A DNA stretch of 64,000 nucleotides from [Clostridium] saccharolyticum WM1 (lineage in GTDB: Bacteria; Bacillota; Clostridia; Lachnospirales; Lachnospiraceae): positions 3,868,501-3,932,500 of the forward strand of contig NC_014376.1 of the NCBI RefSeq assembly GCF_000144625.1, written 5' to 3'. A model generated the notes under the pieces. The model saw only the letters and a program-made list of their open reading frames with translations, was not told the origin of the DNA and made no database searches. Within the stretch, counting starts at the first letter, position 1; every line of letters starts with the position of its first letter. The translations under genes and the position numbers were made by a program. Below are positions 1 through 64,000 of this stretch, piece by piece.

Positions 1-3000
1 GGACATACAACTCCGCCATCGTGTTGGAGATGGGAGTACCGGTCAGGTAAATCACACCTTTGCCATTGTTCAGGTCATTGATATACTGGCATTTTTGGTG
101 CATATCCATGGCGCGCTGGCTGCTGACCCCGGTAACTCCGGCCACATTCCGCATTTTCGTATAGGAAAAGTTATTTTTATAGGCATGGGCTTCATCCACA
201 ATCAGAGCGTCTACACCCAATTCCTCAAAGTTGATAACACCGTCTTTTTTCTCTGCATTAAACAGCCTGTCATAGCGAAACTGGAGGTTGGACTTGAAAA
301 TCTGCATCTGTTTGAGCGTCCAGTCCTTGCCGTCACGGGCTTTTACCTCCGCTATCGCCGCTGTGATAGCCGCCATTTCCGATTCCATAGCCGCAAGCTG
401 GCGTTCTCTGGATAAGCCAATCAGTTCAAAGCTGCTATGCCCCATGATAATGGCGTCATGCTCACCGGTGGCAATCCTGCTGACAAAGCGGCGGCGGTTC
501 TTTCGCTCAAAATCCTTTTTTTCGGCCACCAAAATATTGGCGTTAGGGTACATCTTCATATAGTGAGCCGCCCATTCGCCAACAAGATGATTTGGTACGG
601 CATACAGGGGCTTGTGGACTGCCCCCAGCCGTTTCATTTCATAGCCAAGGCCGACAGCGGCGTAGGTTTTCCCAGCGCCAACCTCGTGTGCCATCAGCAG
701 ATTGCCGTCACTGTAAAGCCCATGGGCAATGACATCACTCTGATGCTTACGGAGCTTGATGCCCTCCGCCATATCCGGCATGAGCAGGGCATCACCGCTA
801 TATTCACGGGGACGGATGTTATTGAAACGGTCATTGTAGAGCTTTGTCAGGCTTGCTCCACGCTCTGGATCGGCAAACAGCCAGCTTTCAAAGGCCATCT
901 TGATTTCCGCCTGTTTTTCACGGGCCAGAATGGTTTCCTTTTTATTAAGAACGTACTTCGTTTTTTCCTCCCCGGTATTCGGGTCAATATAATCAACCGG
1001 GTCTTTGACCTCCACAGGTCGGAGGTTGAGGGTGGTTTCCAGTATTTCGTAGGCGCCCAGCCGTTCCGTACCGTAAGACCGGTTGACTGTTACGGAATTG
1101 CTTTCTGCGCTTTTATTAGAAATGTAATAGGCACCGCTGTATTTGGAAAACTCAAGGGAGATACTAAAACGCCCACCCTGATTGCTGGGCGCAGTCTGAA
1201 AGGTGTCATACATGAATTGCTGGTAAATCTCCGGGGGAATCCATGTGGAGCCAAGGGTGAAGCTGATGTCCTGCGGAGTCAGGGGAACCGGCTGCACCAG
1301 CTTCAATGCCTCTGCATTTCGGCTGAACCGTTCCGGTTCTTCATCCGCTTTCAAGATTGCCGTCATCAGCTTATCCTTGACATAGCCGCTTAGATACTCG
1401 TCAGCGGTTTTCCAGCCGGTGTGCGGGTTGCCGGTGTAATCATCGGGGTCTTGGTAAATCTTATCCCCCAGCTCATCAATGATTTCCTCCGGTGTAGCCT
1501 TGCGGTGATCGGGATACTGATAGAGCCAGGACATATAGGCAAGGTCAACCTTGCCCTTTACGTTGAGAGATACCATCAGGGCTTCCTCCGCCGAAAACAC
1601 CGTTTTGGGCATGACCTTGGGCTTGATGGTCGCTTTGTAGAAGATAGCAGTCTTTTCCCATACATCCTTCTGGTCTTTCTTCTCCGCCTCAATGGAACGG
1701 AGCAGAGGGGCATTGGAATCCCTTGAAAATGCAATCACATTGGCATATGAATTGAGATACCCCTGCTTTTTGATAAAGGCATCATAAACATGGTTGAGAT
1801 GGGCGATATGCTCCTGAAGCTGCTTTTCATATTCCATGGTGGGCAGTTCATGGAGGTCTGCATATTCGCTGTTTTGGAAGTCAATCAGACTGCGGATGGC
1901 TGCCGTAACCTCCACCATGCCACGAATACGCTCGGCTTTCCGGCCGGTGATGTTTTGCTTATACATCCGAGAGTTTTCACGGTAGTACAGTTCTCCGTCT
2001 ACCAGCCCATAGCTGAAATTGCGCACATTGGGGTCGGCGGGAATGGATTCGGGCAGCACTTCCTTTTCGCCCTCATATTCGGAGGTGGCCTCGGTATATT
2101 CGCCGTCCAGATAGGAAATGGCGCGCTCCAACCGTTCATTCAAGTCCTCTCCGGCTATCGGGTGGCAGGCGGTGGTCTTTTCGTTGCCGAACATGGACTC
2201 GTCAAACACCATCTCACCCAGCACCATTTCCGGGTGGTCAATAAAATAGGTGTTCACGGGAACGCCGTTTTGGTCTTGCTCTACGGTCAGCCAAGGACTG
2301 CTTTCCTCGTCCGGCACAATTTCCCGTTCCCGCTTTTTCAGAAGGAGAATGTCTGTGGTGGCTTCGGTTCCGGCGACCTGCTTGAACGCATTGTTCGGCA
2401 GGCGGACTGCTCCAATCAACTCTGCTTTCCCGGCAATATAACGGCGCATACTGGAATTTGCTTTATCCATGGTAAATTTGGAGGTAACCAGCGCCATCAT
2501 GCCGCCCGGACGGACCTTATCCAGTGATTTTGCGATAAAATAGTCGTGAATGTGGAAGTTGTGTTTATTGTATCGGGGGTCATCCACCTTGATGGAGTTA
2601 AACGGCACGTTGCCCACCATCATATCGAAAAAATGGTCAGGGAAAGCCGTCTTTTCAAAGCCCATCACCTGAATATCCGCATTGGGATAAAGATGTTTTG
2701 CGATCTGTCCGGGGATGGGGTCGATTTCACAGCCGTAGAGCTTGGAGGACTCCATGCTGTCCGGCAATACGGAAAAGAAGTTGCCCGTACCAAGGGCGGG
2801 GTCTAAGATATTACCGCCCCGAAACCCCATGCGCTCCAACCCTTTATAGATATGGCTGACGATGCTCTGCTCCGTATAATAGGAGGTCAGGGTACTTTTC
2901 TGTGCCGCCTGCAACTCCTCGTCGGTCAGCAGTTCTTTAATTTCCGAGTATTCTGTTTCCCAGCCGTTTTTATCCGGTGTCAGCGCATTTGCAAGGCCGC

Positions 3001-5734
3001 CCCAGCCCACAAACCGGGCAAGGGTAATCTGTTCCTCCGCAGTTGCCGGGCGCCCTTGTGCTTGCAGCTCCTTGAGAAGCCGAATGGCTGCAATGTTGTT
3101 TTTGAATTTGGTTTTCGGGCCGCCATCGTAAAGATGATGGTCGGGGGAATAACGGTAATTAAAGCCTTCACCCCAAGCACGGGCATGGAAATCATCCATA
3201 ATGGTACGGTTGTACTCATCATTGGACTGGTTGACAAGGGTGGCGGCTTGGATGGCAGCCTTTGTTTCTTCCGAGAAATCACCACTCTGTACGCTTTCTA
3301 CCACCATGGTAGCAATCTCGCCATTTGTGTAATGGTCTTTTAACGGCTTACAGTCCGCAATAGCTGAAAGCGGCACACGCTCGGTAATTTTTAGCCCATT
3401 CAGATTTTTAAGCTGTGCAATATCTCCGATCTCTACCGTGCGCCCATCGTGCAGGAATTTAACGATTTCAAACACACGGTCATGGTAATAAATGCGGTCA
3501 CCCTCCTGAAAAGGCAGTTGCACCAGCTCCATGGAGTTTCCATCAATCAGGTCGTCGTTGCTGTCCTCGGCGGCGTCCTCATAGCTGTCCTGCATGACAG
3601 GGATTGTATCGAATAGGGTAATCTGCCTGTCGGGAGCCTCCTGCTCTGACACTTCGGGAGCGGGCAAGTACACCGTTTGCCCCTCGGCTTCCATCTCTAC
3701 TCTATCTTTTTCTGTCAGGTAGCGGTCTTGGCGAATCAGGTCGGAAATGCCGCTTTCCACCTGATTCCATGAAAGGACTTCGTGCAGTTCCAGCGAACCA
3801 AGTCGATAATCAATCGCCAGCCCCTTGGGGGTAGATTCCAAATGCCATTGGTCGCCATTGGGAGATTTACTGTAACTGCCGTAGGAATTGTATTCCTTCC
3901 GAATAAATGACACACGATCCTTTTTAGTAGGCATGGACAGCATAATCTGAAAAATTCGTTGTCTGCCGCCTTGTGTGCCGCTGCCATACTGGAGGTATTC
4001 GTCAATGATTTTTTGTCTATCCGTTTCAGACAACTCGACAGACGCAAGCGGTTTATCAGGACTATTTTCATCCTCGTTTGTAAAGCCCTGCATTTCCTCC
4101 TGTTCATCGGGGATGGCATAATCGTCAATCACGGTGTCTGCGGAGCTAAACGGATATGCCCCGGTCAGAATCAAACGGTCAATCCGGCTGACGAGCGTGC
4201 CATAGTCCTCGGTGAATTGCTGACCCTTGATTTCAAGGGTTAATCCATCATCGCCTGCGGTGAGATATAGATGCTCTCCAGTTTCCGTGATGTAGTCGGT
4301 ATCCAGCTTGCCATAAAAGGCTTTCAGGATTTTGGCTTTCGTAGTCTGCTTGTGCCCACCCTCAAAGAATTTATGGATTTCCGCTGCCCATTCCCTTGTG
4401 TCAGGGGTAATATCATCGGCACACAGCACCACATCAATGAGATCGGAGATTTCTTCCTCGTCCAGTGCAGGAACCTGTTCAGGGGCTTCCTGCACGGAAA
4501 CAGGTTCAGGTGGTTTCGATGTAGGCGGGACAGAAAAAAAGCCGCCCACAGACGGCTGTTTACCATCTGTGGGCGGCTCTGTTCTTTGTGTTATCGGGGT
4601 TGCAGTATCAATTCGCCGATCACGATTTCCTCCGCTGTGTCGGTTATCATGCCCATGTGGGCGGCTCTCTCCATCGTGTCCTCGGTGTCCGGCATCGGCT
4701 GTGCGGTCAGAAGCTCCTGTATCAGCCGTTCCTTGCGGCTCTCGGCTTCCTCGTCCACTTTCAAAATCATCTCGTTGATTTTGCCCTGTGCTACCAGCTC
4801 CGACAGGCGGTGCGGGTGGTTCTCCAGCATGAAGTTCTTCCACAGGTTCCCGAATCTGCCCACCGGCATCTGATCGGTTTTCTCGTTCTCCGAGATTTGC
4901 AGTTCGGGGTAGAGCAGACCGTCCTCGGCCTGCCGGTAACTGAGGTTCATTAACGGTTCGGTTCTCATAAATTTGGCTCCTTTCGATTTTAATTTGTTGG
5001 ATTTCCTGATGGATTTCTCTCAATATGGGTCTTGCAAGGGAAACCGTGCAGCTTCCCATAGTCATAAACAGCTCCATGCTGTTAAAGTGGCTGATGTTCT
5101 CAAAGGTGTGTTCATCAAACATCTCAGTGGAAAGCCCACATTTGCAAAACATGGTATAAGCTACGCTGTCGGTGATAAGCTCCACAAATTCCGCTTTTAC
5201 CGCTTCAATAGGCGCATCGTAGAGTACGCTGCTTTCGTCACGCACCTTGAAATTTTCCATGTTCTGCGGTAAAACCTGACGAACCCGTTGCTGTACCATC
5301 TTATACAGGCACATTTCGATGCTGGAGGCTGGGGTATTGTACTTTTCGTGAAATCTCGCCATTACGCTGGGTTTATACTGATCTTCCAACTCCCAAAGGT
5401 AGCTCATAACCTTTTTGAAACTCTGCTCACTGCCATTGGTGTCCATGAAATCAAAGAGATACTTCAAACTTGCTGTGGGGTTTGTCATGTCGATGACCGC
5501 AATGCCTTTTGCTCCTGCATTGATATTTCGGTCAATTCGCTTGTCATGCCATTCGTCAAAGGTGGCAAGCTGGGTTACATCAGGCCGCTGTGCGTAAACG
5601 AGTACCGCATTATCAAAGGAACGCTTGTAATACCTCGCCACACAGGACAGCAGACCTTTCCACTCCACAGGATTTTTCGTGTATTCCTGTACCGACTTTT
5701 TATATAGGTCGGCAAGTAGGGTCGCCTTACTCAA
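1..5734 (-). CDS. Giant conjugative-element protein: N6-DNA methylase plus SNF2/DEAD-type helicase (3' end outside window)
   Basis: The reading frame is open for about 1911 codons and runs off the left edge. I place the start at a TTG (5732-5734) behind GGAGGTGA; it overlaps the parB stop as TTGA, suggesting translational coupling. The N-terminal ~250 residues contain LLSCVARYYKRSFDNAVLVY and resemble the ArdC/LtrC-like domain of conjugative elements. A Gly/Arg/Pro-rich linker follows (about residues 255-395). Near residue 978 is the methylase SAM motif (DPALGTGNFF), then GNVPFN in place of the NPPF motif. Near residue 1685 is a Walker A (AHEVGAGKT), and near 1845 a DEAH box (VDEAHAYKN). This architecture is typical of Tn1549/CTn-type elements of Firmicutes. 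Its exact role in transfer or restriction evasion is not established. The linker is dual-coded with a TnpV-like frame. Confidence 0.88.
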   Translation of the reverse strand, partial: MSKATLLADLYKKSVQEYTKNPVEWKGLLSCVARYYKRSFDNAVLVYAQRPDVTQLATFDEWHDKRIDRNINAGAKGIAVIDMTNPTASLKYLFDFMDTNGSEQSFKKVMSYLWELEDQYKPSVMARFHEKYNTPASSIEMCLYKMVQQRVRQVLPQNMENFKVRDESSVLYDAPIEAVKAEFVELITDSVAYTMFCKCGLSTEMFDEHTFENISHFNSMELFMTMGSCTVSLARPILREIHQEIQQIKIERSQIYENRTVNEPQLPAGRGRSALPRTANLGERENRSDAGGQIREPVEELHAGEPPAPPVGAGSTGQNQRDDFESGRGSREPQGTADTGASDRTADAGHRGHDGESRPHGHDNRHSGGNRDRRIDTATPITQRTEPPTDGKQPSVGGFFSVPPTSKPPEPVSVQEAPEQVPALDEEEISDLIDVVLCADDITPDTREWAAEIHKFFEGGHKQTTKAKILKAFYGKLDTDYITETGEHLYLTAGDDGLTLEIKGQQFTEDYGTLVSRIDRLILTGAYPFSSADTVIDDYAIPDEQEEMQGFTNEDENSPDKPLASVELSETDRQKIIDEYLQYGSGTQGGRQRIFQIMLSMPTKKDRVSFIRKEYNSYGSYSKSPNGDQWHLESTPKGLAIDYRLGSLELHEVLSWNQVESGISDLIRQDRYLTEKDRVEMEAEGQTVYLPAPEVSEQEAPDRQITLFDTIPVMQDSYEDAAEDSNDDLIDGNSMELVQLPFQEGDRIYYHDRVFEIVKFLHDGRTVEIGDIAQLKNLNGLKITERVPLSAIADCKPLKDHYTNGEIATMVVESVQSGDFSEETKAAIQAATLVNQSNDEYNRTIMDDFHARAWGEGFNYRYSPDHHLYDGGPKTKFKNNIAAIRLLKELQAQGRPATAEEQITLARFVGWGGLANALTPDKNGWETEYSEIKELLTDEELQAAQKSTLTSYYTEQSIVSHIYKGLERMGFRGGNILDPALGTGNFFSVLPDSMESSKLYGCEIDPIPGQIAKHLYPNADIQVMGFEKTAFPDHFFDMMVGNVPFNSIKVDDPRYNKHNFHIHDYFIAKSLDKVRPGGMMALVTSKFTMDKANSSMRRYIAGKAELIGAVRLPNNAFKQVAGTEATTDILLLKKREREIVPDEESSPWLTVEQDQNGVPVNTYFIDHPEMVLGEMVFDESMFGNEKTTACHPIAGEDLNERLERAISYLDGEYTEATSEYEGEKEVLPESIPADPNVRNFSYGLVDGELYYRENSRMYKQNITGRKAERIRGMVEVTAAIRSLIDFQNSEYADLHELPTMEYEKQLQEHIAHLNHVYDAFIKKQGYLNSYANVIAFSRDSNAPLLRSIEAEKKDQKDVWEKTAIFYKATIKPKVMPKTVFSAEEALMVSLNVKGKVDLAYMSWLYQYPDHRKATPEEIIDELGDKIYQDPDDYTGNPHTGWKTADEYLSGYVKDKLMTAILKADEEPERFSRNAEALKLVQPVPLTPQDISFTLGSTWIPPEIYQQFMYDTFQTAPSNQGGRFSISLEFSKYSGAYYISNKSAESNSVTVNRSYGTERLGAYEILETTLNLRPVEVKDPVDYIDPNTGEEKTKYVLNKKETILAREKQAEIKMAFESWLFADPERGASLTKLYNDRFNNIRPREYSGDALLMPDMAEGIKLRKHQSDVIAHGLYSDGNLLMAHEVGAGKTYAAVGLGYEMKRLGAVHKPLYAVPNHLVGEWAAHYMKMYPNANILVAEKKDFERKNRRRFVSRIATGEHDAIIMGHSSFELIGLSRERQLAAMESEMAAITAAIAEVKARDGKDWTLKQMQIFKSNLQFRYDRLFNAEKKDGVINFEELGVDALIVDEAHAYKNNFSYTKMRNVAGVTGVSSQRAMDMHQKCQYINDLNNGKGVIYLTGTPISNTMAELYV
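4534..4577 (-). terminator. Intrinsic-terminator-like hairpin downstream of tnpV, inside the giant CDS
   Basis: The 12-bp arms GCCGCCCACAGA (4541-4552) and TCTGTGGGCGGC (4566-4577) match perfectly and are followed on the minus strand by seven T (4534-4540). This is the geometry of a Rho-independent terminator, 14 nt past the tnpV stop. The large gene reads straight through it, encoding PPTDGKQPSVGGFFS, so active translation would have to suppress it. It may also act as polarity control. Confidence 0.6.
4591..4968 (-). CDS. tnpV: TnpV-family small protein, encoded inside the giant gene in another frame
   Basis: This 125-residue frame resembles the TnpV family of clostridial mobile elements. 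It has an N-terminal segment with 'DGLLYPEL', a central 'GRFGNLWKNFMLENHP', and the characteristic ending 'AEEIVIGELI'. It lies wholly within the larger CDS on the same strand, shifted by one frame. It has its own ribosome binding site (GAAAGGAGC, about 9 nt before ATG), which in the large frame encodes E-R-S. The matching stretch of the large protein is a low-complexity linker, which suggests the TnpV frame is the older constrained one. A hairpin plus T-run follows its stop. Whether both frames are translated is unknown. TnpV function is poorly defined, and no transposase accompanies it here. Confidence 0.6.
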   Translation of the reverse strand: MRTEPLMNLSYRQAEDGLLYPELQISENEKTDQMPVGRFGNLWKNFMLENHPHRLSELVAQGKINEMILKVDEEAESRKERLIQELLTAQPMPDTEDTMERAAHMGMITDTAEEIVIGELILQPR

Positions 5735-6747
5735 GCTGTCACCTCCGATTCTTGATTTTCAAAGTACAGTGCCAAAGCCTTATCAATGACTTCCTCAATT
5801 TCCTTTTGGGTCTGTTGTGCGGTAAAATATTTGGAGATGACCGCAGGCTTGATTTTGACCGGCTGTGGCTTGTTGCTTTTGGGTTTGCGTGTTTTTTCCC
5901 CTGAAAGGATTTGCACAATGGCGGTGTCAGTTAGCTTTCCAGCCTTGTAGTAGCCGTGGAACAACTCCGCCTTTTTCGTATCTAACTTGAAGCTGTCGGA
6001 CTCCATGAGGTCGGCAATTCTCTGCTGTTGTGCCTCGTCCTCTACAAAAGAGAGGTCATAGGCGGCAAGAAAGGCAATCTCACCACTATCAACACGGAAA
6101 ATGAGAGGTTCAATCAGGTTTGAAATACGGATGTATTTCGCCACTTTGTCCCTTGAAAGCCCATAATCCTGACCAAGTTTTGCGTCTGTTCTAAACCTCG
6201 TCTGAGGTTCAGCCAAGGTTTCATTTTCGCTGGTATCCTGCGGGTTTAAGAGCATTTCAATCTCTGCCAAAAGATCGTTTCTTTTGCCTTGGCATTTCAT
6301 GGCTTCATAATGCTGTGCAAGACAGTAGGCACGTTCCGAATGGCTCATATCGGAGAAAGAACGCTGGCGCAGATTGGTTTCCGTCACGATCAGGACGGCA
6401 TCCTCATAGGTCAGATTTTCTCTGATGATAACGGGACCTTTTGCAAACCCGGCAAGCTGGGCGGCATTTTTACGATTGTGTCCGCTGAGAATGATATATC
6501 TCCCATCCTCAGTGTACCACAGGATAATGGGGAGCAGAATTCCAAACTGGCAGATACTGTCCACCATATCTGTGAGCTGCTGTCCCTCATAGAGCTTAAA
6601 CCTGTGATTTGGAAAGGACTCCATCAAACTGAAATCCATATCCACGATACCGACCTGCACAGGAGCAGGGGCGGTATCGTGCTGAGTTTCTATACCCAGC
6701 ATTTCATCAAAATCAATTAAGGGCGCCTTGGGTTTTGGTATCGCCAT
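5731..6747 (-). CDS. parB: ParB-like partition protein of the conjugative element
   Basis: The 338-residue protein has a ParB/Spo0J-type N-terminal nuclease-like domain. FGILLPIILWY near residue 90 is followed by the box LSGHNRKNAAQLAGF near 108-122. A helix-turn-helix region (LGQDYGLSRDKVAKYIRISNLI, about residues 192-213) would bind a centromere-like site. It lies 3 bp after parA and overlaps the TTG start of the giant gene by 4 bp, so parA-parB-giant gene look like one transcription unit. Such ParAB pairs are common on Tn1549-type elements, where they stabilise the excised circle. Assignment to family is secure; the parS site was not identified. Confidence 0.88.
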   Translation of the reverse strand: MAIPKPKAPLIDFDEMLGIETQHDTAPAPVQVGIVDMDFSLMESFPNHRFKLYEGQQLTDMVDSICQFGILLPIILWYTEDGRYIILSGHNRKNAAQLAGFAKGPVIIRENLTYEDAVLIVTETNLRQRSFSDMSHSERAYCLAQHYEAMKCQGKRNDLLAEIEMLLNPQDTSENETLAEPQTRFRTDAKLGQDYGLSRDKVAKYIRISNLIEPLIFRVDSGEIAFLAAYDLSFVEDEAQQQRIADLMESDSFKLDTKKAELFHGYYKAGKLTDTAIVQILSGEKTRKPKSNKPQPVKIKPAVISKYFTAQQTQKEIEEVIDKALALYFENQESEVTA

Positions 6748-6750
6748 AGG

Positions 6751-7563
6751 TTAAACGCTCCTTTCCGCAATTTTACCATGTCCACCCGAAAGCAGTTCGT
6801 CCGCAAATTGCCCATAGGCGATTGCCGCAGGGTTTCCCGGCAGAAATTCACAAATGGTCTGATGGTGAAGCACGGCTTCCGCAACCTTGATGGATCTTGG
6901 AATATGGGTCTTGAAAATAGGAACCTTGTCCGCAAAACCACGCTGAATCAGTTCGTTTACCTGTGCCGAAAGTATCGTGTTGGGGGAATCCATGGTAATC
7001 AAAATTCCTTCAATACGCAAGCGGTGGTTACTGTTCCTCTGAATGGCCTGATGGTGCTTTAGCAGTTCCGCAAGTCCTTGGGCGGACAAAAGCTCCGCCT
7101 GCGTTGGGATGATAATGCTGTCGGCACACATCATCACGTTAATCATCGGAGTACCCATTTGCGGCATACAGTCGATGATGATGTACTCATAGCTATCCTT
7201 GATGGTGTCAATATATTGGGTCAGAATCCTCTCTCTGAAATCTACATTGCAGAGATTGCGTTCAAGGGTGAAAAGCTGGGTATTGGATGGGATCAGGTCA
7301 ACACCACACCCGGTCTTGATGATATAGCTTTCGGGTTCGGGTAAAGGCTCGTCCTCAACCAGTTTGCGTAACAGGGTGTTAATTGTCACCTCCAGTTTAT
7401 TGGGGTTCTTCACGCCAAAGATAATACTGGAATGCCCCTGACCGTCAAAGTCAAGCAGGGCGGTACGGTGTCCTCTCTTGGATAGGAGATAGGCAAGGGT
7501 GGTAGCCGTGGCTGTTTTGCCCACTCCGCCTTTCTCGTTGATAATTGCAATGATTTTTGCCAT
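6751..7563 (-). CDS. parA: ParA/Soj-type partition ATPase of the conjugative element
   Basis: The 270-residue protein opens with the deviant Walker A of ParA ATPases (NEKGGVGKTATATTLAYLL, residues 9-27). It also has a Walker B-like IIIDCMPQMG near residue 128 and the usual switch region. It would form dynamic filaments or gradients with ParB to segregate the element. The ATG is preceded by AAAGGAGCG. It is the right-most gene of the element in this window. Upstream are three GGGTAAA repeats and then the end of the collagen-like gene, so the element border probably lies within about 100 bp. No integrase or relaxase is visible. Confidence 0.92.
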   Translation of the reverse strand: MAKIIAIINEKGGVGKTATATTLAYLLSKRGHRTALLDFDGQGHSSIIFGVKNPNKLEVTINTLLRKLVEDEPLPEPESYIIKTGCGVDLIPSNTQLFTLERNLCNVDFRERILTQYIDTIKDSYEYIIIDCMPQMGTPMINVMMCADSIIIPTQAELLSAQGLAELLKHHQAIQRNSNHRLRIEGILITMDSPNTILSAQVNELIQRGFADKVPIFKTHIPRSIKVAEAVLHHQTICEFLPGNPAAIAYGQFADELLSGGHGKIAERSV

Positions 7564-7580
7564 CGGCGCGCTCCTTTCTT

Positions 7581-7618
7581 GGGTAAAAAGATTTTGGATA
7601 ATGGGTAAATAGGGTAAA
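7581..7618. repeat. Three GGGTAAA repeats in the parA promoter region
   Basis: GGGTAAA occurs at 7581-7587, 7603-7609 and 7612-7618, immediately upstream of the parA ribosome binding site. Short clustered repeats at this position could be autoregulatory ParA/ParB sites or element-end sites. This is inference from position only, because the unit is short and the region is A-rich. Confidence 0.3.
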
Positions 7619-7681
7619 AAAATTGGACTAAGATTAGCGAAAACCCTTTGATATAGCGGCTTTCACTTACTTAGTCCAATT
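7616..7681 (-). terminator. Inverted repeat at the end of the collagen-like gene: terminator or element border
   Basis: AATTGGACTAAG (7621-7632) is a perfect inverted copy of CTTAGTCCAATT (7670-7681), separated by 37 bp. On the minus strand the second arm is followed by a T-run (7616-7622), so it can act as a terminator for the collagen-like gene, whose last codons and stop (TGA, 7663-7665) lie in the first arm and loop. The long loop is unusual for a terminator. The repeat also sits exactly where the conjugative element meets the chromosome, so an end-associated inverted repeat is the alternative. Confidence 0.45.
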
Positions 7682-8421
7682 ATAACAGAGTCACCGGTCG
7701 GACCCGTTGGGCCAATATCTCCCTGGGGACCCGTCGGACCGGTCGGGCCGATTAATCCTTGAGGGCCCGTTGGGCCAGTATCTCCCTGGAGACCCGTCGG
7801 ACCCGTTGGGCCGATTAGTCCTTGCGGGCCGGTCGGGCCGGTTTCTCCCTGGGGACCCGTTGGGCCGGTTGGACCGATAGCTCCCTGGGGACCCGCTGCA
7901 CCCGTTGGGCCGATTATTCCTTGCGGACCGGTCGGACCTGTTGGACCGATTAATCCCTGCGGGCCCGTTGGACCCGTTTCTCCGTGGGGACCCGTTGGGC
8001 CCGTCGGACCGATTAGTCCTTGAGGTCCGGTAGGCCCGGTAACTCCCTGGGGACCCGTTGGACCGGTATCTCCCCTCGGACCGGTCGGACCCGTTGGGCC
8101 CAAGGGGCCGGTGGGGCCTGGACAGCCACGGGGGCCCATGGGGCCTTGGGGGCCGGTCGGGCCTGGACAACCTCTTGGACCCATGGGCCCCCGGCAGCCA
8201 GATGGACCTTCCGGCCCCACGTCACCTCGTACTCCCTGAGAACCTCTTATACCTTGCGGACCTTGCGGACCTTGAGGACCCTGCCGGCCCTGTGGTCCCG
8301 GCGGCCCTGTAGGGCCTGTTGGGCCGGAACAACAGCTCCGTCTACAACCACTATATTTTTCTGAACACTCCTGTCTTGTCACTGCCGGGTCCCTTTCATA
8401 ACCATCACTGTGATTTTGCAT
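7663..8421 (-). CDS. Collagen-like Gly-X-Y repeat protein, probable spore or cell-surface filament protein
   Basis: The protein has 252 residues. A 32-residue Cys-containing N-terminus ([14 protein letters not shown]) is followed by about 70 Gly-X-Y triplets, mostly GPT and GPQ, ending in a very short tail ([10 protein letters not shown]). Thr-rich triplets of this kind in Bacillus and Clostridioides BclA-type exosporium proteins are O-glycosylated. Two glycosyltransferase genes lie just upstream in the same operon, which fits. There is no signal peptide, as in exosporium collagens, and no C-terminal globular head of the BclA type. The gene either encodes a naturally headless form or has been shortened by the neighbouring element. 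ATG is preceded by AAAGGG. Confidence 0.85.
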
Positions 8422-8489
8422 ATTTTGACACCCTTTCTGAAATCCTTACAGGAACATATTATAATATCAGAATTAACACGTTCCGGTTT

Positions 8490-9608
8490 TTAAGGACAAT
8501 TTGATTTCTGCGCAGCAGCAATAATATTATAATTGCTTTTTAACCGCTCATTATCGGGCGCATATTGAAGAGCACACTTTGCATGTTCCAGGGACTCCTT
8601 TGGCATACCCAGCCAAAAAGCAGCTATGGAGCAATAATCATCCGGAGTATAGTCCCAGGAATATCCCATGTTGACAAAGGTTTTCGACTTATCTTTAATC
8701 TTCAAGGCTTCTTTCGTTAAAAAATACGCCATTGCCCAGTCTTTTAATTCATAGCACATTTTAGAAAACTCCACATAGGGATCTCGTATATCCGGTACTT
8801 CTGCAATGGCTTTATAATACCAGGTATATGCCCCTTTGAAATCTCCAATTTTATAACAGGAATTGGCAATCCAGCGCATTGCGGCACATCGTTCATCACT
8901 CCAAACAGCAGACGGCAAAGCAAGATATTCCTTAAGGGTATCAATGCTTTTTTTCCATTGGCTCTTGTACATATATTCTCTGCCAAGATAATACCGCATC
9001 CTCTCATCCTCCGGGGCTTCTTCTACAGCAAGCTCCAAAAGGGGAAGATAAGAACCACGGGATTTTTCAGGGTCCGGATAATGGCTGAGAACCATACCTT
9101 CGATATATACGGTTTCAAGGGGCAATTTTCCTATATACTGGAGATATTCATGGACCGGGCATTTCCAGATGAACCCCTTCCGGCTGTGCACTTTAAAATA
9201 ATAAAATTGAATATTGGGAGTCCCATCTTCCTTAAGGCTCCAGTTATATAAGTACCTTCCTGTTCTTGCGGTGGGTATGGACGCTCCCGGCTTTTTGCTA
9301 AGCCACGCTTCTTCAAGCTTTTTACGCCAGCCCGGCTCAAATAATTCATCCAGATCCGTACAGACGCAGATGTCCACGTCCTCAGGCACATGATCCAGGG
9401 AAAGATTCCGCGCCACATCAAACCTCCACGGCTTTACTATGTCCACATATACAACCGCGCCCCGTTCTTTCAGCTTTTCAACAGTCCCATCTTCAGAGCC
9501 GGTATCTGTGACCACAATCAAATCAGCCTCACTCATGGAGTCCATCCATTTATCGACAAATTGAACCTCATTTTTACAAATGGTATAGACACAAACTTTT
9601 AGCTTCAT
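8490..9608 (-). CDS. GT2-family glycosyltransferase with TPR-like C-terminal half (copy 2)
   Basis: The 372-residue protein has a GT-A fold N-terminal half: CKNEVQFVDKWMDS near 11, VTDTGSEDGT near 33 for nucleotide-sugar binding, and the metal-binding CTDLDELF near 83. The C-terminal half has helical repeats resembling TPRs (YYLGREYMYKSQWKKSI, CYKIGDFKGAYTWYYKAI). Enzymes of this type glycosylate proteins in the cytoplasm. It overlaps the upstream paralogue by 4 bp (ATGA) and lies 68 bp before the collagen-like gene, so the collagen Thr residues are its likely acceptor. The sugar donor cannot be told from the sequence. Confidence 0.85.
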   Translation of the reverse strand: MKLKVCVYTICKNEVQFVDKWMDSMSEADLIVVTDTGSEDGTVEKLKERGAVVYVDIVKPWRFDVARNLSLDHVPEDVDICVCTDLDELFEPGWRKKLEEAWLSKKPGASIPTARTGRYLYNWSLKEDGTPNIQFYYFKVHSRKGFIWKCPVHEYLQYIGKLPLETVYIEGMVLSHYPDPEKSRGSYLPLLELAVEEAPEDERMRYYLGREYMYKSQWKKSIDTLKEYLALPSAVWSDERCAAMRWIANSCYKIGDFKGAYTWYYKAIAEVPDIRDPYVEFSKMCYELKDWAMAYFLTKEALKIKDKSKTFVNMGYSWDYTPDDYCSIAAFWLGMPKESLEHAKCALQYAPDNERLKSNYNIIAAAQKSNCP

Positions 9609-10723
9609 GAGTATTCCTCCGCTTGTTCCTGTTTTTTTATCCTCTCTTCAATAAGCAGCAGATTATTTTGCAGCCTTTGGTTGGATGGATCTATGGCAAG
9701 GGCTTTCTTGGCATAATCCCTGGCTTTCTCGTACAGTCCCATATTAAAAGCACTGATGGAGCCATAATCATATAGGGCATATCCCCAGCTTTCAGGATCT
9801 ACCAGATAGCTCCCTGTGTTTTCTGTGATCGTTAAACCCTTTTCTGCCATGGCATAGGCCATCGGCCAGTTTTTTTCCTTATAACCTGATTTTACCAATG
9901 CAAGATAAGGTTCCCGCACATCCGGGCATTCTGCCAGAGCGCGGAAAAGCCACGACCTGGCCTCTTTCATGTTTCCCGTTTCTTCATAGCACCGCGCGAT
10001 AAACCGCATGGAAGCACTTCGTTCCTCACTCCATTTAGCGGTTGGAAGGGATAGATGCTTTTTCAGCATTTCAATCCCCTTATCAAACTTTTTATGATAC
10101 ATATATTCTCTTCCAAGCCAGAACATTGATCTGTCATCAAGTGGATTCTCCTGGACCGATAACTCCAATAGAGGCAGATATTGGCTTCTGGGTTTTGACA
10201 AATCAGGATAATGATTCAGAACCAGCCCTTTGATCCATGTGATCTTTTCTGAATCTGCACCGGTATATTCCAGGATCTCGTGTACCGGATGTACCCAGCG
10301 GTAATCATGGCGGTTGTGAATCTTTTCCATGGGATACTGCTTTTGGGGTGTGCCGTCAGGATTGCAGGCAAATGTAAATAAGTACCGTGCACGAGTGTGT
10401 CCCGGTTTCCATATGGATTCCAGCTTTTGTCTCCAGCCCGGCTCAAAGACCTCATCTAAGTCGTTTGAAACACAGATATCCGCATCCTCAGGGACATGAC
10501 TTAATGCCACGTTACGGGCCGTGTCAAATCTCCACGGCGATATGGTCTCTTCATAAACAATGGCTCCTCTTTCCCGAAGCCGTTCAACCGTATGATCGGT
10601 TGAGCCTGTATCCGTCACAATGACGGCATCGGCTTCGCATACAGCATCCATCCAGCGGTCTACAAACTGTTCCTCGTTTTTACTGATTGCATATACGCAA
10701 ATTTTATATTGGTTCACTTCCAC
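9605..10723 (-). CDS. GT2-family glycosyltransferase with TPR-like C-terminal half (copy 1)
   Basis: This is a 372-residue paralogue of the following gene with the same layout: SKNEEQFVDRWMDAV, VTDTGSTDHT, the acidic SNDLDEVF motif, then TPR-like repeats (MFWLGREYMYHKKFDKGI, IARCYEETGNMKEARSWLFRAL). The start is GTG at 10721-10723 or a second GTG two codons later; AAAGGAG lies just upstream. As first gene of the operon it probably adds one sugar and its duplicate a second one to the collagen-like protein. A CATATACT element about 40 bp upstream resembles the -10 of sporulation sigma factors, but this is weak. No other acceptor gene is nearby. Confidence 0.85.
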   Translation of the reverse strand: MEVNQYKICVYAISKNEEQFVDRWMDAVCEADAVIVTDTGSTDHTVERLRERGAIVYEETISPWRFDTARNVALSHVPEDADICVSNDLDEVFEPGWRQKLESIWKPGHTRARYLFTFACNPDGTPQKQYPMEKIHNRHDYRWVHPVHEILEYTGADSEKITWIKGLVLNHYPDLSKPRSQYLPLLELSVQENPLDDRSMFWLGREYMYHKKFDKGIEMLKKHLSLPTAKWSEERSASMRFIARCYEETGNMKEARSWLFRALAECPDVREPYLALVKSGYKEKNWPMAYAMAEKGLTITENTGSYLVDPESWGYALYDYGSISAFNMGLYEKARDYAKKALAIDPSNQRLQNNLLLIEERIKKQEQAEEYS

Positions 10724-10802
10724 CGGCTCCTTTAGACATTTTTAATTGCTATATTTACTATACTAAATTCAGTATATGCATCTTGTTGCTTATCTTGTGA
10801 AG

Positions 10803-10832
10803 AAGGGGGGCTGCATCACTGCATCCCCCCCT
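10803..10832 (-). terminator. Terminator of the pentose-phosphate aldolase operon
   Basis: A GC-rich hairpin (GGGGGG-C-TGCA, loop TCAC, TGCA-T-CCCCCC) lies 13 bp past the aldolase stop, followed on the minus strand by TTCTTC. The T-run is weak but the stem is very strong. It separates this operon from the glycosyltransferase operon downstream. Confidence 0.7.
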
Positions 10833-10844
10833 AAGTAATTGCTT

Positions 10845-11495
10845 TTAATGATTCGCCTGGCCATAGGTCTTGAACTTCTCCATCACTTCCTTCATCTGTT
10901 CGTCATTTAAGATGACAGGGTTTCCCAGACACATTGCTTTATATTGGACTTCTGCCAGAAACTCCAGATTGCATGCAAGACCATAAGCGCTCTTAAGATC
11001 ACTGCCGCATACAATCTGTCCATGATTTCCAAGAAGTACTGCCTTGCCGTTTCCACAGTACTTTATAGACTCTTCCGCCAGCTTCACCGTCCCGAATGTG
11101 TGATACGGCACGCATGGCACTTCAGCCGCTCCGGCATCGCCTATGACGTAATGAACCGCCTTTACAGGCAGATTTAAAGCCGCCAGGACCGTACAATACA
11201 TGGAATGGGAATGGACTACCGCGCGGGCTTCCGGTTTATCTCTGTAAAAAACCGAGTGAAGCGCCCACTCGCTGGATGGCTTACGGCTTCCATCAACGAT
11301 ATTAGCTTCCAGATCCGTAATCACCACGTCTTCCGGACGAAGGTCCATATAATTTATTCCGGAAGGCGTAATAGCCATCAATTTTTTCTCCTCATTATAA
11401 ATGCTTAAATTACCACTTGTTCCCGGCGAAAGTTTCTCCTGGCTCATTCTCTTTCCATATTCAACAATTAATTTTCTTTCATCTTGTAATAACAT
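10845..11495 (-). CDS. Class II aldolase (FucA/AraD family), predicted 5-deoxyribulose- or methylthioribulose-1-phosphate aldolase
   Basis: The protein has 216 residues from the ATG at 11495, which has TTTAGGAGG 6 nt upstream; the upstream in-frame extension has no ribosome site. Family marks are GTSGNLSI, the zinc ligands HSHS (AVVHSHSMYC) and a third His (LGNHGQIV), and the Glu of SSEWALH. Class II aldolases with this layout cleave sugar 1-phosphates to DHAP and an aldehyde. Located behind mtnK and an mtnA-like isomerase, the expected substrate is methylthioribulose 1-phosphate or 5-deoxyribulose 1-phosphate. That would give DHAP plus methylthioacetaldehyde or acetaldehyde (the DHAP-shunt route). 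L-fuculose-1-phosphate aldolase is the alternative, but no fucose genes are present. Confidence 0.82.
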   Translation of the reverse strand: MLLQDERKLIVEYGKRMSQEKLSPGTSGNLSIYNEEKKLMAITPSGINYMDLRPEDVVITDLEANIVDGSRKPSSEWALHSVFYRDKPEARAVVHSHSMYCTVLAALNLPVKAVHYVIGDAGAAEVPCVPYHTFGTVKLAEESIKYCGNGKAVLLGNHGQIVCGSDLKSAYGLACNLEFLAEVQYKAMCLGNPVILNDEQMKEVMEKFKTYGQANH

Positions 11496-11573
11496 TTTTA
11501 TCCTCCTAAAATCAGCCCTCTCCCCGGTCTTTATGGAACCTTTATGTCTGGCGGATCTTCGCAATCCGCAACC

Positions 11574-12623
11574 CTACTTGATTTGGTTAAAATATGCATT
11601 TAAATTCAACGGAGCAAAAATCCCCTTGTCCGTTACCACACCATCACAAAGCTTGGGCGGAGTGATATCAAAAGCCGGATAATATCCCTTCACACCCGGC
11701 ATAGTTACCCTGGTCCCCATGGCCTCCAGGACCTGGTCCGGATCACGTTCTTCGATTCTGACCGTATCTATGGTCTTATGAGCTTCGTTAGGTTCTCCTG
11801 TTGCATAATAAGGAATCCCCCAGTAATTTGCCATAAGTGCCATCTGAAATGTACCCACCTTGTTGACTACATAGCCATCCATGGTAATAACATCCGCAGC
11901 GGAAGTAAATACATCAACCTTTTTCTCCTTCATGGCATATCCTGGCATGTTATCAGACACAACTGTTACATCAAACCCCATATCACAGGCAACACTGGCC
12001 GTCAAGCGTGCTCCCTGAAAATATGGACGTGTCTCTGCACATATCATCTTAATTTCATTCCCTCTGTTACGACATTCCCGAAGGGCTGTTCCAATGACTG
12101 TTTCTGCAAAACAGATGGTCATAACAGTTCCATTCTTTGGTATCTGGTCAGCCAGATAAGAACCTACCTTACAGTATTTCAAATAGTTATTGTTTATATA
12201 ATGAAACGCATATTCCTGCATGGCATCCACAAGCTTCTGCCCGGTTTCCCCGGCCCTGACTTTCTCCCTTACGATTGTCATGGCTCCATCCGTGATTTTC
12301 ACCATAGCGTTCACGGTTGTCGGACGGGCATGAGAAAGCGTATAAGCAGCATGTTCCATATATTCTTCCACATCTGCCCTGCCGCTCTTCATAACTTCAT
12401 AAGCGGCAAGTGCCATTCCCATGGCAGCTGCAGTATAAGGACCCGCACTCTGGGTAACCATATCTGCAATGGCCTGAGCCACCTCTTCATGCTTTCTGCA
12501 CACTACATATTCCGCTCTCACCGGATAAATGCGCCGGTCTAATATTCGTACCTTTCCGTCTTCATACCATGCAACATTTTCATAGCGCAGCATAAATGCC
12601 AAGCCTTCGTCTCCTCTTTTCAT
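11574..12623 (-). CDS. mtnA: MtnA-like aldose-1-phosphate isomerase (methylthioribose/5-deoxyribose 1-phosphate)
   Basis: The 349-residue protein belongs to the MtnA/eIF-2B-alpha-like family. It has ARPTTVNAM near residue 100, the catalytic-Cys segment MTICFAETVIG near 168, and the Asp segment AADVITMDGYVVNKVGT near 253, corresponding to the MtnA Cys/Asp pair. It converts the aldose 1-phosphate made by MtnK into the ketose 1-phosphate. Sequence around the Asp motif departs from classical MtnA (GADRI replaced by AADVI), so a 5-deoxyribose-1-phosphate isomerase is also possible. AAAGGAG lies 7 nt before the ATG. The gene is 58 bp after mtnK and 78 bp before the aldolase start, in one operon. 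Confidence 0.82.
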   Translation of the reverse strand: MKRGDEGLAFMLRYENVAWYEDGKVRILDRRIYPVRAEYVVCRKHEEVAQAIADMVTQSAGPYTAAAMGMALAAYEVMKSGRADVEEYMEHAAYTLSHARPTTVNAMVKITDGAMTIVREKVRAGETGQKLVDAMQEYAFHYINNNYLKYCKVGSYLADQIPKNGTVMTICFAETVIGTALRECRNRGNEIKMICAETRPYFQGARLTASVACDMGFDVTVVSDNMPGYAMKEKKVDVFTSAADVITMDGYVVNKVGTFQMALMANYWGIPYYATGEPNEAHKTIDTVRIEERDPDQVLEAMGTRVTMPGVKGYYPAFDITPPKLCDGVVTDKGIFAPLNLNAYFNQIK

Positions 12624-12681
12624 TACTTACTCCTTTCTACTACCGGTACACGCCTTCCTGTCAGCAAAAACGTCACAAAGG

Positions 12682-13917
12682 CTACATCTTTCCAATTACC
12701 TGATGTTCCATGATTTCATGAAACCGATCGGCAATTTCCTTTCCCTGCGAAAGCTTTTCCCTCTCCTTAATCAGGACAATCCCGGTTAAAATCAAGGCCC
12801 TTTCTATTTCAATTCGTTTTTCTGCATTTTCCACGCCGCTTACTTCCTCTACCTTCGAATCTCCCACAACGCGGCGGATTATTTCTGTACCTGCATATCC
12901 CAGGGTATCAGCCATTATCTTATGAATATAATGATCTTTAAAGCCGGATTTTCTGTACATATCAAATGTAACAATCTTATCATACTTTTTATCTATTTTA
13001 TCTCTTACCATATCGTAGCACTGGATGACCGTTTCTTCAATCCACTTTAAAAATTCGCTGTTTTCCGGTTCAAGATAAGCCCTGTTCGTCCATGCAAAGA
13101 ATAGATTGCCAATCACATTTCCAATGTCATAACCCATAGGACCATAAAATGCAAATTCCGGGTCAATGACTTTTATTCCTTCATTATTTATAAAGATGGA
13201 GCCTGAATGAAGATCCCCATGAATCAATGCCTGAGCATGGTTCATAAAGTCATCCCGTAATTTCCCCACCTCTCCTTTTAATTCCTCATCAGAATACAGG
13301 CAGGATTCCACAAACGTTTCATTTCCCGGTGTAACAATATTGCAGTTGCGTCCTTTCAAATCATAATAAGGCTGAGTAAAAACAAGATCCTCCGAGATAT
13401 CACACAATTCCACATTGGTAAACAATTTAACCCATTCCTTTTTTAACCCTCTCTCCATAACAAGGTCCGTTGTAGGAAGAAGTGTATCCACCAAAAATGA
13501 AGAAATATCTTCCGCCAGGCGGGGAAATGTTTTCCCTAAAAGCATTTCTTTGCGAAGATTTTTATAAGAAGAAATATCTTCCATGGACAAAGCACACATG
13601 ATTTCATCATACTGATAGACCCCGGGCACATAATCAGGTGCCAGCTTGCCTTGTATTTTCAATATTTCCGCTTCTATTTTATTACGGTGTAAATCCAGGG
13701 GACGGCCTGATGCCCTTAACACCTTATCCGCCTGCTTAATGACCAGGGAACGGCCTGTGGCTTTCTCAGATACCCGAAAAACATAATTAATATTGCCATC
13801 GCCAATCTCAGACACTGTAAGCTCTGCTTCCGGTCCGAAAAAACAGATAACCTCGGCTGCATACTTCTTAACGTCTTCAAGCTTCATCAAAAAATGTTCC
13901 GTATATTTTGTATTCAT
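12682..13917 (-). CDS. mtnK: S-methyl-5-thioribose kinase
   Basis: The 411-residue length is typical of MtnK. The choline-kinase-like fold is shown by IGDGNINYVFRV near 37, VIKQADK near 58, the catalytic loop LIHGDLHSGSIFIN near 233 and the metal-binding VIDPEFAFYGPMGYDIGN near 250. All are signature segments of MtnK. It phosphorylates methylthioribose (or 5-deoxyribose) at C1. AAGGAG precedes the ATG. The gene directly follows the transporter (18 bp), suggesting the free sugar is imported or recycled. The classical methionine-salvage enzymes MtnB, MtnW/X and MtnD are absent; a class II aldolase takes their place. Confidence 0.9.
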   Translation of the reverse strand: MNTKYTEHFLMKLEDVKKYAAEVICFFGPEAELTVSEIGDGNINYVFRVSEKATGRSLVIKQADKVLRASGRPLDLHRNKIEAEILKIQGKLAPDYVPGVYQYDEIMCALSMEDISSYKNLRKEMLLGKTFPRLAEDISSFLVDTLLPTTDLVMERGLKKEWVKLFTNVELCDISEDLVFTQPYYDLKGRNCNIVTPGNETFVESCLYSDEELKGEVGKLRDDFMNHAQALIHGDLHSGSIFINNEGIKVIDPEFAFYGPMGYDIGNVIGNLFFAWTNRAYLEPENSEFLKWIEETVIQCYDMVRDKIDKKYDKIVTFDMYRKSGFKDHYIHKIMADTLGYAGTEIIRRVVGDSKVEEVSGVENAEKRIEIERALILTGIVLIKEREKLSQGKEIADRFHEIMEHQVIGKM

Positions 13918-13935
13918 TCCTATTCTCCTTGCAAA

Positions 13936-15243
13936 TTATTTGCTGCTGCCAAACTGTTTTGGAAATCCGATTACAATAAACAGCACACCAGAAGCAAGCA
14001 TCAACAGGCAATACCATACATATGGCATGATGGCGGTGGGACTGATCCCGGCCAGACCTCCGGCTACCAGCAACTGTCCCGCATAAGGAAGCAAACCATT
14101 AAAAGCAGAAGAAAACAGATCCAGAATACTGGCTACACGGCGGCGGTCGATTCCCTGGGCATCCGCAATATTCCTGGCAATCGGACCGGCAGCAATAATG
14201 GAAATCGTATTGTTGGTTGTTGATATATCAAGCAGTGAAACCAATGCTGCTATGCTCAGTTCCCCGCCACGGGCACTTTTTGTTTTATTCGTTAATTTTT
14301 CCAGCAGATAATCAATACCGCCGAAATACTTCATCAGTGCCACCATGCCTCCAACCAATACTGCAATCAAGGACATATCTTCCATCCAGGTCATGCCTTC
14401 ATGCAGAATACCCAGAGACTCTAAGAGATTAAAATCACCGTGCATCATGCCAATAACAAGGCCGCTTAAAATCCCCAGGCCCATAACCGGTATAACGTTC
14501 ATACCAATCAGAGACAAAACAATGATAACCGCATATGGAAGAATATTAATAACATTAAAATCATATACCTGGGCCGCAACCTCCTTCCCCATGGGAACAA
14601 AACTCAATAAGACCAGGTTAATGATGACAGCAGGAAGTACCATAAGGAAATTGGCCCTGAACTTGTCCTTCATACTGACCTCCTGCGTACGGGTGGCGGC
14701 GATTGTAGTATCAGAAATAAAGGATAAATTGTCGCCGAACATAGCACTTCCAACCACTACACCGCCAATCAGTGCAACATTGACACCGGTTTTAGCAGCA
14801 AGGTCAACCGCCACCGGCATCAGGGCCGAAACAGTTCCCATGGAGGTTCCCATGGAAAAACTCAAGACACAGCCTATCAAAAATAATCCGGGAAGCAGCA
14901 TTCTGGTCGGCAATATGGTAAGGCCGATGTTTACAATGGAATCCACCGCATGCATATTATTCGCCACGCTGTAAAAAGCGCCGGCAAGAAGGAAAATGAT
15001 CACCATCAATATCAGGGTATCATCTCCCCCGCCTTTACAGAATATGGTAACCTTATCTGTAAAGCTCACTTTTTCTTCCCCTGGCTTCTGCAGAAGAAAT
15101 GCCACAAAACATGCAATGGAAATGCCTATCATGAGCGGCATATTATCAAAACTGCCGGAGACAAAACCTGTGGCCAGATACAGTGTTAAAAATACAATCA
15201 ATGGCATCAAACCTATAATACTTCCTTTTTTCTTTTCAGACAT
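13936..15243 (-). CDS. NhaC-family antiporter-like membrane protein, candidate transporter of the methylthioribose/deoxyribose operon
   Basis: The protein has 435 residues from the ATG at 15243, which has TTAGGAGG upstream; the longer in-frame form lacks a ribosome site. It has about 11-12 hydrophobic helices and the NhaC motif GDNLSFISDTTIAATRTQ near residue 175. NhaC homologues exchange Na+ and H+ or organic solutes. Position as first gene of a methylthioribose/deoxyribose operon, under its own sigma-A promoter, suggests it moves a pathway substrate or an end product such as a thioether alcohol or acid. Function beyond the family is inference. Confidence 0.8.
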   Translation of the reverse strand: MSEKKKGSIIGLMPLIVFLTLYLATGFVSGSFDNMPLMIGISIACFVAFLLQKPGEEKVSFTDKVTIFCKGGGDDTLILMVIIFLLAGAFYSVANNMHAVDSIVNIGLTILPTRMLLPGLFLIGCVLSFSMGTSMGTVSALMPVAVDLAAKTGVNVALIGGVVVGSAMFGDNLSFISDTTIAATRTQEVSMKDKFRANFLMVLPAVIINLVLLSFVPMGKEVAAQVYDFNVINILPYAVIIVLSLIGMNVIPVMGLGILSGLVIGMMHGDFNLLESLGILHEGMTWMEDMSLIAVLVGGMVALMKYFGGIDYLLEKLTNKTKSARGGELSIAALVSLLDISTTNNTISIIAAGPIARNIADAQGIDRRRVASILDLFSSAFNGLLPYAGQLLVAGGLAGISPTAIMPYVWYCLLMLASGVLFIVIGFPKQFGSSK

Positions 15244-15325
15244 AACTTTTCCTCCTAACGTATTAATGATTGTCAACTTTATGCGTACGCTTTTTTGATC
15301 AGCCTTCCCATACATTTTCTCTAAT

Positions 15326-15350
15326 TCAGATGCTAATTTTCCGCATCTGA
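15326..15350 (-). promoter_or_regulatory. Stem-loop in the 5' leader of the transporter-mtnK operon
   Basis: TCAGATGC and GCATCTGA form a perfect 8-bp stem with a 9-nt A-rich loop. It lies about 40 nt downstream of the predicted promoter and about 80 nt before the transporter start. There is no T-run, so it is more likely an mRNA stabiliser or regulatory fold than a terminator. It does not match a riboswitch class I recognise. Confidence 0.4.
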
Positions 15351-15391
15351 TAAAAAGACCGTTTTTGTGTGGGATGTTGCTTGTCTTTCTA

Positions 15392-15420
15392 AAGATACAT
15401 CACAAAACCACATATGTCAA
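15392..15420 (-). promoter_or_regulatory. Sigma-A promoter of the transporter-mtnK-mtnA-aldolase operon
   Basis: On the minus strand TTGACA (15415-15420) and TATCTT (15392-15397) are separated by 17 bp. This leaves a leader of roughly 140 nt before the transporter ATG. Confidence 0.7.
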
Positions 15421-15488
15421 TAATATTTGCATATATTTTTTTATTTTAATGTTATTTTTTTATACATATTGTCATTAAACCTTCTTTT

Positions 15489-15526
15489 AATACGTCATAA
15501 TACGTCTAAAAACCTCGAAATACTTC
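15489..15526. promoter_or_regulatory. Phased AATACGTC repeats, candidate operator between the divergent operons
   Basis: AATACGTC occurs at 15489-15496 and 15499-15506, and a variant AATACTTC at 15519-15526. The start-to-start distances are 10 and 20 bp, one and two DNA turns. They lie between the two divergent promoters, upstream of the -35 for the regulator gene. DeoR-type regulators bind direct repeats, so the adjacent regulator is the likely ligand of this site. Confidence 0.5.
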
Positions 15527-15543
15527 AAAACATCACATTTTGC

Positions 15544-15572
15544 TTGCGTTCTATTTGTATAGATGCTATAAT
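15544..15572 (+). promoter_or_regulatory. Promoter of the DeoR regulator-alcohol dehydrogenase operon
   Basis: TTGCGT (15544-15549) and a perfect TATAAT (15567-15572) are separated by 17 bp. The leader is about 70 nt before the regulator ATG. Confidence 0.6.
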
Positions 15573-15648
15573 AAAAAAATGATAACAAACTTTATGTAGC
15601 GTTTTTTACAAGGGCATTGCCCTTTATTAAAAAAGACCGGAGATTAAT

Positions 15649-16419
15649 ATGTTTAAAATTGAGCGACAAGCTTATATTGAAAATGAATTAAAGAAAAATA
15701 AAAGCGTTCTTATTTCTGATTTATGCCAGGCTCTTGACTGCAGCATGGAAACCATACGGCGGGATTTAAAAGAATTGGAAGCGGCGGGAAAAGCACAACG
15801 CATATACGGTGGAGCTTTTCTACCAGAAGAAAATGATTTAGGAGTTCCCGCAAAATTAAGGGAAACCTTTTTTCCGATGGAAAAGCGGCAAATGGCAGAG
15901 CATGCTCTCAGCTTTATTTCAAAAGGAGATGTCATCATGCTGGATGCCAGCACGACCTGCTTAAAGCTTTCCCAGGCAATTCTGGAAGCAGGGCTTCCCA
16001 TTACCATAATCACCAATTCCTTAAGAATATGTTATATTTTCAACGAGCAGCCCAATGCTGCTCCCCGCATCATCTGCTTAGGAGGAGAACTTCATGCAAA
16101 GACCAACTCCTTCATCGGCTATAAAACCACCAATGAGCTTAACGAATACATTGCAGACAAGTCTTTCATAAGCTGCCCCGCCATCGACATGACCTTTGGA
16201 CTGACCGACAACAATCTGGCATCGGCCATGGTGCGGAAAGGGATGATCGATCACTCCAGAAAACGTTTTTTGATTGCCGATCATACCAAGTTCTATAGCA
16301 ATGCCTCTGTTTTGATCGCCGGTCTGTCGGTGGTGGATACAATCATTACAGACAAGCCTCTGCCGTCAAGATGGGAAACTGAATGCATAAATAAAAAAAT
16401 TCATTTAGAGTATTTGTAA
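15649..16419 (+). CDS. DeoR-family transcriptional regulator of the divergent methylthioribose/deoxyribose genes
   Basis: The 256-residue protein has an N-terminal winged helix (KSVLISDLCQALDCSMETIRRDLKELEAAGKAQRIYGGA, residues 18-56; METIRRDL is the DeoR recognition helix). The C-terminal sugar-phosphate sensor domain includes DVIMLDASTTCLKLSQ near 97 and TIITNSL near 121. DeoR sensors bind phosphosugars, here plausibly the ketose 1-phosphate. It is divergent from the transporter-mtnK operon and 26 bp upstream of the alcohol dehydrogenase gene. Phased AATACGTC repeats in the divergent region are the candidate binding site. Confidence 0.88.
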   Translation: MFKIERQAYIENELKKNKSVLISDLCQALDCSMETIRRDLKELEAAGKAQRIYGGAFLPEENDLGVPAKLRETFFPMEKRQMAEHALSFISKGDVIMLDASTTCLKLSQAILEAGLPITIITNSLRICYIFNEQPNAAPRIICLGGELHAKTNSFIGYKTTNELNEYIADKSFISCPAIDMTFGLTDNNLASAMVRKGMIDHSRKRFLIADHTKFYSNASVLIAGLSVVDTIITDKPLPSRWETECINKKIHLEYL

Positions 16420-16445
16420 GTTGCCTATCAAAAAGGAGACTGATT

Positions 16446-17606
16446 ATGCAAAACTTTAATTATCACAACCCGGCAAAAATTATTTTTGGCAAAGATTCGG
16501 AAAAAGAAATCCAAGCTCTTCTGCACGATTTAAACGTTCATTCACTCCTGCTTGTTTACAGCGGAGATTTCATCAAAACCCTGGGTATCTTTGACACGGT
16601 CAAAGATGCCTGCAGAAAGGAAAACATCGTGTTTTTTGAAAATGGATCGGTTGTTCCAAATCCGAAAATAGAACTGGTCCGCCAGCTTACCGCCCTTGGA
16701 AAAGAGAAAAATATCGACTTTATTCTTGCGGTTGGAGGAGGCAGTGCTATCGATACAGCAAAAGCTGTGGCCGCAGGCATCCCATATGACGGAGATGTCT
16801 GGGACTTCTTCGAAGGCAGGGCCACTCTTTGTACTGCTCTTCCCATGGGCGTTATCAGCACCCTTCCTTCAAGCGGAAGCGAAACTTCCAACTGTTCCAT
16901 TCTTTCAAACGGACTTCACAAGCTTGGAATTGAAAGTGACGTCATCATTCCACGCTTTGCCATTATGAATCCAGCCTTTACTTTAACCCTTCCACCGTAT
17001 CAGACCAGCTGCGGAATTGCGGATATCCTGTCCCATCTGCTGGAACGGTATTTTACCGACGTCCCCTTTGTGGATACCACGGATTTCCTGATTGAAGGAG
17101 CGGTACAGGCCCTTTTGTTAAACGGAGAACGCTTAATGGCCCATCCGGACGATTATCATGCACGGGCTGAGATTCAGTGGCTCGCCTCCATTGCCCATAA
17201 CAATCTTCTGGATACCGGACGGGTAGCTGACTGGGGTTCCCACCGCATCGAACACGAGATAAGCGCTCAATACGGTATTACACACGGGGAAGGCATGGCA
17301 GTGGTGCTTCTGGCATGGTTAAAATACATGGAAAAAGTAAAGCCGGAAAAACCGGCACAACTTGCAAACCGTATCTTCCACGCAGATTACCATGACCATT
17401 CCATATCCGAAATGGCCCTGATACTCCGCCGCCGTTTTACGGAATTTTTCAGAATTCTCAATTTAAGAACCTCTCTGACAGAGATGGGAATCACCAGAGA
17501 ACATTTTGAAGAAATGGCAGACCGGGCGACTTCAAACGGTACAATCGGACATTATGTTCCTCTGGGGAAAGAGCAGGTGATGGATATCTTAGAGCTGGCA
17601 AAATAA
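16446..17606 (+). CDS. Iron-containing alcohol dehydrogenase (BdhA/YqhD-like), candidate aldehyde reductase of the pathway
   Basis: The 386-residue type III alcohol dehydrogenase has the NAD(P)H segment VGGGSAIDTAKAVAAG near residue 95. Metal ligands are the Asp of GIADILSHLLERYF near 195 and the His residues of SHRIEHEISAQYGITHGEGMA near 262-280. Closest in style are the NADPH-dependent butanol dehydrogenases. It would reduce the aldehyde released by the class II aldolase (acetaldehyde or methylthioacetaldehyde) to the alcohol, detoxifying it and recycling NAD(P)+. It shares an operon with the DeoR regulator. Substrate assignment is from context. Confidence 0.87.
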   Translation: MQNFNYHNPAKIIFGKDSEKEIQALLHDLNVHSLLLVYSGDFIKTLGIFDTVKDACRKENIVFFENGSVVPNPKIELVRQLTALGKEKNIDFILAVGGGSAIDTAKAVAAGIPYDGDVWDFFEGRATLCTALPMGVISTLPSSGSETSNCSILSNGLHKLGIESDVIIPRFAIMNPAFTLTLPPYQTSCGIADILSHLLERYFTDVPFVDTTDFLIEGAVQALLLNGERLMAHPDDYHARAEIQWLASIAHNNLLDTGRVADWGSHRIEHEISAQYGITHGEGMAVVLLAWLKYMEKVKPEKPAQLANRIFHADYHDHSISEMALILRRRFTEFFRILNLRTSLTEMGITREHFEEMADRATSNGTIGHYVPLGKEQVMDILELAK

Positions 17607-17653
17607 TGGAAGTCAGACAATATGATTTCCGTGTAGAATAACTTAGAAATAAG

Positions 17654-17682
17654 CAAAGAAAAAAGCCGGCATGATGCCGGCT
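17654..17682 (-). terminator. Hairpin with minus-strand T-run
   Basis: AGCCGGCATGATGCCGGCT (17664-17682) is followed on the minus strand by TTTTTTCTTTG. It is a good terminator for minus-strand transcripts from the DinB/phosphatidyltransferase genes. On the + strand, just after the alcohol dehydrogenase, it lacks a T-run. A near-identical palindrome lies at 19083-19099. Confidence 0.6.
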
Positions 17683-17946
17683 ACGGACTGCAGATAAATA
17701 ATTTTAGATATAGCATTGAATATGGGTTATAAATATTCAGTGCTATATTTTTATATTATATTCTCGGTATTTTATATACTAATTCAATATCTTTTTGAGA
17801 CATATATTTATAGGCACATAGTAAAAAGCCATTACAGAATCCATGTCCAGCCATTTTCTGACCACCCCCTATATTTCTATTCATTAATTGTATGGGTGTT
17901 TCATCAGCTTCGTAAGTTTTCTAAGTCTTACTGGCAACATGACTTA
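17683..17946. other. AT-rich stretch without a convincing gene
   Basis: An AT-rich stretch after the dehydrogenase gene. A minus-strand frame of 32 codons beginning MAGHGFCNGFLLCAYKYM behind GGGGGTGG is the only possible small gene. It has no family I recognise and may be the decayed end of an older gene. Confidence 0.3.
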
Positions 17947-18468
17947 TTAAAAATATTTACTGTACTCTCCAATCGGAAAACCGCTCTCTAACCCCAATAC
18001 TCTTGGCCATAAGCCTGTGTCATCAATAATAAAGCCCATGATCATTCCCATATGGGTATGCAAATGCCTGAACTGTGCTAAAATCAAAGTAAATCTATTA
18101 TATTCGCAATCCGGTGGAGTATCCAATAGCTGGTTATCCGTTAATATTGAAAGATAAACCTTTATTTTTATATCAATATCAAAAAAATAATGATTTATTT
18201 CTTCTCTTGAGAGATATTTGCCTGGACTTACCTCTAAGCTGTTTAAATCCTTTTCATGTATATCAGGCTCTGTAAACCCTTTATCTCTTGGATTTATAAA
18301 CCAAAGATCTAAGGAATGAAGCATATGATAAATGTGTTTCCAACATGGCATTTCACAATAGGCTTTGCTCCATAACTCATCCGGAACACAATCGATCACA
18401 TTTTTTACCTCCCATAAGGCACGGTATGTCTGTTCTTTTATGATTTCTACAAATAAATTCTCTTCCAT
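17947..18468 (-). CDS. DinB-family metal-dependent protein
   Basis: The protein has 173 residues from the ATG at 18468, which follows AAAGGTGA; an upstream in-frame extension lacks a ribosome site. It has the four-helix DinB/YfiT layout with His residues placed as in the family: HIYHMLHSLDLW near residue 46 and HLHTHMGMIMG near 135, which would form the metal site. Members include thiol-dependent transferases such as bacillithiol transferases, but many have no assigned role. It lies 36 bp after a CDP-alcohol phosphatidyltransferase gene. Function here is unknown. Confidence 0.7.
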   Translation of the reverse strand: MEENLFVEIIKEQTYRALWEVKNVIDCVPDELWSKAYCEMPCWKHIYHMLHSLDLWFINPRDKGFTEPDIHEKDLNSLEVSPGKYLSREEINHYFFDIDIKIKVYLSILTDNQLLDTPPDCEYNRFTLILAQFRHLHTHMGMIMGFIIDDTGLWPRVLGLESGFPIGEYSKYF

Positions 18469-18503
18469 ATCCAAATCACCTTTTAATTCCAAATGAATCT
18501 GTG

Positions 18504-19040
18504 CTATAAGCATAATGAAAAGATAGATTTAATATCTCTCCGTAACCTTTTAGAAATAATATTGATGATCAATTCTTCTACCGCCGAAATGCTTGCAATA
18601 AAACAAACCAAAATGGTTGCTGTATATAATCCTAACCATATATAGAGAAGTGGAAAACAAAATAAAACGATCCCCGCCGCTTTATTCCCATAGGTATGTA
18701 AAAAAGCCAACTGTTTGTATCGTATAAAGCCAATGCCTAAGGAAGCCAGACGAATGGCGGCAATCAAAACGATCCAATATACCCCCCATAAAGGCAGTTT
18801 AAAACCCGGAAAAAAGAGAAGAAGTACAACAGTGACCATAAACGCATCGGCAATGCTGTCCAGAATCTGACCTTTCTGGCTTATGATATGCATCTTCCGT
18901 GCTATCATCCCATCTAAAACATCGCTGATACCACAAAGAAAATAGATCAAAAGAAATTGTCCTGAGAACGGTTTTAAAATCAGCAAAGCCAAGGTTCCTA
19001 ATATCCTCGTCATAGTAATCAAGTTGGGAATGTTCTTCAT
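18504..19040 (-). CDS. CDP-alcohol phosphatidyltransferase family membrane protein
   Basis: The protein has 178 residues from the ATG at 19040, preceded by CCGGAGG; the earlier in-frame ATG has no ribosome site. The family signature D-G-x2-A-R-x8-G-x3-D-x3-D is complete (LDGMIARKMHIISQKGQILDSIAD, about residues 41-64), so the metal site is intact. Five to six membrane helices are visible. It would transfer a phosphatidyl group from CDP-diacylglycerol to an alcohol such as glycerol phosphate. It is probably an accessory phospholipid synthase, since it is not in a pgsA context. Confidence 0.8.
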   Translation of the reverse strand: MKNIPNLITMTRILGTLALLILKPFSGQFLLIYFLCGISDVLDGMIARKMHIISQKGQILDSIADAFMVTVVLLLFFPGFKLPLWGVYWIVLIAAIRLASLGIGFIRYKQLAFLHTYGNKAAGIVLFCFPLLYIWLGLYTATILVCFIASISAVEELIINIISKRLRRDIKSIFSLCL

Positions 19041-19082
19041 TTGAACCTCCGGCATTTTAATCTGGGGTTATCGCCGTTCGAA

Positions 19083-19099
19083 GCCGGCATGATACCGGC
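19083..19099. repeat. Second copy of the GCCGGCATGAT(G/A)CCGGC palindrome
   Basis: GCCGGCATGATACCGGC here matches 17665-17681 except one base. The two copies bracket the phosphatidyltransferase-DinB pair. Without a T-run here it is unlikely to be a terminator; a small dispersed palindromic element is possible. Confidence 0.35.
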
Positions 19100-19132
19100 G
19101 TTTGGGGCATTCTGTTTTCACGCCTTCTGTTT

Positions 19133-19660
19133 TTACGCGATCTCCACACCATATACCAATTCATATATTTCTTTCTTATAGGGCCAGAACTCCTTTTCCG
19201 TCACAGGCTTTCCATAGCTCATGATCCACAATGGAGTGGGTCTGTCCACAGGTTTTAAGGGCATCTGCTCATAAGGAAACGTATTGGCATGAAATCCCAG
19301 CCTGCTGTAAAAGCTCGCCCTGCTCCTGGTCATTGGATCCTTCTCAGTGACTGGCTCTATTTCCAAAAACACAGGCTTTTCTGTTTCGTTCATGACCTCC
19401 TGCACCAGTTGTTTTCCATATCCTTTGCCCCTGCACGCTTCCGCCGTGGCCAGATGCTCCAAAAAAACACAGGAGGGCAAGTTCCAGTATCCAAGAAACG
19501 CCAGAATTTTTCCTTCCTCTTCAATGGCTCGCACTCCGTAGCAGGGATTTCCGAAAACCCTTTTCTGATCGTCTTTCGTCCGGCGCTCAATGTCAGGAAA
19601 TGACTCCTTATAAATCGGGTATATTTCCTCAAAACGGGTCTGCGGGTTTTTTAACAACAT
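19133..19660 (-). CDS. GNAT-family N-acetyltransferase
   Basis: The 175-residue protein has one GNAT domain. The acetyl-CoA pyrophosphate loop is EACRGKGYGKQLVQEV near residue 74, preceded by the beta-strand segment VFLEHLATAE; the C-terminal strand is FYSRLGFHANTFPYEQMPL. The length fits a stand-alone small-molecule or protein N-acetyltransferase. No neighbour suggests a substrate. The gene appears to be transcribed alone. Confidence 0.8.
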   Translation of the reverse strand: MLLKNPQTRFEEIYPIYKESFPDIERRTKDDQKRVFGNPCYGVRAIEEEGKILAFLGYWNLPSCVFLEHLATAEACRGKGYGKQLVQEVMNETEKPVFLEIEPVTEKDPMTRSRASFYSRLGFHANTFPYEQMPLKPVDRPTPLWIMSYGKPVTEKEFWPYKKEIYELVYGVEIA

Positions 19661-19739
19661 AATATCAATCTCCTAATCCTTTATCTATAATTGTTTCTGT
19701 CTATCAGTGTATCATCTTCTGTCAAAAGAAGCAATGGGA

Positions 19740-19768
19740 AAGCCTGCCCCATGTTTCCGGAGCAGGCT
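19740..19768 (-). terminator. Terminator of the 5'-nucleotidase gene
   Basis: AGCCTGCCCC and GGAGCAGGCT pair across an 8-nt loop shortly after the nucleotidase stop. The minus-strand tail is TTTCCC, so termination is plausible but the T-run is short. Confidence 0.5.
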
Positions 19769-19786
19769 GGTCTTCCTTTTATATGG

Positions 19787-21616
19787 TTATTTTATGGTAA
19801 TTCTGCCCTGACCTGCCGGATTTGCGTAATCAGCACCTACATTGCCGCCTAAATTGCTGCGGATATATGCGGAAAGTAAATCTACATCTGTCATGACCTC
19901 GTCCCGGATCACCTTGCTTCCCTTAAACATGGTCAAGCCGTCACCTGCAGACTTTAACATGTAGTTATGGGAGGCAACGGTATAGGTCTTGTTCACATCA
20001 AGAGCAGCACCTCCTACCAAGATATCAGTTACTCGGTATGCTCCGTTTACCTTTATAAAGTTACCTTTATCATCCACCTGGACATTGGAAGTCTTGGAAG
20101 TATCAATGGTATAGGTAAGACCGGATACCTGCAGGAAACCGCCGTTTTCTTTGGGGCAGTTGCGGGAAGCCATCTCCAGGGCATCCTTGATCTGCTGGCC
20201 GGTAACTTCCGCAACACAGCCCATATTGCCGAATGGGAACACGGTAAGCGTATCATTGTAAGTGATGTTGCCGGCCTTTATGCTGGCTCTCACACCGCCG
20301 CCGTTGGACAATCCGATATCTGCTCCAAGTACGTAACGGTATGCATCTGCACACAGATCACCAAGGTTTGTTTCTGCACTTCTGACCGCACGGTTTCCTG
20401 TGGCAGGATCATTCACCGTAAGTTCCACATCCGTGTGTCCGATCACCGTCTTTAATGTCTCATTATACTGGGCCTGAATGGCCTTTACAAATTTGTCTGT
20501 ATCATAGTCAATTGCTTTTCCGTCAGCCGTCACCGCACTCTTGCCCGGAATCACAAGCTGAATTCCAACAGTCAGGACATTGGGATCCTTGATCTTGTCT
20601 CTGTTTGCATCATAAATTTCTTTCCAACGGTTATAAGAGCCTAATTCCCTCTTTGCGATCCTGCTTAAGGAATCACCGGTTTTTACCGTATAAGCGCTGG
20701 TGCCTGCTCCTGCCGGAACCTGTGAAACCAGCTCACTGGTGATCGTTCCATCGGTGCGGAGCGTCAGTTTTCCGATATTTTCTAACTTGGTACCGGTCTG
20801 GGTAAGAAGCACGTCCTTGCCGTCCTTATTCTTTACGTACTTTCCATATGCTTCATGGGAATGGCCGTCAATCAGCACATCAATCCCCGTGGTATTCTTG
20901 ATCACACTGTCAGAGGTCCAACGGTCTGTTGTGCCGTTCTCTCCCAAATGGCCTACCAGGACTACATAATTCGCCCCTTCCGCTTTTGCACTGTTTACAG
21001 CAGACTGGACCTGCGTGTAAAGCTTCTGTCCATTTTCATCTTCACAAAAACCGTAAATGTAATTTCCGTTACCATCCTGGAAATAAGCCGGTGTGGATTT
21101 GGTGAAGCTTTCCGGTGTGCTAGCTCCCACAAAGGCTACTTTCGTATCACCATATGTAAAAATTTTATAGGGAGCAAATACTGTGGTGCCTGTCCTCAAA
21201 TCCATGAAATTGCTGGAATAGTAGCCGCAGCTTAATTTACCAGCCAGCTCCAGAAAGCGGGGCATCCCATAATCGTATTCATGGTTGCCCGGAACTGCAA
21301 AATCATAACCGACCTTATTCATAATGTCGATTAAATATCCTCCGTCTGACAGTGTTCCAATGGGCGCACCCTGAATGGCATCCCCTGCGTCAACCAGTGT
21401 CACGTAAGGAGTCTGGGCCTGCATCTCTTTTTTATAGAGAGCCAGTCCCGCATATCCTATGTTGCCGTCAACGCCGCAGTGGACATCGTTGGTGTAGAGG
21501 ACCACGATATCCCGGTCTGCCGCCAGCGAGGAGAAGGATATGCCCGTTGTCAGGGACATGACCATGAGCAGAGCCAGCCATAGTGACAGAAACTTTCTTT
21601 TCTTACTTCCTTTCAT
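19787..21616 (-). CDS. Secreted 5'-nucleotidase/metallophosphatase with an internal LysM domain
   Basis: The 609-residue protein has a signal peptide (KKRKFLSLWLALLMVMSL... to about AA at 32-33). The calcineurin-like domain carries YTNDVHCG near 41, GDAIQG near 78, GNHEYDYG near 111 and GHSHEAYG near 252, all metal ligands. A LysM domain follows (YTVKTGDSLSRIAKRELGSY near 309, to VIPG near 355). The 5'-nucleotidase C-terminal domain follows (ETNLGDLCADAYRY near 415, SNGGGVR near 438). It would hydrolyse extracellular nucleotides to nucleosides while bound to peptidoglycan. LysM lies between the two catalytic halves rather than at an end, which is unusual. There is no sortase signal. Confidence 0.9.
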   Translation of the reverse strand: MKGSKKRKFLSLWLALLMVMSLTTGISFSSLAADRDIVVLYTNDVHCGVDGNIGYAGLALYKKEMQAQTPYVTLVDAGDAIQGAPIGTLSDGGYLIDIMNKVGYDFAVPGNHEYDYGMPRFLELAGKLSCGYYSSNFMDLRTGTTVFAPYKIFTYGDTKVAFVGASTPESFTKSTPAYFQDGNGNYIYGFCEDENGQKLYTQVQSAVNSAKAEGANYVVLVGHLGENGTTDRWTSDSVIKNTTGIDVLIDGHSHEAYGKYVKNKDGKDVLLTQTGTKLENIGKLTLRTDGTITSELVSQVPAGAGTSAYTVKTGDSLSRIAKRELGSYNRWKEIYDANRDKIKDPNVLTVGIQLVIPGKSAVTADGKAIDYDTDKFVKAIQAQYNETLKTVIGHTDVELTVNDPATGNRAVRSAETNLGDLCADAYRYVLGADIGLSNGGGVRASIKAGNITYNDTLTVFPFGNMGCVAEVTGQQIKDALEMASRNCPKENGGFLQVSGLTYTIDTSKTSNVQVDDKGNFIKVNGAYRVTDILVGGAALDVNKTYTVASHNYMLKSAGDGLTMFKGSKVIRDEVMTDVDLLSAYIRSNLGGNVGADYANPAGQGRITIK

Positions 21617-21758
21617 TTTTGAAACCCTCCTTTTTAAATTACGTTTTCCTCTATTATATCAGATAAATGTAAAATTAGTATATAATTATTTCGATATTTT
21701 TCAATAATTTCATTTCTTTCTCAGGCTTTTCCATGGATTCAGGTGACATAAATACAAA

Positions 21759-21812
21759 AAAAGGATGTCCTTCCGCCTTAAACTGACATTTTCGGCAGAG
21801 GGACATCCCTCT
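21759..21812 (-). terminator. Terminator of the hisS-aspS unit
   Basis: On the minus strand GGGATGTCC...GGACATCC forms a long stem, with additional pairing (CTCTGCCG with CGGAAG) inside, followed by TTTTTTT. It sits about 10 bp past the aspS stop. Confidence 0.8.
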
Positions 21813-21820
21813 TGATTCAA

Positions 21821-23611
21821 TTATTCCTTTTCGTCACTGATTTCTATTCCAAGCTCCACAAGCTGTTTTGTATCCACCTGAGCCGGTGCTTCTGTCATCA
21901 GGCAGGAGGCGTCCTTTACCTTGGGGAATGCAATTACATCACGGATGCTGTCTGCGCCCACCATGAGCATGACCACCCGGTCCAGGCCGTAAGCAAGACC
22001 TGCATGAGGCGGAACACCGTATTTAAACGCGTCTAAGAGGAAGCCAAACTGATCCTTCGCCTGTTCCTTTGTAAAGCCCAGCACTTCAAACATCTTGGAC
22101 TGGATATCGCTCTGGTGGATACGGACGGAACCCCCGCCAAGCTCTGTGCCGTTTAACACAATGTCGTATGCCTTTGCCCGGACAGCGCCTGGATCACGGT
22201 CAATCAGCGCCCAGTCCTCATCCATCGGCATCGTAAACGGATGATGCATGGCAGTAAAGCGTCCCTGCTCCTCGGAATATTCAAGCAGCGGAAATTCTGT
22301 TACCCATAAGAACTTAAAGTGATCCTTTTTCAGAAGATCAAGCTGTCTTGCCAGCTCCAGTCTTAAGTTGCCAAGTACGTCAAATACTACCTTGTCCCGG
22401 TCTGCTGCAAATAAAAGTAAATCTCCCGGCTTTGCTCCCATTGCCTCTGCCAGAGTGTGAAGCTCTTCTTCTGTCATGAATTTTGCAAATGAACATTTAT
22501 AGGTCCCATCTTCATTGACGGCCAGATAAGCCAGCCCTTTTGCTCCAAAGCCCTTTGCATATTCTACCAGTGCATCGATCTTTTTACGCGGCATGGCTCC
22601 CTGTCCCTCAGCATTAATTCCCCGGACAGAACCGCCGTTTTCCAGGGCGCTTTTGAATACGGCAAATTCCGTATCCTTTACCACCTGAGAAACATTCTTA
22701 AGCTCCATTCCGAAACGCATATCCGGTTTGTCAGAACCAAAGCGGTCCATTGCTTCTCTCCAGGTCATTCTCGTAAGGGGAAGCTCAATATCTAAATTGC
22801 AGATTTCTTTAAATAATTTCTTTAACAGCCGTTCATTCACCTCAAGCACATCCTCCACATCCACAAAGGAAAGCTCCATATCAATCTGGGTGAATTCCGG
22901 CTGTCTGTCGGCACGTAAGTCCTCGTCACGATAGCATCTTGCCAACTGGAAATAGCGGTCATAGCCGGAACACATAAGAAGCTGCTTATAAAGCTGGGGA
23001 GACTGGGGCAGGGCGTAGAAAGAGCCTGGATGGACACGGCTTGGAACCAGATAATCCCTGGCACCCTCCGGCGTGCTCTTAATAAGAGTGGGGGTTTCGA
23101 TCTCCAAAAAACCCTCTTCCGCTAAAAATGCCCTTGTTAAGGTAGCCACCTGGCTTCTCACTCTGATGTTCCTCTGGATATCCGGTCTTCTAAGATCCAG
23201 GTAACGGTATTTTAATCGTAGTTCTTCCTTTGTCTTGCTGTTCTCTTCAATGGGGAAGGGAGGTGTTTCGGATTCGGAAAGGATTCTTAAGCTCTTTGCC
23301 CGCACTTCAATTTCGCCTGTTGCCAGGTTCTCATTCACGCCGCCTGCCCTGCTTTCCACTTCACCTGCCACCGCAATGACAAACTCACTCCTTAATTTTT
23401 CAGCCTTTGCAAAGCTTTCCGCTCCGCAGTTGCTCTCTTCAAATATGATCTGCAGGATCCCGGAACGGTCTCTTAAATCAACAAAAATGATTCCTCCCTT
23501 ATTCCTGCTTTTCTGGACCCAGCCCATAACCGTGACTTCACTGCCCACATTGTCTTTTGTAACCTCTGTACATCTATGGGATCTTTTTAAGCCTAACATT
23601 GATTCTGCCAT
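21821..23611 (-). CDS. aspS: Aspartyl-tRNA synthetase
   Basis: The protein has 596 residues from the ATG at 23611 (AGAGGAAATT upstream). An in-frame 44-codon extension exists but is made of the leader repeats and is unlikely to be translated. The N-terminal OB-fold anticodon domain is followed by class II motifs: FLEIETPTLIKSTPEGARDYLVPSR, YRDEDLRADRQPEFTQIDME and the C-terminal GLAYGLDRVVML. The bacterial GAD insert is present. It charges tRNA-Asp (or also tRNA-Asn if a gatCAB system is used). It follows hisS with about 166 bp of repeat-containing spacer. Confidence 0.97.
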   Translation of the reverse strand: MAESMLGLKRSHRCTEVTKDNVGSEVTVMGWVQKSRNKGGIIFVDLRDRSGILQIIFEESNCGAESFAKAEKLRSEFVIAVAGEVESRAGGVNENLATGEIEVRAKSLRILSESETPPFPIEENSKTKEELRLKYRYLDLRRPDIQRNIRVRSQVATLTRAFLAEEGFLEIETPTLIKSTPEGARDYLVPSRVHPGSFYALPQSPQLYKQLLMCSGYDRYFQLARCYRDEDLRADRQPEFTQIDMELSFVDVEDVLEVNERLLKKLFKEICNLDIELPLTRMTWREAMDRFGSDKPDMRFGMELKNVSQVVKDTEFAVFKSALENGGSVRGINAEGQGAMPRKKIDALVEYAKGFGAKGLAYLAVNEDGTYKCSFAKFMTEEELHTLAEAMGAKPGDLLLFAADRDKVVFDVLGNLRLELARQLDLLKKDHFKFLWVTEFPLLEYSEEQGRFTAMHHPFTMPMDEDWALIDRDPGAVRAKAYDIVLNGTELGGGSVRIHQSDIQSKMFEVLGFTKEQAKDQFGFLLDAFKYGVPPHAGLAYGLDRVVMLMVGADSIRDVIAFPKVKDASCLMTEAPAQVDTKQLVELGIEISDEKE

Positions 23612-23616
23612 AATTT

Positions 23617-23766
23617 CCTCTTTCCTGCCCATGTTTTTGGGCATATAGGTATGCCCTTGGGCGTTCCTCTTTCCTGCCCGTTTTTTTGGGGCATATAGGT
23701 ATGCCCTTGGGCGTTCCTCTTTCCTGCCCGTGTCTTTTACCACATATTGGTATGCCTCAGGGCTTT
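23617..23766 (-). repeat. Three tandem ~50-bp repeats in the hisS-aspS spacer
   Basis: Units begin with CCTCTTTCCTGCCC at 23617, 23666 and 23716 (period 49-50 bp). The first two are nearly identical; the third is diverged. Read on the minus strand each unit contains a hairpin (GGGCATA-CCTA-TATGCCC) and a GGCAGGAAAGAGGAA segment like the aspS ribosome binding site. The array looks like duplication of the aspS translation-initiation leader. Confidence 0.75.
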
Positions 23767-23777
23767 CCTTCTGATCT

Positions 23778-25037
23778 TTACTTCAGTGCGTCTTTATAGA
23801 ATTCCTTAAACTGTGTATACCCTTCCTTCTGAAGGCTGTCTTTCTGGAATTTTTTATTTTTATTCATCTGAGAAACCAGAACGGTCCCACCTTTTGCCCG
23901 TTTTTCCATCGCTTCTTTCATGGCCCCGTTCAGCACTTCATCGCTGACGCCCTTTTCTATCAGGAACGCCACCTTATCTTCTTTTCCGGGAACTGTAAAG
24001 CCCTCATCCATCAGGATGGTGATGATCCGTTCAAATCCAATGGAAAATCCGCAGGCAGGGGTATCCATGCCCGTGAATTTGCCGATCATCTTATCATAAC
24101 GGCCGCCGCCTCCTACAGAGCCGGGGAAGCCGTCCACCTGGATCTCAAAAATAGTTCCGGTGTAATAGGACATCCCTCTCACCAAAGTGGGATCAAAAAC
24201 AATATGAAACTGGCTGGTGGAAATCTGGCTTACGCTGTCCATAATGGCTGCCAGATTCTCCGCCTGCTGCTGATCCATGGAATCCTTTAAGGCTTCCCCC
24301 AGGCTGCGCACTCCGGAAGCATCGGGAGCCACCGTTTCAAAAAGGGATAAATATTTATTGATTTTATCCTGGTCATACCCGGCTTCCGCCAGTTCCCTGG
24401 CCACGCCATCGCTGCCGATCTTGTCCATCTTATCCAGTATAATGAATACCTGGTCGTAAGCTTCTTCCGGAAAACCACAGAAAGCCGCCATTCCCTTTAA
24501 AATATTCCGGTCATTGATCCTTACGGTATATCCTTTAAAGCCGATCTTTCCAAGCAAGGTTGTAGTTGCCAGGATGAGTTCCGTTTCCGCAAGCCTGGTG
24601 GAATCTCCCAGTATGTCAATGTCGCACTGGACAAACTGTCTGAAACGTCCTTTCTGGGGACGGTCTGCCCTCCATACACTCCCCATCTGAAGGGATTTAA
24701 AGGGCGCAGGAAGAGACGCCGCATTGTTGGAATAATATCTTGACAAGGGAACGGTCAGATCATACCGGAGACCGCTGTCTACCAGATCGTTTTCCGCCTG
24801 AGCGCTCTCTAAATTAAGCTTTTCTCCCCGCTTCATGATTTTGAAAATCAGCTTTTCATTGTCCCCGCCCTGTTTGCTGGTAAGGTTCTCGATGTGCTCC
24901 ACACAGGGAGTTTCAATGGAATGAAAGCCGAAGCCGCCATAGGTTTCACGTATCTGGTTCATTACATATTCCCGTACCTGCATCTCGGCAGGAAGAATAT
25001 CCTTCATTCCGGTAACCGGTTTCTTTTTTAATGCCAT
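23778..25037 (-). CDS. hisS: Histidyl-tRNA synthetase
   Basis: The 419-residue class II synthetase has motif 1 (GFHSIETPCVEHIENL near 37), motif 2 (SVWRADRPQKGRFRQFVQCDID near 120), the histidine motifs LVRGMSYYTG near 275 and GGGGRYDKMI near 301, and motif 3 (ACGFSIGFERII near 320). The C-terminal anticodon-binding domain is present. It charges tRNA-His in the cytoplasm. The ATG follows CGGAGAG. It is co-oriented with aspS, a common pairing in Firmicutes. Confidence 0.97.
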   Translation of the reverse strand: MALKKKPVTGMKDILPAEMQVREYVMNQIRETYGGFGFHSIETPCVEHIENLTSKQGGDNEKLIFKIMKRGEKLNLESAQAENDLVDSGLRYDLTVPLSRYYSNNAASLPAPFKSLQMGSVWRADRPQKGRFRQFVQCDIDILGDSTRLAETELILATTTLLGKIGFKGYTVRINDRNILKGMAAFCGFPEEAYDQVFIILDKMDKIGSDGVARELAEAGYDQDKINKYLSLFETVAPDASGVRSLGEALKDSMDQQQAENLAAIMDSVSQISTSQFHIVFDPTLVRGMSYYTGTIFEIQVDGFPGSVGGGGRYDKMIGKFTGMDTPACGFSIGFERIITILMDEGFTVPGKEDKVAFLIEKGVSDEVLNGAMKEAMEKRAKGGTVLVSQMNKNKKFQKDSLQKEGYTQFKEFYKDALK

Positions 25038-25115
25038 TTCGTTCTCTCCGTTATTTTTTAAATTTTATGGAAGTCCCATTGGACTTTCTTCATCAAATCA
25101 TGCCTCTATTGTAAA

Positions 25116-26570
25116 TTACATTTCTAAATTTGCAAGCATTTTTTCTTTTCTTGCCAGCATTTCGTCGATTCTGGCAATATACTGTTCTACATCCTTAACA
25201 TTTTCCACCCGTTCCAGACGGTTTTCTGAAGGAAATACCACCTTGGTGGTGGTTCCTGCCCCGCAGGCTGCAATGGTCTGTTTTTCTTCCATAATTAAAA
25301 TATTATAGATACAGGCTTTGCCCGGAAGGGAATAACCAACATTTTCAAAATTGCCGGCCATGTTCTTCTGGCGGTACAGGTAATAAGGCTCCTGCCCCAT
25401 GTTTCTGGCATAGGAAGCAGTCAGGCCGATCATTTCCTCCGTGTTTGTGATCTTTAAATCTCCATACTTATCCTTAAACATGTTAAGGCGTGCCGCACGC
25501 TTAATGGCAAGGGAATGAACGGTAATGCCATCAGGCCCAAGAGCCTGAATTTCCTCCATGGTGCGTACTACATCCTCCATATCCTCTTCCGGCAGGCCGA
25601 TGATTAAGTCCATGTTGATGTTATCAAAGCCCAAAGACCTGGCCATGTGAAACCGGTCCTTTACCATATCTACGGTGTGGCGGCGTCCAATCAGATCCAG
25701 GGTTTCCTGCTTCATGGTCTGGGGATTAATGGATATGCGGGTCACTCCGTGGCTTTTTAAAACCTGAAGCTTTTCCAGTGTGATGCTGTCCGGCCGTCCG
25801 GCTTCCACAGTAAATTCCTTCACCCTGGTAAAATCAAAGGTGGTTTTCAGTCTGCTTATGAGCATCTCTAAATGAAGGGAGGAAAGGGAAGTAGGCGTCC
25901 CTCCGCCGATATAAACCGTATCAAGGGTCCTGCCAGCCATTTTCTCCGCCGTATCATCCATTTCCTTAAATAAGGCTTCCAGGTACTGTTCCATGCGCTT
26001 TTCCCATTGTCCGATGGGAAAAGAAGTGAAAGAGCAATAAAGGCAGGTGGTCGGGCAGAAAGGGATTCCGATATACAGGCTGTATCCCCGGTGGTAATCA
26101 ATGGAGGAAAGCAGTTCCATCTCCCGGCCGGCGATCTCCAGGCTCAAATCTATTTTTCCATCGCTGGTCAAATAAGTGTTTTTCATGTATTTGCGGACTT
26201 CATCCTCCGTATAACCCAGGGAAAGCTTTGTCATGGCTATCTTAGTAGGCCGGATTCCGGTTAAAGTACCCCAGGGAAGGGCCATTCCCGTAAGTTCCTG
26301 TACCATGCCGTATAGCATCCGCTTGATCCGGTTCTTGGTGTCAAAACGGTCGGAAAAATCTGCCTCTGTGGATGACGATTTTGTGATCTCATTCTCAAAA
26401 TCCTGAATCGTCAGCTCAAAAGCATCTTTCCATTTCCTCCCCCGTACAAGAAGGCGGTATGCTTCCCCCGGGCTTTCCTCATGGACAAAACCCTCTCCGG
26501 GATAAAAAGCCATCAGAAGCTCCCTGATATCCTGTTCAAAGGATTGGTCGTCTAATAATAATCCTATCAT
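25116..26570 (-). CDS. hemZ: HemZ-type coproporphyrinogen III oxidase-like radical SAM protein
   Basis: The 484-residue radical SAM enzyme has the cluster motif CPTTCLYCSF (Cys-x3-Cys-x2-Cys near 171-178), the SAM-binding YIGGGTPTSL near 220, and the HemN-family ISINPQTMKQETLDLIGRRH near 278. A HemZ-specific N-terminal domain is present. Related proteins act as anaerobic coproporphyrinogen dehydrogenases, but many HemN-like homologues have other roles such as heme chaperoning, and no heme genes are near. The next genes are an MBL-fold hydrolase and relA, a conserved clostridial arrangement as far as I recall. Family sure, reaction less so. Confidence 0.85.
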   Translation of the reverse strand: MIGLLLDDQSFEQDIRELLMAFYPGEGFVHEESPGEAYRLLVRGRKWKDAFELTIQDFENEITKSSSTEADFSDRFDTKNRIKRMLYGMVQELTGMALPWGTLTGIRPTKIAMTKLSLGYTEDEVRKYMKNTYLTSDGKIDLSLEIAGREMELLSSIDYHRGYSLYIGIPFCPTTCLYCSFTSFPIGQWEKRMEQYLEALFKEMDDTAEKMAGRTLDTVYIGGGTPTSLSSLHLEMLISRLKTTFDFTRVKEFTVEAGRPDSITLEKLQVLKSHGVTRISINPQTMKQETLDLIGRRHTVDMVKDRFHMARSLGFDNINMDLIIGLPEEDMEDVVRTMEEIQALGPDGITVHSLAIKRAARLNMFKDKYGDLKITNTEEMIGLTASYARNMGQEPYYLYRQKNMAGNFENVGYSLPGKACIYNILIMEEKQTIAACGAGTTTKVVFPSENRLERVENVKDVEQYIARIDEMLARKEKMLANLEM

Positions 26571-26631
26571 ATTGTTTCCTCTTTATCCGTCCGTAGATGT
26601 TGGACATGGTGAGATACCGGTACGGCGTCTC

Positions 26632-27276
26632 TTATTCTCGATTTCCAGCCGCCGGGTTGTACACCTTCTCGTGACCGATACTGGTTATGTCCCCATGGCC
26701 CGGATAGACAAGAGTTTCCTCAGGCAGGACAAAAAGCCGCTCTCTAATGGAACTTAAGATCATGGACTGGCTGCCTGTAGGAAAGTCCGTTCTTCCCAAT
26801 GACCCCGAAAAAAGAGTATCTCCGCTTATAAGAACACTTTCTGCTTGGATCAGGTAACAGACTGAGCCTGCGGTATGGCCGGGAGTAAACAAAACTTGGA
26901 AGGTTATTCCACCAAAGGAAAGAATGGCTCCGTCCCGTACATATTCATCTGCATTGACCGTGCAGGCCCTGCCGAAAGCGGATGACAAATTGACCGCCGG
27001 ATCCTTCAGCAGTGCTTTTTCCTGTTCTCCGGCCAAAATCTTCACCTCAGGAAACGCTTCTTTAATGTCTTTCACCGCCAGAATATGATCAAAATGCCCA
27101 TGGGTTAATAAAACAACCTCCGGGATCAGGGAAAGCTGTCTGCACATATCCAGAATATATGTCCCGTCACCGCCAGGATCCACGATTACCGCTTTTTTTA
27201 ATGATTCACGGTACATCACATAGCAGTTGGTTCCAAGCTGGCCTACAGGATAGGTCCTTATTCTGAAATCACTCAT
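26632..27276 (-). CDS. MBL-fold hydrolase, glyoxalase II-like (YqgX type)
   Basis: The 214-residue metallo-beta-lactamase-fold protein has the motif LTHGHFDHILAVKD near 58, the His of LFTPGHTAGSVCY near 133, the bridging Asp of ISGDTLF near 151 and a late His in VYPGHGD near 193, so the two-metal site is complete. This short class hydrolyses thioesters (hydroxyacylglutathione hydrolase-like) or unknown small molecules. Gram-positive anaerobes lack glutathione, so the natural thiol is uncertain. It is followed on the same strand by hemZ and preceded by relA. Confidence 0.82.
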   Translation of the reverse strand: MSDFRIRTYPVGQLGTNCYVMYRESLKKAVIVDPGGDGTYILDMCRQLSLIPEVVLLTHGHFDHILAVKDIKEAFPEVKILAGEQEKALLKDPAVNLSSAFGRACTVNADEYVRDGAILSFGGITFQVLFTPGHTAGSVCYLIQAESVLISGDTLFSGSLGRTDFPTGSQSMILSSIRERLFVLPEETLVYPGHGDITSIGHEKVYNPAAGNRE

Positions 27277-27364
27277 GTCTTTATCTCCTAACTCAAATTA
27301 TCTTTATAGAACTCTGCTGCTTATTCGTTCGGCTCATGGCTTGCGCAAAATGAGAAAAACTGCG

Positions 27365-29689
27365 TTATCCCGCAGTCCTCTCAATGTCTATGACCCCTTC
27401 GATTTGTCTTAGCTTATCTACCAGCTTTCTCAGCTCTTCCACGCCGTGGATATCAAAGGTCATGGTAATGGTGGCCTTTCCCTGCTTGTTGGTCCTGGAG
27501 TTCATGGAGGTGATATCGATCTGTCTTTCCGTGAACACCTTGGATATATCAACAAACATACCGATCCGGTTATTTGCAAAGATTTTGATTTCCGTAGAAT
27601 ACCGTTCCTTGGTGTCATCGCCCTCTGCCTGCTGCCATTCCGCGTCAATGAGACGGTTTCGTTCATCCTCCGGCAGGTTTAAGACATTGACGCAATCTGT
27701 CCTGTGGATGGAGATCCCCCGTCCCCGGGTAACAAAGCCCACGATCTCATCTCCGGGAACCGGACTGCAGCACTTGGAAAAACGGACTGCAAGATCATGG
27801 ATCCCCTTTACCACGATTCCGCTGCCGGAACGCCGCTTCACAGGCAGCCTGCTGCTCATATCTTCTATATCATTTAAAATGCTGTTGTCCGTCACATCCT
27901 TTTTAAGCTTTTTATTCCGCTCATCCACCATCTTATTGATGACCTGGCCCTCTTTTAGGCCTCCGTGTCCGATGGAAGCAAGGACGGATTCCCAGTCACG
28001 GAAGGCATAGCGTTTCATGACCTTTTCCTGGTATTCCGGCTTGTTGATCTCAGGGTAATTGATTCCCTTTGTCTTGCAGTACCGGTCCACCATTTCCTTG
28101 CCGCGAAGGATGTTATCTTCTTTCAGCTCCGTTTTAAACCACTGATTGATCTTGTTCTTGGCCTGGGTGCTTTTTACCATATTCAGCCAGTCCCGGCTGG
28201 GGCCTCTGCTGTTCTGGGATGTAATGACCTCCACCTGGTCCCCATTCTCGATCACATATTCTATGTTCACTAATTTTCCATTGACCCTGGCTCCCACCAT
28301 TTTATTGCCTACCGCGCTGTGGATGGAGTATGCAAAATCAATGGGCGTGGAACCGGCGGGAAGATTTTTCACGTCTCCTGAGGGAGTAAAGCAGTAAACA
28401 CTGTCGGAGAACAGATCCAGATCTCCCTTTACCATATTCAGGAATTCCTTGTTATCGGACATGTCCTTCTGCCATTCCAGGATCTGGCGCAGCCAGCTTA
28501 GCTTCTCTTCCTCTTTGCCTGCCGCCACCTGTCCGCTTCCGCTTTCCTTGTATTTCCAGTGGGCGGCAATTCCGTATTCTGCAGTGCGGTGCATCTCGTA
28601 AGTACGAATCTGTATCTCAAAGGGCTGCCCGTTATTTCCAATGAGAGTGGTATGGAGGGACTGGTACATATTGGGCTTGGGCATTGCTATATAATCCTTG
28701 AAACGGCCGGGAATGGGCTTATACATTTCATGGATCACCCCAAGGGCAGCGTAGCAGTCCTTGACGCTGTCTACGATGATTCGTACTGCAAACAGATCAT
28801 AAATCTGGTCCAGGGTCTTGTTCTGGTTCACCATTTTTTTATAGATGCTGAAAAAATGCTTTACACGGCCGTCTACCCTGGCTTCGATCCCTCCGGACCT
28901 TAAGTGGTCCTGCACTTCATCCACAATGCTCTTTACAAAGGTTTCCCTGGCATCTTTTTTTAAGGATATTTTTTCTGCCAGCTCATAATAGATTTCCGGC
29001 TGTAAATATCTTAAGGACAGGTCATCAAGCTCGATCTTGATCTTGGAAATACCAAGGCGGTGGGCAATGGGGGCATAGATTTCCATGGTCTCCTTTGCCT
29101 TTTCCTTTTGTTTTTCCGGTTTCATGTACTGAAGGGTCCGCATGTTATGCAGGCGGTCCGCCAGCTTGATGATAATGACACGAATATCCTTTGCCATGGC
29201 CAGAAACATTTTCCGTAAGTTTTCAGCCTGGATCTCCATCTTATCCATGGACCAGGAGATCTGGGTCAGCTTGGTGACGCCGTCTACCAAAAGGGCTACC
29301 TCTTCTCCGAATTCAGCTTTCAGCTCATCCAAGGACATGATGGTATCCTCTACCACATCATGGAGGATCCCGGCGGCTATGGTCTCCTTATCCATCTCCA
29401 AGTCAGCCAGAATAATGGCAACACAAAGAGGGTGAATGATATAGGGTTCACCCGATTTGCGTCTTTGGTCCTTATGCGCTTCTTCCGCAATATGATATGC
29501 TTTTTCTATCATCGTGATATCATCAGAAGGATGATATCTCCTTATGCTGTGGACCAATTCTTCATAAAGCACGTCCGGGCTGGTAAAATCAGCCGGAGCT
29601 TCCAGATCGATATCTACCTTCCGCTTCTCCGGACGTTCCATCTCCAAAGCTGCCAAATTATTCTGTTCCATTTTCGGATTATCTGCCAT
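27365..29689 (-). CDS. relA: Bifunctional (p)ppGpp synthetase/hydrolase
   Basis: The 774-residue Rel protein has an HD hydrolase domain (HPLCVAIILADLEMDKETIAAGILHDVVEDT near 87-117), a synthetase domain (FKDYIAMPKPNMYQSLHTTL near 332), TGS (YCFTPSGDVKNLPAGSTPIDFAY near 432), a zinc-finger-like CCSPVPGDEIVGF near 630 and a C-terminal ACT domain. Both catalytic domains look intact, so it would make and degrade the stringent-response alarmone. AAAGGTGACGG precedes the ATG. It is 55 bp after adenosine deaminase, so the two purine-related genes may be cotranscribed. Confidence 0.96.
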   Translation of the reverse strand: MADNPKMEQNNLAALEMERPEKRKVDIDLEAPADFTSPDVLYEELVHSIRRYHPSDDITMIEKAYHIAEEAHKDQRRKSGEPYIIHPLCVAIILADLEMDKETIAAGILHDVVEDTIMSLDELKAEFGEEVALLVDGVTKLTQISWSMDKMEIQAENLRKMFLAMAKDIRVIIIKLADRLHNMRTLQYMKPEKQKEKAKETMEIYAPIAHRLGISKIKIELDDLSLRYLQPEIYYELAEKISLKKDARETFVKSIVDEVQDHLRSGGIEARVDGRVKHFFSIYKKMVNQNKTLDQIYDLFAVRIIVDSVKDCYAALGVIHEMYKPIPGRFKDYIAMPKPNMYQSLHTTLIGNNGQPFEIQIRTYEMHRTAEYGIAAHWKYKESGSGQVAAGKEEEKLSWLRQILEWQKDMSDNKEFLNMVKGDLDLFSDSVYCFTPSGDVKNLPAGSTPIDFAYSIHSAVGNKMVGARVNGKLVNIEYVIENGDQVEVITSQNSRGPSRDWLNMVKSTQAKNKINQWFKTELKEDNILRGKEMVDRYCKTKGINYPEINKPEYQEKVMKRYAFRDWESVLASIGHGGLKEGQVINKMVDERNKKLKKDVTDNSILNDIEDMSSRLPVKRRSGSGIVVKGIHDLAVRFSKCCSPVPGDEIVGFVTRGRGISIHRTDCVNVLNLPEDERNRLIDAEWQQAEGDDTKERYSTEIKIFANNRIGMFVDISKVFTERQIDITSMNSRTNKQGKATITMTFDIHGVEELRKLVDKLRQIEGVIDIERTAG

Positions 29690-29744
29690 ATGCCGTCACC
29701 TTTTTTTGTAGCATTCCTGGTTTTCACCTGTTTTTTAAACGTAG

Positions 29745-30740
29745 TTAACATTCATTATAATTATTTTTGTCGAAAAATGCAATTAATTTTTCTTTTTCCC
29801 CTTCTTCAAGGAAGGCCCCTTCCAGGGCGTACCGGTTCATCTGTCTTAAATCTGCTTCTGTAAAGCCCATGTATTTCTTAATAAGTTCCCCTTCCTTTTC
29901 CAGGGTAGTATCAGAAACGGTCATGTTATCCGTGTTATAGGTAACCCGGATCCCCCGGTCATAAAAGGCCTTTAAGGGATGGTCCTCAATGGAGGGTACC
30001 GCCTTTGTCTGAAGGTTGCTGACCACACACATCTCTAAGGTAATCTTTTCCTTTTTTAGAAGGTCCATACATGCCTCCGAACGGATTGCCGCGCATCCGT
30101 GTCCGATCCGTTTTGCCCCATAATGGACCGCCTTTATGATATTTTCATAATCTCCGCACTCTCCTGCATGGATGGTAAATGGAATGTCCTTTTGCCCGGC
30201 CGCCAGAAAGAGCGGCTCAAAATGCTCCATGGGGATCATCCCTTCCGGTCCTGCAAGATCCACTCCCACGACTCCCTTCCCTAAGTAGGCCTGGGCCAGT
30301 TCAAAGGTTTCCTCATTTTCCCGGTCCGGCCCGTTTACCATGGCGCAAAGAAGAATGCCTGCTTTCATCCGTGACTTTTCTGTCCCCTTCTTAACGCCTC
30401 TTATGACCGCTTCCAATACTTTTTCCTTGGACAGTCCTTTACCCGTATGAAGCTGGGGGGCAAAGCGTATCTCACTGAGGATCAGTCCCTGGGAAGCCAG
30501 TTCCTCCGTCAAATGCCAGGAAGCCAGTTCCAGAGCTTCTTCGGTCTGAAGCAGCCTCCCCGGCAGATCAAAGCACTTTAAATAATCCACCAGGCTTTCA
30601 CAGTTATCTCCTGCAACAAGGCTCTTTCTTCCGCCCTGCCCTTCAAAATCATATCCAATCTGCGCAGAAAGCAGCCTTACCGTATCAATGGATAAGGAGC
30701 CATCCAAATGCAGATGGAGGTCTGTTTCCAATCGTTTCAT
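29745..30740 (-). CDS. add: Adenosine deaminase
   Basis: The 331-residue protein has all zinc and catalytic segments of the family: DLHLHLDGS near 7-15, TIHAGECGDY near 189, RIGHG near 211 and VTYNTDNMTVSDTTL near 269. It converts adenosine (or deoxyadenosine) to inosine. NTDN-M replaces the usual NTDDP, a variation seen in divergent members, so related adenine nucleosides cannot be excluded as substrate. The start has GGAGGGA upstream. It precedes relA. Confidence 0.9.
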   Translation of the reverse strand: MKRLETDLHLHLDGSLSIDTVRLLSAQIGYDFEGQGGRKSLVAGDNCESLVDYLKCFDLPGRLLQTEEALELASWHLTEELASQGLILSEIRFAPQLHTGKGLSKEKVLEAVIRGVKKGTEKSRMKAGILLCAMVNGPDRENEETFELAQAYLGKGVVGVDLAGPEGMIPMEHFEPLFLAAGQKDIPFTIHAGECGDYENIIKAVHYGAKRIGHGCAAIRSEACMDLLKKEKITLEMCVVSNLQTKAVPSIEDHPLKAFYDRGIRVTYNTDNMTVSDTTLEKEGELIKKYMGFTEADLRQMNRYALEGAFLEEGEKEKLIAFFDKNNYNEC

Positions 30741-31079
30741 AACGATCCCTCCTTCTATACTAATGAAAACATTTTATCATACTACGGGAAAAGTAACAAT
30801 TATTTCATTTTGCTTTCTGCCAGCCTGTCAAGCATAGGTTTTACGGCTGGCCATACCAGGGGATTCTTTCAGAAATCATAAGACAGGAATTGTGATAAAA
30901 TCAGGATTGATTTACTGTTCAGAAATGAATGGTCCGGAAATATATATTTTATTCCAGGATGATACAAGACCGGATAGACCGGAAAATCCTCCGCCGCGGT
31001 GTATCAGGGTAATTACGAAAACCTACCAGCAGACGGAGGATATTTCATCAGGGTGCCATATGACGTTTCATGGTATGAT
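30741..31079. other. Spacer between add and nagZ with a possible gene remnant
   Basis: There are 339 bases without an intact gene. A + strand stretch at about 30978-31080 encodes a protein-like segment (YQGNYENLPADGGYF, then RVPYDVSWYDSI) with no start and with stops upstream. It resembles the end of a decayed gene now overlapping the nagZ 3' end in antisense. I do not recognise its family. Confidence 0.3.
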
Positions 31080-32612
31080 TCAATTACAGACGCACTGCTT
31101 AAACAAAGGCAATACCGCCTCAAAGGATTGCCTGCTGTATTCATATGCCGCTATTTTATCCACTCCGTTACCAACTTCATCCAGATCATAGGGATTCCGG
31201 AATGCTGCCATAACCATGGGGATCTTTAATTGTTCCAGTTCTTTAGCAAGGGAACTCTGTCCACGGTTTAAATGCCCATTATAGGTGCCGAGCACCAGAT
31301 TCGTATATCCCTTACTTTCTACCTTTTTCAGTATTTCGCCGATTTCACCGGGATCGGGATCTATGGAAAAAGAGTATGCATCTCCTCCAAACCTTTCCTG
31401 CATATATGCTGCAAACAGCAGATCATCCATGAATCGGCTGGAGGCCAAAGTGGAACGATCGGCGTAACAGCTTAAAAATACAGGATTATCTCCCAGCAGA
31501 TGGCAGTATCCCCTTTCCCGGTTTGTAAACCGTATGCTTTCGCGAAACAGCGACTTTACAAACTGCTCCGGTTCTTTTCCCGATTTTTTTCCCGTATCTG
31601 CATGGGGGGAAGCATACCTTTTCTTGTATGCAAGGATCCGCTCCACGGCATCGTCGATCCGGGACATGGGAATCTCGCCGGTTTCCACTGCTTTTTCTAT
31701 TTCCCTTGCCGCTTCCGCCGCAAGGCCTGCCGTATGGGAAATGAATATCAAATCAGCACCTGCCTTAATGGCCTTTTTCGCTCCGAAAGCAGTACCAAAA
31801 TATTCTTTGATGGCATTCATTTCCAGGCAATCCGAAATCACCAGTCCCTGAAAGCCCAGTTTTTTTCTCAGTATTCCCTGGATCATGGTTTCTGACATGG
31901 TGACCGGTAAATTTTCCTTTTCAATTCTTGGAAACAATATGTGAGCAAGAGTTACCGCCGGAACCCCCTTACGGAAAGCTTCTTTAAACGGAACCAGTTC
32001 CTCTTTCTCCAGTTCTTCATAGAATTTTCCGATACAGGGCAGGGAAAGATGGGAATCCACTGCCGTATCCCCATGTCCCGGAAAATGCTTTACCGAACAC
32101 ATGATTCCGGAATCTAAATATCCTTTCACCATTTCACAGCCGTATTCGGTAACTACGGTGCTGTCCGGACCAAAGCTTCGTACACCGATTACCGGATTAT
32201 GGGGATTGTTATTAATATCCAGAACCGGAGCCAGATTGAAATTGATCCCCAGCTCTCTCAATTCCTGCCCCGTAAGCAGTGCCGCCTCATATGCATTTTT
32301 CTTATCTCCGGTCTGTGCAAGAGCCATTGCTCCCGGTATGTTGACCGATTCTTCCGGAAGTCTTCTTACAACTCCGCCCTCCTGGTCGATGGTGATAAAA
32401 GCATATTCTCCGGTTTCTTCTTTCACCAGCCTTTGAATGGAATCACAAAGTGCCCTCAGCTGATCCCTGCTTTTAATATTATGGGAAAACAAAATAACGT
32501 TCCCCACTTTATGCTCTCTTACCAGCCCTGTCATTTCTTCCCTTAATTCCCCGGCTGGAAAACCTGCCACCATCATCTGTCCGATCTTCTGTTTTAATGT
32601 CATTTCCCCCAT
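31080..32612 (-). CDS. nagZ: Cytoplasmic beta-N-acetylglucosaminidase, GH3 (NagZ type)
   Basis: The protein has 510 residues from the ATG at 32612, which is preceded by AAAGGGGTG; the longer frame overlaps namZ and is rejected. GH3 NagZ marks are FITIDQEGGVVRRL near 71-84, the His/Asp dyad loop KHFPGHGDTAVDSHLSLP near 168, and the nucleophile segment VISDCLEMNAI near 250. A C-terminal domain extends beyond the catalytic barrel, as in Bacillus NagZ. No signal peptide is seen, unlike Bacillus NagZ, so it acts inside the cell. It removes GlcNAc from GlcNAc-MurNAc fragments. It is the last gene of the peptidoglycan-sugar operon. Confidence 0.93.
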   Translation of the reverse strand: MGEMTLKQKIGQMMVAGFPAGELREEMTGLVREHKVGNVILFSHNIKSRDQLRALCDSIQRLVKEETGEYAFITIDQEGGVVRRLPEESVNIPGAMALAQTGDKKNAYEAALLTGQELRELGINFNLAPVLDINNNPHNPVIGVRSFGPDSTVVTEYGCEMVKGYLDSGIMCSVKHFPGHGDTAVDSHLSLPCIGKFYEELEKEELVPFKEAFRKGVPAVTLAHILFPRIEKENLPVTMSETMIQGILRKKLGFQGLVISDCLEMNAIKEYFGTAFGAKKAIKAGADLIFISHTAGLAAEAAREIEKAVETGEIPMSRIDDAVERILAYKKRYASPHADTGKKSGKEPEQFVKSLFRESIRFTNRERGYCHLLGDNPVFLSCYADRSTLASSRFMDDLLFAAYMQERFGGDAYSFSIDPDPGEIGEILKKVESKGYTNLVLGTYNGHLNRGQSSLAKELEQLKIPMVMAAFRNPYDLDEVGNGVDKIAAYEYSRQSFEAVLPLFKQCVCN

Positions 32613-32628
32613 ACTCACGTCACCCCTT

Positions 32629-33771
32629 TCATCCATAAAGATGATATGCCTTTTTGCGTTCTGAAAATGCTTTTGAATCCCGTTCGAAACCAGCCAGCAA
32701 TTCTTCCTTTGAAGCTGTTTTCCCTGTAAGCTGGTCTGAGCCGAACAAAAGATCTTCCATTGGTCTGGTACTTCCCTCATAAGGATCAAGGAAAGCAAAG
32801 CGGTCTTCATAAATGGTCCTTATTGCATCAAGAAGCTCCAGACCGCAGACCGTGGACCGGAAGGCCCGGCAGTCCGTAACGTGGATATGGACTCCTTCGC
32901 AGGCTTCTCCCTGAAACTTTGAAAAAAATGGGGTGAAATAAGCGGTCGAAAACAACACGCCGGGAAGCTTTTTCTCTGTCATATATTTCACAAGCTTACC
33001 TGCATTTATAAATGGCGCACCGATTATTTCAAAAGGTGCTGCAGTTCCCCTTCCTTCCGAAATATTTGTTCCTTCAAAAAGACAGGCTCCTGCATACACC
33101 AGTGCAGTCTCATATCTTGGCATTGCCGGACTTGGCATGACCCACACATGGCCGGTATCCGGATGCATGGTATGCCTGCTTAAACCTTCACAGGGAATTA
33201 TTGTCAGCCGGCAGCCAAGGTTCTTCTCCGCATTTACCATAAGGGCCAGTTCTCCCACGGTTAACCCATAGCGCATACACAGAGGATATGCCCCTACAAA
33301 GCTTTCAAATCCGGGCTTTAAGCAGTTTCCCTCCACCAGATCTCCCAGAGGATTATAACGGTCCAGGATAATCAGCTCCTTATGAAACCTTGCGCACTCT
33401 TCCAGTGCATAGATCATCGTTGATATGTAGGTGTAATATCTGACCCCCAGATCCTGGATATCATATACAACGGCGTCTACCAGATCCAGCATTTCCCTGG
33501 TCAGCCTCTTTGAATTTCTCCGGTACAGGCTGTATACCGGCAATCCGGTATCCGGGTCCTTGTAATCCTCAACATCTCCGCCTGCTCCTATATTTCCCCT
33601 GACGCCGTGCTCCGGTCCAAACAGGGCCGTGAGCCGGAATTTTTTATGAAGTATGTCAATGGTAGAATTCAAATTCCTGTCAACGCCTGAAATAGAAGTG
33701 ATCAGACCCAGACGTTTCCCGTCAAAGACCTTATGCCAGCGGTCCACACAATCGATCCCGTTTTTTACCAT
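32629..33771 (-). CDS. namZ: Exo-beta-N-acetylmuramidase NamZ (DUF1343)
   Basis: The 380-residue protein matches the DUF1343 family: FGPEHGVRGNIGAG near 51, VYDIQDLGVRYYTYIST near 103, LDRYNPLGD near 136, RYGLTVGELA near 166, VMPSPAMPRYETAL near 210 and EGTNISEGRGTAAPFE near 233. NamZ (YbbC) of Bacillus removes terminal MurNAc from glycan chains and works with NagZ. Here no signal peptide is visible, so it should act on imported oligosaccharides. It lies 16 bp before the nagZ start. ATG follows CAGGAGG. Confidence 0.92.
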   Translation of the reverse strand: MVKNGIDCVDRWHKVFDGKRLGLITSISGVDRNLNSTIDILHKKFRLTALFGPEHGVRGNIGAGGDVEDYKDPDTGLPVYSLYRRNSKRLTREMLDLVDAVVYDIQDLGVRYYTYISTMIYALEECARFHKELIILDRYNPLGDLVEGNCLKPGFESFVGAYPLCMRYGLTVGELALMVNAEKNLGCRLTIIPCEGLSRHTMHPDTGHVWVMPSPAMPRYETALVYAGACLFEGTNISEGRGTAAPFEIIGAPFINAGKLVKYMTEKKLPGVLFSTAYFTPFFSKFQGEACEGVHIHVTDCRAFRSTVCGLELLDAIRTIYEDRFAFLDPYEGSTRPMEDLLFGSDQLTGKTASKEELLAGFERDSKAFSERKKAYHLYG

Positions 33772-33836
33772 AACCTGCCTCCTGCCGGATTAAACGGATA
33801 TGCCTGCATATCCAGTTAATCACTGCCATCCATACG

Positions 33837-33868
33837 ATTATCGGAAGTGGTTTTACACTTCCGATAAT
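33837..33868 (-). promoter_or_regulatory. Strong hairpin spanning the deacetylase stop codon inside the operon
   Basis: ATTATCGGAAGTG and its exact complement CACTTCCGATAAT form a 13-bp stem with a 6-nt loop; the deacetylase stop TAA lies at the junction of stem and loop. No T-run follows on the minus strand. It is followed by a smaller hairpin (GGATATG-CCTG-CATATCC, 33796-33813). Probably an mRNA processing or stability element that changes namZ-nagZ output relative to the genes upstream. Confidence 0.55.
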
Positions 33869-34557
33869 ATAACCTTTTTTTGTTCCTGATCCAAATCAAA
33901 AGCCTCCGCATATCCGGTTCTTGCCAGACAGCCGTTTACCCTCATGAGATGCTCATAATACTCTTTATAGGGAAAAGACGGGCTGTGCACGGCAAACCAA
34001 TGGGTGTCAATGGCCTTTTTCCATAGCTCAAATCCTTCTTTTGAAACTTCCAGGTAAATATATTTTTCAAAGCCAGCCGAATCTTCCCAGTTTTCCGCAT
34101 AATAGGGTCCTTTTGCGAAATGAGCACTGTATTTCCTCTCAAGCCCGGGAAGTCCTGCAAAAAACTGGGCATCCTTTACGATCCTGTGGGTTGTTTCATG
34201 GTCCTTATGCATGCTGTTCTTCCAATGGGTCAGCAATGCAGCGGGCCGGTATTGGCGGATTATATCGCAGAGCTGAAACCGCACCTCATCATTGTCCGGC
34301 AATTCTCCATCTGTGTAAGGCAATACCACAGCCTCCCCTCCCAGCATTTCGGCAAAGGAATGGGCTTCCTGTTCCTTTTGTATTCTGTATTCTTCCACCG
34401 GCATACCAGGCGGATTCCCTCTTTCCCCGCCGGTCAATGCTACGGTAACGATCTGACAGCCCTTTAATGCCATAGTCGCCAGGAATCCGCCGCTTGTCAG
34501 CTCTGCATCCCCCACATGACCGCCGATTGCCATGATGCACTTTCTTTCCCCGTTCAT
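33853..34557 (-). CDS. PIG-L/LmbE-family deacetylase-like protein with altered active-site motif
   Basis: The protein has 234 residues from the ATG at 34557, which overlaps the preceding stop as ATGA. PIG-L proteins are zinc N-deacetylases of GlcNAc-type sugars. The usual A-H-P-D-D-x-E box appears here as G-H-V-G-D-A-E near residue 13. The zinc ligands His and second Asp are kept, while the first Asp, the catalytic base, is Gly. The second metal box THWKNSMHKDHETTH near 139 is intact. Context predicts a substrate derived from GlcNAc or MurNAc. It may be catalytically altered rather than dead, since such variants form a subgroup in clostridia as far as I recall. Confidence 0.82.
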   Translation of the reverse strand: MNGERKCIMAIGGHVGDAELTSGGFLATMALKGCQIVTVALTGGERGNPPGMPVEEYRIQKEQEAHSFAEMLGGEAVVLPYTDGELPDNDEVRFQLCDIIRQYRPAALLTHWKNSMHKDHETTHRIVKDAQFFAGLPGLERKYSAHFAKGPYYAENWEDSAGFEKYIYLEVSKEGFELWKKAIDTHWFAVHSPSFPYKEYYEHLMRVNGCLARTGYAEAFDLDQEQKKVILSEV

Positions 34558-35534
34558 CGGTCCTTCCATTCCTTCCTCATATCCGCCCAGGTCCTTACAA
34601 TACGGAATCCTGCGGCTTCATAAATATTTCTTGCGGGATTATTTTCTCCGGTAAAAAGACTCATAAAATCTGCACCCATTTCCTTCAGACTTGTGCATAG
34701 CCTGCAAAACAGGGCCGTTGATATCTTTTTCCCCCGGTAATCCGGATCCACGCCGATTCCGCAAAAAAATCCCCTCCCGCTCTTTTCCACATCCAAAGGC
34801 CCTGTAAAGCCGATCACTTTGCCATTGTGTGCTGCGATCAGAATGGGACGGCTGTGTTCTCCCTTTGCCGTTTCTCCCAGAATATCTCTTTCCCACAAAG
34901 GATTATGGAACTTATGTATCATTTCCTCCATACCGTAATGCCTGCCAGAATCATAGACTTCTATTGTAATGCCCTCTTTTTCCAGTTCTTCTATGAGGTC
35001 TGCCGCAAAATCCGGCACCAGATAATCATTAAGGTCCAGATAATAGCTGTTCTGCATGGCAAAATCACGGTACTTACAATTTTTAAAGAAAAGATAGGCA
35101 TTGCTCCCCACATCCACTCCCGGAGCATTGGGATGATCCGCCTTCTTTTTCCCTGGAATATACCAGGAAAACATCATGGGATTAAAGAAAACAATTTCGA
35201 TCCTTGAAACTTTGCTTTCCTTCCGAAGTCTGTCTTCCAGACAGGCGAGCATTGCTTTTCCGATTCCCCGGCCCTGCATTTCCTTTTTTACAACAATCAC
35301 GGACAGATAAGCCCGGTCCTCACCGTTTAAGAAGCAGCCGGAAGCAAATCCCCAGCCATGCTCCTCTAAAATGGTGATCTTATGTACCTCATCTGCCTGG
35401 TTTTCCATAAAAAATCCGGAAAAGGCACTCTGGTTTTCCAATGGCCGGAACAATACTTCTTTTGCCTTGACCGCATCTTCAAACAATTCAAAAGCGATTC
35501 CTGCATTCTCTTGGTTCAAATCCAAAAATTTCAT
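34554..35534 (-). CDS. glmA: Two-domain GNAT acetyltransferase, GlmA-like (glucosamine/glucosaminide N-acetyltransferase candidate)
   Basis: The 326-residue protein has two GNAT domains. The first acetyl-CoA loop is VKKEMQGRGIGKAMLACL near 84; the second is VDPDYRGKKISTALFCRL near 266, followed by NPARNIYEAAGF. Clostridium acetobutylicum GlmA, a tandem-GNAT enzyme that N-acetylates glucosamine and glucosaminides and is linked to murK, is the closest described model I know. It would re-acetylate de-N-acetylated wall sugars so that MurK and NagZ can use them. It overlaps the GH4 gene and the deacetylase gene by 4 bp each. The GlmA assignment rests on architecture and context. Confidence 0.7.
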   Translation of the reverse strand: MKFLDLNQENAGIAFELFEDAVKAKEVLFRPLENQSAFSGFFMENQADEVHKITILEEHGWGFASGCFLNGEDRAYLSVIVVKKEMQGRGIGKAMLACLEDRLRKESKVSRIEIVFFNPMMFSWYIPGKKKADHPNAPGVDVGSNAYLFFKNCKYRDFAMQNSYYLDLNDYLVPDFAADLIEELEKEGITIEVYDSGRHYGMEEMIHKFHNPLWERDILGETAKGEHSRPILIAAHNGKVIGFTGPLDVEKSGRGFFCGIGVDPDYRGKKISTALFCRLCTSLKEMGADFMSLFTGENNPARNIYEAAGFRIVRTWADMRKEWKDR

Positions 35535-36856
35535 TCCGACCGCTCCTTATCCTCAAAAAACTGAGGCAGATATTCCTTATGTGCTTCCAACAGCTCAGAA
35601 AGCACGGCCTTTGCTTCTTTCTGGGAGCCAACCAGGGGATTGATCATTAGGGCCAGCAGGGCCTTCTGCCGGCTTCCTGTTACGGCCGCCTGGCAGCCTG
35701 CAATTTCAAAGGATTTGATCTGCTGCAAAAGACCATTGACCGTCCACGGCAGTTCCACGCCATTTACCGGAACCGGTCCTTCCTTTGTGATCCTGCAGCT
35801 TACTTCCACGATCTCATCGTCCCTAAAATTTTTAATGGCACCTCTGTTTACGGTGTTTACCACCTGAATATCTCCCTTGTCATTATAAATGGAATGGATC
35901 AGATTGCATGCCGAATCACTATAATGGGCACCGCCCCGCTGTGACAGCAATTCCGGTTTTTCATTCAATTCCGGATCCTGATACAGCTCAAACAGCTTTT
36001 TTTCCACCTGTTCCACAAGCTCGGCTCTGGTCTCATGTTTTTCATACTTTTCCAGGGCTTCTTCCAGATAATCTTTTGCCATATAGTAATATCTGTGATA
36101 GGAGCATGGCAGCACTCCAAGCTCTTTTACAAAATCATTGTCCCAGGTGACTGCCTTGATATTCTTCACAGTGCCGCCTTCGCCCCAATGGCTGATCACA
36201 TCTTCCGTCATGTCCTTTCCATCCGCTTCCACTCTGGTCACGTAAACCATATGATTTAAGCCGCCCATGGTAATTTTCACCTCTTCCATGGACTTTCCAA
36301 GCTGATCCGCCACTGCTTTATGCATGCCGTAAGGTATGTTGCACAGTCCGATGAACCTCCGAAAGCTGCTGTATCGGTTCAATCCCTCCATGACCATGCC
36401 CACCGGGTTCGTAAAATTAATCAGCCATGCTTCCGGGCACAGCTCCTCCATGTCTTTGCAGATATCCAACAGGACCGGTATGGTTCTCATCCCTTTGAAC
36501 AAACCTCCAGCCCCATTGGTTTCCTGGCCAAGGAGTCCGTGCTTTAAGGGGATTCTTTCGTCCTTCACTCTGGCCTGGAGCAGTCCGACCCGCAGCTGGG
36601 TAACTACAAAATCAGCTCCGGAAAGAGCCTTTCTCCGGTCCAGGGTTGTATGGATTTCCATTGGAACTCCTGCTTTTTTTACCATGCGCTTTGCAAATTC
36701 AGCTACAATCCCTAACTTCTCCTGGCCCTCCGGGATGTCCACCAGCCATAGTTCCTCCACAGGCAATGATTCGTACCGTTTTAAAAATCCGTCCACCAGC
36801 TCCGGTGTGTAACTGGACCCTCCTCCGATTGCCACGATCTTCACACCTTTTTTCAT
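35531..36856 (-). CDS. NAD-dependent glycosidase of family GH4 (6-phospho-beta-glucosidase-like)
   Basis: The 441-residue GH4 protein has the NAD-binding N-terminus VAIGGGSSYTPELVDGF near 8-24, GQETNGAGG near 112, NFTNPVG near 147, the metal-binding Cys in GLCNIPYG near 170, and GLNHM near 200. Most relatives hydrolyse 6-phospho-beta-glucosides by an oxidation-elimination route using NAD+ and Mn2+. In this operon the likely substrate is a phosphorylated amino-sugar disaccharide such as GlcNAc-MurNAc 6-phosphate, an activity not previously tied to GH4 as far as I know. ATGA overlaps link it to the ROK kinase before and the GNAT gene after. Confidence 0.88.
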   Translation of the reverse strand: MKKGVKIVAIGGGSSYTPELVDGFLKRYESLPVEELWLVDIPEGQEKLGIVAEFAKRMVKKAGVPMEIHTTLDRRKALSGADFVVTQLRVGLLQARVKDERIPLKHGLLGQETNGAGGLFKGMRTIPVLLDICKDMEELCPEAWLINFTNPVGMVMEGLNRYSSFRRFIGLCNIPYGMHKAVADQLGKSMEEVKITMGGLNHMVYVTRVEADGKDMTEDVISHWGEGGTVKNIKAVTWDNDFVKELGVLPCSYHRYYYMAKDYLEEALEKYEKHETRAELVEQVEKKLFELYQDPELNEKPELLSQRGGAHYSDSACNLIHSIYNDKGDIQVVNTVNRGAIKNFRDDEIVEVSCRITKEGPVPVNGVELPWTVNGLLQQIKSFEIAGCQAAVTGSRQKALLALMINPLVGSQKEAKAVLSELLEAHKEYLPQFFEDKERSE

Positions 36857-37734
36857 GACTGAACGCCTCCTTCTTTGCTTTGCAGCAATAAATACAGGGC
36901 TCCGATTCTCCCTGCCATGTTTCCCTGTTCACAGGCCTCTATGGCCGTATACGGTTCCAGATGGGGATACAGGGTATATACCGCTTCTTTCATATCCCTT
37001 ATAAATATCTCATTTTCACTGATTCCCCCGCCGATTAAAAGGATCTGGGGATCCACCGTAACTGCAAAGTTACCGATTACCATTGCACCCTTGTATAGCC
37101 ATTCCCGGTATATCCGGTTAATATCCGGGTGGTCTAAATGGCTGAAAATATACGATCCGTCCACTTCCCTGCCAAGGATTTCCGATCCTTTTCTCACCAG
37201 AAGAGAGGTGGCTCCTGCCCCTTCTGCCGCCGGCTTTCCGTCCGCCTCCCGAAGGCCGACTCCGGTAAAGCCCACCTCACCGGATTTAAAGTGGCTGCCC
37301 CGGTGCAATTTCCGGTTTATGATGATGGCGCCGCCGATCCCGGTCCCAAAGGTGACCATACATATATCCTCATAGCCCCTTCCTGCTCCCCGGACCATTT
37401 CTCCCAATGCGGCACAATTGCTGTCATTTTCAAGTGCTACGGGAATCGGATATTTCCTGTTTATCTCATCGTTTAAACGATATGCCCTGAAATTGGCTCC
37501 AACACTGAAATCCGTATTTTCTCCTGTCACCGGATGGATAAAGCCGCCCATGCAGATAGCAATGCCGCTTATCTGATCCACATAGGTTTCCACGATCTCC
37601 ATGAACTGCCGGAGAAACCTGGCCGGCTGTTTTTCCGTTGGTGCGCTTCCTTCATGAAGGACCCGGTATTCCGGGTCCATAAGACTGTACTTTATGTAAG
37701 TACCGCCTATATCAATTCCCAGGTATTGTTCCAT
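36853..37734 (-). CDS. ROK-family sugar kinase
   Basis: The 293-residue protein has the ROK ATP-binding start YLGIDIGGTYIKYSLMD near 4-20, the substrate loop ENDSNCAALGE near 100, GTGIGGAIIINRKLHRGSHFKSGEVG near 131-156 and the C-terminal IGGGIS near 239. The CxCGxxGCxE zinc motif of many ROK kinases is missing. It probably phosphorylates GlcNAc, ManNAc or a glucosamine-like product of the pathway. It overlaps the end of murK by 23 bp and GH4 by 4 bp. Two kinases in one operon suggests division of labour between two sugars. Confidence 0.85.
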   Translation of the reverse strand: MEQYLGIDIGGTYIKYSLMDPEYRVLHEGSAPTEKQPARFLRQFMEIVETYVDQISGIAICMGGFIHPVTGENTDFSVGANFRAYRLNDEINRKYPIPVALENDSNCAALGEMVRGAGRGYEDICMVTFGTGIGGAIIINRKLHRGSHFKSGEVGFTGVGLREADGKPAAEGAGATSLLVRKGSEILGREVDGSYIFSHLDHPDINRIYREWLYKGAMVIGNFAVTVDPQILLIGGGISENEIFIRDMKEAVYTLYPHLEPYTAIEACEQGNMAGRIGALYLLLQSKEGGVQS

Positions 37735-38659
37735 ATCCGTTCCTTTCTTCCATCTCCCGTAATATGATCCTGACAGCTCCCTGGGCGGCCTCTCCCCTCA
37801 TCTTCATAATTTCCAGCAGTGGAAATCTTTTTTGAGCCTTTTCACGGAACAGGTGGTATATTTCTTTATTTTTCATCAATACGCTTCCGCTCACCACCAG
37901 AGAGACCGGATAATCAAAATGAATCAGTACGGCTCCGGCCAGCTCCGCCAGGTCCCCGGCACAATGGTCCAAAATCTCAATGGAAGCCTCATCCTTTTCC
38001 CGGATCCCTTCTTCCAGCAGAGGGGCCAGGGCAGCGATCTCTTTTTTGCTTCTTCCAGTCTGATACAGCCAGGTGATTAAATCTTCCACGGATTCCGCAT
38101 TAAGGAAGCGGAATGCTTTTTCCTTCAATAAGGTCCGGCCTGCTCTGCCGTCTTCTGCCCTCACCACTGCTTTTAATATATCTCTTCCAATGGCATAGGC
38201 ACTTCCGGCGTCATCGATGATGTGACCGTAGCCGCCGGCCCGGAACTTAACCCCGGACTCATGGATCCCGCAGCAGATGGAACCGGTCCCGGCAATTAAA
38301 ATAACGCCTTCCGGTTCCTCCAGAGCGCCTGCCAGAGCTGTTTCATGGTCTCCCACCAGCCTGATGACTCCCTGCATCCCCTGTTCTTTCAATTTCCCGG
38401 TCAGCAGCTCTGCCGTATCCCGGTTGCTGATTCCGGCGGCTCCAATGCAGATCCCTTTGCAGTCCCTCAGATTCAGACCTGATTGTTCCAGTTCTTTCTT
38501 TAAGTCCGTCAAAGTATGTTCTACCGATTCCCGGGACTGTCCATTGATGTTTAAAGGCCCTAACCGGAATTTTTTTATAAGGCCGCCATGAAGTCCTGCT
38601 GCCATTACGGTGGTGGCGGTCCCGCCTCCATCCATTCCTATCACAAATGGTTCTTTCAA
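37712..38659 (-). CDS. murK: BadF/BadG-family amino-sugar kinase, MurK-type (MurNAc/GlcNAc kinase)
   Basis: The 315-residue protein starts at TTG (38657-38659), preceded by GGAGG. ASKHA-fold motifs are IGMDGGGTATTVMAAG near 7, IGAAGISNRD near 72, ILIAGTGSICCGI near 119 and a C-terminal VVSGSVLMKN near 256. Family members include eukaryotic GlcNAc kinase and the C. acetobutylicum MurK, which phosphorylates MurNAc and GlcNAc at O6. The ABC importer delivers unphosphorylated sugar, so a MurNAc kinase is needed before MurQ; this gene is the best candidate. It follows the permease genes and overlaps the ROK kinase. Confidence 0.82.
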   Translation of the reverse strand: MKEPFVIGMDGGGTATTVMAAGLHGGLIKKFRLGPLNINGQSRESVEHTLTDLKKELEQSGLNLRDCKGICIGAAGISNRDTAELLTGKLKEQGMQGVIRLVGDHETALAGALEEPEGVILIAGTGSICCGIHESGVKFRAGGYGHIIDDAGSAYAIGRDILKAVVRAEDGRAGRTLLKEKAFRFLNAESVEDLITWLYQTGRSKKEIAALAPLLEEGIREKDEASIEILDHCAGDLAELAGAVLIHFDYPVSLVVSGSVLMKNKEIYHLFREKAQKRFPLLEIMKMRGEAAQGAVRIILREMEERNGYGTIPGN

Positions 38660-38684
38660 CTTATTTCCTCCATTCTTCCTTCTC

Positions 38685-39548
38685 TTATCCCTTTACCGCG
38701 CCCACCGTTACTCCTTCCAGAAAATATTTCTGCAAGGCAAAGAACAGAATAAACATGGGCAATGCCGAGATGGTTGCGCCTGCCATCATAGGGGAAAAGT
38801 AAGTGGTATTTGCAAAACTGAAATTTTTAAGCCCCACCTGGATGGTCTGCATCTGCTCGTTGTTGCATACCAGAAACGGCCAGAAAAAGGTATTCCAGTT
38901 TCCCATAAAAGTCATGATTGCCATAACGGATAAAATTGTTTTTGAAATAGGCATGACGATTTTTATCAGGATCTGAAACTGATTGCAGCCTTCTGTTCTT
39001 GCCGCTTCCAAAATGGAGGTGGGAAGGGATGAAAAGAACTGCTTCGCCATAAACACATTGTAGCAGGTGACCAGGGACGGCACGATCAATGCGGTATAAG
39101 TATCTGTCAGCTTCAGTACATTGGCTACCAGGATATAAAGAGGGACCTGTGTGACCTGATAGGGTACCATCATCGCAAACAGCAGCAGGAAAAATAATAT
39201 TTTACTTCCGGGAAATCTTATTTTTGCAAACGCATACCCTGCCATTCCGGCAAAAACCACATTGCTTAATGTGACGGTGCTTGCAACGATCATGGAATTT
39301 ACAATCCACCGGAACGAGCTTTTGCTGAATCCAAAAAAGAATTTATAGGAATCCAATGTATAATATTTGGGGATCAGAGTGTAACTGGCTGCCCCTATCT
39401 CATTTGGCGCCCCAAAGGAAGAGATAATCATGTAATAAATCGGAAACAGGGTCAGGAGACCTAAGATAAGCAGGATGGCTGTCATTATCACAGTTCTGAA
39501 CACTAATTTATATTTTTGATCGTTTCCATATTGTCTGAATAAACCCAT
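38685..39548 (-). CDS. ABC sugar permease, MalG-type
   Basis: The 287-residue membrane protein has six predicted helices and the EAA loop of CUT1 permeases (ILEAARTEGCNQFQILIKIVMPISKTIL near 178-205), which docks the ATPase. It forms the channel with the preceding permease. There is no ATPase gene in the operon, so it probably uses a shared MsmX-type ATPase encoded elsewhere, as is common for CUT1 systems in Firmicutes. Substrate is inferred to be MurNAc-GlcNAc oligosaccharides or free amino sugars. Confidence 0.92.
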   Translation of the reverse strand: MGLFRQYGNDQKYKLVFRTVIMTAILLILGLLTLFPIYYMIISSFGAPNEIGAASYTLIPKYYTLDSYKFFFGFSKSSFRWIVNSMIVASTVTLSNVVFAGMAGYAFAKIRFPGSKILFFLLLFAMMVPYQVTQVPLYILVANVLKLTDTYTALIVPSLVTCYNVFMAKQFFSSLPTSILEAARTEGCNQFQILIKIVMPISKTILSVMAIMTFMGNWNTFFWPFLVCNNEQMQTIQVGLKNFSFANTTYFSPMMAGATISALPMFILFFALQKYFLEGVTVGAVKG

Positions 39549-39558
39549 ACCAGCCCTC

Positions 39559-40458
39559 CTAGTACTCTACGTCTGCAGCCATTACCTTAAACTGGAAAAC
39601 TGCAAAGACTGCGATGATTCCTGCCAATAATAATGCCTGGGCACATGCCTCTCCATAATTAAAATATTTGAAGGCATTGTTAAATATCAATAATCCCACC
39701 ATGGTAGTGGCATTATCCGGCCCGCCCCCTGTCATTAAAAACGCCGTCTGAAATGTCTGAAACGCATTGATCACTCCTGTTATGGTGAGAAAAACGGTGG
39801 TCGGCTTGACCATAGGCCATACAACGTACTTGATTCTCTGTAAAAAAGTCGCTCCATCAATATTGGCAACCTCATAATAGGTGGGATCAATCCCAAGCAA
39901 TGCGGCCACATAAATAATAACGGTAGGACCGATGCCTGAGAATATCGTCATGATGATCAGCGACAGCATGGCTGTTTGAGAACTGCCAAGCCAGTTCTGG
40001 TTCTGGATTCCAAATGACCGGATCACGGAATTTAACAGACCGCTCGGCAGAGGATCAAATATCCATTTCCACACAAAGGAGAGGGCTACTCCCGATGCAA
40101 TCCCGGGCAGATAAAATACTGCTTTAAAAAATGACTGGCTCCTTTTCTTAAAGGGGACTAACAGAATAGAGATGATGAACGCCACGAGGATGGAGACGGG
40201 TACCGTTACGGCCGTATACACCACAGTGTTCCAGATGGATTTAAAGAAAAGTCCGTTCTTTAATGTGTTACTGTAATTGGCAAATCCCACAAACTCTGTT
40301 TTTAAAGGCTTATAAGTTTGAAAGCTTACAATCGCTGCCTGTACAACCGGATATAACGTAAAAATAATAAATGACAAAATGGGCACGAGCACGAAGACAT
40401 ACCCCCATTTGGCGTCATTGTTTAATCGTTTTTTTTTCTTTGCTGCCTGCATACCCAT
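39559..40458 (-). CDS. ABC sugar permease, MalF-type
   Basis: The protein has 299 residues from the ATG at 40458, preceded by AAGGGAGAGGG; a 37-codon upstream in-frame stretch lacks a ribosome site. Six helices and the EAA-type loop YYEVANIDGATFLQRIKYVVWPMVKP near 190 identify a CUT1 permease. It pairs with the MalG-type permease 10 bp downstream and the lipoprotein encoded upstream (117 bp spacing). Part of the peptidoglycan-sugar importer by context. Confidence 0.92.
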   Translation of the reverse strand: MGMQAAKKKKRLNNDAKWGYVFVLVPILSFIIFTLYPVVQAAIVSFQTYKPLKTEFVGFANYSNTLKNGLFFKSIWNTVVYTAVTVPVSILVAFIISILLVPFKKRSQSFFKAVFYLPGIASGVALSFVWKWIFDPLPSGLLNSVIRSFGIQNQNWLGSSQTAMLSLIIMTIFSGIGPTVIIYVAALLGIDPTYYEVANIDGATFLQRIKYVVWPMVKPTTVFLTITGVINAFQTFQTAFLMTGGGPDNATTMVGLLIFNNAFKYFNYGEACAQALLLAGIIAVFAVFQFKVMAADVEY

Positions 40459-40575
40459 TACCCTCTCCCTTCTCTCTAAAAACACAATGATCCTGCGGAT
40501 AAGAAATGGGCATTGGCACCTGTTACGATTACCAATGCCCGAAAAATCATGAGATTCTATGAAACTCATTTTTCA

Positions 40576-41991
40576 TTAATCCATGACACAGCCTTCCTCG
40601 CCAAAGGCTTCCACAGCAGCCTTTTTAATGGCTTCATGCATCTCCTCCGGAGTGATTTCTCCAGCTAACAAACCCTGGAATTTTGGCAGAATAACCTCTT
40701 CCTCAATTTTTATGGCCTTTGCCCCTAAATCAGCCGGAATGTCAGGTCTGGCTTCCGCAACCTGGGTAGCAAGATTTTTAACTGCTTTTGTATTGTTCTC
40801 ATTTTTGCCTTCCATGGGCGGAAGGGCTGCAAATGCTTCCTCTCCGGATTTGCATATGGGGCTGATATAAAGTTCCTGACAGGTTTCTGCCGCTCTTTTT
40901 CCGCTTGCCAGGAAATAGGCGGCCTTTGCCACGTTCTTTAAATGCTCCGGACTTGGTTCATCTTTTCCGCGGAAGCACACATATCCGTCTACCGCACCCT
41001 GCGCCTGCTGGATATTTCCCTGGAACGTAGGAACCGGCAATACAATGTATTCCACCTCCTGGCTTCCTTCTACTGCACTTCCGTCCTTTGCAGCCAGCTT
41101 TTTATTATTATCGGTAGCAGACTTTTCAAAAACCGACAGCCCCTTGCCGGTGATCATGGTCTGCCCGGTTAAGAACATGTTCCATCGTTTTCCCGCATCA
41201 ACGGAGCTTAGTTCTTTCGGCATGGAGCCATCATCGATTAAGGCCCTGATGTCTTTTAAGAACGGAACCAGTTGACTGCTGGTGTATGTATACTTCAAAT
41301 CCTTATTAAAGGCGGAAGGCATACCTGCATTTTTAACAAAAATCGAAAAATAATCCTTTGCCGCTACGCCTGAGCAGGCAAAAACAAAGCCGTACCGGGA
41401 ATAGCTGTCTCCGTCTTTTACAACGCCCTTTTTGACGGCTTCCCGGAATTCATCATAGGTCCAGCCATTTTCCTGGATTCCCTTCCAGTCAATTCCTGCT
41501 TCCTCCAGCATGGCCTTGTTTCCGCCGATCGCCTGTACCTCCACATAGGCCGGGAATCCATAAAGCCCGTCGCCGTTTTTGAAATAGTTTATAATATCCG
41601 CATTGTAATCTTCTATCATTTCCTTATCCGCATATTGGGAAATGTCTACCAGCATTTCCGTGTCCAGATATTTCGTGACTCCGTTAGAACCGATGAATGC
41701 GATATCAGGCGGAGATCCTGCGTTTACCTGAACATCCAGCTTTTGCGTAATATCTTCCCAGCTTGCCGTTGTGATCTGCAGCTCCATTTCGGGATTGGCT
41801 TCGTTGAATTCCTTTGCATATTCCACCAGTTTATCCTGATAGGATGCAGAAACAGGCGGAAGCAATGCCTTGACAATGTCTTTTCCATTGCTCTGCTGTA
41901 CCGCAGTGCCCTTTGCGGCAGTTTGGCAGCCAGCCAGTGTACTGGCCATGATGGCTGCTGTCAATAGTACGGATAGTTTTCTTTTTTTCAT
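40576..41991 (-). CDS. ABC sugar-binding lipoprotein of the peptidoglycan-sugar importer
   Basis: The 471-residue protein has a lipoprotein signal (KKRKLSVLLTAAIMASTLAGC, with Cys 22 in the lipobox LAGC). The mature part is an extracellular-binding-protein family 1 fold with NAGSPPDIAFIG near 92 and YGFPAYVEVQAIGGNKAML near 119. It captures the oligosaccharide outside the membrane and hands it to the two permeases. It lies 19 bp after murQ. MurNAc-containing substrate is inferred from the operon, since family 1 binding proteins are mostly named by context. Confidence 0.92.
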   Translation of the reverse strand: MKKRKLSVLLTAAIMASTLAGCQTAAKGTAVQQSNGKDIVKALLPPVSASYQDKLVEYAKEFNEANPEMELQITTASWEDITQKLDVQVNAGSPPDIAFIGSNGVTKYLDTEMLVDISQYADKEMIEDYNADIINYFKNGDGLYGFPAYVEVQAIGGNKAMLEEAGIDWKGIQENGWTYDEFREAVKKGVVKDGDSYSRYGFVFACSGVAAKDYFSIFVKNAGMPSAFNKDLKYTYTSSQLVPFLKDIRALIDDGSMPKELSSVDAGKRWNMFLTGQTMITGKGLSVFEKSATDNNKKLAAKDGSAVEGSQEVEYIVLPVPTFQGNIQQAQGAVDGYVCFRGKDEPSPEHLKNVAKAAYFLASGKRAAETCQELYISPICKSGEEAFAALPPMEGKNENNTKAVKNLATQVAEARPDIPADLGAKAIKIEEEVILPKFQGLLAGEITPEEMHEAIKKAAVEAFGEEGCVMD

Positions 41992-42010
41992 GTTTTCCCC
42001 TCCATTATTT

Positions 42011-42910
42011 TTATATCTGGTCTATCGCATAACGCACATGTCCACGTGCCTTTGCCAGCTTCTCCCTCGCCTCCTGTGCCCTGCATCCCGATAAAATGGA
42101 TACAATCGCTGTCTTTGCATGGCCGTCTGCACAAGCCAGTGCTTCCTTGGCCTCATTCCGGCTGCATCCCGTGGCCTCCATTACGATGTTCTCCGCCCTT
42201 TTTATCAGCTTTGTATTTGTCTGTACCACATCCACCATCAGGTTCTGGTATGCTTTCCCTACACCCACCATGGCAGCAGTGGATATCATATTACAGACCA
42301 TCTTTTCTGCCGTACCTGCCTTCAGCCTGGTAGAACCGGTCAGGATTTCCGGGCCCACCACCAGTTCAACGGTGATCTCCGCTGCTTCCGCCATAGCGGA
42401 ACCGTTGTTGCATACAATGGCCCCCGTCCTGCATCCGGTTTTTCCTGCATACCGCAGTCCGCCTAATACATAAGGAGTCCTGCCGCTTGCGGCAATGCCG
42501 ATGACCACATCATCTGCTGTCAGATGAATGTTTCTTAAATCTTCCTCTCCCAGGGTTTCGCTGTCTTCCGCACCTTCCACGGCTTTTATAAAAGCACCTT
42601 CTCCTCCGGCAATCAGCCCTATCACTTTTCCCGGTTCCACGCCAAATGTCGGCGGACATTCTGCCGCATCTAAGAGTCCCAGCCTTCCGCTTGTACCGGC
42701 TCCCATATAGATCAGCCGGCCGGTTCCTTCCAGACTTTTCGTGCACCATTCTACGATCCTGGCGATTTTATCAAGCTGGGATTTTACTGCCTGAATTACC
42801 TCTTTGTCTTCTTCATTCATAATACGGATTAAATCCAGAGGAAGCATTTCATCAAGATTCATGGTTTTTGGATTTCTGGCTTCCGTGACCATATTAGACA
42901 GATCAATCAT
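42011..42910 (-). CDS. murQ: N-acetylmuramic acid 6-phosphate etherase
   Basis: The 299-residue SIS-fold protein has VTEARNPKTMNLDEM near 8, GRLIYMGAGTSGRLGLLDAAECPPTFG near 63 with the catalytic Glu, ASGRTPYVLGGL near 131 and GPEILTGSTRLKAGTAEKM near 187, all characteristic of MurQ. It removes the lactyl ether from MurNAc 6-phosphate, giving GlcNAc 6-phosphate and D-lactate. It is first in the operon, behind a consensus sigma-A promoter. A MurR/RpiR regulator is not adjacent. Confidence 0.96.
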   Translation of the reverse strand: MIDLSNMVTEARNPKTMNLDEMLPLDLIRIMNEEDKEVIQAVKSQLDKIARIVEWCTKSLEGTGRLIYMGAGTSGRLGLLDAAECPPTFGVEPGKVIGLIAGGEGAFIKAVEGAEDSETLGEEDLRNIHLTADDVVIGIAASGRTPYVLGGLRYAGKTGCRTGAIVCNNGSAMAEAAEITVELVVGPEILTGSTRLKAGTAEKMVCNMISTAAMVGVGKAYQNLMVDVVQTNTKLIKRAENIVMEATGCSRNEAKEALACADGHAKTAIVSILSGCRAQEAREKLAKARGHVRYAIDQI

Positions 42911-43007
42911 CCGTATTCTCCTTTCCTAAGACATACCTTTCTCTTTCATTTATGTCTTACTTATTTTCTTCCTGGTTTCCATTTTCCTTTCCTCCAAAGC
43001 TGTTTCC

Positions 43008-43036
43008 ATTATATATTTATGAACTCTTTTTGTCAA
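43008..43036 (-). promoter_or_regulatory. Consensus sigma-A promoter of the murQ operon
   Basis: On the minus strand TTGACA (43031-43036), a 17-bp spacer and TATAAT (43008-43013) match the consensus perfectly. So strong a promoter implies a repressor. The start point would be about 43000, about 90 nt before murQ. Confidence 0.85.
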
Positions 43037-43082
43037 AGAATTTCATTTATTACGAATTATTTTTTCACACCTTGAAATAATG

Positions 43083-43097
43083 TGTCAAATTTTGACA
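43083..43097. promoter_or_regulatory. Palindromic operator candidate upstream of the murQ promoter
   Basis: TGTCAAATTTTGACA is a perfect 7-bp inverted repeat around one central base, with partly symmetric AT-rich flanks (ATAATG, CATTAT). It lies about 50 bp upstream of the -35. The position suits an activator or a looping repressor; no regulator gene is beside it. Confidence 0.5.
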
Positions 43098-43238
43098 TTA
43101 TATTCGACATTTTTCCTTATATTTTTATACAATTCTACATTCTACTTACGCTTTTTAATCATTACACTCTGAAAAAAATCTATTTTCATCAGCACCTGAT
43201 CCTTCTTCTCCTGCTGGTTTTGTCGTTCCATAAAATAA

Positions 43239-43280
43239 GCAGGTCAGAAAGTATGGAAATATACTACATTTCTGACCTGC
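43239..43280 (-). terminator. Terminator of the large secreted protein gene
   Basis: GCAGGTCAGAAA and TTTCTGACCTGC pair, followed on the minus strand by TTATTTTAT, 50 bp past the stop. It is nearly the same sequence as the hairpin at 50774-50813. Confidence 0.75.
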
Positions 43281-43329
43281 AAAAGCAATGAGTTCTGTAA
43301 ACCTTGGTATTAGTCCGCCAAGCTTTGTT

Positions 43330-46300
43330 TTACCTGATTTGCACTACTCCATCTACGACCCACTCTCCATTTGCATTGACAGCATAACCGTCCGGGGTAA
43401 TGGTCCCCTTAAGCATAGCGCCATATTTGTATTGCGTTGTCTGAAGATCCGGATTGAGATAATAGCATTTTCCGTTAATCCATTTCCAGCCCATAGCCAT
43501 AGCACCGTATGAGCCATCATGATTTTCGCTCATGTAGTACCAGCTGCCGTCTCCATCCAGGTACCAGCCGGTAATCATATATCCTTCTGTGTCGAAACGG
43601 TACCATGACACCTGACCTTGATAGGAACACTGATACCATTCATTTTTTGCGTATGTTCCATCTTTCTTAACCGCCTGCCAGCCTCTGGTATTCTGCTTCC
43701 ATTCTACGTTGGGATTGGTTTCACGGGACTTTGTAACCGTTCTGCCGGAATCTTCCTCTCTGTCTTTGCTGCCGGGACGGTCTGGTTTTTCGGGAATTTC
43801 TGGTTTTTCAGGAATTTCCGGCTTTTCAGGAATCTCTGGCTTTTCGGGGATGTTTGGTTCTTCTGCAAGTTTCACATCGTCTCGGTCACGAACTCGTATA
43901 CGGGGAACAGAATCCTCAGAATCACCTATGACAGTTCTGGATGAAAGTCCTACCGCAGACATATAGGCACCGATTTTCAGATCCTTTATTACCTTATCCT
44001 TCGTAATATATCCGTCGATAAAGATTCTTGCAGGTTTCCCTGACTGATCCTGGAGCATAATCGTTTCTACCAGATTATTCGGTGCATCAACGGAAATAAC
44101 CTTGCCGCTTACCGTGACCAGACTGCCCAGGTTTTTGCCCTCATAAGCTTCTTGGGTGGTTTCCTTAACAGGCTCTGGAAGTTCCTTTCTATCCGCATCA
44201 ATTACCATAAGTTTTTCTACTGCCAGCTGTCTCTCTCCCTGATAAGAAGAAGTTTTTCCAAACACTCTGATGGTCTGGCCCGTTCTTATATCTCCGGATA
44301 CGGGAAATAGATTAATTCCGCCGGTTTGATCCTGCACATAGATGCTATCAAAGAAAGCAGTATCTTTATCATAACCTGAAGCATTGGATGTAGCGATTCC
44401 TTCGATCACAAACCGCTCGCCCTCACCGGCATCCTGAACTTCCTTAATAGGCGTAATCTGTAACTGATTCGTCTTATCTAATAAATTTGCCATTATCTGG
44501 TAGTTGCTGTAATCATTGGTGGCCGCACTGTCAAAGGTCAGCTGGAAATTGCTCATGGTTGAACAGCCCGATAAATAGAGTGTAGATGCTTCACCATCAC
44601 TGACATAAAGTTCCTGGGTAGCTGCCAATACAAAACGCCCATCTAATTTCGTCAATGCGTCTCCAGATAATCCTACGCCGTCTTTATCCAGACTTTTCGT
44701 ATCTGCCGGTGCATATACAAGAGGTGCCGCTCCTGACGGAAGCATGGCGCTGTCGCTGACTGGATTTCCATTTTCATCGATTGCGTAAATGTCCGCATTG
44801 CCGTAGGTGTTGAATTTAAGACCTGCCTCCACTCCGGCCATATATGGGTTCAAATGATTATAATCAGTGCCCAGGATACCAATCACTCTGCCGTCATTGC
44901 TGGCAGCACTCTGCAACTCATCGTCTGCAAATCGGAATGCACTTCCAAGCGTTTCCAGAATCCTGTTCTGCTGAGCCGACATATGATCCCCTGCCTTGGA
45001 CTTATCACCTTTGAAACCATCGTATGCCTCATAGGTATCGCTCCAGGAACAGACCATAATCGTCTTTCCGCCCTTTTTAGCAAAAGCTCTGACCGCATCA
45101 AGCTCTGCCTCTGTATAGTTCTTATAATCCTCCCGCAGCTTCGTGCCATCGCGTCTGGAAGGTGCATTTAACAAAAGTCCAACGTACTTGTCGTCCCTTA
45201 AGGCGGCTATCAGTTCCTCACTAGTATTAAGCGTGACCATCCTGATATTGTAATCCCCCGCTAAGGCAGTGAAATTCCCCATACTGTCCTTATAATTTCC
45301 ATTCACATATTCATTATAATGACTGGCATCTATCCCAAAATATTTCATCTTCGAACTGTCACGTACGTCAATTTCCAAAGTAAAGCTGAATGATTTACGA
45401 TCGCCTTCCAGTTCCATTTGGGCGGTGGCTTCTATTACATTCACTCCTACCTTGTCAAGTTTGAACTCTTTGTTTACCGTATAAGTACCAAAGGACTTCA
45501 AATTCACATTTAAATCTTCACTTTCAAGCACCTTGTCGCCAGTTTTAAATGTCAGCCTGGTAAGTGTGGCATCTGATTCTTCGTTATTGAACGCTGTGAC
45601 TGTAAACTTCACCGGATCGCCTGTCACTGGGACGTCTGTATTACAAGTGAAGGAAGAGATACCAGCTTTTGCAGCGGAACCATACCACACAGGAGCCGTT
45701 ACGGCGATATTTTTATCCGCCTGAGTCACTCGGATATAATAATATCCTTTCTTCGCAGGAAGCTCAAATGTGAACTCTCCACTATTTCCGGTACCTTCTT
45801 TCTTTCCTGCGACTGCGCCGCCATTTGTTACTACTTCTACACTTTTGATGACATCTGACGGATCAGGGTCATCGACGCTTACAGAAATATTCAGCGTTTT
45901 CACATCATCTGACACGTCCAGGATACTTCCCATAGGTTCATCATTTAAAGTATACATGATATTTAAGTTTTTATCTTCTGTCGCGTATACATGCATATCT
46001 TTCAGCGCATTTAAAATCCCTGTCTCTGACAAATCATCTGTGAGGACGACTGTCCTGGCCGTATTGGCATTGCCCCAACGCCCTTTATGGTTATCCTGAT
46101 TATTGGAAGGTGCTAAATGCCAGCCCTTATCCAATGCTTTCGTATATTCACTGTAGCTTGGGAAATATCCGCCCGAACCGATAGAGCCTTCACCGTTGCC
46201 TACTTCCACCAAGACCATTTTGGCATCTCTTGCCGGTGTATAGTATGCAAAATCTGCAAAAGTACCAAATGTCTTGCCCGGGTGGTTAAACTGTGAAAGA

Positions 46301-49131
46301 TTCGCCAGCGGATCCGGATCAGCAGTTAAAATGTCATAGTACGCCTTCATGCCTGCATCATTTTTCTTGTCATTGAGCGTGGTATTGTTGCGGCTGACCA
46401 GTCCTGCTGAGCCGAATGTATTGATGTGGCCGGGACCGCCGGACCAGGTCATCTCAAAACCGGAAAACGCCTTTCTGGAACTGGTTTCGTTAAACGTTCT
46501 CGTCTGCTCTCTGTATTCATCCCAGATTGCCCTGCTCCCAGATGTCATAAGATCCGGGTTATTCAGCGCCTCTTTCGGATTGGGTGCATCTTTGGTATCA
46601 AAATAGTTGGAATGATCGGTAAAGGATACAAATTGTACATTGTCTTCTTCCGGTATATTGGCAAGATAATTAAGACCATCTTTGACAGACCCGGAGCCAT
46701 CCGAATAGTTTGTATGCCCATGAAGCTGTCCGAAATACGCGGAAAAAGCAGACTTGCCTATGGTAAATTTCCAGTTCTCGGTAAAAGTCTCTTTATCTTC
46801 CCGAACAATCGTCACCTGCACGTTATAATTGCCGTCTTCCAGCACCTGAGGCGAAAAAGCATAGGTTGCGCCGTCAGCGGCTGTCTCTTTAAGATTCATA
46901 GGCTGGCCGGTATATATGGCAGTACCATCTGCTTTATTGAGAGTGAGACTTACCGATGGGTTATTTCCGGAATTCGCCAGCTTGATGGAAATCTCAGGTG
47001 CTTTCACGTCTCCTGTGGCTTTATTTCTCTCAGGGGTAACCGCAAGTACCTGGGGCTTGTCATTGATAAGGATCTTCACAATCCCGCTCTCTGCTTCGAG
47101 ACCCGTTTTATCTTTCGCTTTGAATTTTATGTATAAGGCCTGCTGACCCTTCGCAAAGTTTTCTGCCGGAATGACTGTCTCATAGTTATTGGTATCCTGG
47201 TTAAATGTCATGGACTGTGACTTGCCCTGCGCATCTTCTGAGGGTCCGAAAAGACACTCCACACTCGCCACGCCCACATTGTCCCTGACCTGGACGGATA
47301 TGGGATACTCCTGCTCCGGTCTTGCATCAATATAGGTGCTTAAGGTTATGACTGGTGGTTTGGTGTCATTTTTTACATAATAGACTGGAAAACCATTTTT
47401 CTCTTCTGTGCCGGTGTATAGCTGAATCGTCTGATTATATCTGCCTACCATGGCAGTCAGGTCCACGGTCTCCCCCTCTTCGACGCCTTCCGGATATGGA
47501 GCTGCCTGATAAATATTAATGGTGCCGGTTGCATCAGTCACAGGCGTACTGCCTGATGTATTGAGCTTGCCAAGTCTGACATCTTCTATCAGGACAACCC
47601 GGTCAATCAGCCCGCTTTTCTCTAAATCAGCGGTATCTGCCATAGCTTTTATCTGATTGATGGTATACTTCACAGGCGGTATCGATGCCTCATCCTGCTT
47701 AGTAACCACTTTTGCTTTATCTTTCGTGGATGTTATCTGAGGCATCCCATAGCGGATCTGGTAATCTCCCGTGATTTCCAGTATATCACCGATCCTGGCA
47801 TCATCCGGTGCGGCTCCATAAATATAGATACTGTACTGGCTGCCATCGATGATTGACTGGAGCACCGGATTTCCATATGTCGTGGCCAGATATGACAGCT
47901 CCCCTGTAACCGTCACATCTTTTGTATTCTGGCCCAATGCCAGCACATCTTTAATGGTCATCACTTTACCGGCTTCACGGACTGTATAAGAAAATTCAGC
48001 GATTTCACTGTCCTCCAGTCCTTCCTTAACTGCACGCACATAATAGGTAACCGGTTCATCAATCATCAGCTTAGCATCAGCTGAATATGTAATCCATTCT
48101 TCGGCAGTCTTAGACTCCGTATTATACTCTATGGCAGCATCTGATGTAGCTGTAGAAAAGGTGAGCTGCGTACCTTTCAGCACCTGTCCGGCAGCCGGTG
48201 CAGCAACAGGCGTCTTACATTTCGTTTCTTCCGGATCAGTTCCGCCGCCTTCCTCATAGGAACTGTTGCGCGCCTCAGGTGTTCCGATCTTGAAATCAGC
48301 GCTGTTGTCATCGGTATCCACTGCCGGGTCCTTGCGGATAGCGGCGGTAGAATTTGACATTGCTGCGGCAGGTTTGGTCTCATACTCCTGGGCGCCGCCA
48401 ATCCCTACTAAATCAACAAGATTTTCATCGCTTTTATCTGTGATCTTCTCGCTGTCATTGGACAATGCCGCTGCCCCTTCTTTTGCAGACATTGCAATTA
48501 TACCCACAGCGTCTGGTTCTGGAAGTTCTGGCGCATTATCTTTATTCTCCCCATCTGCTTCCTTTATCAGATAGTAACCGCCTGCTTTAATCGTACCTGT
48601 GAGTTCCGTTAACAGCTTACCGTCTGTACCTGGATTATAGGTACTGAACGTGTTTTTAGCCAGCCACTGCACGGACCACCCATCCAGGCTCACATCTTCA
48701 TCAGTAGGATTGTACAGCTCAATAAAATCACTCTTATATACCGCTTTGCTATTGCCGCCGCCGCCGTATACCTGGCTGATCACTACATGGTCTGCCGTAC
48801 TGCTTTCTCTGAGAGCGGGTTTATCTTCTCCCGTATCCATAACATCGGCATCCTTTTTTAGATCGCCCTTATCGCCTGTATCGCCCTTATCGCCTGAATC
48901 ACCTGTATCGCCTGTATCTCCCGTATCTTCTTCCGTCTTTTCGGGAATGTCTTCATCCGTGTCCTTGTCTGCTTCGCTGGGGGTGGCTCTATCCTCCCTC
49001 CCACCGGAACCTTCTGCCTCATACGCATTTGGCGGGTTTAAGTCTGTCTCAATCGCATAACCAGGTACGACTGACATATTCATACACATGGCAACTGACA
49101 GAAACAAACTTAACAGCTTCTTACCGTTCAT
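43330..49131 (-). CDS. Large secreted multidomain protein: lamin-tail, OB-fold, PHP phosphoesterase and cell-wall-binding repeats
   Basis: The 1933-residue protein has a signal peptide (to about residue 27) and an acidic linker with GDTGDT/GDKGDT repeats (about 70-92). A lamin-tail domain follows (HVVISQVYGGGG near 114), then a chitobiase-C-like segment near 305-385 and OB-fold nucleic-acid-type domains near 390-590. A CehA/McbA-type PHP domain contains FGQLHGHTNYSDGSG near 799-813. After Ig/CARDB-like modules near 1165-1260 come a flavodoxin-like segment (FGIDASHY near 1268), more OB-folds near 1540-1720, IPEKPE repeats near 1735-1770 and choline-binding-type repeats (GWYLDGDGSWYY) to the end. 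YhcR-type secreted nucleases/nucleotidases combine similar modules. It is likely a surface phosphoesterase acting on nucleic acid or phosphate esters; the substrate is unknown. Confidence 0.85.
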   Translation of the reverse strand: MNGKKLLSLFLSVAMCMNMSVVPGYAIETDLNPPNAYEAEGSGGREDRATPSEADKDTDEDIPEKTEEDTGDTGDTGDSGDKGDTGDKGDLKKDADVMDTGEDKPALRESSTADHVVISQVYGGGGNSKAVYKSDFIELYNPTDEDVSLDGWSVQWLAKNTFSTYNPGTDGKLLTELTGTIKAGGYYLIKEADGENKDNAPELPEPDAVGIIAMSAKEGAAALSNDSEKITDKSDENLVDLVGIGGAQEYETKPAAAMSNSTAAIRKDPAVDTDDNSADFKIGTPEARNSSYEEGGGTDPEETKCKTPVAAPAAGQVLKGTQLTFSTATSDAAIEYNTESKTAEEWITYSADAKLMIDEPVTYYVRAVKEGLEDSEIAEFSYTVREAGKVMTIKDVLALGQNTKDVTVTGELSYLATTYGNPVLQSIIDGSQYSIYIYGAAPDDARIGDILEITGDYQIRYGMPQITSTKDKAKVVTKQDEASIPPVKYTINQIKAMADTADLEKSGLIDRVVLIEDVRLGKLNTSGSTPVTDATGTINIYQAAPYPEGVEEGETVDLTAMVGRYNQTIQLYTGTEEKNGFPVYYVKNDTKPPVITLSTYIDARPEQEYPISVQVRDNVGVASVECLFGPSEDAQGKSQSMTFNQDTNNYETVIPAENFAKGQQALYIKFKAKDKTGLEAESGIVKILINDKPQVLAVTPERNKATGDVKAPEISIKLANSGNNPSVSLTLNKADGTAIYTGQPMNLKETAADGATYAFSPQVLEDGNYNVQVTIVREDKETFTENWKFTIGKSAFSAYFGQLHGHTNYSDGSGSVKDGLNYLANIPEEDNVQFVSFTDHSNYFDTKDAPNPKEALNNPDLMTSGSRAIWDEYREQTRTFNETSSRKAFSGFEMTWSGGPGHINTFGSAGLVSRNNTTLNDKKNDAGMKAYYDILTADPDPLANLSQFNHPGKTFGTFADFAYYTPARDAKMVLVEVGNGEGSIGSGGYFPSYSEYTKALDKGWHLAPSNNQDNHKGRWGNANTARTVVLTDDLSETGILNALKDMHVYATEDKNLNIMYTLNDEPMGSILDVSDDVKTLNISVSVDDPDPSDVIKSVEVVTNGGAVAGKKEGTGNSGEFTFELPAKKGYYYIRVTQADKNIAVTAPVWYGSAAKAGISSFTCNTDVPVTGDPVKFTVTAFNNEESDATLTRLTFKTGDKVLESEDLNVNLKSFGTYTVNKEFKLDKVGVNVIEATAQMELEGDRKSFSFTLEIDVRDSSKMKYFGIDASHYNEYVNGNYKDSMGNFTALAGDYNIRMVTLNTSEELIAALRDDKYVGLLLNAPSRRDGTKLREDYKNYTEAELDAVRAFAKKGGKTIMVCSWSDTYEAYDGFKGDKSKAGDHMSAQQNRILETLGSAFRFADDELQSAASNDGRVIGILGTDYNHLNPYMAGVEAGLKFNTYGNADIYAIDENGNPVSDSAMLPSGAAPLVYAPADTKSLDKDGVGLSGDALTKLDGRFVLAATQELYVSDGEASTLYLSGCSTMSNFQLTFDSAATNDYSNYQIMANLLDKTNQLQITPIKEVQDAGEGERFVIEGIATSNASGYDKDTAFFDSIYVQDQTGGINLFPVSGDIRTGQTIRVFGKTSSYQGERQLAVEKLMVIDADRKELPEPVKETTQEAYEGKNLGSLVTVSGKVISVDAPNNLVETIMLQDQSGKPARIFIDGYITKDKVIKDLKIGAYMSAVGLSSRTVIGDSEDSVPRIRVRDRDDVKLAEEPNIPEKPEIPEKPEIPEKPEIPEKPDRPGSKDREEDSGRTVTKSRETNPNVEWKQNTRGWQAVKKDGTYAKNEWYQCSYQGQVSWYRFDTEGYMITGWYLDGDGSWYYMSENHDGSYGAMAMGWKWINGKCYYLNPDLQTTQYKYGAMLKGTITPDGYAVNANGEWVVDGVVQIR

Positions 49132-49247
49132 AATTTCTTTTATCTCCTTCCTTTTTATTGGTTTTACTTGTCTTTAATTTTATTAATGAAAATTAGAAAA
49201 AATCACCAATTTTATAGATAAATTTAATGTAAAATCAGTAAAAATCA

Positions 49248-50474
49248 TCAATACTTCTTTCTGTTTTTTCTTTGCTTTCCCTTCACCGGCATGTCCGCCG
49301 CATTCGTTCTGGTGCACATAAACGCACTTAGGAACGATACGAGCGGCACAGTCATTACAATGCCTATGGACCCCGAGATCCCCTGTATAATTTCCAGCGC
49401 CATCATGTCACTGTTAAAAATCTGCAAATATGGATAATCAAAGATCCGGAACAATATCAACATATTGAGAGCTGAACCAGCAAAAGCTAATATCAGCGTG
49501 TTAGCCATAGTACCCATGGCATCCCTGCCAATATTTATACCAGACCGAATCAGTTTTTGTCTGTTTAGCTCTGGATTCAGCTGATGCACCTCAAATACGG
49601 CTGATGTAATCGTCATAGCCACATCCATAACTGCTCCAAGTGCTGCAATGAGTATGGCACTAATAAGCAGGCCGCTGATATTCAGGCTTGTCCCACCTGT
49701 ACGGAGCACTAATTCTTCTGCCTCCGGCATATTAAAACCGTTGATCGGCGTAGCCGCCGCCGTGAGAGCAGCTGCTGCTCCTGCCATTGCTACACCGCCT
49801 ACGCACCCAATGGTTGCACAGAGGGTTTTCCTTGATAATCCATTTAACAGGATCAATGAAACGGCCGTGGTGACAGCAGCTATGACAATGGAGGACAATA
49901 TAGGGTTGATTCCATGCCTGATCATGGGAATCAGCAAAAACCAGATATCCACCATAGCAAATGCAAGCCCCAGCATAGCGGCTATTCCTTTTTTTCCTCC
50001 TAATACAGCTAAAAACAGCAGGAATATCACCGTCAGCCCAAGCAATGCAGGTCCCCTGTTGTAATTAGGTATGGAGGCAATATAGGAACGTCCACTGGCA
50101 TCCATATCCATCCTGACAATGACCTTTGTGCCTGCTTTTAAGTCCACATTGTTGTATCCACTCATATAATTGACTGCCGGCAATATCTTCCCCCGGTCCT
50201 CACCGCTGTCGATCTGTAGATAGACTTCCTGCACTCCTATGCGCAGCCCCTCTGTCCAGTCTTCTGTTTTCCCCTCATCACGGATGAGTTCCGTCACATG
50301 TGCCCTGGCAAATTTTATCTGGCTTGCCGCTGTCGGCACTTCTCCCGGCAGCGGCTGATTGATCCATACGAGAATTGCTATATATACCAGGATAAAAAGA
50401 AATGACGCCATAAGTTTTATACAGAATTTTTTTTGATTTTTCATTTTTACAATACGCCTTTCTGATTCAGGCAC
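49248..50474 (-). CDS. YibE/F-family multipass membrane protein
   Basis: The protein has 408 residues if the GTG at 50474 is used, or 398 from the ATG at 50444; ribosome sites are weak for both. One N-terminal helix is followed by an extracytoplasmic domain (about 45-145), then seven or eight helices with YibE/F-like Gly/Ala-rich segments (IGCVGGVAMAGAAAALTAAATP near 225; ISGLLISAILIAALGAVMDVAMTI near 265). The family has no firm function. The gene lies 116 bp upstream of the large secreted protein gene on the same strand, so a role in its export or in surface nucleotide/ion handling is possible. Confidence 0.75.
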   Translation of the reverse strand: MPESERRIVKMKNQKKFCIKLMASFLFILVYIAILVWINQPLPGEVPTAASQIKFARAHVTELIRDEGKTEDWTEGLRIGVQEVYLQIDSGEDRGKILPAVNYMSGYNNVDLKAGTKVIVRMDMDASGRSYIASIPNYNRGPALLGLTVIFLLFLAVLGGKKGIAAMLGLAFAMVDIWFLLIPMIRHGINPILSSIVIAAVTTAVSLILLNGLSRKTLCATIGCVGGVAMAGAAAALTAAATPINGFNMPEAEELVLRTGGTSLNISGLLISAILIAALGAVMDVAMTITSAVFEVHQLNPELNRQKLIRSGINIGRDAMGTMANTLILAFAGSALNMLILFRIFDYPYLQIFNSDMMALEIIQGISGSIGIVMTVPLVSFLSAFMCTRTNAADMPVKGKQRKNRKKY

Positions 50475-50889
50475 TGCAGTGATACCCCCTGCGCCTTTTG
50501 TCCTGTTTATTTTGAATGATACTTAAGCTGCAATGCCGAAAAACGCAGCGCCCGTAAGGATGATAATAAAAATAGCATTCTGTATAATTTTATTCCGGTT
50601 CCAACCACTTCAGTACTCCTTTTGGATAAAAATGTTTGGTGTAAATCCCATTTCTTCATGGAATGGCCTCTGCAGCAACCTTAAGACTTTTTGCTTTATT
50701 TTACCGGCTCAATATGGTGGACATGTGATCAAACCTGACAGTCGGCTGTTGAAAGATTCCCATATAAAAAAAACAGGCCAGAAAGTCTGTAAATATCAGA
50801 CATTTCTGACCTGAAAGGCAAAAATTTCAAGCTGTTACAGCCGTAGGTTCACAGCCTTTGCTCTATTGTTATAGCGTTTTCAAAGAGTC
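50475..50889. other. Non-coding region upstream of the YibE/F gene
   Basis: Apart from the hairpin at 50774-50813 I see no gene. Short open stretches at about 50533-50760 do not form a recognisable protein on either strand. Confidence 0.4.
50774..50813 (-). terminator. Hairpin related to the terminator at 43239-43280
   Basis: CAGGCCAGAAAGTCTG and CAGACATTTCTGACCTG pair with two mismatches around an A/T-rich loop. On the minus strand it is followed by TTTTTTTTAT. It lies downstream of the decayed oxidoreductase, probably its former terminator, and shares sequence with the terminator of the large secreted protein gene. Confidence 0.65.
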
Positions 50890-51150
50890 AGCCATGGTCA
50901 TGGAGCCCTTCATCCGTGATCTCTACGATAGTTTTCCGAACTGGAAATCCGCCCCGTCAAGCCTTGCATAGACGGTTTCATGATCACCGGCATTGCTGGA
51001 TTGTCCTCTGGCACAAAGGGTCACTGTGATGGCTCCATGGCAGATCACCGTCCTTGCCACATCCATGGCGGAATTGCCCATACCGATGATTGCTACCGTC
51101 TCTCAAGGTCATAGGCATCGGGATTTGCCAGATAATCAATACACCCAAAA
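50890..51150 (-). pseudogene. Decayed GltD-like NAD(P)H-dependent FAD oxidoreductase fragment
   Basis: On the minus strand the pieces IDYLANPDAYDL and VAIIGMGNSAMDVARTVICH are in different frames, with a stop between them. The second is the NAD(P)H-binding G-x-G-N-x-A-x-D-x-A-R-T motif of glutamate synthase small subunit-like oxidoreductases. It continues to GADFQFGKL, then a stop, and in another frame EITDEGLHDHG. At least two frameshifts and loss of both ends mark it as a relic. The flank at 51150-51287 is AT-rich and has no gene. Confidence 0.65.
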
Positions 51151-51287
51151 TAATAAAATCAATAGACAGCCTACAGGTACAGAAAAAATTAAATTTAGAC
51201 AAATATATATCGGAAGCAAAAAAGAATCCGCAGATAAGGGCGAAGAAAATATTCAACGCCGGTATCCCGGATTCTATGTTTATATAA

Positions 51288-51812
51288 TTATTTGCCCTCG
51301 TAGGTGATCACGGCTTCCACATCATACCCTTTCAGCTTATCTCTGCCGTTTAATCCTGCAAGCTCCATAATAAAGCAGATCTTCACCACTTCTCCGCCAA
51401 GCTCCTCGATCAGTTTAATGATGGCTTCAATGGTACCGCCTGTGGCGATCAGATCATCAATGATAACTACCTTTTGTCCCGGCTTAATGGAATCCTTGTG
51501 GATCTCAACGGTGGCCGTGCCGTATTCCAGCTCATAATCAGCAGACAGGACCTCTCTTGGAAGCTTGCCTTTCTTTCTCACGGGAACAAACCCCTTGTGC
51601 TCTGCATAGGCCACTGGAACACCAAAGATAAAGCCTCTTGACTCCGGTCCCACTACCGCATCATATTCCACCCCTTTTAACATCTCCCGGATTCCATCCA
51701 CTGCCATGGAAAGCCCGTCCGGGTCCTCCAGAATGGTTGTCACATCCCGGAATATAATTCCTTCCTCGGGAAAATCCGGAATGCTTGTGACATATTCTTC
51801 TAATTTTTTCAT
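51288..51812 (-). CDS. apt: Adenine phosphoribosyltransferase
   Basis: The protein has 174 residues from the ATG at 51812 (ACGAGG 7 nt upstream); upstream in-frame codons overlap xerD. The PRPP-binding loop is VVIIDDLIATGGT near 122, with IPDFPEEGIIFRDVT near 10 and VVGPESRGFIFG near 51 typical of Apt. It converts adenine and PRPP to AMP. It would recycle adenine released from MTA or 5'-deoxyadenosine by a nucleosidase, supplying a loose functional link to the mtnK cluster. The 39-bp spacing to xerD suggests cotranscription. Confidence 0.95.
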   Translation of the reverse strand: MKKLEEYVTSIPDFPEEGIIFRDVTTILEDPDGLSMAVDGIREMLKGVEYDAVVGPESRGFIFGVPVAYAEHKGFVPVRKKGKLPREVLSADYELEYGTATVEIHKDSIKPGQKVVIIDDLIATGGTIEAIIKLIEELGGEVVKICFIMELAGLNGRDKLKGYDVEAVITYEGK

Positions 51813-51850
51813 CGTCATACCTCGTATTGTCATAATTTGTAAAATGCTTC

Positions 51851-52744
51851 TCACCCTCTAGGATGGGCACCTGTATAGGATCGGCGCAGGTCTTCCCCCT
51901 GGGTATAGTTCATATACATCTGGGTGGTAGCCATGTCGGAATGGCCCAGCATGGCCTGTACTGCATGGATGTCCGCTCCATTGCGGAGCAGATGGGCCGC
52001 AAAGGAGTGGCGCAGGGTGTGAGGCGTAATGTCTGCCTTGATCCCGGCCTTATCCCCATAAAATTTTATGATCTTCCAGAATCCCTGGCGGCTCATGGAT
52101 TTTCCGTTACAGTTGGTAAACAGCCACGGGGACTCCTGATCCCGGAGAAAATACACCCGGCCCCGTTCCATGTAAGCCGAAAGTGCAAGCTTGGCCACCT
52201 TTCCAAAAGGAACCATGCGTTCCTTGTGTTCATCCCGGCAGGTGATATATCCGATGGACAGATTCACGTCGGTTTTTTTTAAATGGATGAGCTCAGACAC
52301 CCGGATGCCGGTTGCATAAAGCAGCTCCAGCATGGCCCGGTCCCGAAGCTCCTTTGGAGTTTCCCCGCCCGGCTGGCTCAAAAGGCTGTTTACCTCATCC
52401 ACCGTCAAAATAGTAGGCGCCTTTTTCTCCACCTTAGGCGCCTTTAATAACTCCGCCGGATCCTTCTGGATTCTCCCTTCCTTGCATTCAAAATGAAAAA
52501 ACGCTTTCATGGAAGCCAGACAGCGTGAAATGGTAGTGGTAGCCTTCCCTTCCTTCTCCAGATGCAGGATGTAGGAAGTAAGACTGGTCTTTGTCACCTT
52601 GTCCACCTCACGGATCCCCTGCTGCTCTAAAAAGGAAGCCAACTGCATCAAATCCCTCTGATAAGATACCTCTGTATTTTTTGATGTTTTTTTTATCTCC
52701 CTTAAATAAATGATAAAATCATTAATCTCTGCTACCATCTCCAT
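51851..52744 (-). CDS. xerD: Site-specific tyrosine recombinase XerD-like
   Basis: The 297-residue length is standard for XerC/XerD. The SAM-like N-terminal core-binding domain is followed by the catalytic domain with Arg in LYATGIRVSEL near 146, the HTLRHSFAAHLL box near 241, LGHSDMATTQMYMNY near 265 and the nucleophile Tyr. It resolves chromosome dimers at dif. The chromosomal position beside apt, spoIIM and nudF and the lack of mobile genes argue for a housekeeping recombinase rather than an element integrase. Confidence 0.9.
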   Translation of the reverse strand: MEMVAEINDFIIYLREIKKTSKNTEVSYQRDLMQLASFLEQQGIREVDKVTKTSLTSYILHLEKEGKATTTISRCLASMKAFFHFECKEGRIQKDPAELLKAPKVEKKAPTILTVDEVNSLLSQPGGETPKELRDRAMLELLYATGIRVSELIHLKKTDVNLSIGYITCRDEHKERMVPFGKVAKLALSAYMERGRVYFLRDQESPWLFTNCNGKSMSRQGFWKIIKFYGDKAGIKADITPHTLRHSFAAHLLRNGADIHAVQAMLGHSDMATTQMYMNYTQGEDLRRSYTGAHPRG

Positions 52745-52954
52745 ATCCCCCGACCTTCCGGCTTCAAAAATGCCCTAAAAATGAGGCTTCTTCCTAACAT
52801 TATATAGACTATTTTCGATAAAATCAAACACATTTTTCCCACCATTCTAACATTTTGGGATTACTTTACATAACATGTACAAGATATTGGTAATGCTTGA
52901 TCTTTTTTCGCAAGATATGGGGAAATGGACCGATTATTTTTTTTAATATTTTCT
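52745..52954. other. Spacer between xerD and spoIIM
   Basis: An AT-rich stretch of 210 bp holding the xerD upstream region. No gene or clear terminator is seen. Confidence 0.4.
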
Positions 52955-53560
52955 CTAGGAAAGAACCATTTTTAGAAAAAAAGGGTTGAGCCAGGCTTCG
53001 CAGGCGCTCCCAAGAGCTGCCAGGATTAAAAGCAGCAAAAAGGCCGGGACCCGGAACTGCCGTCCCTTTTGCATCCCCCACAAAAGAAGAATGCTCCATA
53101 AGGGAAGATAGCAAAACCCCTGGGGCATGATGGTCATGAGAAACACAGGAAGGCCCATAAGTCCCTTTTGGACGGTGATGACGGAAAGAACAAATCCCAT
53201 GGAAAAACCGATCCCTGCTGTCAGCAGGCAGAACAGCGGAATTGCATAGGCGGTCAGGCCGATGAGCCATGCGATCCCCACTTCTATCCCCCGCTGTCTT
53301 AATACCTGATAAAAAAGCTGCAGCCGCTCTCCCTGATTCAGGTTTACATTTCTGTCCAAAAGGCCCAGATAATATACGGCTTCCTCCATAAACGACGGGT
53401 ACCAGAAATTAGCCAGGAGTGTCCCGGCAACCAGCCCGGCAAAAAAGCAAAGAATGCAACGGTCCTCTGCCTTGAAGTTCCGCTCCAGAGAAGCGTACAT
53501 TGCCCTTGGGCCCTGTCTTCTCATAAAACGGAATCCAAGCGTACGAATGAAACTGGCCAT
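52955..53560 (-). CDS. spoIIM: Stage II sporulation protein M
   Basis: The protein has 201 residues from the ATG at 53560 (AGGGGGA upstream); the longer in-frame form lacks a ribosome site. It has five hydrophobic helices and the SpoIIM-type segments CFFAGLVAGTLLANFW near 38 and FLMTIMPQGFCYLPLWSILL near 138. In sporulating Firmicutes SpoIIM joins SpoIID and SpoIIP in the complex that remodels septal peptidoglycan for engulfment of the forespore. It supports a spore-forming host. It follows nudF by about 77 bp. Confidence 0.88.
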   Translation of the reverse strand: MASFIRTLGFRFMRRQGPRAMYASLERNFKAEDRCILCFFAGLVAGTLLANFWYPSFMEEAVYYLGLLDRNVNLNQGERLQLFYQVLRQRGIEVGIAWLIGLTAYAIPLFCLLTAGIGFSMGFVLSVITVQKGLMGLPVFLMTIMPQGFCYLPLWSILLLWGMQKGRQFRVPAFLLLLILAALGSACEAWLNPFFLKMVLS

Positions 53561-53637
53561 AAAAAATCCCCCTGCAGGTCTATTATCTTTTTTTACCTTA
53601 TGCCTGCAAAGGGACATTTATTCTCCAAAAGGCCGCC

Positions 53638-54186
53638 TTACTTTCCTCCGTATTTTCTGCCGTAAGCCAGAATCGCAGCAATGGTTTTACCGTCGGTGAT
53701 CTCTCCCCGGTATATTTTCTGTTCCAGATCACTTAACTCCCATTCCTCCACCTCAATGTATTCGTCCTCATCCAGGTTCTGTTTGGAAGGCTCTAATTCT
53801 CTTGCAACAAAAATATCGATGGCCTCATCACAGAATGCCACTGTTGTGTTGATGCTGATCAAATACTCCAGCTTTTCTTTGTCTGTCTTAAAGCCGGTTT
53901 CTTCCTCCAGCTCCCTGTGGGCACAGTCAATCTTTGGCTCTTCCGGACTGTCAAGGGCTCCGGCCGGGATCTCCAGGGTATACCGGTCCAAGGCATTGCG
54001 GTACTGACGCACCATGAGAATCTTACCGCTTTTTGTCACAGGAACCACTGCTGCAGCCCCCTTATGGTGGATAAAATCCCAGTGGGCCAGATGACCGTTG
54101 GCATCCACCGTATCCTCATATATATCCAGAATATTTCCTTTGTACTTTAATTCTCTGTTAAGACGTTTTACAGGTTTCTGTTCCAT
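53638..54186 (-). CDS. nudF: ADP-ribose pyrophosphatase-type Nudix hydrolase
   Basis: The 182-residue protein has a Nudix box GALDSPEEPKIDCAHRELEE-ETGF near residues 77-100, with one extra residue in the loop compared with the usual spacing; the R-E-L-x-E-E core is intact. The N-terminal VVPVTKSGKILMVRQYR and the C-terminal EYIEVEEWELSDL fit the ADP-ribose pyrophosphatase group. It would hydrolyse ADP-ribose to AMP and ribose 5-phosphate. Pairing with xerD and spoIIM is usual in Firmicutes. Confidence 0.88.
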   Translation of the reverse strand: MEQKPVKRLNRELKYKGNILDIYEDTVDANGHLAHWDFIHHKGAAAVVPVTKSGKILMVRQYRNALDRYTLEIPAGALDSPEEPKIDCAHRELEEETGFKTDKEKLEYLISINTTVAFCDEAIDIFVARELEPSKQNLDEDEYIEVEEWELSDLEQKIYRGEITDGKTIAAILAYGRKYGGK

Positions 54187-54286
54187 GATTTTACCTCCGT
54201 GTATTGATCATGAACCTGAGGTTTATGATCAGCATTCAGCCTTCGCTATGATAAGCCGGCTCATTCACTCTCTTGCATTTATTCTA

Positions 54287-55081
54287 TTATAGTTTCCCAC
54301 ACTTTTTATAGCAGGCATCTGCCGCTTTTATGACCGCACTGCGAAATCCAGATTCCTCAAGGGCCGACACTCCCTCAATGGTGGTCCCTCCCGGAGAGCA
54401 AACCCGATCCTTTAAGACTCCGGGATGCTCCCCGGTTTCCAGGACCATCCTGGCGCTGCCGAGAACTGTCTGGGCAGCCATCTCATAGGCGGCCTCCCTG
54501 GGCAGGCCGTATTTCACCGCACCGTCTGCCAGAGCCTCAATAAACATGTAAACATAGGCAGGAGAGCTTCCGCTTACACAAACCACTGCATTCATAAGAC
54601 GCTCTTCCACCAGCCGCATTCTTCCCAGGGAACTGAAAATGTTTCTGATGGTCTCCTTTTCTTCCTGGTTAAATGCCTTCTCTTCATAGCAGACTCCCGT
54701 CATCCCCTCTCCAAGAAGGGCGGGAGTGTTGGGCATGGCGCGGACCACACGCTTTTCATCTCCCAGCCTTTCCTTTAGCTGGGCGGTTGTGATCCCAGGC
54801 GCAATGGAAATGATCACATGGTTTTCCGTCACTTTATCACGGATATCCGACAGCACAGGATCAAAATACTGGGGCTTCACAGCCAGTACCACGTATTTTG
54901 CCTGTCCCGCACACCATGGATTGCTTTCGCCATGGGCCACTCCCAGTTCTTCTGTAATCAGCCTGCACCGATCCCTGTTCACATCGGTAAAAATTACGTC
55001 TTCCTTTCCATATGTCTTTAACAGCCCTTTCAATATGGCATAGCCCATATTTCCCATTCCTATGATCCCTATTTCCGCCAT
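54287..55081 (-). CDS. proC: Pyrroline-5-carboxylate reductase
   Basis: The protein has 264 residues from the ATG at 55081, preceded by CAGGAGGAAGG. The N-terminal Rossmann motif is IGIIGMGNMGYAILKGL, with VLAVKPQY near 66, RAMPNTPALLGEG near 115 and the family signature region SGSSPAYVYMFIEALADGAVKYGL near 158-181. It reduces pyrroline-5-carboxylate to proline with NAD(P)H. It has no other proline gene nearby. Confidence 0.94.
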   Translation of the reverse strand: MAEIGIIGMGNMGYAILKGLLKTYGKEDVIFTDVNRDRCRLITEELGVAHGESNPWCAGQAKYVVLAVKPQYFDPVLSDIRDKVTENHVIISIAPGITTAQLKERLGDEKRVVRAMPNTPALLGEGMTGVCYEEKAFNQEEKETIRNIFSSLGRMRLVEERLMNAVVCVSGSSPAYVYMFIEALADGAVKYGLPREAAYEMAAQTVLGSARMVLETGEHPGVLKDRVCSPGGTTIEGVSALEESGFRSAVIKAADACYKKCGKL

Positions 55082-55155
55082 AATCCTTCCTCCTGTTTCT
55101 GTCTGGAATTTCTGCATCCGGTCAGCACCATTCTAGCACCATTTTTTTTCATGTG

Positions 55156-55923
55156 TCAATCCCGGGAAATCTCCTGATTGACAGAAATGATCCTTACCCC
55201 CTGCTTTCGCAGGACAGCCTTTTCCGGTTCCTTAAATTCATGGTCCGTGATAATCCCTGTATAATCGGCCAGGCAGTTGATCCGGTTCATCCCCTGCCGG
55301 TTGAATTTCGAATCATCCACCGTAAGGAACGACTGCCGGCACTGCTTTACAAGCTGGCGCTTTAAAAATGCCTTATCCATGGTAGGTGTCAGCACATGAA
55401 ACTCTCCGCTTATGGCGGCTGCACCGAAAAATCCCGTATCAAACCGGAAATCCGCTATCATCTGGGTGGTGTAATAACCCAGGGTACTGCCTGTGGACTT
55501 CTGGACATAACCGCCGCACAGGATCAGCTCTGCCTTGCTGTTCTTCATCAGCAGGGCGATCTCCAGATCATTGGTGATGACCGTCATATTTTCCATATCC
55601 ATGATCCGCTTGGCGATCTCATAAGTGGTGGTACCTGCATCCAGATACACGGTAGTCCCTTCCCTGATAAATTCCACGCTTTTTTCTGCGATCCGTTCTT
55701 TTTCCCCATGGTTTTTCACACTTTTATCCGCATAAGCCACTTCTGTCTTGCTGACCGCGCCACCATGGCAGCGTTCGATCAACCCTTCTTTCTGAAGCTT
55801 TTCCAAATCCCTGCGTATGGTCATGGGGCTGACGTCAAGCTCCTTTGCCAGTTCCTCAACCTGGACGCTCCCATCTTCTTGTATCATGTTCAGAATCTTA
55901 ATCTGTCTTTCCGCCATCATCAT
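55156..55923 (-). CDS. DeoR/GlpR-family regulator of the four-carbon acid-sugar operon
   Basis: The protein has 255 residues from the first of three ATG codons at 55923, behind AGGAGGAGG; the longer in-frame form is rejected. The winged helix (GSVQVEELAKELDVSPMTIRRDLEKLQKEGLIERCHGGA) and the sensor domain (EGTTVYLDAGTTTYEIAKRI, TVITNDLEIA) are standard for the family. It is the last gene of kinase-pdxA2-gntP-regulator, so it likely autoregulates. Candidate sites are the TGTT(C/T)GTTTATGTTC repeats before the kinase. The effector is probably a phosphorylated C4 acid. Confidence 0.88.
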   Translation of the reverse strand: MMMAERQIKILNMIQEDGSVQVEELAKELDVSPMTIRRDLEKLQKEGLIERCHGGAVSKTEVAYADKSVKNHGEKERIAEKSVEFIREGTTVYLDAGTTTYEIAKRIMDMENMTVITNDLEIALLMKNSKAELILCGGYVQKSTGSTLGYYTTQMIADFRFDTGFFGAAAISGEFHVLTPTMDKAFLKRQLVKQCRQSFLTVDDSKFNRQGMNRINCLADYTGIITDHEFKEPEKAVLRKQGVRIISVNQEISRD

Positions 55924-56043
55924 AAGCCCCTCCTCCTGCCGCAAAGCCTGTACCTGTTTCATTATAAAAATCCCTGCCGCCGGAAACTCCGGCGCCAGGG
56001 AATCTGTTTCCTGTCTGATATCCCTTACGTATATCATAAATGA

Positions 56044-57444
56044 TTACAGGAAAATACTCAATATTAAAACTTCAACAAATCCCACAGCCCATGCTATGGT
56101 GGAGGTAATAGAATAAGTGGCGATCTGATCTTTTACTTCTCCAACTCCCAGGGTCCGGTTTACCACCCAGAAATAGCTGTCATTAAAGTAGCTGAAGAAC
56201 AGAGAGCCAACGCAGCAGGCCAAAGCCCCAAGGATGGGGTTTACACCTGCAGCCAGGATGATTGGGGCGGAAATGCTGGCAGCCGTAGTCATGGCAACCG
56301 TACCGGATCCCTGAATAAAGCGCATGGCAGTGGAAATAAGGAACGGCAGGATGATGATGGGAACCGAAGCGCCAGCAAGGACTTCCGCCATATAAGTTCC
56401 AAGTCCGCTGTCCTTGATGATCTGCCCAAGGGCACCGCCGCCGCCTGTTACCAGCATGATGATCCCGGCAGATGCCATGCCTTTTTCCATTTCCTTTATG
56501 GCCTCTTCTCTGGTTAAGTTTCTTCCCAGGGTGAAAATGGCAAGCACCAGTCCGATCCCTACCGCTACAATGGGGCTGCCCAGGAACTGGAACACCTTCA
56601 TAAATCCGGAGGTCTTACCCAAAGCATTGGAAACCGTGCTGATCAGGATCAGGATAATGGGAAGGAACAGAGGAGCAAAAGATTCCATGGCGGAGGGCAG
56701 ATTTTCTAATCCAACGGAAAAGTCCTGGGAATAATCCGGCTCCTGATAGGGAAGGCGAACAAACCCCTCCTTATCGTCAGGAATCTGGTAAATCTTCCTT
56801 CCGATCCTTCTTGCATAAAGCGTACATGCTATGGCCATAGGGATGGCAATAACAATGCCATAAAGAATGAATTTTCCCACATCCACCCCAAAGATCCCGC
56901 ATACGCCCAACGGACCGGGTGTGGGAGGTACAAGGGTATGAGTGATCACAAGTCCGGCTGCCAAAGCCACACCAAGGGAAATCACTGATTTTTTCGTCAC
57001 TTTAGATATGGCCTTTGCTATAGGAGCCAGGATCACAAACCCAGAGTCGCAGAAAATGGGAATGGAAACCAGAAATCCCGTAAGGGCCAAAGCTTCCTCC
57101 TCCCTCTTTTTCCCAAAAAGCTTTAAAAACGTCTGGGCCATACGCCTGGCTGCCCCGGTCCGCTCAAAGATCTGCCCCATCATTACCCCAAAACCGATGA
57201 TAATTCCGATGTTTCCAAGCGTTCCCCCGAATCCGGTGGTTATGGAATTAACAATGCCAAAGGTCTTGCCGTTTTCCAGAGTGGTGTTTACAAGGGGCAT
57301 GCCTCCTATCACACCGATCATGACCGCCGCCATGATCAGGGCAAGAAACGCATGAATCTTTGTTTTCAGTACAAGAAATATGAGAATCACGATGCCGATG
57401 CAAAGAGCAATCATCATTCTTTCGCCGCTAAGTCCTCCTACCAT
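56044..57444 (-). CDS. GntP-family acid-sugar permease
   Basis: The 466-residue permease has about 12 helices. GntP-family segments are TTGFGGTLGNIGIIIGFGVMMGQIFE near 69-94, GFLVSIPIFCDSGFVIL near 122, HTLVPPTPGPLG near 168 and SLFFSYFNDSYFWVVNR near 414. It imports gluconate-like acids in symport with protons. In this operon the substrate is predicted to be a four-carbon acid such as D-threonate or D-erythronate. It starts 36 bp after pdxA2 with GGAGGAGGG upstream. Confidence 0.9.
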   Translation of the reverse strand: MVGGLSGERMMIALCIGIVILIFLVLKTKIHAFLALIMAAVMIGVIGGMPLVNTTLENGKTFGIVNSITTGFGGTLGNIGIIIGFGVMMGQIFERTGAARRMAQTFLKLFGKKREEEALALTGFLVSIPIFCDSGFVILAPIAKAISKVTKKSVISLGVALAAGLVITHTLVPPTPGPLGVCGIFGVDVGKFILYGIVIAIPMAIACTLYARRIGRKIYQIPDDKEGFVRLPYQEPDYSQDFSVGLENLPSAMESFAPLFLPIILILISTVSNALGKTSGFMKVFQFLGSPIVAVGIGLVLAIFTLGRNLTREEAIKEMEKGMASAGIIMLVTGGGGALGQIIKDSGLGTYMAEVLAGASVPIIILPFLISTAMRFIQGSGTVAMTTAASISAPIILAAGVNPILGALACCVGSLFFSYFNDSYFWVVNRTLGVGEVKDQIATYSITSTIAWAVGFVEVLILSIFL

Positions 57445-57479
57445 AAAGAAACCCTCCTCCTAATTTTTCACTGCCCCTG

Positions 57480-58481
57480 TTACGCTTTTTTAAAGCGGGG
57501 GGAATACTTTGCTGCAAGTAAAATGGCCTCGATCATGCTGACAGCCGCTGCCTTTCCTGTCCCGGCTATGTCAAAGGCCGTGCCATGGTCCACCGAGGTG
57601 CGCAGAATGGGCATCCCATTGGTAATGGCAATGGTGCGGTCAAAATCCAAAGTCTTTGTGGCAATATGCCCCTGGTCATGATACAGGGAAAGCACACTGT
57701 TAAACCGTCCCTGAGCGGCCTGATGGAACACAGAATCCGCTCCGATGGGACCTGTTACCGGGTAGCCTTCTTCCTGAAGCTCCAATACGGCAGGAATGAT
57801 TTCCTTCACCTCTTCGTCACCGAACAGGCCATGCTCCCCGCAATGAGGATTCAGTCCGGCAACGGCCATTGTCCCCTCTTCAACTCCCAGCCGCTTCAAG
57901 GCCTCCAGGCAGCGCTTCACATAGTCCTTGATCCTTTCCTTGGTTACCATATCTAGCATTTTCCTTAAGGAAACATGCCTGGTAAGAAAAAACACTCTCA
58001 GTCCATTGGTCTCAAACATGGTGAGAGGATCCTCTGTTTCCGTCAGGGCGCTGAATATTTCCGTGTGGCCGATAAAGGATATTCCTGCTGCCTTTAATGC
58101 TTCTTTGTTTATGGGGGTGGTTGCTACTGCATCTGCCCTGCCTTCGTTTGCCAGCCTGACGCTTTCCTCGATGTATTCATAGGCAGCCCTGCCGCACATC
58201 CCGCTGACCTCTCCGAAGGCAAACCGGTTCATGTCCATATTATCCAGGTCCATGAGGTTCAGTATCCCTTCCTCAAACACTCCTTCCTCCGGCGCCTTTA
58301 CCGTTTTGATTTTTAAATCCGTCCCTGTGATCCTGACAGCCTGTTCCATAACCTTTCTGTCTCCTACTGCAACGCACCTGGCCGCCTCAAAAACTCTTGG
58401 CTCAGCCAGTGCCTTTGCCACAATTTCCGGGCCAATGCCCGCCGGATCTCCTATGGGAATTACGATTAATGGTTTGCTCAT
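57480..58481 (-). CDS. pdxA2: PdxA2-type 4-phospho-D-threonate/erythronate dehydrogenase
   Basis: The protein has 333 residues from the ATG at 58481 (GGAGG 8 nt upstream). PdxA-family marks are [18 protein letters not shown] near 8, TTPINKEAL near 124, GHTEIFS near 138 and the metal-binding [15 protein letters not shown] near 266. HDQGHIA, instead of the pyridoxine-pathway HDQGLIP, is typical of PdxA2. It oxidises the 4-phospho acid, which decarboxylates to DHAP. Adjacency to the DUF1537 kinase confirms the catabolic role; no pyridoxine genes are near. Confidence 0.88.
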
Positions 58482-58514
58482 GTTTATTTCCTCCATTTCT
58501 GAATTTTAAGTGGT

Positions 58515-59822
58515 TTACATAAATAGCTTTTCCTTCAGGTAAGTAATGCACCGGTTGGCTGCATCCGGCTCTCCTACCATCCCTCCCTTTGTTATGATGG
58601 ACACCCCTTCAAAATCACCCTTTAAAAATGTCCCATAGGCAGCAAGGGGAAGGACCTCATCAAGCAGGCATAAACCTGCAGTGTGAAACTTCTGGCAGAT
58701 GGCTACCGTAATGTCTCCTCCGCTGCTGTAGATTCCCTGAAAACTGCTGTTATTGATAAATATCCTGCGGGTGATTTCTGCAAAGGAGTCGCAGATCAGC
58801 CTGGTCATCTCATCCACCCCGCCGGAAAAACCAGCTTCGAATTTCTTAAAATCGACCCTGTTTTCCGGATAAATCCCATCTCCCGTAACCGTCAGGATAT
58901 CATAGGATTTACCGGCTTCCAGCACCTCATTGACTGCGCGCCGGATCTCCTCTTCCCTGCAATCTTCTCCTTCCAGGAATCTTTCTGCGGAAATAAAAAT
59001 GTTATGGGCGGTGCGCTGGGTCAGCCACAGCGCTTCCATCTGCTTCCTGGTTACCGGATTCACGCTTCCCACCACAGCCAGTATCTTGTTTTTCTTTTCC
59101 TTGTTTGGAGGGACAATCTGCTTTCTGGCTACGGTGGAGGTAAACACTCCGGGATCCACTGCAGCAAATTTGATTTTGCTTGTAATGGCCGCATCTGCAA
59201 TTAAGTCCAGGTCCTCCTGGGTCACACAGTCCATGACGATGATCCTGCACCCAGCCGTTACACACTCCCTGATCCTGTCTGCCAAGGCATGCTTTCCATC
59301 CATCATATCATTCATCTGGATGCTTCCTACTTTGTACCTGCTCTGGGCTTCAAAAATATTCTTTACATCCGATGTAGACACAGGAGTTTTAGGATCCAGG
59401 GCGGCCTCTGTCTTGTGGAGGGGAAGCCCATTTACCATCATATACCCACCGATGACGACCCTTCCTGAGGCCGGAAAACAAGGAGCACAGATGGCAATAT
59501 AATCCGGTCCCAATGCATCTAAAAGAGCATCCGTCTCACTCCCTACATTGCCCCTTAATGTGCTGTCAATGCGCTTAGCATATACCTTGACCTCCTGGTT
59601 TTTCAAAAGGTTGGTCACATTATATACCCGGTTGTAAGCGGTTTCGCTGCTTACTCCTCTGCTGTCTGTCGGATACATGATGCAGTCGCACTGGTCGAAC
59701 ATCGATAGGTTCAGGCGTTCCGAATTCATCACGGTATAGGTCCGGTAATTCATTTTCTTAAGCAGGACTCCGGTGGCATTTGCCCCGGTCAGATCATCTG
59801 CTACCACAATGCATTGAGGCAT
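58515..59822 (-). CDS. dtnK: Four-carbon acid-sugar kinase (DUF1537, DtnK/DenK type)
   Basis: The protein has 435 residues from the ATG at 59822 behind GGGAGAGG. DUF1537 N-terminal segments are VVADDLTGANATGVLL near 6, YAKRIDSTLRGNVGSETDALLDAL near 86; the C-terminal nucleotide-binding part has GIYSSGGDITVAICQKF near 350 and ITKGGMVGEPDAANRCI near 400. Enzymes of this family phosphorylate D-threonate or D-/L-erythronate at O4 with ATP. It is the first gene of the operon, followed by pdxA2. Which stereoisomer is used cannot be decided from sequence. Confidence 0.88.
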   Translation of the reverse strand: MPQCIVVADDLTGANATGVLLKKMNYRTYTVMNSERLNLSMFDQCDCIMYPTDSRGVSSETAYNRVYNVTNLLKNQEVKVYAKRIDSTLRGNVGSETDALLDALGPDYIAICAPCFPASGRVVIGGYMMVNGLPLHKTEAALDPKTPVSTSDVKNIFEAQSRYKVGSIQMNDMMDGKHALADRIRECVTAGCRIIVMDCVTQEDLDLIADAAITSKIKFAAVDPGVFTSTVARKQIVPPNKEKKNKILAVVGSVNPVTRKQMEALWLTQRTAHNIFISAERFLEGEDCREEEIRRAVNEVLEAGKSYDILTVTGDGIYPENRVDFKKFEAGFSGGVDEMTRLICDSFAEITRRIFINNSSFQGIYSSGGDITVAICQKFHTAGLCLLDEVLPLAAYGTFLKGDFEGVSIITKGGMVGEPDAANRCITYLKEKLFM

Positions 59823-59882
59823 AGTTCCTCTCCCTTCTTTCCATCGGTTCCTGCATGGAAACATACCGGACAGGACATGCGA

Positions 59883-59920
59883 TGTTTGTTTATGTTCGTT
59901 ACTTGTGTTCGTTTATGTTC
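59883..59920. promoter_or_regulatory. Direct-repeat operator of the dtnK operon
   Basis: TGTTTGTTTATGTTC (59883-59897) and TGTTCGTTTATGTTC (59906-59920) are 15-bp repeats with one mismatch and 23-bp period. They lie just downstream of the -10 in the transcribed region, where a bound repressor would block initiation. A partial third copy (TGTTTGTTTGATATT) begins near 59935. The operon's DeoR regulator is the likely binder. Confidence 0.65.
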
Positions 59921-59923
59921 TAA

Positions 59924-59952
59924 ATCTTACATTGTTTGTTTGATATTGTCAA
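59924..59952 (-). promoter_or_regulatory. Sigma-A promoter of the dtnK-pdxA2-gntP-deoR operon
   Basis: On the minus strand TTGACA (59947-59952), a 17-bp spacer and TAAGAT (59924-59929). The leader to dtnK is about 95 nt and carries the direct-repeat operator. Confidence 0.75.
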
Positions 59953-60099
59953 TATCCTTTTTACAATCTTTTAATTTTTGTCAAATTTATTCCATGTGTT
60001 TTAATTTGTTCCTGTTACAGCAGCTTTTCCTGAATCATCTTCCAGCGATCCATCACAAACAATCTTTCCCTTGTCCGCCGGAAAAAATTAATTTCACTA

Positions 60100-60128
60100 T
60101 TGACATTTTAATTTTAATCTCATATACT
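60100..60128 (+). promoter_or_regulatory. Sigma-A promoter of the trp operon
   Basis: TTGACA (60100-60105), 17 bp and TATACT (60123-60128); transcription should begin near 60135, at the start of the T-box leader. Confidence 0.8.
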
Positions 60129-60134
60129 GTAACA

Positions 60135-60446
60135 AATCAAAATAATAAACTGATGAGCAGGAGTAAGTAAGATCTTTCCATCATGCACAGAGAGCTTCCG
60201 GTCGGTGGGAGGAAGCGTTGATGTCTGATCTGAATGGACCTGCGAGGGCGGCTTGAAACCGGATTCATTTCGGAAGTAGGTGTCGACGGGTTTCCTATCC
60301 GTTATCAAGGGGAGGCACATGTTGGTGTGCTGTTAAGCGGGAGAAGTCTATCTTCTCCAATCAGGGTGGTACCACGGAACCGGAACTTTCAGGCTTTCGT
60401 CCCTCTTATCCATAGCAGTATGGAGGAGGGACGAAGGCCTTTTTTA
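60135..60446 (+). ncRNA. Tryptophan T-box riboswitch leader of trpE
   Basis: The leader has the T-box sequence AGGGTGGTACCACGG (60363-60377), which pairs with the uncharged tRNA acceptor end, and a long Stem I. Within Stem I, GAATGGACC places TGG (60235-60237) as the specifier codon for tRNA-Trp. A terminator follows (60391-60446) and the T-box region can pair as antiterminator. Uncharged tRNA-Trp would therefore allow read-through into trpEGDC. The spacer from 60447 to 60556 holds only the trpE ribosome binding site. Confidence 0.92.
60391..60446 (+). terminator. T-box regulated terminator before trpE
   Basis: AGGCTTTCGTCCCTC pairs with GAGGGACGAAGGCCT with one mismatch, followed by a run of seven T. 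Confidence 0.88.
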
Positions 60447-60556
60447 TTTCTGCATATTTGCAAAGAGTCAGAACTCTCCCGGCTGCTATGGGATATCCGG
60501 CCTGCCATCAGGCATTGAGACATAGGAAAACAACTGAGAAAGGAGCGTAATAAACC

Positions 60557-62029
60557 ATGAACATTACGCCGGACTGTAAGGAAATCGAAGCCCTTGCTGC
60601 TTCCTATCCTGTTATCCCGGTCTGCAAAGAAATCTTTGCAGACATTGTCACACCCATAACCCTGCTGCGAAAAATCGCAGCCAAAAGCAGCCGTTATTAT
60701 CTGCTGGAAAGCATTGAGGGCGGCGAGAAATGGGGCCGCTACTCCTTCCTTGGTTATGACCCGGTCCTAAGAGTCACTTTAAAAGACCACGCAGTAAGGG
60801 TACATCATTACGGCCAGGCACAAGCCGACCAGCTGGTCCGCACCTTAAAGCCTTATGATGTGCTGCGGGATATCTTAAAGGAGTACCGTTCTCCGAAGCT
60901 TCCCGGGCTTCCTCCCTTTACCGGAGGCTTTGTAGGTTATTTTGCTTACGGTATGATCGGCTATGCAGAGCCGGTCCTGTCCATAAAAAAAGGGGCCTGC
61001 AATGATTTTGACTTAATGCTGTTTGATACGGTGATTGCTTACGACCATCTGAAGCAGAAAATCAGCCTTGTGGTCAATATGAAAACCGACCTGATCATGG
61101 AAAACTACGGGAAAGCCTGCGTAAGGCTGGAAAGCATGGCTGCCTTGATCGGAGAAACTACTCCCCTAAAAAAATCTGCCGTTACCAGCCGTCCCGGTTT
61201 CCGCTGCAACGTGACCAAGGAGGAATTCTGCTCCATGGTGGAGCGGGCAAAGGAGTATATCGTAGATGGGGACATTTTCCAGGCAGTGCTCTCCAGGCAG
61301 TTTACAAGCGATTACCATGATAGTCTTCTTAACGCCTACCGGGTGCTGAGGACCACCAATCCCTCCCCCTACATGGTTTATCTGCACATGGATGACTTAG
61401 AAATCATAAGCACCTCCCCGGAAACACTGGTCCGTTTAAAAAACGGACGTCTCACCACGTTTCCTGTGGCAGGCTCCAGACCAAGAGGCAGAGATGAGGA
61501 GGAGGACAACAGGCTTTCCAAAGAGCTTCTGGAGGATGAAAAAGAGCTGGCGGAGCACAACATGCTGGTGGATTTAGGACGAAATGATTTGGGGAAAATC
61601 GCTGAGTTTTCCACCGTAGAGGTGACAGAATACAAAATGATCCACCGTTATTCCAGGATCATGCACATCTGCTCCCAGGTGGAGGCGGATATCACTCCTG
61701 ACCGGGATGCCTTTCATGCCATAGAGGCAGTGCTTCCGGCTGGTACCCTTTCCGGAGCGCCAAAGATCCGGGCCTGCGAGATCATCGAAGAGCTGGAAAC
61801 AGAGCCAAGGGGCATATACGGAGGAGCCCTGGGCTACATTGATTTCACCGGAAACATGGATACCTGTATTGCCATACGCATGGCGGTAAAGAGCCAGGGA
61901 ACGGTATCCGTTCAGGCAGGCGGCGGCATCGTGGCCGACAGCGTTCCGGAGCGGGAATACGAAGAATCGGAAAACAAGGCAAGGGCCGTGATCCGGGCCA
62001 TTGAAACTGCTGGGGAGGTAAATGACTGA
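60557..62029 (+). CDS. trpE: Anthranilate synthase component I
   Basis: The 490-residue protein has the tryptophan feedback site YYLLESIEGGEKWGRYSFLG near 49-68. The chorismate-binding domain has FQAVLSRQF near 240, PYMVYL near 270, FPVAGSRPRGRDEEED near 303, LVDLGRNDLGKIA near 337 and the C-terminal AGGGIVADSVPEREYEE near 457. With TrpG it makes anthranilate from chorismate and glutamine. AAAGGAGCG precedes the ATG. It is controlled by the T-box leader and ends in a one-base overlap with trpG. Confidence 0.96.
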   Translation: MNITPDCKEIEALAASYPVIPVCKEIFADIVTPITLLRKIAAKSSRYYLLESIEGGEKWGRYSFLGYDPVLRVTLKDHAVRVHHYGQAQADQLVRTLKPYDVLRDILKEYRSPKLPGLPPFTGGFVGYFAYGMIGYAEPVLSIKKGACNDFDLMLFDTVIAYDHLKQKISLVVNMKTDLIMENYGKACVRLESMAALIGETTPLKKSAVTSRPGFRCNVTKEEFCSMVERAKEYIVDGDIFQAVLSRQFTSDYHDSLLNAYRVLRTTNPSPYMVYLHMDDLEIISTSPETLVRLKNGRLTTFPVAGSRPRGRDEEEDNRLSKELLEDEKELAEHNMLVDLGRNDLGKIAEFSTVEVTEYKMIHRYSRIMHICSQVEADITPDRDAFHAIEAVLPAGTLSGAPKIRACEIIEELETEPRGIYGGALGYIDFTGNMDTCIAIRMAVKSQGTVSVQAGGGIVADSVPEREYEESENKARAVIRAIETAGEVND

Positions 62030-62613
62030 TGATTCTATTGATCGATAATTATGACAGCTTTTCCTACAACTTAGTCCAGATGTCCGGCGGCTTACATCCT
62101 GATATCAGGGTCATACGAAACGATGAGATGACCGCAGAAGAAATCAGGGACCTCTCTCCCAGCCATATCATCCTCTCCCCGGGTCCCGGCTACCCAAAGA
62201 ACGCCGGCGTATGCGAGGACGTGGTCAGGAAGCTTTCCGGAACAGTCCCCATCCTTGGGGTATGTCTGGGACACCAGGGAATCTGCGAGGTATTCGGAGC
62301 AGAAATCATCCATGCAAAGAAGCTGATGCACGGAAAGCAGAGCCTTCTTACCATCAATGGTTCCGATCCTATCTTTCATGGGCTTCCGGAACAGATTCTG
62401 GCAGCCAGGTATCACTCTCTTATTGCAGCAAAGGATACTCTCCCCGATTGTCTGATGGTTATCGGATCCGATGACATGGGGGAGGTCATGGCAGTAAAGC
62501 ATAAGGAATATTCTCTTTACGGGCTTCAGTTCCATCCGGAATCCATCCTGACCCCCCAGGGAAAGACCATTCTTAAAAATTTCTTATCCATTCACAGAAA
62601 GGAGGCGGAGTAA
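62029..62613 (+). CDS. trpG: Anthranilate synthase component II (glutamine amidotransferase)
   Basis: The 194-residue class I amidotransferase has LIDNYDSFSYNLVQ near 3, LSPGPGYPKNAG near 48, the nucleophile Cys in GVCLGHQGI near 78-86, and His/Glu in QFHPESILTP near 171. It supplies ammonia from glutamine to TrpE. The start overlaps the trpE stop (TGATG), so expression is coupled. It is a stand-alone TrpG rather than a TrpG-TrpD fusion. Confidence 0.96.
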   Translation: MILLIDNYDSFSYNLVQMSGGLHPDIRVIRNDEMTAEEIRDLSPSHIILSPGPGYPKNAGVCEDVVRKLSGTVPILGVCLGHQGICEVFGAEIIHAKKLMHGKQSLLTINGSDPIFHGLPEQILAARYHSLIAAKDTLPDCLMVIGSDDMGEVMAVKHKEYSLYGLQFHPESILTPQGKTILKNFLSIHRKEAE

Positions 62614-63633
62614 ATGATTCAGCAGGCGATCCATGAAGTAATCTCAGGGCAGGATCTAAGCTTTGAGGCCGCAAAAGAGGTCATGAACGAGATCATGAGC
62701 GGAGAAACCACCCCAGCCCAAATGGCTGCATTTTTAACAGGGCTTCGGATGAAAGGGGAAACCATTGACGAGATTACCGCCTGTGCCACGGTCATGCGGG
62801 AAAAGGCCATAAGGCTGGAACCGGACTTTCCGGTCATTGATATTGTAGGCACAGGAGGCGACGAGGCAGGTACCTTTAACATTTCCACCACCACCGCATT
62901 TGTGGTTGCCTCAGGAGGGGTTCCTGTGGCAAAGCACGGCAACCGCAGTGTTTCCAGCAAAAGCGGTGCTGCCGATGTGCTGGAACACCTGGGGGTGAAT
63001 TTAAACCTTACAGCCGAGCAATCCGGGGAGATCTTAAAGAAAACAGGCATGTGCTTCCTCTTTGCCCAGGCATACCATTCCTCCATGAAGTACGCCGGAC
63101 CGGTACGGAAAGAGCTTGGAGTCCGGACCATATTTAATATCCTTGGTCCTCTCTCCAATCCTGCAGGAGCTACCATGCAGCTTTTAGGGGTATACGACAG
63201 AAAGCTGGTGGAGCCCCTGGCCCAGGTATTAAGTAATCTGGGGGTTAAGCGGGGACTGGTGGTCTGCGGAGATGACGGACTTGATGAGGCGACTGTCACA
63301 GGCCCCAGCCATGTATGCGAAATCCGCTTCGGAACGCTGACTCCCTATGAGATTACACCGGAGCAGTTTTCCTTAAATCGGAGCAGCCTTTCATCGCTTG
63401 CCGGCGGCACTCCGGAAGAAAATGCCCGTATCACCAGGGATATCTTAAATGGAAGGCTCCATGGGCCAAAAAGGGATATTGTCCTCTTAAACGCTGCCTT
63501 AAGCCTGTACCTGGGAATTGATGACTGCACCATTTCCCAATGCATGGAAAAAGCGGCCTTCCTCATAGATTCAGGAAAGGCCGCCGATAAGCTGGAGGAA
63601 TTTGTGAAAGTGACCAATGAGGTGGTTTTATGA
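62614..63633 (+). CDS. trpD: Anthranilate phosphoribosyltransferase
   Basis: The 339-residue protein has the PRPP-binding segment [22 protein letters not shown] near 77-98, [22 protein letters not shown] near 108 and [10 protein letters not shown] near 181. It couples anthranilate to PRPP. The ATG follows the trpG stop immediately, with GAAAGGAGGCGG inside the end of trpG. Its own end overlaps trpC by ATGA. Confidence 0.96.
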
Positions 63634-64000
63634 TACTTGATGTACTGGCTGACTCCTCCAGAAAACGGGTGGAGGCGGCAAAAGAAAAAATCTCTATGAA
63701 AACCATGGAGAAGCTGGCCTGTTCCGCTTTGGAAAAAACAAAGATAAAAGGTCTCTCCTTTGAGCAAAGCCTGTCTTCTCCAGGCATTTCCTTTATCTGT
63801 GAAGTAAAGCGGGCTTCTCCTTCCAAGGGCCTTATTGCTCCTGAATTCCCCTATGTGGAAATCGCAAAGGATTTCCAGGCGGCTGGGGCGGATGCCATTT
63901 CCGTCCTCACGGAACCGGAATACTTTCTGGGAAACAACAGCTATCTGACCGGGATCAGCCATGAAGTGGATCTCCCCCTTCTCAGAAAGGATTTTACAGT
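63630..64000 (+). CDS. trpC: Indole-3-glycerol phosphate synthase, cut by the right edge
   Basis: The first 123 codons are in the window. They include the catalytic Lys region [21 protein letters not shown] near 53-73 and [17 protein letters not shown] near 86-102, both standard for TrpC, and LPLLRKDF near 115. It closes the indole ring in tryptophan synthesis. The start ATG (63630) overlaps the trpD stop. trpF, trpB and trpA would be expected beyond the edge. Confidence 0.95.

Follow-up and report, generated by a model that had tools for sequence, protein, structure and literature searches.

Does an operon that joins a CUT1 importer to enzymes for cell-wall sugars stand in for the phosphotransferase system (PTS) in [Clostridium] saccharolyticum WM1, whose genus is Lacrimispora, and what would its less familiar genes contribute? 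The window (the whole stretch of 64,000 nucleotides analysed) holds 11 same-strand genes running from 42910 to 31080 on the minus strand, with products MurQ, a CUT1 importer, MurK, a ROK kinase, GH4, a tandem GNAT, PIG-L, NamZ and NagZ. Gene number, order and strand were checked and agreed with the initial annotation. The features are as follows:

43008..43036, minus strand, sigma-70-type promoter upstream of murQ (perfect TTGACA, 17 nt, TATAAT)
42011..42910, minus strand, murQ, MurNAc-6-phosphate etherase (NCBIfam equivalog TIGR00274)
40576..41991, minus strand, CUT1 solute-binding lipoprotein (SBP_bac_1; LAGC lipobox, residues 19-22)
39559..40569, minus strand, CUT1 permease 1 (BPD_transp_1; nearest model UgpA; likely start 40458)
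38685..39548, minus strand, CUT1 permease 2 (BPD_transp_1; nearest model UgpE)
37712..38659, minus strand, MurK, predicted BadF-type MurNAc/GlcNAc kinase (TTG start; best PDB relative 8zo3)
36853..37734, minus strand, ROK sugar kinase, CxCGxxGC motif absent (ROK Pfam; motif scan)
35531..36856, minus strand, GH4 glycosidase, predicted 6-phospho-beta-glycosidase type (CNIP motif; PDB relatives; clade tree)
34554..35534, minus strand, tandem GNAT acetyltransferase (two Acetyltransf_1 stretches)
33853..34569, minus strand, PIG-L type deacetylase, HVGD replacing HPDD (PIG-L Pfam)
32629..33771, minus strand, NamZ exo-beta-N-acetylmuramidase (NamZ_N and NamZ_C Pfam domains; no evident export signal)
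31080..32612, minus strand, NagZ GH3 beta-N-acetylglucosaminidase (6k5j GH3; motif KHFPGHGDTAVDSH; no evident export signal)

Of the 4-bp overlaps that had been claimed, those of rok/gh4 and gh4/gnat are real and two others measure 23 and 16 bp. The promoter upstream of murQ is the sole 12/12 match among the promoter-like sites in 30600-43400, which number 23 against 18.7 (sd 4.5) in shuffled sequence. The comparative set comprised 295 genomes of the order Lachnospirales. Among the seven Lacrimispora copies of the operon, murQ comes first in two and is absent from the operon in five, which begin with the binding protein, and murQ was accordingly rejected as an obligatory member. The seven genomes chosen by a GH4 identity of at least 90% are the same seven that have NamZ, and a scan of named genomes with NamZ as single protein gave one confirmed locus, in L. 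celerecrescens.

The pathway we favour would begin with saccharides of MurNAc and GlcNAc, derived from the cell's own or its neighbours' walls, which would bind the lipoprotein and enter via the CUT1 permeases. These saccharides are putative ligands, a point that was counted against this reading. With at most five candidates scored per genome, matches to the binding lipoprotein at E<=1e-40 were found in 4 of the 295 genomes (the source genome counted), all four of which have NamZ, and the nearest relatives of the importer adjoin MurQ in three other genomes. The permeases would be powered by an ATPase encoded elsewhere in the genome, which contains nine TOBE_2 matches. Permease 1 probably starts at 40458 and not at 40569, judging by its ribosome-binding site and the starts in relatives.

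In the cytoplasm, NamZ would remove MurNAc and NagZ would remove GlcNAc from the non-reducing ends. Both enzyme families that free these sugars are present, NamZ through its two Pfam domains and NagZ through its similarity to 6k5j, a GH3 beta-N-acetylglucosaminidase (E 1.3e-101), and to PRK05337 (210.2 bits, cut-off 207). A nagZ start at 32810 would put 182 bp of the frame inside namZ, and this start was set aside for the alternative ATG at 32612 after AAGGGGTGA, which is probably correct, gives 510 aa and matches the starts of most relatives. Both enzymes had been said to lack signal peptides, and a simple N-terminal hydrophobicity measure, not a trained predictor, bears this out: neither has a hydrophobic N-terminal segment, their best 12-residue means being 0.81 and 1.05 where the lipoprotein reaches 2.1, and they thus differ from the secreted type of Bacillus subtilis. 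NamZ is without an evident export signal in 34 of the 38 entries examined in the order, and the other four (508, 839, 453 and 870 aa) have a strong hydrophobic start, so that exported and non-exported types are distinct. We infer that NamZ and NagZ are located and active in the cytoplasm. Their release through lysis or non-classical secretion, with cleavage outside and an importer for monosaccharides, seems very improbable; AmiE and NagZ of B. subtilis do act extracellularly according to the available text of PMC5061867, whereas no signal is evident in either enzyme here while those four NamZ entries show one plainly. The nearest account in the literature, a 2026 review, states in its accessible part that NagZ of Gram-positive bacteria may be cytoplasmic or lie outside the cell, has uptake depend on ABC transporters, DppBCDF-YkfD among them, and refers to NagZ and NamZ as extracellular (PMC13204101).

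The freed MurNAc and GlcNAc would be phosphorylated by MurK, MurQ would give GlcNAc-6-P, and NagA, encoded elsewhere, would take this onward. MurQ scores 393.5 bits against TIGR00274 (cut-off 302), as a MurNAc-6-P etherase does. The best solved relative of MurK is 8zo3, deposited as a MurNAc/GlcNAc kinase (E 1.2e-51), and specificity for MurNAc is predicted from this relationship. The residue before the catalytic Asp is Gly here and Asn in 8zo3, at a position that varies and does not discriminate, and MurK is too divergent from the T. forsythia structure, as presented in the available part of PMC10465942, for its lactyl-pocket residues to be mapped. MurQ lies above its cut-off in 31 of the 36 genomes with NamZ versus 20 of the 259 others in the order; among the five NamZ genomes without it, three (G059, G120 and G278) have exported-looking long NamZ forms, one has its NamZ N-terminus beyond the sequence covered (G196) and one is 83% complete (G124). 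AnmK is also present in two related clusters.

No EIIBC of PTS (MurP)-type uptake is found among the 11 gene products. The statement that no PTS is present is thus right for the operon and wrong for the genome, which has 19 EIIC genes and two PTS-linked MurQ loci: an EIIBC lies with MurQ in a separate MurR-MurQ-EIIBC-MupG operon, with the gene set and arrangement of Staphylococcus aureus, and the third MurQ adjoins a mannose-type PTS. These two loci rule out a bacterium that uses the importer instead of a PTS, and the CUT1-fed operon runs parallel to them. We consider it likely that the operon imports MurNAc/GlcNAc saccharides, cleaves them with NamZ and NagZ in the cytoplasm, phosphorylates the products with MurK and converts them with MurQ; the import, internal cutting and MurK phosphorylation proposed earlier survive as the best reading, though not as a replacement for the PTS. 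The idea of a distinct and possibly undescribed route fared worse, since NamZ without a signal and NamZ together with MurQ are usual in the order and the core route is therefore not peculiar to the source genome. The general kind of cell-wall salvage operon is already known and is common among relatives.

MurK of Clostridium acetobutylicum reportedly occurs with NagZ and GlmA, and the group concerned is said to have proposed import followed by intracellular processing; to our knowledge NamZ, GH4 and PIG-L are not part of that system. The ybbC gene of B. subtilis we take to be namZ. The likeness to C. acetobutylicum MurK lies in a kinase acting on both MurNAc and GlcNAc, as the available portions of PMC5790795 and PMC10465942 describe. 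The B. subtilis cluster murQ-murR-murP-amiE-nagZ-ybbC serves MurNAc recovery and likewise encodes MurQ, NagZ and the YbbC protein together, but its AmiE and NagZ work outside and its uptake is via the PTS MurP, whereas the present operon has no evident export signals, a CUT1 importer and a kinase that replaces PTS phosphorylation (PMC5061867, accessible text). The mupG-murQ-murP-murR system of S. aureus imports the whole disaccharide and cuts it inside, but there the PTS phosphorylates before MupG cuts, and the CUT1 operon has neither (PMC6262408, in the part available). Our literature search, outside which most subscription papers fell, found no description of a CUT1 importer with cytoplasmic NamZ and none of a GH4 in peptidoglycan recycling. 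GH4, PIG-L, GNAT and ROK had no role described in such an operon in that search and form its less expected part; taken as accessories in the initial annotation, they are the least explained.

In GH4 enzymes the CN[IV]P motif serves as a specificity rule. The protein has CNIP at residue 172, the 6-phospho-glycosidase form, and its nearest PDB entries, 1s6y (E 2e-173) and 5c3m (E 5e-173), are both 6-phospho-beta-glucosidase; activity on a 6-phosphorylated glycoside is predicted. The ROK kinase is nearest to 5nck NanK and 4htl, a beta-glucoside kinase. A GH4 clade of matches with at least 600 bits in 10 genomes is found together with murQ in eight, in genomes of two families, against none of 20 loci with weaker GH4 matches that were inspected out of the 32 listed, and forms one side of a branch with SH-aLRT 94, below the 95 mark. 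A BadF or ROK kinase gene adjoins the clade GH4 in eight of the 10 genomes. Outside the clade, a distant GH4 lies beside NamZ in G019 (L063). A Hoskinsella GH4 is 6-phospho-alpha-glucosidase-like, with its substrate called unknown in the available part of the paper, and the bacterium carrying it grows strongly on MurNAc (PMC13096917).

The PIG-L protein is nearest among solved structures to a diacetylchitobiose deacetylase (E 6e-10). Its His18, Asp21 and HKDH (121-124), which we take to be the zinc-site residues, are invariant in 11 of 11 aligned sequences, and Gly20 is found in all 11 at the position of the HPDD aspartate, presumably the general base in PIG-L/LmbE deacetylases. Four aligned chains, three of diacetylchitobiose deacetylase types and BshB1, have Asp there. 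Because Gly replaces this Asp, the PIG-L clade may not be an ordinary deacetylase. NamZ occurs in 11 and MurQ in 12 of the 13 genomes with this PIG-L, which tracks both even where the genes are unlinked; the copy in G091 has two in-frame stops. The GNAT has one weak solved relative (E 0.00088), and by analogy of its tandem layout it may be GlmA-like. Homologue searches gave 503 matches for GNAT and 697 for PIG-L, with generic names among the 120 listed for each. The GNAT-PIG-L pair is found with no recycling gene in the surrounding region in three genomes of family f8 (G008, G053 and G094), and the contig of G081 is too short for its surroundings to be judged. A deacetylase next to an acetyltransferase could be futile.

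The four genes could instead belong to an unrelated pathway for beta-glycosides or modified amino sugars that has only the importer and promoter in common with the rest of the operon. A ROK near a beta-glucoside kinase would make a plausible beta-glucoside route with a GH4 near 6-phospho-beta-glucosidase, the PIG-L is without its usual base, and kinase-GH4 neighbours occur also away from recycling genes (GH4 with a BadF kinase at L174-L176, L178 and L179); we nevertheless hold this to be unlikely in view of the association of the GH4 clade with murQ, read with its branch support below the mark, and of the PIG-L distribution. Still less probable is an operon primarily for disaccharides from chitin or chitosan and for mixed saccharides of amino sugars, with MurNAc as a side substrate, in which (GlcNAc)2 would be processed by PIG-L, the kinase and GH4, NagZ would be a general GH3 beta-N-acetylglucosaminidase and murQ a recent addition. 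The low share of Lacrimispora copies led by murQ and the nearest solved relatives of PIG-L and NagZ are consistent with it, and Paenibacillus and Streptomyces coelicolor import intact chitobiose by ABC transport and have an intracellular GH3, MurQ, MurK and NamZ not being mentioned in the available text (PMC12791066). Against it stand the coincidence of this GH4 with NamZ, a muramidase family, in the same seven genomes, a kinase nearest to a MurNAc/GlcNAc kinase, and GH4, PIG-L and importer of the same types beside murQ in relatives, along with the two clusters with AnmK.

To the salvage route via NamZ, NagZ, MurK and MurQ a second branch can tentatively be added. The GH4 mechanism requires a free 3-OH, and GH4 should therefore not act on MurNAc itself; ChbG of Escherichia coli is of the YdjC family, not PIG-L. 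PIG-L would remove the acetyl of a non-reducing GlcNAc, a kinase would phosphorylate C6, GH4 would split GlcN(Ac)-6-P from MurNAc in parallel to ChbG/ChbF, and GNAT would put the acetyl back, by which GlcN-ended fragments would become NagZ substrates. In the E. coli chb operon, as far as the available parts of PMC12791066 and PMC9402603 go, the GH4 ChbF likewise cleaves glucosamine-6-P glycosides after deacetylation by ChbG, but uptake is by a PTS and the substrate is chitobiose. This branch stays a hypothesis, possible rather than probable, because its PIG-L is without the usual base aspartate. A little more doubtful is its extension to the clade, in which a GH4 dedicated to peptidoglycan in some Lachnospiraceae and in related members of the order would cut GlcN(Ac)-6-P-beta-1,4-MurNAc after an ATP-dependent kinase had phosphorylated GlcN- or GlcNAc-ended disaccharides, while the PIG-L/GNAT pair would set N-acetylation and so choose between the NagZ and GH4 branches. 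If true, peptidoglycan recycling would here include a branch with an oxidative-elimination glycosidase, in which an ABC importer is joined to ChbF-like chemistry. The GH4 and PIG-L clades, for which we found no assigned function, have substrates that can be predicted and tested. The case also shows that three MurQ loci, each with an uptake system of a different kind, can coexist in a single clostridial genome. To know which bacteria feed on cell-wall fragments, and by what means, helps to understand how members of these communities recycle one another's walls.

The eleven co-oriented genes of the initial annotation were present on the minus strand from 42910 to 31080, in the order murQ (MurNAc-6-phosphate etherase), CUT1 binding lipoprotein, two permeases, MurK (BadF type), ROK kinase, GH4, tandem GNAT, PIG-L-type deacetylase, NamZ (exo-β-N-acetylmuramidase) and NagZ (GH3 β-N-acetylglucosaminidase). 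The mid-operon genes overlap by 23, 4, 4 and 16 bp, only two of these being 4-bp overlaps, and with remaining gaps of 6 to 81 bp (up to 117 bp with the start of permease 1 at 40458) the spacing is operon-like. Promoter-like sites in the operon region numbered 23 against 18.7 expected by chance, and the sole 12/12 match was:

43036-43008, minus strand, perfect sigma-70-type promoter upstream of murQ

Downstream lie adenosine deaminase and RelA/SpoT. A 1933-aa protein matching Lamin Tail, DUF5689 and choline-binding repeats is encoded at 43330-49131, and a relative precedes the operon in the other Lacrimispora copies.

MurQ scored above its equivalog cut-off and NamZ carried both NamZ domains, the closest entry to the latter, 4k05, bearing the deposited name "conserved hypothetical exported protein". 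NagZ narrowly exceeded the β-N-acetylhexosaminidase cut-off (210.2 against 207), contained the motif KHFPGHGDTAVDSH and was closest to the GH3 β-N-acetylglucosaminidase 6k5j, and for MurK the closest entry was 8zo3, a MurNAc/GlcNAc kinase by its deposited name. The GH4 protein was closest to the 6-phospho-β-glucosidases 1s6y and 5c3m (E about 1e-173), with α-glycosidases far behind, and contained the CNIP motif, which we take to be a signature of 6-phospho-glycosidases. Besides, the ROK protein was closest to NanK and β-glucoside kinase, a motif scan finding no CxCGxxGC in it, and the PIG-L protein to diacetylchitobiose deacetylases.

As annotated initially, NamZ and NagZ have no evident export signal, their best 12-residue hydrophobic means within the first 50 residues being 0.81 and 1.05 against 2.1 for the lipoprotein; this is a simple measure rather than the output of a trained signal-peptide predictor. 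Among 38 NamZ rows of relatives the mean was at most 1.36 in 34, and a strong hydrophobic segment was found in four (loci L038, L046, L050 and L057); these rows exclude the NamZ of genome G196, whose N-terminus lies beyond the fetched stretch, and that of G120, which belongs to a long protein of exported appearance that scored best as NagZ (L037).

One set of 295 genomes of the order, host included, was used for all families; the hypergeometric values overstate association, as related genomes are not independent. NamZ occurred in 36 genomes, MurQ over cut-off in 51 and both in 31 (2.3e-23). The PIG-L clade (E<=1e-25) was found in 13, with NamZ in 11 (1.3e-9; five families, f1, f2, f5, f8 and f22) and with MurQ in 12 (2.5e-9). 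Of these 13, NamZ was missing from G091 and G094, the latter also lacking MurQ over cut-off, with a partial match of 297.7 bits narrowly below 302. GH4 at 600 bits or more, a line set after the scores were known (613 next above, 584 next below), occurred in 10 genomes, nine with NamZ (2.1e-8) and nine with MurQ (6.4e-7). Of the 37 NamZ loci (L031-L067), at least 18 had murQ close by, 20 murK, 15 nagZ, 11 CUT1 permeases, two the clade GH4 and four PIG-L, all lower bounds owing to contig ends, pruned frames and score floors; the MurQ of G209 in L031 was missed by this count, though among the genomes over the MurQ cut-off. AnmK was also present in two related clusters (L048, L128).

Within Lacrimispora, seven of 25 genomes encoded NamZ, and the same seven a GH4 at least 90% identical; the operon NamZ is 89% identical to that of Lacrimispora celerecrescens (Lachnospiraceae). 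The order from binding protein to NagZ was kept in all seven copies, the window included, and murQ heads only two of them (the window's and that of G301); in the remaining five a MurQ from elsewhere would be needed.

The claim that no PTS is present held for the operon but not for the genome, which has 19 PTS EIIC genes and MurQ-linked PTS at two further loci. L145 (G000:C1:4071000-4077000, frames 1599-5884) encodes an RpiR/MurR-like regulator, MurQ (409.9 bits), EIIBC and MupG (MupG_N, 217 bits), the same arrangement as in S. aureus, and constitutes a second MurNAc locus. As its EIIBC scored below the MurNAc-PTS cut-off (280 bits against 516) and higher with the sucrose EIIBC model (304 bits, itself below 559), gene context alone marks it as MurP. 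L190 (G000:C1:1300000-1319900, 7539-12941) holds a third MurQ scoring over cut-off, together with mannose-type EIIC, EIID and EIIB, a beta-lactamase-family protein and an RpiR regulator, and may be one more system for MurNAc uptake, drawn from a different PTS class; with the operon the genome thus has three MurQ loci. MupG_N was found in 24 of 25 Lacrimispora genomes against seven for the operon's NamZ.

murQ lay in the fetched region of eight of the 10 genomes with clade GH4; G254 had PIG-L, GNAT and ROK genes instead, and in G124 the contig ends beside a kinase. None of 20 weaker GH4 loci examined, of 32 listed, had murQ, NamZ or NagZ in the region, which spanned 12 to 20 kb of flank or, in some, less where the contig ended. 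A tree of 36 GH4 rows placed on one side of a branch (SH-aLRT 94, below the 95 mark) the 15 rows that had been given a recycling-linked label from neighbours and score, G254 and G124 included. Against this link counts L063 (G019), where a distant GH4 outside the clade adjoins NamZ, perhaps an independent recruitment. A BadF or ROK kinase gene adjoins GH4 in eight of the 10 clade genomes (exceptions G197 and G060); as BadF kinase-GH4 neighbours also occur away from recycling clusters (L174-L176, L178, L179), the pairing is general, and it fits the phospho-glycosidase reading. In G132, G071, G140 and G091 (L119-L122) oligopeptide-importer-sized genes replace CUT1, the cluster comprising murQ, an oligopeptide-type ABC importer, GNAT, PIG-L, SBP_bac_5, GH4, BadF kinase and FAD oxidoreductase (families as checked in L120 only): a different importer for apparently the same substrate. 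An SBP_bac_5 protein was also found in G254 and G177.

Families, gene order, absence of evident export signals and association with MurQ and NamZ are what can be read from the sequences. On the proposed route, MurNAc-containing saccharides would be imported, cut by NamZ and NagZ, phosphorylated by MurK and passed to MurQ and then to NagA, for which the host has one gene over cut-off. Hypothetically, a second branch would proceed by deacetylation, phosphorylation and GH4 cleavage. As GH4 enzymes act through oxidation at C3, the released sugar needs a free 3-OH, making GlcN or GlcNAc possible and excluding MurNAc. A precedent is E. coli, where the GH4 enzyme ChbF cleaves glucosamine-6-P glycosides once ChbG has deacetylated them (PMC12791066, PMC9402603). 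The chief difficulty for this branch is that the first Asp of HPDD is Gly (HxGD) in all 11 aligned members of the PIG-L clade, the window's 33853-34569 included. The zinc-site residues are kept, and the altered catalytic motif lies in an apparently conserved enzyme, which may rely on a different base or serve some other function. GNAT directly adjoins PIG-L in 12 of 13 genomes, with two genes between them in G254, and in G204 and G233 the GNAT is no more than a remote relative, at 34 and 35 bits. The pair had no recycling gene in the fetched regions of G008, G053 and G094, a starch-synthase-like gene preceding it in G094; the G081 contig is too short to judge, and the G091 PIG-L has two in-frame stops.

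The initial annotation proposed a distinct and possibly undescribed route. The core import-and-cleavage route is instead another case of a kind already known; for its combination with signal-less NamZ and the GH4 clade no description was found in the literature searched (subscription journals mostly outside it).
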